DNA from: a virus
Strand: one strand, 5' to 3'
DNA length: 27,640 bases
IMG/VR virus record: IMGVR_UViG_3300021957_000233
Location: 1 to 27,640 of that record
Part shown: one piece after another, positions 1 through 27,640 of the stretch
Position numbering within the stretch: the first letter of the stretch is position 1
Layout of the letters: each line of letters starts with the position of its first letter
The notes under the pieces: model-generated
Database searches by the model: none
Told to the model about the DNA's origin: nothing
Seen by the model: the letters and a program-made list of their open reading frames with translations, nothing else
Position numbers and translations under genes: made by a program

Positions 1-94
1 TAGTGGAAGAGTCTTCTAGCATATACCTTACAGTAGCATATCTTATTCCCTGTTTATCCTCTTCATTAAAAGCCTTTAGTATTTCTTTCCACAT
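1..94 (-). CDS. Partial small protein with N-terminal Trp tag (5' end only)
   Basis: The first 31 codons of a gene that runs off the left edge of the window; translation starts MWKEILKAFNEEDK. The start ATG at 94 follows AAGGAGAG, a good Shine-Dalgarno sequence, and lies 2 bases after the stop of the upstream 33-residue gene, so it is translated as part of the same operon. The N-terminus carries the W-K-E-I-L-K motif shared with several other small genes here. The visible part is acidic and probably helical. Function is unknown. The start is well supported; length and fold cannot be judged. Confidence 0.75.
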   Translation of the reverse strand, partial: MWKEILKAFNEEDKQGIRYATVRYMLEDSST

Positions 95-96
95 AC

Positions 97-198
97 CTAT
101 CTCTCCTTTCTTTTGTAATGGGGTTTGTTAGGTCTAACCTTTTCGCTTTTTTGACTTGGTTCTCCCTTCCTGCGCCTTATTCTATTTTTCCTCTTCAT
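97..198 (-). CDS. Very small, highly basic protein (33 residues)
   Basis: A 33-residue reading frame starting MKRKNRIRRRKG and ending PHYKRKER. More than a third of its residues are Lys or Arg and there is no hydrophobic core, so it is probably disordered and nucleic-acid binding if expressed. The ATG at 198 follows AGGGATTA, a modest ribosome site, one base after the stop of the upstream gene and two bases before the next start. This spacing matches the tight packing of the operon and is the main reason to call it. A longer frame upstream of the ATG would overlap the preceding gene and is not used. It could be a minor DNA-condensing virion peptide or a chance frame. Confidence 0.5.
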   Translation of the reverse strand: MKRKNRIRRRKGEPSQKSEKVRPNKPHYKRKER

Positions 199-199
199 A

Positions 200-433
200 T
201 TAATCCCTATCTGTAAAGGCTCCTCTTGCTTTAGGCAAACCCTCAAGTAGAATATAATCACCGTTCTTATGTAGGGAAACCTTTTCCATCTCATTAAGTT
301 TCTCCTTGAGTTCTTTCTTAGAAAGACCTGTGGCTTTTTCTAGGGGTTCTAAACCTGAAGCACCACCTTCGTCTTTTAAGGTACGGATAATAATTGCTTC
401 TATGTTTTCTTTTAATATTTTTTTCCAATTCAT
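200..433 (-). CDS. Small winged-helix-like protein with N-terminal Trp tag
   Basis: A 77-residue protein. It starts MNWKKILKENIEAI, the Trp tag seen in several neighbours. Residues about 25-70 read like a small helix-turn-helix with a wing: a helix, then EKATGLSKKELKEKLNEMEK as a putative recognition region, then HKNGDYILLEG as a two-stranded wing. This is pattern reading, not a database match. The ATG at 433 follows AAGGTGA with a 7-base gap; an in-frame GTG at 442 lies inside this ribosome site and is therefore rejected. Likely a DNA-binding accessory protein; transcription factor or packaged DNA-binding protein are both possible. Confidence 0.72.
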   Translation of the reverse strand: MNWKKILKENIEAIIIRTLKDEGGASGLEPLEKATGLSKKELKEKLNEMEKVSLHKNGDYILLEGLPKARGAFTDRD

Positions 434-443
434 TTTATTCACC

Positions 444-797
444 TTAGTTTTTGGGTTTATCTGTATAAATATACAAATATGCTCCTGCTCCTGATGTTCT
501 TTTTACATCTTCTGTTTCATACATATTTCTTAAATATTGTCTAAGTGCAAATAAATGTTTTTCACGCTTCCTATTTAATTTTTGTTGAAAAGAAGTAGCC
601 TCCCTTCTCATCCCATTATCAATTAATATGCGTTTATAGGTTAATATCACATTAGGGTAAAATGAGTTTTTAAAATAACCGTCGCTATCAGGGGTCTTTA
701 AAGGACTAGGTACATCTGTTGTTTCTATAACTTGTCTTATTGCTTGTCTAAACAAATCACCATTTAATGTAGCCTTTATTATATTTTCCCACTTCAT
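444..797 (-). CDS. Small helical protein with N-terminal Trp tag
   Basis: A 117-residue protein of unknown function starting MKWENIIKATLNGDLF, with the Trp tag. The middle part (about residues 40-90) is rich in Lys, Arg and aromatic residues, including RKREKHLFALRQYLRNMY, which suggests an amphipathic basic helix that may touch nucleic acid. The C-terminus is AYLYIYTDKPKN. The ATG at 797 overlaps the stop of the upstream gene (ATGA) and follows GGGGGAAC, so the longer TTG start at 812 is not preferred. No known family is recognised. Its position in the run of tagged small genes after the head-tail adaptor suggests a late accessory or virion protein. Confidence 0.7.
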   Translation of the reverse strand: MKWENIIKATLNGDLFRQAIRQVIETTDVPSPLKTPDSDGYFKNSFYPNVILTYKRILIDNGMRREATSFQQKLNRKREKHLFALRQYLRNMYETEDVKRTSGAGAYLYIYTDKPKN

Positions 798-1021
798 TTT
801 TTGTTCCCCCAATTCTTTGCACCAACTTTTCTACATTGAACTAAAGCACCAGAAGCATAAGCCGAGGGCCACTTCTTATACCTAGAACGAACTTTGTAAT
901 AACAGGCATCTTTTTTACCTTTAGATTTACCACCCCTACGAGTCTTTTTCTTAGTCCTCTTAGAACCTTTCTTACGACGAGACTTACTTTTCTTTTGAAT
1001 AATGTCCCACCAAATGTCCAT
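794..1021 (-). CDS. Small basic protein with the KWPSAYASGALVxCRKVGAxNW motif
   Basis: A 75-residue protein. Residues 1-12 (MDIWWDIIQKKS) are a variant of the Trp tag; residues 12-37 are almost entirely Lys, Arg, Ser and Gly; residues 38-75 form a compact C-terminal motif with Cys40 and Cys63 around KWPSAYASGALVQCRKVGAK. From memory this C-terminal motif recurs in small proteins of marine phages and giant DNA viruses, annotated only as a domain of unknown function; I cannot verify the family number. The two cysteines could bind metal with other residues or form a disulfide. ATG at 1021 follows GAGGCGAT. A DNA-binding virion protein is a reasonable guess; it is not shown by the sequence. Confidence 0.75.
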   Translation of the reverse strand: MDIWWDIIQKKSKSRRKKGSKRTKKKTRRGGKSKGKKDACYYKVRSRYKKWPSAYASGALVQCRKVGAKNWGNKK

Positions 1022-1030
1022 AATATCGCC

Positions 1031-2125
1031 TCAATCGTTATCTAAATAGTAACTAATTCTTTTCTTTAGAATTAGTAGTTTCTCCACATCTTGTTTATAA
1101 GAATCAAACTTTGATTTAATATCAATACCTGTGGTATCATCACCAACCAAAACATAAGAATCGTCACTAGCAAATAATTCACACGCTACCAGTTTAGTAG
1201 CGGCTTCTTCAATAATTGCAGGTACTCTGTGTGTACCGTAAGTATAAGTTAATTTAACAGAATGTTTTCTGTGTAGGGGGTAGTCTGTTCGGAAGAAAAT
1301 ATCTCCTGTATCTTTCATGTCCCACCAAGTTTCATTTCTATCATAATTTTCTTTATTTGTAAAAGCAGTAGCAGAAAGTCCTGAACCCGAAGTAGAAATA
1401 GTACATGCTGAACCATCACTTCCGGGCAATAAAGAAACAATTGTAATGTTTTCATTTTCTTCTACATTAGCGTAAAAAAAGTCCGAAATGTTATATGTAG
1501 TAGATGTATCTTGTAGGGTTTTATTAGTAGTAGCACCTGTAAATTTAGCAGTTAATGTAGGGGGTTGTTCATTTATTAAATATGCTATTTCATGTGCAGT
1601 TGTTCTACTTCCAAATGCTTTATTAAATTGAGAAGCAGTAGCAGCAGTTCCAGCAGTAAGAGTCCAAGTTAAACTCCCCGCTACTAATGTTATAGATGTA
1701 ATATTTGAATAGTCAGTAATACTAACAGTAGATACTGCGGAAGCAATATCTTTATATGCGTTTCCCTCCCAAAAAGCAATACGAATAATTTTTCTAGCAT
1801 TTTCATTCTCTAAACGAATTTTTCCCACATAGTCTTCATATAAATGGTTGTAGGCCGTGTCATATTTAAAATCATGAAACTCGTTTTCAGCCATATTTTC
1901 TCTCCAAGAATTGTTAGTAAATTCATCTATATAGTCCTCAGCCCTACGAATTAAATCTCCTACTTCTTCTAATGTTGGTGAGGTAGCCCCTGTTGCACCA
2001 ATAGATATAAAATCAGCAATACCCATTAAAGCCGCTACTTTCACTGCCGTTGTATAGGCCCCATTACCTGCTGAATAATTTACAACATTTAATGAGGGGT
2101 CGGATTGAACATTAATTTTTACCAT
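1031..2125 (-). CDS. Head-tail adaptor (gp6-like) with a beta-rich insertion
   Basis: A 364-residue protein that probably forms the ring joining the portal to the tail or neck. In HK97 gp6 and related adaptors a small helical protein docks under the portal. Here the N-terminal part (about 45-125) has helices such as LEEVGDLIRRAEDYIDEFTN and the C-terminal part (about 290-364) has AIIEEAATKLVACELF followed by a long helix ending KQDVEKLLILKKR, the order expected for the family. Between them, about residues 136-255 are rich in Thr, Ser, Val and Gly and look like a beta-sandwich insertion. The protein is about three times the length of HK97 gp6. ATG at 2125 is preceded by GGGAGATGAATAAGT and lies 2 bases after the 798-residue gene. 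The adaptor call is moderately sure; the insertion's role is unknown. Confidence 0.65.
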   Translation of the reverse strand: MVKINVQSDPSLNVVNYSAGNGAYTTAVKVAALMGIADFISIGATGATSPTLEEVGDLIRRAEDYIDEFTNNSWRENMAENEFHDFKYDTAYNHLYEDYVGKIRLENENARKIIRIAFWEGNAYKDIASAVSTVSITDYSNITSITLVAGSLTWTLTAGTAATASQFNKAFGSRTTAHEIAYLINEQPPTLTAKFTGATTNKTLQDTSTTYNISDFFYANVEENENITIVSLLPGSDGSACTISTSGSGLSATAFTNKENYDRNETWWDMKDTGDIFFRTDYPLHRKHSVKLTYTYGTHRVPAIIEEAATKLVACELFASDDSYVLVGDDTTGIDIKSKFDSYKQDVEKLLILKKRISYYLDND

Positions 2126-2127
2126 AC

Positions 2128-4524
2128 TTATTCATCTCCCACAGATATTTTTAGTTTCAACAACTTCTTTAATATTTCGGTCTTTAACTTATTTTTCCCT
2201 ACATTAAAGGTACTTTGAAACCCTGATATAGTTTTACCTGACACGGTTTTATTTGTAGAACCCAATGTTGATGCACCCCTCTTTACAGAAAAATTTGTAG
2301 ATTTAGTACCAAGACTTATTCTAATCCCATGAGAAGCCTTAAAATCGTACTCGGCAGTTAATCCCTTCTTATCAAATTTATATTCTAAATTTAAATTACC
2401 TTTATATTGAATCATAGCCACTGAATTTTCTACTTGTTTTTCGGAGTTTTGTAAAGCAGTACCTTGTGTGTCGTCTTTATTGTTATTAACATCAATAAAC
2501 AAGTCTGCACCTATCAAGGGCCACAAAATCAATTTAACCAATTTTTCCTTATCTTCCTTACTCATAGATATTTCATCTTTCTTAAAATACTCTTGTAATA
2601 GGGCTGGTTTAAAGTTTGAAATTTTATTACCACCTTCTTGTGGGTAGTTAGTCTGTAACCAATCATCCCATTCATCTGCTGAAAGGGTATTAAAATCTAA
2701 CTCCCCCAACTTAGTACTTACTTCCCCTTCACCCTGTCTAACTAAAAAATTAACAGCAGATGATTTTAGTTCGTTAATATCCTCAACATCTGTTGTATAT
2801 TTTTTAACATTTTTAATAAAATCTGTTAATTCACTTTCTAGAACACTAGCGTTATCAATAAAATTTTCAGGTAATTCTTCAAAACCTAAAGCGTTTTGGT
2901 TTTTATTTAATATTTCATTAATTATGGGTGTAATGGTGTTTTCTACATATTCTAAAAACATTTCCTTATCACCATCAAGAATTAATTCCATCATTTCGGT
3001 TTCATATAATTGGGAGTAATTTATATTATCTTCATACCCACTAGTCATTTCTTCCCTAGATTGGGCTTTACCACCTTTGGTAATTCTTGTATATTCGTAT
3101 AACATATCTACAATTTCATTCAGTAAACCAGTTCCAGCAAAAGCCTCTTTTATTCTTTTAACTAAATCAAGTTGATTTTCTTTTTTATCTATTTCAATAG
3201 TTATTTTATCTAAATCTCCTATTTTTTTATCACTAGTTGAGTCTTTGATTTGTTTTTTTCCACTAAATGTTTTCTTAACACCCGGAGTTTGACCTAATGT
3301 TTCACTGTAATGTTTAACACCTCTAATTTTAGCAGGATTCCAGTCGTAAATATTAAAGGAATAATCAGTTTGATTATCTGATTCTAAGAATTTTTTAAAA
3401 CCTACTATTTCCTTTTCGTGATTTTCTAAAAAGTAATCAACCATTTCATCAATAGTTAAACTTAAGTCTCTTTTGCCTAATTTTCTAGTACCGTCATCTT
3501 CTAAGGGTGTAACCATTTCTGATGGTGGAGTGACTGTATTTAAATTAAAAAGTGTTTCTATTTCTTTATAGACCTCTCCTAACAAATTACTTTCATCAAT
3601 AGAAATACCTTGAAGTTGTTTAGGTACACCCTTTTGTTTTACCCATATTCCGTTGGTCACTAGTTTGTTTAATAAATTGTCAACAAATTGCTTACTATTA
3701 TAATTCAGTAAAGAAATTCTTTCTTTAGGTTCCATGTCATAAATTGCTTGAAGGTATTCTTCCACCGACATACCTCTATCAGACCTTTTTCTGTTTTCTG
3801 GTAATAGCAATTGTCCTTTTTGAAAACTTCGTAAGTAATCTTCCAAAGAAGTATTAGCCTCTTTTGGGTTGTAAATATAAGGCACAACCCCTTCCTTAAA
3901 CATTTTTAATGTGTTAATTAGTGATTCCTTTATACCATCAGTAACGGCTTTTTGTTGAATCCAAGCGTTGATTAATTCTAAACTTTCTGGGTCGGTATCA
4001 CCAAGACTAGTCCTTCCCTCTATGTCTTGTAATCTATTAAAAACCAAAACAGCCTTTTTACCGCTAGGGCTTAATTCCATAGTATCATTAATAAGCAATT
4101 CTCCAAATAATGCTTTATTAGATTCTGTATCTTCAACATCTAGAGCATAGTTTTGGGCAGTACCCTCCACTATGTCATTTAAAGTAAATTGTTTTTCACC
4201 CTCTTTGACTTGCATTAGTATGTCCAGTTCTTCTTCCCCTTTACCTGAATAAATAGTTTTATCTAATAATGGTTTAAAAACATCGGATTCAATGTTTTCC
4301 TTTAATACTTCAAGATAGGCGGCCTTATTAATTTTATCAAATTCCGCATCATCGTATCCTGTGAAACCTTCGTGGTTTTTTTGAATCCAATCAATTAATC
4401 TTTTATTAAGAGATGGTTCTGTGTTATTAATAAAATCTATCATAGTAGACTTAGATAAATCTTCTGTCCACTTTACCCCATCAGTAATGGGGGCATATTC
4501 TCTAATTCCGGGGACTCTTACCAT
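2128..4524 (-). CDS. Large unrecognised virion-module protein (798 residues)
   Basis: A 798-residue protein with no domain I recognise, no signal peptide and no membrane segment. Residues 1 to about 640 are mainly charged and helical, with many Asp, Glu, Lys and Asn. The last 120 residues differ: they begin DLFIDVNNNKDDTQG and continue with alternating hydrophobic stretches such as LNLEYKFDKKGLTAEYDFK, suggesting a C-terminal beta domain. Near the N-terminus VKWTEDLSKS is a weak echo of the Trp tag. The ATG at 4524 follows GGGGGTGA. It sits between decoration-type head genes and the head-tail adaptor, so a minor head or neck component or an internal (ejected) protein is plausible. An enzyme cannot be excluded. 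Confidence 0.7.
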   Translation of the reverse strand: MVRVPGIREYAPITDGVKWTEDLSKSTMIDFINNTEPSLNKRLIDWIQKNHEGFTGYDDAEFDKINKAAYLEVLKENIESDVFKPLLDKTIYSGKGEEELDILMQVKEGEKQFTLNDIVEGTAQNYALDVEDTESNKALFGELLINDTMELSPSGKKAVLVFNRLQDIEGRTSLGDTDPESLELINAWIQQKAVTDGIKESLINTLKMFKEGVVPYIYNPKEANTSLEDYLRSFQKGQLLLPENRKRSDRGMSVEEYLQAIYDMEPKERISLLNYNSKQFVDNLLNKLVTNGIWVKQKGVPKQLQGISIDESNLLGEVYKEIETLFNLNTVTPPSEMVTPLEDDGTRKLGKRDLSLTIDEMVDYFLENHEKEIVGFKKFLESDNQTDYSFNIYDWNPAKIRGVKHYSETLGQTPGVKKTFSGKKQIKDSTSDKKIGDLDKITIEIDKKENQLDLVKRIKEAFAGTGLLNEIVDMLYEYTRITKGGKAQSREEMTSGYEDNINYSQLYETEMMELILDGDKEMFLEYVENTITPIINEILNKNQNALGFEELPENFIDNASVLESELTDFIKNVKKYTTDVEDINELKSSAVNFLVRQGEGEVSTKLGELDFNTLSADEWDDWLQTNYPQEGGNKISNFKPALLQEYFKKDEISMSKEDKEKLVKLILWPLIGADLFIDVNNNKDDTQGTALQNSEKQVENSVAMIQYKGNLNLEYKFDKKGLTAEYDFKASHGIRISLGTKSTNFSVKRGASTLGSTNKTVSGKTISGFQSTFNVGKNKLKTEILKKLLKLKISVGDE

Positions 4525-4535
4525 AAATTCACCCC

Positions 4536-5009
4536 CTAGTTAGAAAGGGCGTAAATCTCTAGTGTGGTGAAATTATCAGCAATAATTTTAATTCCGTTCC
4601 TACAAATAATTCCTAAACCTCTAACATCATCACCTGTATTAGCGGCTACTAGAATTTTAGCAATTTGGTTATCGCCATCTATACAGGTTAAGGCTTGACC
4701 TACTTTGTTTCCACCTGTTGTAGAAACTGATAATTCAAAGTCCGTACCATTAGTTATAGAAACAATTGTGGCTCCTGCTGGAATACCATCTCCTGTAACA
4801 AACATACCTACCTTTAACAGTGCAGTATCTAATGTGACAATTGTGGGGTCGTTATTATAGTTTGATATGGCTACAACATCGTTACCGTTATTGTCAAACA
4901 CATTAATAACCGACGCAGTAGCACCGTTATAATATATCAGTCCGTCAAATGTTCCACCAATTGAAGACAATTGGGTATTACTCGTTAGTTTAGTTGAATT
5001 TACAGGCAT
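4536..5009 (-). CDS. Beta-rich head decoration-like protein
   Basis: A 157-residue protein made of Val, Thr, Gly and Asn-rich strands without charged helices, as in capsid decoration or fibre-type proteins. Residues about 55-100 contain VGMFVTGDGIPAGATIVSI followed by NGTDFELSVSTTGG; this 'G-M-x-V-x-G-x-G-I-P-x-G-T-x-I' module is common in phage structural proteins. The ATG at 5009 (MPVNSTKL) is chosen over the in-frame upstream ATG at 5036 because it has AGAGGGA before it and because the TATA box at 5047-5054 would start transcription near 5025, after the longer start. It is thus probably expressed from its own promoter as well as by read-through, fitting a protein needed in many copies. Confidence 0.72.
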   Translation of the reverse strand: MPVNSTKLTSNTQLSSIGGTFDGLIYYNGATASVINVFDNNGNDVVAISNYNNDPTIVTLDTALLKVGMFVTGDGIPAGATIVSITNGTDFELSVSTTGGNKVGQALTCIDGDNQIAKILVAANTGDDVRGLGIICRNGIKIIADNFTTLEIYALSN

Positions 5010-5046
5010 AGTTGGTTCCCTCTTAGTATAAACCAAGCAGGGCTAT

Positions 5047-5054
5047 GTTATAAA
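5047..5054 (-). promoter_or_regulatory. Archaeal-type TATA box for the decoration-like gene at 5009
   Basis: TTTATAAC on the minus strand inside TAATCTTTATAACATAGCC. The block TAATCTTTATA is identical to the one before the capsid operon at 8343, and TAGCC also follows in both. It lies in the 23-base gap after the 107-residue gene. Initiation about 25 bases downstream would give a short leader that still contains the AGAGGGA ribosome site of the gene starting at 5009. Seen in sequence; promoter activity is inferred. Confidence 0.5.
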
Positions 5055-5059
5055 GATTA

Positions 5060-5383
5060 CTACTCTTCTTCGCTTTCACAAAGGGAAAGTAAGGTAGATT
5101 TAGAATCTTTAAAGGCAAAACTAATACCTTGACTACGAAGGTAGGATTGTAATTCTCTCTTAGTCATAGATGAGAAATCAGGAGAAGATGAAGTATCATC
5201 AACCTCTGTTGAGTCTTCTAAGATTTCCTCAACAAGGGTTTCAACCTCTTCTTCTTCCAAAATTTCAAATCCATTTCTAATGAAAATATCACGCATTTCT
5301 TCGGAAACTTCATACTCATAATTACCTAAGTATGCTCTTCCAAATACTACCTTAGTACCACCTGTGATATTTTTAACTCTCAC
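5060..5383 (-). CDS. Small head-module protein with C-terminal SAP/HeH-like domain
   Basis: A 107-residue protein in three parts. Residues 1-42 are a small mixed domain with GGTKVVFGRAYLGNYEYEV; residues 43-68 are very acidic and Ser-rich, probably a flexible linker; residues 70-103 contain MTKRELQSYLRSQGI and KSTLLSLCESEE, which has the helix-extended loop-helix pattern of SAP, LEM or HeH domains. Such domains are common at the end of small phage proteins encoded beside the capsid gene. The start is GTG at 5383, supported by GAGGTGAT 5 bases upstream; an ATG start is absent. Likely a head-completion or capsid-associated protein that contacts DNA; the role is inferred from position. Confidence 0.68.
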   Translation of the reverse strand: MRVKNITGGTKVVFGRAYLGNYEYEVSEEMRDIFIRNGFEILEEEEVETLVEEILEDSTEVDDTSSSPDFSSMTKRELQSYLRSQGISFAFKDSKSTLLSLCESEEE

Positions 5384-5392
5384 AAAATCACC

Positions 5393-5992
5393 TCAAAGTA
5401 GACCGTATGCTCTAATTCTAAATGTACCAATGTCACCGTTCACAACAGCACCCGTTGAAAGAGTAGATGGCTCAAGAACCAAATATTCTCCATTAGCGGA
5501 AAGTGCGGCAGTTTCTTGAAACAAAGCACCCGTGGCGAGTAACTTAGTATTTAGTTGAACCAAGTTATTTTCCTGTCCCATAATTTCAATGTGGGTAAGT
5601 CGGGAAAGTCCCAAATCCGATGCAAGTAGGGAAAAGTTATTCCCAACAATAGTAATTTCATCATTAGTAGCATCTGCTCCAATATCGGAAACAACCATAG
5701 TGTCTGCACCGTCAATACTAACAATAGTAACTTCACCGTCATTTCCACCAGTAGCGGAAGAACCTAGTGTAATGGTACTTCCTACTGAATAAACCGTAGA
5801 TGCGTTAAGAGCAGTTCCAGATTTACGAAGAATCGTATTAGTAGCCGCAGTATAATCTACTGTTGTTGTTATAGACGCAGTAGCACCTAGAGTTACATTA
5901 AGAATACAATCAACATAGTAATAATGTCCTTGAACCTTTGGTGCAGTAGAACCTAGATGGTCTGCTATAAATGTAATTGCATTTAATCCCAT
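5393..5992 (-). CDS. Beta-rich capsid-associated protein next to the major capsid gene
   Basis: A 199-residue protein directly after the major capsid gene. It is dominated by short Thr/Ser/Ala/Gly/Val strands (ASITTTVDYTAATNTI, STVYSVGSTITLGSS) with few charges, and ends GDIGTFRIRAYGLL, as in proteins that sit on the capsid surface or form spikes. One cysteine (about residue 29) is present. ATG at 5992 has GAGGTG just upstream, and the gene begins 10 bases after the capsid gene stops, so it should be co-expressed with it. Decoration protein is the best guess; a tail-tube or fibre protein is an alternative. Confidence 0.65.
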   Translation of the reverse strand: MGLNAITFIADHLGSTAPKVQGHYYYVDCILNVTLGATASITTTVDYTAATNTILRKSGTALNASTVYSVGSTITLGSSATGGNDGEVTIVSIDGADTMVVSDIGADATNDEITIVGNNFSLLASDLGLSRLTHIEIMGQENNLVQLNTKLLATGALFQETAALSANGEYLVLEPSTLSTGAVVNGDIGTFRIRAYGLL

Positions 5993-6002
5993 TTATAACA
6001 CC

Positions 6003-7211
6003 TCATTGTAGGTCTAGGATTTTACCTTGACCACGGAAGTAAGTACAAACAGTTTCAGCAACAGTACGGTAAAGTCCTCGGTGTCCGAGTTTCCCATGTC
6101 CGAAAACATCAGCATTAATTCCACCTTCAAAGTATTCAGTAGGCTTCAATGTGCAAAGGAACAAGTTATCAGTATCTAGAATTAGCATATCCGAAATTCC
6201 TGCTCCTCCGTTAGGCATATCCTTAACAGGGATAATAGGGATATCGTGATAAGTAGCAACACGGAATCCCATTTCTCTTCCTTCAACACCCTTAATACCA
6301 TTGTGGGAAGGAGTAATTTCTGTTCTTCCCATAAAGCGTTCTTGTGCTTGAAGCAATTCTCCCAAAGTTTGAATAGTATCGTATCCTGTTAGAATAACCT
6401 TTGGTTGTCCACCACGAGCCATTAGGTTACGAAGTGCAGTGTTCAAAAGATTAACAGTAAGATTTCTTTCAGTACCACTGTTTGAATCAACATAGGATTC
6501 AAGGTATGGTGTGTTAGAAGTATGTCGGACTTGTCCGAACAAATCATTCTTTGAGGTTAAAGTACCCAAAGCATCAGTTTCAGCGAAGGTTGCAATAATC
6601 TTATAAAGAGTCATAAGTGAGTTATCAGCCTTTGTAGCGTGAGCATCAATACCCGTTCCAGCAACATTGGTTAAGTCCTGCAAAATCATTTTGTTCATAG
6701 ATTCAGCGTGGGAAATACCTACTTCTTCTCGGTAGTTAGCAATCAAGTCACCGATACCATCATCAAGTCCACCCATCAATTGAGCAACTTCTGAAATTTC
6801 AAAAGTGTGTGCAACAGTCTTAGGGGAAACATGAAGGTTTTTATAAACAGGCTTAACATTTGTAATACCTGAAAGTGCTGCATTCTCAGCAGTACCACCC
6901 AAATCGTCAAGGTCACTTACTGTGAAAGTATCTGCGGTTCCACCAATGGCTCTCTCCGACATAATTCTCCATCCACTAGACTTCCAAGGTTTCTTAGGAA
7001 GAATAGACAAAGCATTAATTTCACGGTTAATCATAGACCAAACTTTCTGTCCATAAACTAAATTATGAAGAGATGTATCTCCACCGGGAGTTGCTAAAGC
7101 GTGTCCTGCATGAATACCAGTAGTTGCGCCGGTTGCTTTTAGTAAGTTATCGCCACCTAATCCATAGGTTGCTCGCTCCAAATCTCCAATTGTCTTAAAA
7201 TATCCTGTCAT
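6003..7211 (-). CDS. Major capsid protein, HK97-fold type
   Basis: A 402-residue protein that should form the icosahedral shell. It follows the prohead protease/scaffold gene and precedes small beta-rich head genes, the classical order, and its length and composition fit the family. Visible points: a helical N-terminus MTGYFKTIGDLERATYG; SLHNLVYGQKVWSMINREIN; a central helical region RNLMARGGQPKVILTGYDTI typical of the axial domain; and an acidic to neutral end GLYRTVAETVCTYFRGQGKI. No long delta domain is seen before the fold, consistent with a separate scaffold. The ATG at 7211 is chosen because GAGGGGG lies 9 bases upstream; the longer in-frame start at 7256 would overlap the scaffold by 44 bases and has no ribosome site. 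Confidence 0.85.
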   Translation of the reverse strand: MTGYFKTIGDLERATYGLGGDNLLKATGATTGIHAGHALATPGGDTSLHNLVYGQKVWSMINREINALSILPKKPWKSSGWRIMSERAIGGTADTFTVSDLDDLGGTAENAALSGITNVKPVYKNLHVSPKTVAHTFEISEVAQLMGGLDDGIGDLIANYREEVGISHAESMNKMILQDLTNVAGTGIDAHATKADNSLMTLYKIIATFAETDALGTLTSKNDLFGQVRHTSNTPYLESYVDSNSGTERNLTVNLLNTALRNLMARGGQPKVILTGYDTIQTLGELLQAQERFMGRTEITPSHNGIKGVEGREMGFRVATYHDIPIIPVKDMPNGGAGISDMLILDTDNLFLCTLKPTEYFEGGINADVFGHGKLGHRGLYRTVAETVCTYFRGQGKILDLQ

Positions 7212-7212
7212 C

Positions 7213-7806
7213 TTAAATACCCCCCTCATGATTTGAGAAAAGACTGTGGACTTCATCCCAGTTCATTTCACCAATTCGGGAAAAGTTTTCACTAAGTCGT
7301 TGAGTAGTTTCCTCAACAGATTGTGCCTTAGCGATATCGTTATTTTCCATACTCTTCTTTAGTGAAGTTAATTCTTCACGGAGTTGGGAAAGTTCATCTT
7401 GTGCATTAAAATTTGACTTAGCAATTTCATGCTTTTCAATTTCTAATTCCTTTGCGTAGCGAGATTCAAATTGAGACTTAACTAAATCGTATGCTCTCTC
7501 TTCTTGCTTTTCTGCTCGGAAACTCTCGTATGCCTTTTCTAGATTACTAGGAGAAAGGTCTAGAGTTTCTACACCCTTTTGCTCCATGTATTCTAGGTTT
7601 TCCATTTCCAAGTCCTCTTCAGCATCTTGGTAATCTTCCATTTCCATTTCGTCTTCTGTTCCACCACGAAGGGATTTCATCTCTTCGTCTTGTGGGGCTT
7701 CTTCCATCTTATCTGTATCGTCGTCGTCATCCTTCAACAAAACTGATGTTTTCAGTTCAGCCATTACTTCGTTAAATTCGGCTAATGCCTTTTCTATTTC
7801 ACTCAT
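7213..7806 (-). CDS. Nested scaffolding protein from an internal in-frame start
   Basis: A 197-residue product starting MSEIEKALAEFNEV at codon 180 of the protease gene. The internal ATG has AAGGAGGA 7 bases upstream, the strongest ribosome site in this part of the window and far better than that of the full-length protein, which has none. Lambda C/Nu3 uses the same arrangement to make much more scaffold than protease. The product is acidic in its first half and coiled-coil in its second (EKQEERAYDLVKSQFESRY, then SQLREELTSLKKSMENNDI). The last 20 residues carry the W-D-E motif and likely bind the capsid protein. Confidence 0.75.
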   Translation of the reverse strand: MSEIEKALAEFNEVMAELKTSVLLKDDDDDTDKMEEAPQDEEMKSLRGGTEDEMEMEDYQDAEEDLEMENLEYMEQKGVETLDLSPSNLEKAYESFRAEKQEERAYDLVKSQFESRYAKELEIEKHEIAKSNFNAQDELSQLREELTSLKKSMENNDIAKAQSVEETTQRLSENFSRIGEMNWDEVHSLFSNHEGGI

Positions 7807-8343
7807 TTTTTTGTCCTCCTTAATTATATTAAACTTGGCTTCGGGATTAATCCCTTCTTCACAAATTGTGATTTCATGCAATTCTAACTTATCAATTTCT
7901 TTATAACTCCCAATATCGGGGTCATACTTATTTGCCTTGTTAATTGCTTGTCCTCCAATTGAAAAGGAACGAAGTTTTCCACGACGAATATCTCGTGAAA
8001 CCTCCTTTGCCTTTTCTATATCATTTCTTAACTTTATCACTACAAAAAAACCTGTATCATCTACGCCTGTTTTAAGGACTTTTCCTTTGGAATCCTTATA
8101 TGTATCTAATACCTCTCCAACTTGAACATTGGAATGGGTAATCATTACATTTCTAAAGCGGTCATTCTTCATAAATCCATCAGCCGCTTCTCTAATTGCG
8201 TTAAGAGTAATCTTGTCATTTTGCTTATCCACTACATCAACAGATGCGTAGCCAGCAATAACACATTCATTATTTTCCTTAAGAATGACAAACTCTCCCC
8301 CATCAGTAGGAGTATTGCCGAACATAGGAGTCCTTAACTGCAT
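7213..8343 (-). CDS. HK97-family prohead protease fused to scaffold
   Basis: A 376-residue protein. Residues 10 to about 175 are a caudovirus prohead protease: the candidate catalytic His70 lies in VMITHSN and the Ser is 126 or 128 in KLRSFSIGG, with LELHEITICEEGINPEA closing the domain. The protease matures the prohead by cutting scaffold and other assembly proteins. Residues 180-376 are a scaffold: an acidic stretch (DDDDD near 202, then repeated Glu/Met), a long coiled coil, and a C-terminal peptide GEMNWDEVHSLFSNHEG that probably docks on the capsid protein. An internal start at codon 180 allows scaffold to be made alone. The ATG at 8343 has no ribosome site but a TATA box 27 bases before it, so the transcript is probably leaderless. 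Confidence 0.85.
   Translation of the reverse strand: MQLRTPMFGNTPTDGGEFVILKENNECVIAGYASVDVVDKQNDKITLNAIREAADGFMKNDRFRNVMITHSNVQVGEVLDTYKDSKGKVLKTGVDDTGFFVVIKLRNDIEKAKEVSRDIRRGKLRSFSIGGQAINKANKYDPDIGSYKEIDKLELHEITICEEGINPEAKFNIIKEDKKMSEIEKALAEFNEVMAELKTSVLLKDDDDDTDKMEEAPQDEEMKSLRGGTEDEMEMEDYQDAEEDLEMENLEYMEQKGVETLDLSPSNLEKAYESFRAEKQEERAYDLVKSQFESRYAKELEIEKHEIAKSNFNAQDELSQLREELTSLKKSMENNDIAKAQSVEETTQRLSENFSRIGEMNWDEVHSLFSNHEGGI
7814..7821 (-). promoter_or_regulatory. Internal Shine-Dalgarno site for the nested scaffold
   Basis: AAGGAGGA on the minus strand, 7 bases before the ATG at 7806, inside the protease coding sequence. The codons used there read I-I-K-E-D-K-K, so the site lies in the linker between protease and scaffold, where sequence is free to vary. 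This decides the internal start. Confidence 0.75.
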
Positions 8344-8365
8344 GGTTATTAGTATGTTGAGTGGC

Positions 8366-8373
8366 TATATAAA
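8366..8373 (-). promoter_or_regulatory. TATA box of the capsid operon; probably leaderless mRNA
   Basis: TTTATATA on the minus strand in the 56-base gap between the ligase stop and the protease ATG at 8343, one of the longest gaps in the window. The box centre is about 27 bases before the ATG, the usual distance from TATA box to start site in archaea, and no Shine-Dalgarno precedes the ATG. Together they suggest a leaderless transcript for protease, scaffold, capsid and following genes. The sequence ACATAATCTTT just upstream is also present near 27600, and TAATCTTTATA at 5050. No purine-rich BRE is evident. Confidence 0.6.
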
Positions 8374-8399
8374 GATTATGTAAATATTTATAATATATA

Positions 8400-10481
8400 T
8401 CACAGTTTGATATATTTATCTCCTCTAGCATCAATTAAACCATCATCCGATGATTCGGGAGTAGGTTTAGTTTCGTAACCCGTCCAAGCCAACCACATTT
8501 TTTCTTTCTTTACAGGGAGATACCTAATATGTATTTTTGATTGAATGTCTTTACCACTAAGAATGTATTCATGATATCCATGTCTTTGTGCGCCTAACAT
8601 AAGATTACCCTTATCAATTAACATATCATCGTTGATTTGTGAAACTAAACTAACTGGATATTTTCCGGCTTCCCCTAAGAAGTCATAGATATTATCTTTT
8701 GATTCAATATCTACTTTCCAGTTATTTTCAAAATCTTTATGTTTAATTGTAAAATAAATATTCTCATCCTTACCCAACCAAAGTAAAAACTCAGCAACTT
8801 TTTCTTCCATTTTGACAATTAATTTTTCATCATGGTAAAATCTGTCCCTACCCTTAATACCGTAAGCATCACCCATTCTCATAAGTCTAGATTTCATTTT
8901 ACCCATGCCGTTTTTTTCTCCAAAAAGGCGATTAATTAAATCTTCGTCATGTTTTATTGCTAGTCTGTAAATATCTTCTAGAGACTTAGTACCGTTTGAA
9001 ATTAAAATGTTTTGCACAAAGGTCATAAATCTACCATTGTCCTTACCGTATGCTCTTTTAATTTCCTTCTTCCAAACTTCCATGTCAGGATAGGCATTTT
9101 TAGCCATTAGATTCTTCTCCTTAAATCCGTGAAAAATTAAACCGTCCATGTTTAGTTCTAAATCCATTTTAGCAATTCCATGTATTGAGTCTGTTATAGT
9201 GTAGGATTTTTTAAGTGCCTCTACCTTGTAGTCTTTAAGACTCTTACGACCATTTTTGGTTAAAAATTCTAGAGTTATTAACTTATCCGATTCTGTAACT
9301 TCTGGTATTTCGTGAAATTTAGCATTGTATAAGGAGTAGCCTTTCTTAGCATTACCCATAACTTCGTCAACTTTAACCCTAATAATTTTACCCTCATCTA
9401 AATTAACTTTAGTATTTGTGGTCTTACCTATTTCTGCGTAAAATTCTCCATTGTGTTCTTTTACTTTAGGAGTGTCTTCATTAACAGGCCCAATACCTAA
9501 AGTGTATGTATATGATTTATTTTTATTGGTTCTTTTAGATAAAATATATACATCTAAGTCAATAATTTTTTTCCATTTAATCCACTTAGGATTTTTTTTC
9601 TTACCTATAACATAAGACGATTTAGCATCTTTAATAACAACTCCCTCGGAGGTAGGATTATTCATAATCTCCATAGCATATTCTTCAATTTCTTGATAGT
9701 TGTCTGCATCTCTAGTATTCTTTTTATTAGGGAATAGAATAATATCATTAGTTAGTGCCGTAAATTCACTAATTAAAACCTTTAATCTATCCTCTAGTTT
9801 TTCCATAGCAACACTTTCTTTGTCGTAAGAAATAATATCAAAAATATGAATTTTAATATCACCCTCTCCTTCAACCTTTTTATTGATATGTGCTAATGTA
9901 TCTGCTCGTACTAGTGGTTCATCTCCTTGATACAAAACGGCTTCACCATCAAGAATACAATCCTTGACCTTTTCCTTGTTTAAGTAATCTACACACTTAG
10001 AAAATTTAGAAGTAATATCGTTACCGTTAAAGGAATAAACCTTTACACTGTCTCCCTCTTTATGTACTTGAACTCTTAAACCATCATACTTTTCTTGTAT
10101 AATAAATTCACCAGTCATTCCCTTAATTTCTCTTAAGTCTTCAATATCAAAAATCCTATACATAGGTTTATTGGGGGTAATAAACCCTGTTCTTTTTTCT
10201 TCTTTAATGAGAGATGGTTTTTCTATAATAGTGCTATATAGTTTTTTAGCATTATTTTGTGTAACATCTAATGTTTTATCCGAATGCAGTATGCCTGTTT
10301 CTAAATTAGGGAATAACTGTTGATATTCGGGTTCCTTTAAAAGGTTCCTTAATTCAATCACTAATTTTTCCCATTCGTAGTCATATGCTTTGGGGTTCTC
10401 AACAGCAGATAAATAGGTTGCCCTAATTTTATTTGTTAAAGATACTCTATTTTTAGCAATAGAGAAATTATTACCAAACAT
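8400..10481 (-). CDS. ATP-dependent DNA ligase with long C-terminal extension
   Basis: A 693-residue protein that should seal DNA nicks using ATP. Motif I is EKYDGLR with the adenylated Lys at about 131; LDGEAV lies near 177-182, FDIISYD (motif III) near 214-220, SEGVVIKD (motif IV) near 278-285 and KWIKWKK (motif V) near 299-305, followed by an OB-fold region to about 410. The N-terminal part before motif I is only about 130 residues, shorter than the full DNA-binding domain of archaeal replicative ligases. Some 280 further residues follow with no domain I recognise; they include RFLGEKN-type basic helices and a C-terminal KIHIRYLPVKKEKMWLAWTG. ATG at 10481 is preferred; GTG at 10490 overlaps the previous stop. 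Its place inside the head module is unusual for a ligase. Confidence 0.88.
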   Translation of the reverse strand: MFGNNFSIAKNRVSLTNKIRATYLSAVENPKAYDYEWEKLVIELRNLLKEPEYQQLFPNLETGILHSDKTLDVTQNNAKKLYSTIIEKPSLIKEEKRTGFITPNKPMYRIFDIEDLREIKGMTGEFIIQEKYDGLRVQVHKEGDSVKVYSFNGNDITSKFSKCVDYLNKEKVKDCILDGEAVLYQGDEPLVRADTLAHINKKVEGEGDIKIHIFDIISYDKESVAMEKLEDRLKVLISEFTALTNDIILFPNKKNTRDADNYQEIEEYAMEIMNNPTSEGVVIKDAKSSYVIGKKKNPKWIKWKKIIDLDVYILSKRTNKNKSYTYTLGIGPVNEDTPKVKEHNGEFYAEIGKTTNTKVNLDEGKIIRVKVDEVMGNAKKGYSLYNAKFHEIPEVTESDKLITLEFLTKNGRKSLKDYKVEALKKSYTITDSIHGIAKMDLELNMDGLIFHGFKEKNLMAKNAYPDMEVWKKEIKRAYGKDNGRFMTFVQNILISNGTKSLEDIYRLAIKHDEDLINRLFGEKNGMGKMKSRLMRMGDAYGIKGRDRFYHDEKLIVKMEEKVAEFLLWLGKDENIYFTIKHKDFENNWKVDIESKDNIYDFLGEAGKYPVSLVSQINDDMLIDKGNLMLGAQRHGYHEYILSGKDIQSKIHIRYLPVKKEKMWLAWTGYETKPTPESSDDGLIDARGDKYIKL

Positions 10482-10486
10482 ATTTC

Positions 10487-10918
10487 TCACGCTTCATCCG
10501 AGGGAGTAAAGGCGGCTTCTTCACTAACTCTTAAAGTATGTTTATAGCGGCGTAGTTTTTCAAGTGCAGTTTCTAAAGCCGCTTCTAAATCCTTATCTTG
10601 TGAATCTTCTGGTACTTCGGTACTCTCACTTCTAGGTTCACCACGGTCTTCTTCCTCACTTTTATAAAACATGTGTTCTGGTAATAATTTAATATTACGA
10701 CTCTTCTTAACTTCTTGAACACTACTGACTGTTGCTTTTGCGGCCATTCTCATCACATCTTTGGGAACAGGTTTAATAGGCTTGTAGGGTTTAACTTCCC
10801 CCGTTTGAGCCATAATACCCAAAGCATTACTAATGATTGATTCTAATTCAGTTAATCTTGTTAAGAGCATCCTACTATCTCTAAGGTCTTGCTCCGGTTC
10901 TTCGTCTACCATACTCAT
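10487..10918 (-). CDS. Small acidic coiled-coil protein of the head module
   Basis: A 143-residue protein of unknown function starting MSMVDEEPEQDL. Residues 12-40 (LRDSRMLLTRLTELESIISN) and 105-130 (DLEAALETALEKLRRYKHTL) look helical and could form coiled coils; between them is a Pro/Lys stretch VKPYKPIKPVPKD and an acidic, Ser-rich part. The ATG at 10918 overlaps the preceding stop (ATGA) and follows GGAGGGGAC, which is why the longer frame starting at 10963 is rejected. Placed between the 74-residue coiled-coil protein and the ligase, it may be a small assembly factor; nothing more can be said. Confidence 0.68.
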   Translation of the reverse strand: MSMVDEEPEQDLRDSRMLLTRLTELESIISNALGIMAQTGEVKPYKPIKPVPKDVMRMAAKATVSSVQEVKKSRNIKLLPEHMFYKSEEEDRGEPRSESTEVPEDSQDKDLEAALETALEKLRRYKHTLRVSEEAAFTPSDEA

Positions 10919-11139
10919 ATTGTCCCCTCCATTTTTCCTACTAATTCGTTTAATTCGTCCCAATCCATCTTAGCGATAGTATCTCCATCGGGAATATGAC
11001 TTGTAGTTTCCATTGAAGGGCGGGGTGTATGTACCACCATGCCCGACTTAATTAAAGCCATACTTGATTCATTCATTTTTCTTTCCAGTGTTTCTACTTT
11101 GCTAACTAGCATTTTGATAATATCTATTAATTCTTCCAT
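10915..11139 (-). CDS. 74-residue coiled-coil protein with a scaffold-like C-terminus
   Basis: Residues 1-27 (MEELIDIIKMLVSKVETLER) form a heptad-like helix, probably a dimer or trimer coiled coil; residues 30-52 are a Pro/Thr/Ser linker; residues 55-74 are AKMDWDELNELVGKMEGTI. This ending resembles that of the scaffold (EMNWDEVHSLFSNHEGGI), which suggests that both bind the same partner, perhaps the capsid protein or portal. The final E-G codons in each case also provide the Shine-Dalgarno of the next gene, so that part of the likeness may have another cause. ATG at 11139 overlaps the upstream stop (TAATG). A small secondary scaffold or portal-nucleating factor is possible. Confidence 0.7.
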   Translation of the reverse strand: MEELIDIIKMLVSKVETLERKMNESSMALIKSGMVVHTPRPSMETTSHIPDGDTIAKMDWDELNELVGKMEGTI

Positions 11140-13055
11140 TATTCTTCCTCTCCATAAACCATTCCGTATATGTCTTGGTATAAGTTTTCATATCGTTTCC
11201 TTAGATGGGCTAGTTTTTTGATTAATTTAAGGTTCTCCTCGTCTAATCCCTCTAACTGACCCTCTTCGGATGAATCTACTATATCGCCCAATGTATTTAT
11301 AAGTTTTGTTAGTTTAAGATATTCTTCACCGAAAAATTCTGTTGGTTCAGCGTCTTGTAGGAATGTTTTAATTCTTCTCCTATCGTCTTCGGGTAGTTCC
11401 GAAACTTCCATTTTGAAAAGTTCTGGGTCAAGTTCAACATTTGAATCAAATTGACCGCCGTGGACGAGCCTCTTTTTATTAATCCAACCGATAATTTCTT
11501 CCTTTGAACCAATTTTTACACCCGCCACAAGAGGGTTAACTTCCAATTTTTCTCCTGAATATATTGGGGAACTGAATTGATTAATATTTCTAATAATAGG
11601 TTTACTAGTCCACTCTATTACATCTTTCCTAACATATCTTCTGAGTCTTTCCTCGGCTTCTGTTGTGTCGTTAAACATACTACCATCAAAGTAATAACTT
11701 ACGGGTTTATCCAATTGTTCTCCAAACATCTCAGCGTCAAAATAAATCTCGTTATCATCTGTTGTCCTCAAATATCTATCCACTAGTTTAGTAGCGATTT
11801 CTTTAAATTTTTCGCTTTCGTTAATAACCTTTTCGCCTAATTTTTTGTAGTCTCCCTCACTCAATTTAGCCGTTTTTTCTAAACTATAAGGACTATCCCC
11901 TTGGTAATTTTTATCTAAAATACTTTGAATTTTATTTGGTTTTAGGGTTCCACCCCCATAATCTCTCGTAACAACACGCACCTTTTCCCCTTTAGTGTTC
12001 CTAAAAATATAAAGAATGTAATTATCTATTTTAGGCTTTTGTGGTGACCTATCCACCGAATCATCAGGTTTCTTATCAAAGAATGAATCATCTTCTTGGT
12101 TTAAAGAATATTCTCTATCTTCTTCACTAACCTCAAGTAGCGACTTTAAACCCTTTTTTCTGACCATTACTCTTCTAATCCACCATCCGTATGTTTTACT
12201 CGTTGATGAATTAGAAACCTTTTCTTCTAATTGGTTTTCAAAATCACTTCCTTCTAAGAATAATTTTCCTAGATTTTCTATTTTATAACCCTGTTTTAAA
12301 TCTTCATAAATAGCATCAACCGTTTCGTTTGTAGGGACTTTACCTATGGGTATATTTTTTCGTATAATTCTCTTCACACTTTCCCAATTCTTCTTTAATT
12401 TTTCAATAGAACCTTCTTCTGTTAAGGTATTGAGTACTTGCGCTCTACCTTTATTATCCGTAGATGATTCGTATTGGTCTACAAATTCATTTAATCTTAC
12501 CATAAATTCTTGCTTATTAGAAACAGTTAATACACTAATTTCAAACGGTAGGCGAGATTTTATTTGATTAAATAATTCATTTAACTCTTTAGTATAAGCA
12601 CCGGATTGAATTAAGTCTTTTAGTTTTGATATAGAAACATATAGTCGGTTATCATTATCAGCGTTAAATAATTTATCAGTTAAATATGTTCTCATGGAGG
12701 GGTGAATATCCTCCGTACCAATAGTATTATTTGGTACAAAAACGATACTCTTTTTATTAGTACCTATTGAAAATGAACCCCCCCTTACTAACCTAGTATA
12801 AGGTTTCAATCTATCAATTAATTTTAGTATATTAGATGTGTTTTTTAGATTAGGTATATTTTTACTAATCCAAGTTTTAGTTTTACTGTCTAAAAGAGTT
12901 GAATTAATGGTCTCTCTCTCCTTCATAGGTTTATCTAAATTGCGTTGATACTTTATAGCCTCCGCTAAAGTGGCGTTAATTGTTCTGTTATCATTAATTC
13001 CTCTACTAAAAAGATATCTTTTTAATTTATAATTAGGTGTAAGTCCGTTAACCAT
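11139..13055 (-). CDS. Large unrecognised virion-module protein (638 residues)
   Basis: A 638-residue soluble, highly charged protein without a family I recognise. Lys, Glu, Asp and Asn dominate; no transmembrane segment, signal peptide or cysteine-rich motif is apparent. The last 60 residues (EGLDEENLKLIKKLAHLRKR and following) form a likely long C-terminal coiled coil. The N-terminus MVNGLTPNYKLKRYLFSRG is basic. ATG at 13055 follows AGGTGATAAA, a clear ribosome site. It shares its make-up with the 1130-, 810-, 798- and 524-residue proteins of this window and may belong to the same structural set (neck, internal or tail-tip proteins), but no sequence repeat linking them is visible by eye. 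Confidence 0.68.
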   Translation of the reverse strand: MVNGLTPNYKLKRYLFSRGINDNRTINATLAEAIKYQRNLDKPMKERETINSTLLDSKTKTWISKNIPNLKNTSNILKLIDRLKPYTRLVRGGSFSIGTNKKSIVFVPNNTIGTEDIHPSMRTYLTDKLFNADNDNRLYVSISKLKDLIQSGAYTKELNELFNQIKSRLPFEISVLTVSNKQEFMVRLNEFVDQYESSTDNKGRAQVLNTLTEEGSIEKLKKNWESVKRIIRKNIPIGKVPTNETVDAIYEDLKQGYKIENLGKLFLEGSDFENQLEEKVSNSSTSKTYGWWIRRVMVRKKGLKSLLEVSEEDREYSLNQEDDSFFDKKPDDSVDRSPQKPKIDNYILYIFRNTKGEKVRVVTRDYGGGTLKPNKIQSILDKNYQGDSPYSLEKTAKLSEGDYKKLGEKVINESEKFKEIATKLVDRYLRTTDDNEIYFDAEMFGEQLDKPVSYYFDGSMFNDTTEAEERLRRYVRKDVIEWTSKPIIRNINQFSSPIYSGEKLEVNPLVAGVKIGSKEEIIGWINKKRLVHGGQFDSNVELDPELFKMEVSELPEDDRRRIKTFLQDAEPTEFFGEEYLKLTKLINTLGDIVDSSEEGQLEGLDEENLKLIKKLAHLRKRYENLYQDIYGMVYGEEE

Positions 13056-13064
13056 TTTATCACC

Positions 13065-13241
13065 TTAGACTTGTTTCCACTTTTTACTCATTCTAGGGCC
13101 ACCTTCAATGAAATTAGGAGGGTTAGGGTTCTTCTCCCACTTTTCAGGAGGCACTTCGGGTACTCCCATTGTCATATCTTTATGATTGTTTTTAATTTCT
13201 TCTTTCTTTTTGTCTAATTTATTTTTTATTTTTTCATTCAT
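13065..13241 (-). CDS. Small Lys/Pro-rich protein (58 residues)
   Basis: A 58-residue gene filling the gap between two large genes. It begins MNEKIKNKLDKKKEEIKNNH, a charged helix, and ends with a Pro/Trp-rich part including VPEVPPEKWEKNPNPP and MSKKWKQV. The ATG at 13241 comes 1 base after the stop of the 1130-residue gene and is preceded by AGGAAGGAAG; the stop is 9 bases before the next start. Position, ribosome site and absence of any other gene in the gap support it. Function is unknown; the ending is a possible peptide ligand for a larger virion protein. Confidence 0.65.
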   Translation of the reverse strand: MNEKIKNKLDKKKEEIKNNHKDMTMGVPEVPPEKWEKNPNPPNFIEGGPRMSKKWKQV

Positions 13242-13242
13242 A

Positions 13243-16200
13243 TTACATCAACTTCCTTCCTGTTATATCATAAAGAACTCTATCGGGGTCATTACCACGA
13301 CTACGATAATCAGCACCTAATGTAGTTTCTGTTATTATTTTGTTAATGATATCACTTTTATTTTTATTAATAAACTCTTTAAAATTTTCTAAAGTTAAAG
13401 TTTTTTCGTCTTTTATATTAATAAATAGTATTAATTGTTTAAGCATAATTATCTCACTGTCTTCTTCTGTGGGATTTGTAGAACCTAATTTTTTCTCCTT
13501 TTTATATGTCTGGTCATCATTACCATAAAGTATATAATCATTGTCTAATACCTCATTAATATTTGTAATAAGACCGTTAACTGTACCAATCTCGTCTAAT
13601 AAAGGTTTAAACTGTTCGGATAATCTATCACCATTAGAATTTGGGTTTTCTCCTTGGCTATTTAAATCTTCTTCGGAGACAATACTTCTAAATTCCATAA
13701 TTTGTTTATTATCGTGGTTTTTTTGGAGGTTTATAAACTTCCCAAGTACTTCTCTATTGACTTTGAAAGAATAACTTCTGTGAAGAACTAATGATTTAGC
13801 AGTCTCACTAGACTGACCAAGTGTAAATGAATGTAGGCCCAAATAATCAATTAGTTTATTTAAACCCTCACCTTTAATGTGAAGTTTGTAAGTAAATGTA
13901 TTGATATCCATTAAATTTATATATCCTTCAATCTTACTAGTCACAGTCATAGAATTTAATAACTGTCTCACTTCCTCATCATTCTCGGCATCCTTAATCA
14001 AACTTTTTATACCGAAACCTCCCATTATAAAATCTATATCCTGATTACTGATTTTGTATTTAAACTTATTATCTGAACCTTGAGCCAGCGGAGGTACATA
14101 AACGCTTTCTAACTGATTAAAAATTTGTCTTTCAACAGGAGTTACTCCTGTTGATGGGTTACTATTTAAATAACCTAAAGCCGTCATAAGTGATGCTAAC
14201 AAATCAAGAGTAGCACTTGAACCACCACCATCTAGTACAGGGAATAGCGTTGCTTCCGAACCACCACTCGTAGCATTAATACAATTTGAATTGCTTGCCC
14301 TAAATGAGTTATCAGTCTTATTTAACATAAAAGACCCCATGCACATAGAACCTGACGCCTTTGCTCCGCTTCTAACAGGCCCCGCCTTTCTAGAATCTAC
14401 TGTAACCCAAGCGTGTAATGTGTGTTGGCTAGAAACCCAATCTCTACTTATCATACCATATGGGTTAAATACTATGTATATACCCCTAACTGCGTTAGTT
14501 AGTGCGTCGTATTTAAAGGGTTCAACCTCTACAATATTAGGATTAGATGATAACATATTCTTGATACTGTTACTTAAAAATTCAGCAGACCTATGCATTG
14601 GGTTTAATTTACCACCAACTTGACCCGAAGCAGTTTTTCCAGCAGGTGAATAAAATAATTCTGGTGAAAAAATTCTTTTAATAACCTTTCTAACTTCTAT
14701 GTAATAATCAGAAGAAGCGTTCATATCAATAGTAAAAGACGCTTGGGGGCCTCTTTGCCGTACTATCCTAGCGTCAACTTCTTCTATCACTAAACCTTCC
14801 TTACCCATATTTTCATTAAATTTAAAACCAAGCACGATTTGTCTTTCGTTTAAGGAACTATCGTTCCATTCACTAATAATAATAACTACTGTATGACCTT
14901 GCTCTGGATTAATATTATTCAAATTAGTTTTTGTATGGTTAAAAACAATTTTAGCATTTGATTTTTCACCATCAATTTCTATAAGATTTTTTATATATTT
15001 CCCTAAAAAGAAACCATCGGCACTATTAGAAAGTATTGTGCTTAAAAAAATAGTACCATGCCGATTTACTATTGAATCAAGTAGTTTTTTAAAATCAGGT
15101 TCATTGTCATATAATATTTCTAATAATTCCTTTAATGTTAAATTAGAAAGTCTTTCGCTAGAAATACCATCTAATAGTGTTGTTAAATAATCACTACTTC
15201 TAAGCATTTTATCTATTTTCGTTATTACGGTGTTTATACCCGGAATCGTAGCCGCCACTTCGGATACGGACAAATTTTTCGTGAATTCCCGGAGACCTTG
15301 ATTATTTATTTCTAATTCACCTGTTTTAAGAAACGCCATTTTCCCTTCTAATTCTAGGCGTTCTAGTGGGGATTTTAAGACTTCTTGAAGATTTTCAATA
15401 TTAGGAGGCAAGCCGCCGTCACTTTTTTCTAAGTTAAACCCTTGCTGACGACCATCACCTTGTTTGAAACCCGGAAGTGAAGTTTGAACGGCCTCTCTAA
15501 TAATATTACCAACCACCTTTGAAGTGTATCGTTCCTTTATTCTTTTAATACTTAGAGGTTTTGTATAACTATTATCTTGCATAAAATTTTTAAAATTTCT
15601 TTTTAGTTTTTTAATAATCAATCTTTCTGTATCTAATTTTATGTCACCTCCCAAGCCGAAGTTACTAATTTTTTCTAAGGCATCCTTATAACCCTCCCAA
15701 ATTTCAATTGCGTAAGGGGCGGGTAAAAATAGAAGACCTTCAGTCAAATTAGAATAAACAATTCTGTTTGGCGAAAAAAGTTTATTCAATTCTTTCGCGT
15801 GAATTTTTTCAACCCTACTTTCCATACCCCTTATATCCTTTGAACCTCTAATTTCATTTGGTTGGCCCTTCCTATACAAAATTTTTCTAATTTTAGCAAG
15901 TAAATATGTTACAGCAGAAGGTTCAAAATAGGTATTTAGGAACGAATAGTTTCCGTTTAGGTTAGTAGCGGTACTATCTTTACTAAGAAATTGTAAATTG
16001 GGTCTTGTTTGTACTATTATAGTGGGGGTAATATTTCCCGAATAAGATAAATAAATCATCCCTATATTACTTCTGTTAAGATATTTTGTATTTATAAAAT
16101 CTTGATTCGGTTCTATAATCTTAGATATTATATTTTCAACATCACTAGACATCTTATCTACATCAGGGGATATATTTTGATAACTGCTTGAATTTTTTAA

Positions 16201-16635
16201 TAACGATAGGAAATTATACCTACCCCCCGTAGGTTTAAGTATTGGGACTGGTAGGGGATATGCTATTTTTTTAGGTAAAGACCCATTTAAATTAAATGTG
16301 TCAAAATTAGGTAAATCTATGGAGTGAACTAAAATGGAATCCGAAAGAGAATATGTTGCTAGAGTATCTAATGGTACTATTAAGTGCGATACTGAATTGT
16401 TAATAATAAAATTATATTCATCTGCATCAATAGTCCAGTATTCTAAGTCTTCTTTGGGTATGGGCCTTACTCTGTCATATTCTTGAAGTAGGGCTATCCC
16501 TCCTCTGTTAAACATTTCAGTTAATTCTTCAATTTGGTTCTTAGTAGACTGTGTTAAACTCCAAATTTTCACCTTGTCAACCAATTGGTTTAATTCACTA
16601 TCATTCATAAGAGAATCTGCTTTTTTAATAATCAT
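13243..16635 (-). CDS. Giant unrecognised protein following the portal (1130 residues)
   Basis: The largest gene of the window, directly after the portal. The first 450 residues are helical and charged with stretches such as RIKERYTSKVVGNIIREAV. About residues 590-830 look different, with beta-type stretches (TVVIIISEWNDSSLNERQI), a small patch SMCMGSFMLNK near 763 and a Gly/Ser-rich turn GGSEATLFPVLDGGGSSATL near 785-805. The rest returns to a charged helical composition. No known domain is recognised. Genes just after the portal often encode minor head proteins (MuF-like) or ejected internal proteins, so either is possible. The ATG at 16635 shares one base with the portal stop (TGATG) and follows AAAGGAGG, so the TTG one codon earlier is not used. 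Confidence 0.7.
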   Translation of the reverse strand: MIIKKADSLMNDSELNQLVDKVKIWSLTQSTKNQIEELTEMFNRGGIALLQEYDRVRPIPKEDLEYWTIDADEYNFIINNSVSHLIVPLDTLATYSLSDSILVHSIDLPNFDTFNLNGSLPKKIAYPLPVPILKPTGGRYNFLSLLKNSSSYQNISPDVDKMSSDVENIISKIIEPNQDFINTKYLNRSNIGMIYLSYSGNITPTIIVQTRPNLQFLSKDSTATNLNGNYSFLNTYFEPSAVTYLLAKIRKILYRKGQPNEIRGSKDIRGMESRVEKIHAKELNKLFSPNRIVYSNLTEGLLFLPAPYAIEIWEGYKDALEKISNFGLGGDIKLDTERLIIKKLKRNFKNFMQDNSYTKPLSIKRIKERYTSKVVGNIIREAVQTSLPGFKQGDGRQQGFNLEKSDGGLPPNIENLQEVLKSPLERLELEGKMAFLKTGELEINNQGLREFTKNLSVSEVAATIPGINTVITKIDKMLRSSDYLTTLLDGISSERLSNLTLKELLEILYDNEPDFKKLLDSIVNRHGTIFLSTILSNSADGFFLGKYIKNLIEIDGEKSNAKIVFNHTKTNLNNINPEQGHTVVIIISEWNDSSLNERQIVLGFKFNENMGKEGLVIEEVDARIVRQRGPQASFTIDMNASSDYYIEVRKVIKRIFSPELFYSPAGKTASGQVGGKLNPMHRSAEFLSNSIKNMLSSNPNIVEVEPFKYDALTNAVRGIYIVFNPYGMISRDWVSSQHTLHAWVTVDSRKAGPVRSGAKASGSMCMGSFMLNKTDNSFRASNSNCINATSGGSEATLFPVLDGGGSSATLDLLASLMTALGYLNSNPSTGVTPVERQIFNQLESVYVPPLAQGSDNKFKYKISNQDIDFIMGGFGIKSLIKDAENDEEVRQLLNSMTVTSKIEGYINLMDINTFTYKLHIKGEGLNKLIDYLGLHSFTLGQSSETAKSLVLHRSYSFKVNREVLGKFINLQKNHDNKQIMEFRSIVSEEDLNSQGENPNSNGDRLSEQFKPLLDEIGTVNGLITNINEVLDNDYILYGNDDQTYKKEKKLGSTNPTEEDSEIIMLKQLILFINIKDEKTLTLENFKEFINKNKSDIINKIITETTLGADYRSRGNDPDRVLYDITGRKLM

Positions 16636-18281
16636 CAAGGTATCCTCCTTTCTGTACGGCTATCTACATTATTATTTCCTGCATCTTTAGGTAGACCACC
16701 AAATCTTTTAGGTGGGCCTGTTTCCATACTAGGTTTATTTCTAGTTTGAGTTTCTCCTGCTACTTGGGCCTTAGTATTACCAGTCATTAAGGCTTCTTCT
16801 TGAAGTTGCCCTAACTGTGATGCGTCAATATTTGTTCCCGCATAGGGGTCTACTTCTAACATCTCACCCTCATTACTATCTAACTCAACATCAATTAATT
16901 CCTTAGCGGGGAATTTCTTAAAGACGAAATCTCCATCTTCGTTCATATCAACCTCAAAGCCAAGATTTTTCATTTGAACCGCTAGATTAATTTCCATTTC
17001 CCTTCTTCTCATATCAGCCATTTCATCTTCTTCCTCGCTTCTAAGTAGTTGAACCTTCCAATCAGTGATACCGAATTGTTTCATTAGGAATGGGAATAGA
17101 TATTTATTGTAGACATTTTGAGCGTGTTCAACTGCACGATTAGTAACTAGTATCTGCATACCTTCGTTGTTTAGACCTCCACCCGTTGTAGTATCTCCAG
17201 TGAATACATTACTCACACCATAGAAGGAAGAAATACGAGTACGCAAATCATCTTTAACATTTATGTAGTCCATTTCCTTAATAGTATTTGTGAAAGAAAC
17301 CCATTCAACAGTCTTTCCTCCACTGTCACTTTCAATACCCATAATAGGTACATAGTGGGGGTCACGCTCTAACTTTTCCTTCACACCTTTCCAATACTTT
17401 ACTAATGATTCCATGTTATTTGTTTGTACTGCTAAAATTCCTCTAGGGGTTCTAGCCTTTGTGTAGAGAGTGCTGATGTAGTTTTCCATAGCAGATAAAG
17501 TAAATACATGATTAAAAAGTGTTAAAACTGGAGGATGGCCGTACAATCTTGACGGGGAGTATTTACTAAAATGTACTACCTCACCCATAATATAGTTTTG
17601 TTCATCCTTACCAGATTTATTAGTAAATTCAATGGGGTGAAGTGAGCAACCACAAATACCACATTTATCGTATTTATCCTCACTGATATAGTCCCTGTGG
17701 GTAATGCATGTAAATCTAGAATATCCTCTGTCTCCTTCATTATCAACTTCAATGTGCATTATTGTTGGGTCGCCTCTATAAATTTCATTAATTTTAGACA
17801 TAATAATTTCTCCCTTCTTGTCTAAATAATAATCCTTTACTAAAATTAAATAAGCATCATCTACAATGTTTAAATCCATCTCAACTTCCTTTAACACATC
17901 AATAAATAATTGGTGGGAAGAATTAATGTATCCTTCAAAAAAGTCATGTGCGTATAATTTTTGAGCCAATTCAGGTCTTCTTAAATCAGTACCTCCACAA
18001 TTATTACATTCATCAACATCTCTATGGTGTTCATGCCCACAAGAATTACACTTCTTATCAAAAGCCTTAATCCATTCGTAGCCTCTTCTAAATATTTCTG
18101 TTTTCAATTGGACTAAAACAGTTCTCATTACTGTGGAATTTTCAGCGGTTTGGAAAAGATATTTACCTGCGTAGTGTTGGGGCATTCTTCTTTCGTTAAT
18201 ACCCATGTTATAAACATCATCTTGAACAGGGGTAGGGGTTCTTCTTCTTATTAAATTTCTTAGACTATCTCTTAATCCCAT
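16635..18281 (-). CDS. Portal protein with two zinc-binding insertions
   Basis: A 548-residue portal, the dodecameric ring through which DNA is packaged and ejected. Support: position just after terminase, length, YGHPPVLTLFNHVFTLSAMENYISTLYTK-type helices near 247-275 (only part quoted), DDLRTRISSFYGVSNVFTGD near 350 with the typical 'F-G-V-x' motif, and a Pro/Gly-rich disordered end. Unusually, C78-x2-C81-x10-C92-x2-C95 forms a zinc ribbon-like unit, and C192-x2-H195-x11-C207-x2-C210 a second one, both in the wing region ahead of the helical stem. These may stabilise the ring or contact DNA or a partner. ATG at 18281 follows AAGGAGGATTAA, 2 bases after the LAGLIDADG gene. Confidence 0.85.
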   Translation of the reverse strand: MGLRDSLRNLIRRRTPTPVQDDVYNMGINERRMPQHYAGKYLFQTAENSTVMRTVLVQLKTEIFRRGYEWIKAFDKKCNSCGHEHHRDVDECNNCGGTDLRRPELAQKLYAHDFFEGYINSSHQLFIDVLKEVEMDLNIVDDAYLILVKDYYLDKKGEIIMSKINEIYRGDPTIMHIEVDNEGDRGYSRFTCITHRDYISEDKYDKCGICGCSLHPIEFTNKSGKDEQNYIMGEVVHFSKYSPSRLYGHPPVLTLFNHVFTLSAMENYISTLYTKARTPRGILAVQTNNMESLVKYWKGVKEKLERDPHYVPIMGIESDSGGKTVEWVSFTNTIKEMDYINVKDDLRTRISSFYGVSNVFTGDTTTGGGLNNEGMQILVTNRAVEHAQNVYNKYLFPFLMKQFGITDWKVQLLRSEEEDEMADMRRREMEINLAVQMKNLGFEVDMNEDGDFVFKKFPAKELIDVELDSNEGEMLEVDPYAGTNIDASQLGQLQEEALMTGNTKAQVAGETQTRNKPSMETGPPKRFGGLPKDAGNNNVDSRTERRIP

Positions 18282-18283
18282 AT

Positions 18284-19663
18284 TTAATCCTCCTTAACGA
18301 TTGAGTCCACTTCGTTCATCAAGTCCCACTTACTGTTTTCCTTGTATTTGATAATATCTTCTTCTTGTATATTATACTTCTGCAATTCATCCTTATTTAC
18401 TGCATCCTTCCAATTTTCCCATTTTATGAGTTTAAAAATTTCTTCAAGACGAGGTTTGGCCCATGCTTCTTTTTTGAATCGTTGTTTAATCATAATGGAT
18501 TCCATTAGAAGTCTTCCCTGTTCCTTTTTCATTCTCAAATGGGGAATGGTCTTCACCAATAATTTATTAATATCACCTTGACTATAAAAATTTAACCTAT
18601 GTTGGCTACGACTATTTTCACCTACCTTTTGGTCTAAATGTAGGCGACCAATCTTCAATTGATTTTCCATTTCCTTAAAGAAAGCCTTACCTCTATCACC
18701 CGTAGCAATCATACCTACTCTAGGTGCGTATTTTGAATCCATAGTAATATAACCATCGGAGTCAATAAATCCAGCCACATAAGAATACAAATCCTTTTTG
18801 ATAGCATCACTAAAGATGTAATACTCTCCGTCTACATTTATAGCATCAACCTTTCTAAGCATTTTTGAAATAGTTTGAGGTGTAGTAGAACGGTGGTATG
18901 TACTAGGAAGTAAAGAATGAATTGTGTTACTAGTAATTCCGGGATTATTACAAATAGTCTTAACCAACATATCTTCAAGAACCTGTTGTCTTGGCTTACG
19001 GATAGATTGGTGAGATATTTCCTTCAAGATAGATTTAATGTTTTTCTTAGATTCCTTGAATTTAGCAACCTCTGAAGAATATTCTTGACCGTAGGATAGA
19101 CTAGATTTTTCTAAATTAGCCTCCCACATCTTCACTAGGTTATCAATAATTACTTGACGGGTTTCTCCATCTTTAATGTAGTGGAGTTTCTTCATCATAG
19201 AAATATTAGGGGTGAGCATTCTAACCGACTTCTTAAAGGGTCGGAGCCAATAAACACTATCTAAACAGTTATCTAAATGCTCGGTGTAGGCTTTGATTAA
19301 ATGGTCAATGGTTGATGACATTTTATCTCTAGCATTACCCTTTAGGGTTCTTCTCATGCGTCTTAAATCCTTTACAACATCAGGAATAGTTTTATCCTCA
19401 ATGAGTAGTTCTTCGGGCATCTTAGAAATATATTCCCTTGCTTGGGTGTAGTTGATTGATAGGTTAGAAGAAATGTCTTTTATTACCTCAGTTTCATCAT
19501 GACACTGATAAGAAAGCCAAGACAACATAACAGAATCAGTGTTGGTGGTTTGTCTGATTTTGTTTTCTACTTCTTGTTTTTCCTTTTTCTTTTCTTCTAG
19601 TTCTTGTAGTTGAGTTCTAAGTTCTTCTGTATTTATCTCTTCTTCTTTAATAATTAATTCCAT
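18284..19663 (-). CDS. Winged-helix plus LAGLIDADG endonuclease-like protein between terminase and portal
   Basis: A 459-residue protein. Residues 1-40 are a coiled coil; 40-225 are helical and basic; 228-285 read as a winged helix (VKTICNNPGITSNTIHSLLP, then TPQTISKMLRKVDAINVDGE with a YYIF strand); 293-395 are one LAGLIDADG unit with VAGFIDSDGYITM at 296-308, where Asp301 or Asp303 would bind metal. With one motif it would have to dimerise to cut DNA. The end has KWENWKDAV and KWDLMNEVDSIV. The gene has its own AGGAGG site and overlaps the terminase stop by 17 bases, so it is not an intein. It might be a free-standing homing endonuclease, or a domesticated DNA-binding protein that acts as small terminase; the long conserved-looking N-terminal part favours the latter. 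Confidence 0.78.
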   Translation of the reverse strand: MELIIKEEEINTEELRTQLQELEEKKKEKQEVENKIRQTTNTDSVMLSWLSYQCHDETEVIKDISSNLSINYTQAREYISKMPEELLIEDKTIPDVVKDLRRMRRTLKGNARDKMSSTIDHLIKAYTEHLDNCLDSVYWLRPFKKSVRMLTPNISMMKKLHYIKDGETRQVIIDNLVKMWEANLEKSSLSYGQEYSSEVAKFKESKKNIKSILKEISHQSIRKPRQQVLEDMLVKTICNNPGITSNTIHSLLPSTYHRSTTPQTISKMLRKVDAINVDGEYYIFSDAIKKDLYSYVAGFIDSDGYITMDSKYAPRVGMIATGDRGKAFFKEMENQLKIGRLHLDQKVGENSRSQHRLNFYSQGDINKLLVKTIPHLRMKKEQGRLLMESIMIKQRFKKEAWAKPRLEEIFKLIKWENWKDAVNKDELQKYNIQEEDIIKYKENSKWDLMNEVDSIVKED

Positions 19664-21062
19664 AAAGACCGCCTCCTAAATTTATTGTTGGGGTGTTCCC
19701 AAATAGGTCTGTTCCATCTAATTCAATGAAACTATCCGTGAATGTTTTTGTTGCGTAGTTTGCTAGTGCTAGGCCAATAACTGTATCATCGTGTGCGCCT
19801 AATCCTTCAATCCTACCATTGTTACCTATACCGAATGCTTCTAACTCTTGAATAATTATATTAGAAACCTTTCTATCTTCGTCTTTAGAATACGGTAAGA
19901 GGATTTTATTATTTTCAAAATTCATTTGTAGGTTCAAAATTATTTCTTCCTTCTTTTTCCTACTCATGGTAAATTCCTTTACAGGGAAATCCGAAATATC
20001 TCGTAGTTCCATAGCGAAAGACTTAGCAAATGTATTTGTTTCTATCATTACTACTTCGGGTGAAAACCGCTGACATAAATCCGTGATGCGAGTTATATGA
20101 CTTCGGAAATCCATATTCTTTTCTCTTACCATGTGTACTACCTTCTTGTTTAATTCGGCATCAACCTCAAGCACAATCATAACAGTGTAGTCACCATTAA
20201 CGCTCATTGATGGGTCATACCCTATGTAGTATTTAAAAGCCTCGTTATTTCCATAGTATTGTAGGGAGGAAGTACGGTCTTTTGCTTTATCCACATGGAC
20301 TTTTCCAAACAACATTGTGTTGGAAGATATAGGAATACACAAATATTCTCTTGTAAATTTAGACGAACCGATTTCTCTTCTCCTGCGGTCTAATGAATCA
20401 ATATCCCATCGGGAAGGCCATAATGCTTCTCCTGCTTGGTTAATTGCAGGATAGCGTTTTACATCGTATTCAGTGTTCTCTTCTAGTTCTGAAAAAATAT
20501 CAGTGTATGTAAAGGGAGTACCAATCATTCTCAAAGAAGCGGTGTGGTGAAGTGTAGGTATCATATCTCCCCAAAACCAATCTGCTACTCTTTGAATAGC
20601 GGTCATAGAAAACTCTTTCATGGGGTCATCAATAATAATTTCATCGGGGTGAAGACCACGAATTTGTGAACCAACAGACCTCTCAACAATGCGGTTACCA
20701 TTAGTTAGTTCCATTCTTCCTACTGCCCAACCCGCTTTAGGTTTATATTTTTTTAATGCAGGAACCGTGGAAAACATTCTATCTATGTCTTTCATGTGAA
20801 CCATTGTTTGTTTTTGGTTGGAAGAGATATAAATAATTTCGTATGGGGGTTCTTGAAAACACAATTGGAAAACACACCAAGAGTGGAAAAAAACAGATTT
20901 ACCGTGGTCACGAGAACAAATAGTAACGGTGCGTTGTGTGGTTTCTACTCTCTCTAACCAATCTTTGTGGAAATCTGCTAATTCGTATCCTAGAACTCTA
21001 GTGAAGAAGTATTCAAAATTACCTTTGGAGGCTTTCATGTCCATTTCTGTTAGTAAGTCCAT
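19647..21062 (-). CDS. terL: Terminase large subunit
   Basis: A 471-residue packaging motor that hydrolyses ATP to drive DNA into the prohead and cuts the concatemer. The ATPase domain has the Walker A variant SRDHGKS at 50-56, Walker B EIIIDDP at 141-147 with Asp145/146, and the coupling motif MIGTPF at 179-184. The RNase H-like nuclease domain follows, with Asp283 in YIGYDPS, Glu341 in VVMIETN and Asp425/426 in GAHDDTVIGLALA. All expected motifs are intact and the length is normal. ATG at 21062 follows AAGGAGAGG and overlaps the previous stop (TAATG). No classical small terminase gene is recognised; the neighbours at 18284 and 21062-22129 are candidates. Confidence 0.93.
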   Translation of the reverse strand: MDLLTEMDMKASKGNFEYFFTRVLGYELADFHKDWLERVETTQRTVTICSRDHGKSVFFHSWCVFQLCFQEPPYEIIYISSNQKQTMVHMKDIDRMFSTVPALKKYKPKAGWAVGRMELTNGNRIVERSVGSQIRGLHPDEIIIDDPMKEFSMTAIQRVADWFWGDMIPTLHHTASLRMIGTPFTYTDIFSELEENTEYDVKRYPAINQAGEALWPSRWDIDSLDRRRREIGSSKFTREYLCIPISSNTMLFGKVHVDKAKDRTSSLQYYGNNEAFKYYIGYDPSMSVNGDYTVMIVLEVDAELNKKVVHMVREKNMDFRSHITRITDLCQRFSPEVVMIETNTFAKSFAMELRDISDFPVKEFTMSRKKKEEIILNLQMNFENNKILLPYSKDEDRKVSNIIIQELEAFGIGNNGRIEGLGAHDDTVIGLALANYATKTFTDSFIELDGTDLFGNTPTINLGGGLYGINY

Positions 21063-22129
21063 TATTCTTTCCTCTCCTTTTCACGCCTATATTCTCTAAC
21101 TGGCCCTTTTTTTCTTTCAGCATACTTTTCTCTGCTTTGCTGATTTCTTTTTTCTCTATATTCGGGGTCAGCGTATCTTTTTCTGTTTCGCTCTTTTAGC
21201 CTTTCTCTATATTCGGGGTCATTAGCATACCTTTCTTTCGCTCGCTGGATGCGGAGGCGAGCGTGTTTTTCTTGTTGAGAAACTAAATAGCGTGAGTTTA
21301 TATCCTCTAACCCTCTTATAAGTGCTTCATATTGTTTTGATTCTACCAAATTTATAATTTGTTCAAATTCGTTTTCAGTAATAAATTCTGTTAATCCACC
21401 CTGACCAATTGATTGTTTTAGACTATGAGAGGCGGTTAATTTTCTAGCCTCTGCACTTGGAATACCAAATACTTCTACAAGAAACCTTTGGAAATCAATA
21501 GGTGTTGACTTTGCTATTTTTAAAATATCCCAAGCCTTTTTCATAGCCATATCAATATTCTTACTAATCAACCTGCGGGGCTTATCCCCATCAATGGTTT
21601 CCCTAACCTCATCTTGAATACTTTCTGGTAAGGACTCAACAGGAGGGTCTACTTTCCATCCCTCCGACTGAATTAACTTAAGCCAATTCTCTGAAAAATT
21701 ACTAGCCATACCAATAGCAGGGGAGTTTTTAATAATTGAAGAATCTCTTTTTTCCCACAACGACCTAGACAATCCTAACCCACGATACATGTCAATTATT
21801 TTAATTCCCGTAGTCAAATATAACTTATGTTCCGGTAGATATTTCCACCCTACTCTACCCACTGCTAAAGGTTCTCCCCCTAGAGTATTTGCTCGGTCAA
21901 ACATAATGAAATATCCATCAGCGTTTTGTCTTGTCAGTGGAGGGAAAAAATCCATTTCTTCTCTTGTTTTCCTATCAGGGTTACTAACTCTAAAAATTGA
22001 AACCATCTCGGCTTCGGTGTAAATTTTATCTTCAATATATACATCGGGTTTGACGGCTGGCTTACCTTCATCATTGGTTCTAATAGGAAGATAAGTTCCC
22101 TTAGCACCGTAACCCAATTCCTTCTTCAA
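21062..22129 (-). CDS. GNAT acetyltransferase-like protein with charged tandem-repeat tail
   Basis: A 355-residue protein directly before terminase. Residues about 60-160 resemble a GNAT fold: GYFIMFDRAN and PLAVGRVGWKYL as strands, IIDMYRGLGLSRSLWEKRDS as the acetyl-CoA binding segment (R/G-x-G-x-G/S pattern at 116-121), then IGMASNFSENWLKLIQSEGWK, the end of the fold. Residues 198-207 are KAWDILKIAK, an internal copy of the Trp tag, followed by a helical domain (to 285). The tail has tandem units around YANDPEYRERLK and YADPEYREKRNQ, very rich in Arg, Lys and Glu. ATG at 22129 overlaps the upstream stop by 4 bases. It may modify or bring a cargo to the packaging complex; the enzyme activity is not established. 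Confidence 0.65.
   Translation of the reverse strand: MKKELGYGAKGTYLPIRTNDEGKPAVKPDVYIEDKIYTEAEMVSIFRVSNPDRKTREEMDFFPPLTRQNADGYFIMFDRANTLGGEPLAVGRVGWKYLPEHKLYLTTGIKIIDMYRGLGLSRSLWEKRDSSIIKNSPAIGMASNFSENWLKLIQSEGWKVDPPVESLPESIQDEVRETIDGDKPRRLISKNIDMAMKKAWDILKIAKSTPIDFQRFLVEVFGIPSAEARKLTASHSLKQSIGQGGLTEFITENEFEQIINLVESKQYEALIRGLEDINSRYLVSQQEKHARLRIQRAKERYANDPEYRERLKERNRKRYADPEYREKRNQQSREKYAERKKGPVREYRREKERKE
21151..21221 (-). repeat. 20-base direct repeat in the acetyltransferase-like gene tail
   Basis: The 20 bases at 21151-21170 (plus strand tttctctatattcggggtca) recur exactly at 21202-21221, 51 bases apart, keeping the frame. They encode the D-P-E-Y-R-E cores of the charged repeats near residues 305 and 322. 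The exact DNA match suggests a recent internal duplication or repair between repeats. Confidence 0.85.
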
Positions 22130-24558
22130 CGGAATAGCCCCCTAACCTTGTATATAACTTCTTGGCTAATACCTAGTCTTGTTGATAATCCAGCAATAGT
22201 AGAATTTTTTTGCTCAATAATGGTTTCCATGTCAGTAGCATAAATGTCAGTTCGGTCTTCCTTTCTAATAACATCGGCTACATAAACAACATCTTCTATG
22301 TTATTAATATCTAAATATGCCTTATACACAGGTAGGCCTCCTCTTTCTCTTAAAATATCTATCGCCTTCATCAAGGCCATATCATCTGAATTAATACTAT
22401 CCTTAATGTATTCTTGATAGAAACTACCTGTCATTTTTTCTTTAATCTTTCTAACAATACTTCTTTCTTCGGAGTCTAAACTTTCATTAAATATTTGATT
22501 ATTCAGGATAGGTAGAATATCCAAAACTTCTGGATTGATGGATTCGTTTTCATAAGAATCTAATCTTTTACCATCAAATTCTTTATCTAAGTACCCTCTT
22601 TCTTGTTGAACTGCGTAGCCATGAATTAACTTACCTAGGGTATTTACTATTTCCTTTCTAGATTGAGTTCTTTCTTGTCTTGTTTGTTTATTTTTTGAAT
22701 TAATTATAATTAATGGTTGAATTGCGTTTTCAGCGTTTTTAACTAATGTGTTCATATTCTCAGTGGAACCCTTTTTAAAACTACCAATTAGATATAGAAT
22801 ACTTTTTAAATCTTCAACATCAATTGCTGTGGTATAAAAGTTTGCTATTTGAGAAGTTAAAGAAGTACCCCTTGAGTTTTTAAAGCGACTTAAAGCCTCC
22901 TTGAAGGTTTTGTATTGGTTAGATTTGGTAAAATTAGGTAAATCCTTTTCAAAGAAATATTTCTCATCAATCTTTTTAATAAACATCTCCTCTACTAAAC
23001 TAGTTAAGGTATTTAGACTATCCCCTACTTGGGTAAAACTTGGTAAAGTACCTCTAATGGATGGGTATATTGAACCCAATGCTCCCTGTTGACCACTTCC
23101 AGTACTAGAGTTTTTTCCACTTTGGGTTTCCTTAACGGGAATGTTACGATTAAATCTACGCATCTCACCCGCTACCGTAAACTTATTTAATACTTCAAAT
23201 AATTTTTCACATTCACTATTGATAAAATTTGTAATTTGACTATAAGAATTTACTGTTTCTAACTTCTTAATAAGTACCATTTCATACATACTAAAACCAC
23301 TAAGGGTCACCTTTGGGTCATTTTCATTAGTAATAATCCTTTTCAAGGAAATTTCATAGTAAGGTAATTGAAACACTCCCTTTACTGGTATGTTATTCAT
23401 TTCTGTGATGTGGTTATCTAACATAGGTAAATAAAATGTATCTCGCTCTTTATCAATTAGTGTGGTGTATTCCTCTATGGCTTCCGAAACTAATTCTTCT
23501 ATTTCATCTCTAAGAACTGGTGTAAAGTTTTCAAATAATGGAAGTAATTTACCCAATGTTTTTTCTTTAATATTATCAAACTCTTTAACATCGTCTTCTA
23601 ATAAAATCATATTTTTTTGTGATAAATGTAAGAATGTTAGAGGGTCAATTTCTTTTTCTATGTTTTGAATTTCTTCAGAGGTTCCCTCGCTACCCGGATT
23701 ATATTCACCAACAGGAGAACTACTTTCATTTCCCGAATCATCATAAACTCTTCTACTTGTCATGGTGGTAGGTTCCCCGAAAACTTCCATTATTTCGCTA
23801 ATTTCCATACTCATTGTTTGGGATAGAATATCGTTAACTATTTTTATTTCTGGTAGTAGGCCACCAGCAGTTTGAGAAAATTTAGCATCTCCATGTGCTA
23901 GAACAATTGATGGTATTTTGATATTAGAAAAAGCATTTTCTATTTTTGCGAACAATTCATTTCCTTCTTGTCCTTCGGGGATAGTGAAACTGAACTCCAC
24001 CCTTTCATCATTAAAATATTGATTATAGTAGTTTTCCCAATACTCATAGATACTTGTCCTACCTTTTAAATTTTTAATATCCCTTATAGATAAAGCCTCT
24101 TGAAGGGATTGAATTTCGTCATTACTTACAACTGATTCGGTAGGGCCATCAATAATATTTCTAATATTATCAAAAAGATTTGCTACTAAATCGTTGGCTT
24201 CTGAAAATTCCTCTATTGCTTCTTCGTTGTATTCCATATCCATAAAAATAGAATTGATTGATTGAATATCTCTTCGGTCATTAATTAAATTAAACATTAT
24301 TAAACCTCTATTATAGAAATTTTCTTCGGTGGCTTTTTCAGGGGGGAGTGTAGACTCAGTAAAGTTAACTCCTTTAAGGGCGGTTGCTAACATATTATAA
24401 TAAAGTACTGTGTTTAGTTCTCCTTCCTCTACACCAAAATCATTTACATCTATCTCATTAGCCATTCGGATTAGACTAGTCATAATCTTTTCACCTTGAG
24501 CCTTACCTCTTCTTATATATTTTAAATCATCATCGGTTTCTGGGTAATTCTCAAACAT
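22126..24558 (-). CDS. Large unrecognised protein with C-terminal helix-turn-helix (810 residues)
   Basis: An 810-residue charged, mostly helical protein with no recognised domain over most of its length. A Ser/Gly-rich break (QSGKNSSTGSGQQGALGSI) near residue 485 may separate two halves. The last 28 residues, ending NSTIAGLSTRLGISQEVIYK followed by VRGLFR, have the spacing of a helix-turn-helix and could bind DNA or another helix. ATG at 24558 overlaps the preceding stop by 8 bases; the stop overlaps the next ATG by 4. Located just upstream of the packaging genes, it could belong to the packaging apparatus or be a structural protein; the sequence does not decide. Confidence 0.68.
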   Translation of the reverse strand: MFENYPETDDDLKYIRRGKAQGEKIMTSLIRMANEIDVNDFGVEEGELNTVLYYNMLATALKGVNFTESTLPPEKATEENFYNRGLIMFNLINDRRDIQSINSIFMDMEYNEEAIEEFSEANDLVANLFDNIRNIIDGPTESVVSNDEIQSLQEALSIRDIKNLKGRTSIYEYWENYYNQYFNDERVEFSFTIPEGQEGNELFAKIENAFSNIKIPSIVLAHGDAKFSQTAGGLLPEIKIVNDILSQTMSMEISEIMEVFGEPTTMTSRRVYDDSGNESSSPVGEYNPGSEGTSEEIQNIEKEIDPLTFLHLSQKNMILLEDDVKEFDNIKEKTLGKLLPLFENFTPVLRDEIEELVSEAIEEYTTLIDKERDTFYLPMLDNHITEMNNIPVKGVFQLPYYEISLKRIITNENDPKVTLSGFSMYEMVLIKKLETVNSYSQITNFINSECEKLFEVLNKFTVAGEMRRFNRNIPVKETQSGKNSSTGSGQQGALGSIYPSIRGTLPSFTQVGDSLNTLTSLVEEMFIKKIDEKYFFEKDLPNFTKSNQYKTFKEALSRFKNSRGTSLTSQIANFYTTAIDVEDLKSILYLIGSFKKGSTENMNTLVKNAENAIQPLIIINSKNKQTRQERTQSRKEIVNTLGKLIHGYAVQQERGYLDKEFDGKRLDSYENESINPEVLDILPILNNQIFNESLDSEERSIVRKIKEKMTGSFYQEYIKDSINSDDMALMKAIDILRERGGLPVYKAYLDINNIEDVVYVADVIRKEDRTDIYATDMETIIEQKNSTIAGLSTRLGISQEVIYKVRGLFR

Positions 24559-26125
24559 TATTTTTCACCTCTATTGCTTCTATTTCATCTAAGAAACTTA
24601 TAGCATCCATTTCTTGATTCTCAAACTTGACTTTTAAGTATTGAACAGATGAAGCGGTATTGACCATGTAGTTTATTAAATCCGAAACTATTTTTTCAAA
24701 ACCACTGATAATAATATCTTTATATTTTAGTAAGTCTGCTTCTAATTTTTGTTCCTCAACAGAGTAGTCTTCCATTTCCGTAAAGGGAGGTCTGTCATCT
24801 ACTACAAATGAGGGGTTAAACAATTTAACAAAACCCACCAATGATGGTAAAACAAATTCGGGTTCAACACCAACATTAAAAGAAGGGTTGTCCATATTAT
24901 CCTCAGCGATATCATAGTAAGGTAGAAGGACTAAGTTTTTATTTTTTTTACCGGGGATTTTTGGTTGTTCACCCGAAGAAACAAATCTATTAAATTTTTC
25001 CGATACCCCACTTGTTTCTACTTGAGTTTTTTTCCAACGCTTATATCCTATGGGTTTATACTCTCCATCTTCCACAACTTCTTCCAATTCTCCCTTTGAT
25101 TTTAAGTCATCATAAAAATCTCTTAGAAGTTTAGATTCAGGGTACATATCACTTGTACCTAATCTAAATTTACCAGAACCCCCTTTGTCTCCCCTTCTCC
25201 CAATCATGTTTACAAAGGCTAGCATAAATTGAGTGCCGTCTTTTACACCAATTATTGTATGTAGGAATTTAGAAAATAAATTAGCGGGTAAGATATCCCT
25301 TATAGTTTTAATTGTAGGGGACTTATTTAACTCACTATTAACTGAGTAAATAACATTGATAAATAATTCTAAATTTTTTAAATCACCTAAAGTCGCTGGG
25401 TTATTAAGTTGCCCCATGTTAAATATAATATCGTATTGGGTTGTAGTTTTTTCCCCTCCACCAAGGGTGTTATAAACTAGTTTGAGTTTTTCGTCATCTA
25501 ATGAATCATTTATTAATTCGTTTAAAACTTTAGGTGGGAGGCCTTCATTAGACCTAGCCGCATCTTCTATGTTTCCCTTGCTACCAATAACCTTTACCAA
25601 ATCTTTAATGTATGGGTTAGTGTTAACCCCTTTTATAATTTCTTTATATTTGTCTTCTAAACCCTGTTCTGTAAAAAATACATAAACTTGTAAGAGGGGG
25701 CGAATTTTACCATTTAAAAAATCTTGATAAAGTTTTAACGAATTTGACTTAAACCAAATTTCTACATTATCCGAACCCATTTCATACTCATCAGAAATTG
25801 TCTTACTTGGGTTTTCGGTAGTACCTTCTATGACCCGCTTACCTAATTCAATAACTAGAAATGTTTTATTATCATCTAACACTTTTAGTTGTGATAATAG
25901 ATTATCTATAACTTCTTCTAATTTTTCATCAGTCATTCTGTCTGTAAAAGAATAAGTTCTTATGAAATCAGTGTATTCTGGGCTTTGTAATTGTTCTATT
26001 AGGGATTTAACCTCTTGTAATAGAAGGGGAGTTATTTCTCCAAATTCAATTGAATAGTCTTTATTACGACTCGCTCTACGGATTGCTTGGCGAATCTTTC
26101 TACCAAGTTGAGACATATTAATCAT
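24551..26125 (-). CDS. Large unrecognised protein (524 residues)
   Basis: A 524-residue soluble protein with a basic N-terminus (QLGRKIRQAIRRASRNKDY) and otherwise acidic and helical composition. There is no membrane segment and no family I recognise. ATG at 26125 overlaps the stop of the 58-residue tail-anchored gene (ATGA); a second ATG at 26116 (MSQLGRK) is equally possible and would remove three residues. Together with the 810-residue neighbour it forms a two-gene block before the packaging genes. Its amino-acid make-up is like the other large proteins of the window. Confidence 0.68.
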   Translation of the reverse strand: MINMSQLGRKIRQAIRRASRNKDYSIEFGEITPLLLQEVKSLIEQLQSPEYTDFIRTYSFTDRMTDEKLEEVIDNLLSQLKVLDDNKTFLVIELGKRVIEGTTENPSKTISDEYEMGSDNVEIWFKSNSLKLYQDFLNGKIRPLLQVYVFFTEQGLEDKYKEIIKGVNTNPYIKDLVKVIGSKGNIEDAARSNEGLPPKVLNELINDSLDDEKLKLVYNTLGGGEKTTTQYDIIFNMGQLNNPATLGDLKNLELFINVIYSVNSELNKSPTIKTIRDILPANLFSKFLHTIIGVKDGTQFMLAFVNMIGRRGDKGGSGKFRLGTSDMYPESKLLRDFYDDLKSKGELEEVVEDGEYKPIGYKRWKKTQVETSGVSEKFNRFVSSGEQPKIPGKKNKNLVLLPYYDIAEDNMDNPSFNVGVEPEFVLPSLVGFVKLFNPSFVVDDRPPFTEMEDYSVEEQKLEADLLKYKDIIISGFEKIVSDLINYMVNTASSVQYLKVKFENQEMDAISFLDEIEAIEVKNNV

Positions 26126-26298
26126 TGAAGTAAAACAATCAATACAGGCAAGGCTACCAACAATGCGGGGAGGGCCTTCTTAATCAAAGCCTTATATTTG
26201 GCTTCATCTTCCTCACTAATAATTCCTAAATCTTCAGCGAGTTCTACTAAGTCTTCTGCTTCTTCAGCAACTTTTTCTAAACTTTCTTCTACGGTCAT
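26122..26298 (-). CDS. 58-residue acidic protein with C-terminal membrane anchor
   Basis: A small gene of 58 codons. Residues 1-37 are an acidic amphipathic helix (MTVEESLEKVAEEAEDLVEL, then AEDLGIISEEDEAKYK); residues 42-58 are hydrophobic (ALPALLVALPVLIVLLQ) after two lysines, forming a single likely transmembrane helix at the extreme C-terminus. ATG at 26298 follows AAGGTG, and its stop overlaps the next ATG (ATGA). This layout is that of a tail-anchored membrane protein. A holin-like or egress protein, or a protein that tethers assembly to the membrane, is possible. A single helix of only about 17 residues with prolines makes function uncertain. Confidence 0.7.
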   Translation of the reverse strand: MTVEESLEKVAEEAEDLVELAEDLGIISEEDEAKYKALIKKALPALLVALPVLIVLLQ

Positions 26299-26332
26299 AA
26301 TAACACCTTATTTTATTGTAAGAGGAGTCCCC

Positions 26333-26340
26333 TATTTAAT
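26333..26340 (-). promoter_or_regulatory. Possible TATA box before the 58-residue membrane gene
   Basis: ATTAAATA within AAAGTATTAAATAGGGG on the minus strand, in the 59-base gap 26299-26357. Initiation about 25 bases downstream would fall just before the AAGGTG ribosome site of the gene at 26298. The match is weak and the gap is AT-rich, so this is tentative. Confidence 0.3.
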
Positions 26341-26357
26341 ACTTTTGCATATTAATA

Positions 26358-27116
26358 TTATTTAGGATTCTTTCTTCTTCTTAAAGCGGGAACCGTTCTA
26401 CCTCTTTTAACTCGTTTAGGGGTTTCTATTTTAGGTTTAGGTGGTGTTATTGGTTTAGATGGTAACAAATCATTAACATCTACCCCAATTTCCTCTAGTA
26501 AATAATCTAAAGAAATACCTTTTCTGGATGCTATTCTTGTTAATTCGGAAAGATTTCTCATTTGACCCTCATACATTATTTCACCGGGATTTGCTTCGGC
26601 TAATTCTCGGTTTATCTGTTGTTGGGTCTTTCTACCCTCTTCTTCATCTATTGAACCTATACCCAATGATTGTGTATTTAAATCACTAACAAAGAAACTA
26701 CTTATACGGTCTACTATTTCAAGTAGTAAATCATAAGGGTCATCTACTTCATTAAAATTATTACCCATTTGTAAAGATGGGCCTAAGTTATCCGATGTAG
26801 CGGAAAGAAAATACATTCCATCTCCTTCTTCTATGAATCGGAAATCCATATCATATGATTGGGTATTATTCTTATCCCTAAAGGAAGCGTTAACTCTTAA
26901 TGGGGATTCGTTTCTATAATACTTTATGTTAATTTTTGTAGCCTCAGTATCTCTTATGCTCATATCAGGTCTTTTTTCGGACATGTACTCGGATAGAACA
27001 TAGGGTCTTAATTGTGTTCTAAATCTTTTCATCCAATCCTCTATATCCTTGACGATAATTTTCTCGCCTGAAGAGTTTTTGATTTTTAAAATATTAAACC
27101 AATTAGATACCATCAT
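26358..27116 (-). CDS. Trp-tagged protein with a basic Pro-rich tail (252 residues)
   Basis: A 252-residue protein starting MMVSNWFNILKIKNSSGEKI, with the Trp tag at residues 5-11. Residues 20-150 look like a mixed alpha/beta domain (KINIKYYRNESPLRVNASF, FRFIEEGDGMYFLSATSDN). Residues 185-215 are helical with SELTRIASRKGISLDYLLEE, and the last 32 residues are Pro, Lys and Arg-rich (KPKIETPKRVKRGRTVPALR), as in nucleic-acid-binding tails. ATG at 27116 (or 27113) overlaps the upstream stop by about a dozen bases. Function is unknown; tag plus basic tail suits a protein packed with DNA. Confidence 0.7.
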   Translation of the reverse strand: MMVSNWFNILKIKNSSGEKIIVKDIEDWMKRFRTQLRPYVLSEYMSEKRPDMSIRDTEATKINIKYYRNESPLRVNASFRDKNNTQSYDMDFRFIEEGDGMYFLSATSDNLGPSLQMGNNFNEVDDPYDLLLEIVDRISSFFVSDLNTQSLGIGSIDEEEGRKTQQQINRELAEANPGEIMYEGQMRNLSELTRIASRKGISLDYLLEEIGVDVNDLLPSKPITPPKPKIETPKRVKRGRTVPALRRRKNPK

Positions 27117-27447
27117 TAGTCACCGCCATAGATTCAATTTCCTCCAAAGCGTCTAAAATATCTTGCTTGATTCTAACTAAATCTCGGTAGTGCATTTCAG
27201 GTTGCTTGCTGGCTTGTACTATAAGTATATATTCATCTAATGAATCGGTAATATCTTGATAGTCGCTACCAATTATTTCAGGGTCAAGAGCCATTCTTAG
27301 TACTTTATTAACTTTAGAGAAAGCCCTTGAACTTTGCTGAGATGTATGGAAGTATCCATTTTTTTGAGATATTCTAAAATGGCCCTTTAACTCACCTAGA
27401 GATTTATCTAAGTTAGTCATTGTTTTTAAAATATCTTTCCATGTCAT
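27103..27447 (-). CDS. Small helical protein with N-terminal Trp tag (114 residues)
   Basis: Starts MTWKDILKTMTNLDKSLGEL, one of the clearest copies of the Trp tag. The rest is helical: a Gln/Ser-rich link with YFHTSQQSSRAFSKVNKVLR, then acidic helices ending EEIESMAVTNDGI. The ATG at 27447 follows GTGATT, which matches the anti-Shine-Dalgarno region, so the GTG at 27456 belongs to that site and is not the start. The end overlaps the next gene by about a dozen bases. Function is unknown. Confidence 0.7.
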   Translation of the reverse strand: MTWKDILKTMTNLDKSLGELKGHFRISQKNGYFHTSQQSSRAFSKVNKVLRMALDPEIIGSDYQDITDSLDEYILIVQASKQPEMHYRDLVRIKQDILDALEEIESMAVTNDGI

Positions 27448-27452
27448 AACAA

Positions 27453-27560
27453 TCACTTTTTATTTCCTGTTACGAAGCATTTTTCTGTTTTCTTTTCCTC
27501 AATGGATAGTTTTTCAGATTCCTCATTAAACCATTGGTCTAGTAAAGTACATCTCGTCAT
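27453..27560 (-). CDS. 35-residue protein
   Basis: A very short gene starting MTRCTLLDQWFNEESEKLSI and ending CFVTGNKK, acidic to neutral, with two cysteines 24 residues apart. The ATG at 27560 is preceded by AGGTTGATTA and by a TATA-like TTTATATA about 27 bases upstream. It fills the gap between the partial gene at the right edge and the tagged gene at 27447. The size and single helix preclude a functional call; it could be a chance frame. Confidence 0.5.
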   Translation of the reverse strand: MTRCTLLDQWFNEESEKLSIEEKKTEKCFVTGNKK

Positions 27561-27562
27561 AA

Positions 27563-27640
27563 TTAATCAACCTTTCTTTTACTATATAAATTATTCCAAA
27601 GATTATGTCTTTCGTATCTATCTTCTAGATAATCAATAAC
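27563..27640 (-). CDS. Partial CDS, 3' end only, at the right edge
   Basis: The last 25 codons of a gene entering from beyond the window: VIDYLEDRYERHNLWNNLYS KRKVD in one open frame, closing with TAA at 27563-27565, two bases before the next ATG. It is charged and helical. The frame is open to the edge and its stop fits the tight gene spacing, but a 25-codon fragment is weak evidence on its own. Confidence 0.5.
   Translation of the reverse strand, partial: VIDYLEDRYERHNLWNNLYSKRKVD
27583..27590 (-). promoter_or_regulatory. TATA-like box before the 35-residue gene
   Basis: TTTATATAG on the minus strand, identical over nine bases to the capsid operon box, and about 27 bases before the ATG at 27560. 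ACATAATCTTT lies 8 bases further upstream, as it does at the capsid promoter. It is inside the end of the preceding gene, which lowers certainty. Confidence 0.45.

Follow-up and report, generated by a model that had tools for sequence, protein, structure and literature searches.

The genes at one end of a virus contig raise the question of why consecutive small genes encoding dissimilar proteins should open with nearly the same short peptide. Four such genes, starting at 94, 433, 797 and 1021 of the window (the whole stretch of DNA analysed, 27.6 kb or 27,640 nucleotides of the late-gene region), begin with MWKEILK, MNWKKILK, MKWENIIK and MDIWWDIIQK, respectively, and all lie on the minus strand. 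The preliminary description of the locus was right about these starts and about the dissimilarity of the four bodies that follow them. Its mention of a fixed first ten residues has to be replaced by a core of six to eight residues, W-x-x-[IV]-[LI]-K, in which the tryptophan is found 1–5 residues past the initiator.

The virus and its relatives

The minus strand of the window encodes a terminase, a portal, an S78 prohead protease and an SU10-type major capsid protein, together with many unnamed late genes. Most relatives found in the viral collection have identities of 42–100%, and six of the relatives are contigs of 87–94 kb, whilst the capsid protein is 26–27% identical to those of the haloviruses HCTV-1 and HVTV-1 (Druskaviridae). 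G001, the sole 87–94 kb relative inspected for this purpose, has genes for a family B polymerase (PolB) and a chaperonin (cpn60) on the opposite strand. These features match the published family profile of the magroviruses, which comprises genomes of 90–100 kb, GroEL, PolB, two opposed gene clusters and kinship with the Druskaviridae (PMC10768690), and because of this match the window is taken to fit a magrovirus-like virus, a member of the Caudoviricetes of marine archaea. Genes were called throughout as simple open reading frames, and all of the evidence is sequence-based. To our knowledge no magrovirus has been brought into culture, and hence data on the virion proteome, on docking and on cleavage are absent for these viruses.

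Between the terminase and the portal there is an open reading frame at 18284–19663 (minus strand) with no Pfam match at E 0.001. It contains an AGFIDSDGYI stretch that hints at a LAGLIDADG homing endonuclease or a relative of one, and frames of similar size occupy the same place in G001 and G003.

A tag at the start of unrelated late proteins

The shared N-terminal tag is confirmed and is far more widespread than first reported. Among the 987 genes called in the window and eight longer relatives, 122 have a product that opens with M-x(0-4)-W-[EKQ]-[DNE]-[IV]-[LI]-K, the consensus being M-[SNGT]-W-[EKQ]-[DNE]-[IV]-[LI]-K, or roughly M-S-W-E-D-I-L-K, and the late proteins that open with it are unrelated. 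The lysine is present in 116 of the 122 tags. Each of the six contigs of 87–94 kb contains 10–22 tagged genes and two shorter contigs contain 12 and 16; by the same criterion the window has five, with a sixth, that starting at 94, cut by the window edge. The core is found at the N-terminus of 118 of the 987 genes, against a mean of 1.45 and a maximum of 5 in 200 shuffles of residues 2–21 in the nine records, and within the same records it follows only one of 5,016 internal methionines. The preliminary description had proposed asking whether the matches of a tag profile cluster at protein N-termini. At 13 bits or more there are 112 N-terminal, nine internal and no C-terminal matches, with tenfold more internal positions available.

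All but one of the tagged genes (121 of 122, p 5.7e-36) lie on the strand of the capsid gene, which is termed the late strand here in the absence of expression-timing data. They are mostly clustered, either adjoining the terminase block or between the head-completion and tail genes, and the essential head and tail genes are mostly without a tag.

Within the window, where the tagged genes are all on the minus strand, the gene cut by the edge (1–94) carries its tag at 74–94 and has relatives that start MWKNILK. It is followed by a gene with a winged-helix body (200–433, tag at 410–433), by one with no body relatives detectable here (444–797, tag at 774–797) and by one with a basic KKDACYYKVRSRYKKWPSAYASGALVQCRKVG body matching PHROG 727 and 38880 (794–1021, tag at 992–1021). 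Two extra tagged genes, starting at 27113 and 27447, were found at the other end of the window, namely 26358–27113, with MVSNWFNILK at 27084–27113, and 27103–27447, with MTWKDILK at 27424–27447.

Selection on the peptide and modularity of the tag

Synonymous differences within the tag occur as often as expected in the codons for isoleucine (0.546 observed versus 0.558 expected), leucine (0.727 versus 0.721) and lysine (0.438 versus 0.444). Since these codons vary freely, selection acts on the peptide and not on the DNA. The position at gene starts, along with the codons at W+1 and W+2, which are less varied than expected (0.172 versus 0.357 and 0.303 versus 0.396), could point to a nucleic-acid element, such as a translation enhancer, a transcription signal or a recombination linker, with the resemblance of the encoded peptides being incidental. 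This is very improbable, however, as the isoleucine, leucine and lysine codons are as free as elsewhere, the distance from the start to the tryptophan differs by up to four codons, and two proteins have the core at the C-terminus as well. A DNA element was rejected on the codon variation.

When the first residues are removed, the 122 tagged proteins fall into 66 sequence clusters. Absence of the tag from homologues would have refuted the preliminary description, yet a tryptophan-based tag is present in 32 of 32 distinct magrovirus homologues of the 794–1021 body, of which 25 fit W-x-x-[IVLAM] and seven have the variant WFEELK/WEETLK. Homologues of the 200–433 protein likewise keep the tag, though an EF-hand-like insert between it and the winged helix comes and goes. 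Cyanophage proteins that share the 794–1021 body are without the tag, and the gene at 11139–13055, untagged in the window, has tagged counterparts in G002, in G003 and in a more distant lineage. On these comparisons the tag is modular relative to the bodies that it precedes. Common descent, in which the tagged genes would be a single expanded family with bodies diverged beyond recognition, draws on the fact that some tagged clusters are paralogous within one genome, as in G008. It is scarcely credible, given that the bodies make up 66 clusters and include winged-helix, EF-hand and basic DUF5872-type proteins, that the cyanophage homologues are untagged and that the gene at 11139–13055 has the tag only in certain lineages; a paralogous family was rejected on the clustering of the bodies.

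Copies of the motif are also seen away from chain starts. The gene before the terminase (21062–22129, minus strand) has an internal KKAWDILK at residues about 195–205, which may be another use of the motif, and the equivalent stretch lies elsewhere in the chain in relatives, as a MKKAWGILK start in G003 and near the C-terminus in G002. A strong tag match is found mid-chain in the products of G002 17904–18941, G002 81650–82513 and G004 51202–51666, some of which have one at the start as well; from their sequences, these proteins look like two tagged genes fused.

The proteins behind the tag

According to the preliminary description, two of the four bodies were basic or DNA-binding-like. The 200–433 protein is predicted to be a winged helix: its AlphaFold model has a pLDDT of about 81 over the body and below 50 at residues 1–6, and the best structure matches are Z-alpha-type and transcription-factor winged helices with middling scores, such that only the general fold is claimed. 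The basic trend is no more than mild across the tagged proteins, with a pI above 9 in 38% of them versus 25% of untagged late proteins, and basicity as a defining property of the bodies was rejected for that reason. When 105 tagged proteins were scanned against Pfam and PHROG, few functions emerged, these being DUF5754, DUF5872, EF-hands, one PAP2 match and a weak metallopeptidase match.

The KKDACYYKVRSRYKKWPSAYASGALVQCRKVGAKNWGN module of the 794–1021 protein (minus strand) is found at up to 89% identity in many T4-like cyanophages, an unusually high degree of sharing between archaeal and cyanobacterial viruses. In S-RIM8 and S-SCSM1 the gene after the cyanophage homologue starts MKSYNEFISES or MKTFKQFMSES, which we take to resemble the capsid-targeting sequence (CTS) of phage T4. 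The S-SCSM1 gene that has the 794–1021 body is annotated as a ‘virion protein’, and the virion of this phage has been analysed by mass spectrometry (PMC9602691). With no magrovirus virion proteome to consult, this annotation and the CTS-like start of the following cyanophage gene give indirect hints at a virion location for the tagged proteins.

A matching core on the protease-scaffold protein

The prohead protease of the window (7213–8343, minus strand) is an S78 peptidase fused through an acidic linker to a coiled-coil-like scaffold. The assignment is supported by Pfam PF04586 (E 6.6e-11; 43.1 bits against a curated cut-off of 21 for the Peptidase_S78 profile) and by a PHROG match to head maturation protease. 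Its C-terminus bears a copy of the putative docking core, MNWDEVHSLFSNHEGGI, at 7216–7266 (minus strand), and upstream of this lies a putative protease site, I337-A-K339 (7327–7335, minus strand), at which cleavage is inferred. Among 26 homologues I337 is conserved in at least 90% and K339 is invariant, and M360 and W362, both within the docking core, are the sole invariant residues past K339. The predicted structure has long helices at 265–355 and a separate short helix at 362–372, with a pLDDT of 48.5 that is too weak for a fold search.

The second carrier of the core is a coiled-coil-like protein of 74 amino acids (10915–11139, minus strand), which ends in ...TIAKMDWDELNELVGKMEGTI and has the core at 10918–10968. 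The C-terminal search pattern, M-x-W-[polar]-x-[ILVAM], has internal matches at 3 of 162,250 positions. In the nine records the C-terminal core M-[SDNT]-W-x-x-[ILVA] is confined to two kinds of protein, the protease-scaffold and the 74-residue family, and is always 16–17 residues from the end; for G007 only the protease-scaffold was found. The 56 C-terminal copies have the consensus [IV]-[AS]-[KEN]-M-[SD]-W-[DSN]-[ED]-[ILA] and are without the leucine and lysine of the tag, having H, N or D at W+4, so that only M-x-W-x-x-I is common to the two. In both the tag and the C-terminal copy the residue before the tryptophan is often of a helix N-cap type (S, D, T or N) and acids then follow, from which each is inferred to open a short capped helix that has the tryptophan and isoleucine on one face.

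An ATP-dependent DNA ligase (PF01068, E 5e-31) is encoded at 8400–10490 (minus strand), within the head-gene module and just upstream of the protease-scaffold gene. Genes of the same size (696–705 aa) are located at this position in G001 and G003.

The capsid protein and a putative maturation site

The major capsid protein (6003–7256, minus strand) is SU10-type and belongs to the HK97 fold family (PF17236, E 6.2e-10; PHROG 24667). Its N-terminal stretch includes L38-L39-K40 (7137–7145, minus strand) followed by A41, and this is inferred to be a putative maturation cut. The pattern [ILV][LMS]K[ASG], most often LLKA, is present in 41 of 41 capsid proteins within an otherwise gap-rich, variable N-terminal stretch; across all residues, only 0.04% are the first of an [IL][LM]K[ASG] match. 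The sequence of HK97 gp5 has K103-S104, its established maturation cut site. The I-L-K of the tag has the same hydrophobic-hydrophobic-lysine pattern as the capsid protein site. Whereas the capsid protein always has A, S or G after this lysine, the residue in that position is variable in the tags, and a search for a conserved cut motif farther downstream gave none, W+6 to W+11 all varying.

Distribution beyond the group

A tag equally frequent in unrelated genomes would also have told against the preliminary description. The pattern M-x-W-E-D-I-L-K was found in at least 120 stretches of the viral collection versus nine for a peptide with these residues in scrambled order, and among the matches listed 83 of the 93 read are at gene starts, versus 2 of 9 for the scrambled peptide. 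The source contigs, again among the matches listed, have in 37 of 50 cases a terminase 52–77% identical to that of the window, and two more have a related polymerase. Those with neither are mostly short. Three exceed 50 kb, of which G068 and G073 have matches that are never at gene starts and G049 (59.7 kb) has a gene-start match. In prokaryote genomes (257 Gb; one genome for each of 84,980 species) there are 66 matching stretches, only 13 of them gene-start-like; these 13 belong to unrelated proteins, with four making up one DHVE2 archaeal family. Neither motif was found in the late genes of HCTV-1 or at the C-terminus of its protease, and the tag is therefore not common to the wider group that includes the haloviruses. 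On present sequence comparisons the tag appears specific to this virus group.

Two of the contigs have peculiarities of their own. G041 (IMGVR_UViG_3300021958_000021, locus L112; 184.7 kb) has two terminase genes 90.5 kb apart and is probably two genomes joined in assembly. In G067, the contig of locus L151, PolB is in pieces at 2853–6261 with an in-frame TGA, for which a frameshift, an intein and an assembly error are alternatives.

A probable capsid-targeting sequence

It is likely, in line with the prohead-loading tag inferred in the preliminary description, that the tag is a capsid-targeting sequence, formed of the docking-helix core also seen on the scaffold and then a lysine-type protease site, where loading, docking and cleavage are each inferred from sequence. 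Loading into the prohead has independent support in that the protease-scaffold carries the M-x-W core near its C-terminus and in that I-L-K matches the capsid protein site. The peptide may instead dock to some other late partner, such as the tail, the terminase, the host membrane or a host factor, as it can form an amphipathic helix, its partner has not been identified and some tagged genes are near the terminase block or past the tail genes. That reading is considered unlikely, for outside the tags the core is restricted to the protease-scaffold and the 74-residue protein, which belong to the head module, and a partner elsewhere does not fit with the resemblance of I-L-K to a conserved capsid protein site.

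The capsid-targeting model starts from the observation that the tag is on many late proteins and that the same core is on the scaffold tail. The tryptophan/isoleucine face of the short N-capped helix would dock each cargo protein in the assembling prohead at the receptor used by the scaffold tail, for which the inner face of the capsid protein and the portal are candidates, and by this means the cargo would be carried inside. The S78 protease would then cut after lysine in the tags, the capsid protein and the scaffold, freeing the cargo from the shell to stay with the DNA and probably to enter the next host cell alongside it. In the consensus numbering W3 and I6 are candidate residues for docking, and I6-L7-K8 for cutting.

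It is possible, if somewhat doubtful, that the tag targets proteins without being cut, I-L-K being just part of the docking helix, which is a variant compatible with the first half of this model. The variable residue after the lysine and the want of any cleavage data leave room for an uncut tag. Against it, the lysine is almost always kept in the tags and missing from the C-terminal copies, as expected if docking needs the tryptophan and isoleucine and cutting needs the lysine, and the lysine motif also matches that of the capsid protein.

A broader proposal, which we regard as evenly balanced between right and wrong, is that the probable capsid-targeting sequence amounts to a general cargo-loading code of magroviruses. 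One docking peptide would serve both as the tail of the protease-scaffold and as the front of 10–22 cargo proteins per virus, a built-in I-x-K cut would free them all at maturation, and the virion would deliver a large, exchangeable set of proteins into the archaeal cell. If the capsid-targeting reading is right, sequence alone would show which proteins are carried in the particle in a widespread and large group of ocean viruses that has not been cultured. These include dozens of families of unknown function, which would be candidates for taking over the host or countering its defences in marine archaea. A single short peptide, testable by mutation, would then combine targeting with scaffold docking and proteolysis, and the tag could serve for loading chosen proteins into heads.

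Comparison with known systems

No earlier report of the tag motif was found in the literature, within open-licence papers, and we know of no capsid-targeting sequence for any archaeal virus, nor of an N-terminal cargo tag in the herpesvirus UL26/UL26.5 system. The T4 CTS, which ends in glutamate, is like the magrovirus tag a short N-terminal peptide on otherwise unrelated and variable proteins (IPI–III and Alt). It is conserved across a diverse cargo set (PMC3012670); its first 10 residues suffice for targeting, which depends mainly on residues 4 and 7, and processing is at residues 8 and 10 (PMC9026906), the targeting residues thus being spaced by three and the processing residues adjoining, as are the candidate residues in the tag. 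Unlike the T4 CTS, the magrovirus tag is W-x-x-I-L-K and lysine-ended, belongs to an archaeal virus group with an S78 protease, has 10–22 carriers per 87–94 kb contig and has a matching C-terminal copy on the protease-scaffold.

In phage P1 a segment of DarB directs a heterologous reporter to the capsid, interpreted by analogy with T4 (PMC9024508), but that signal has been described for one protein and is not an eight-residue tag on many genes. The giant phage SPN3US has propeptides at the N-termini of head and ejection proteins, and one at the C-terminus of its prohead protease has been proposed to target the enzyme into the core (PMC7411985); in contrast to the magrovirus tag, the propeptides are long (111–130 residues in several proteins) and have another cut motif. 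Finally, in herpesviruses the UL26/UL26.5 arrangement has a protease fused to a scaffold and a second protein with the same C-terminal end that is needed for shell formation (PMC12474303), although here, unlike in the magroviruses, the second protein is the scaffold itself, produced from a nested gene.
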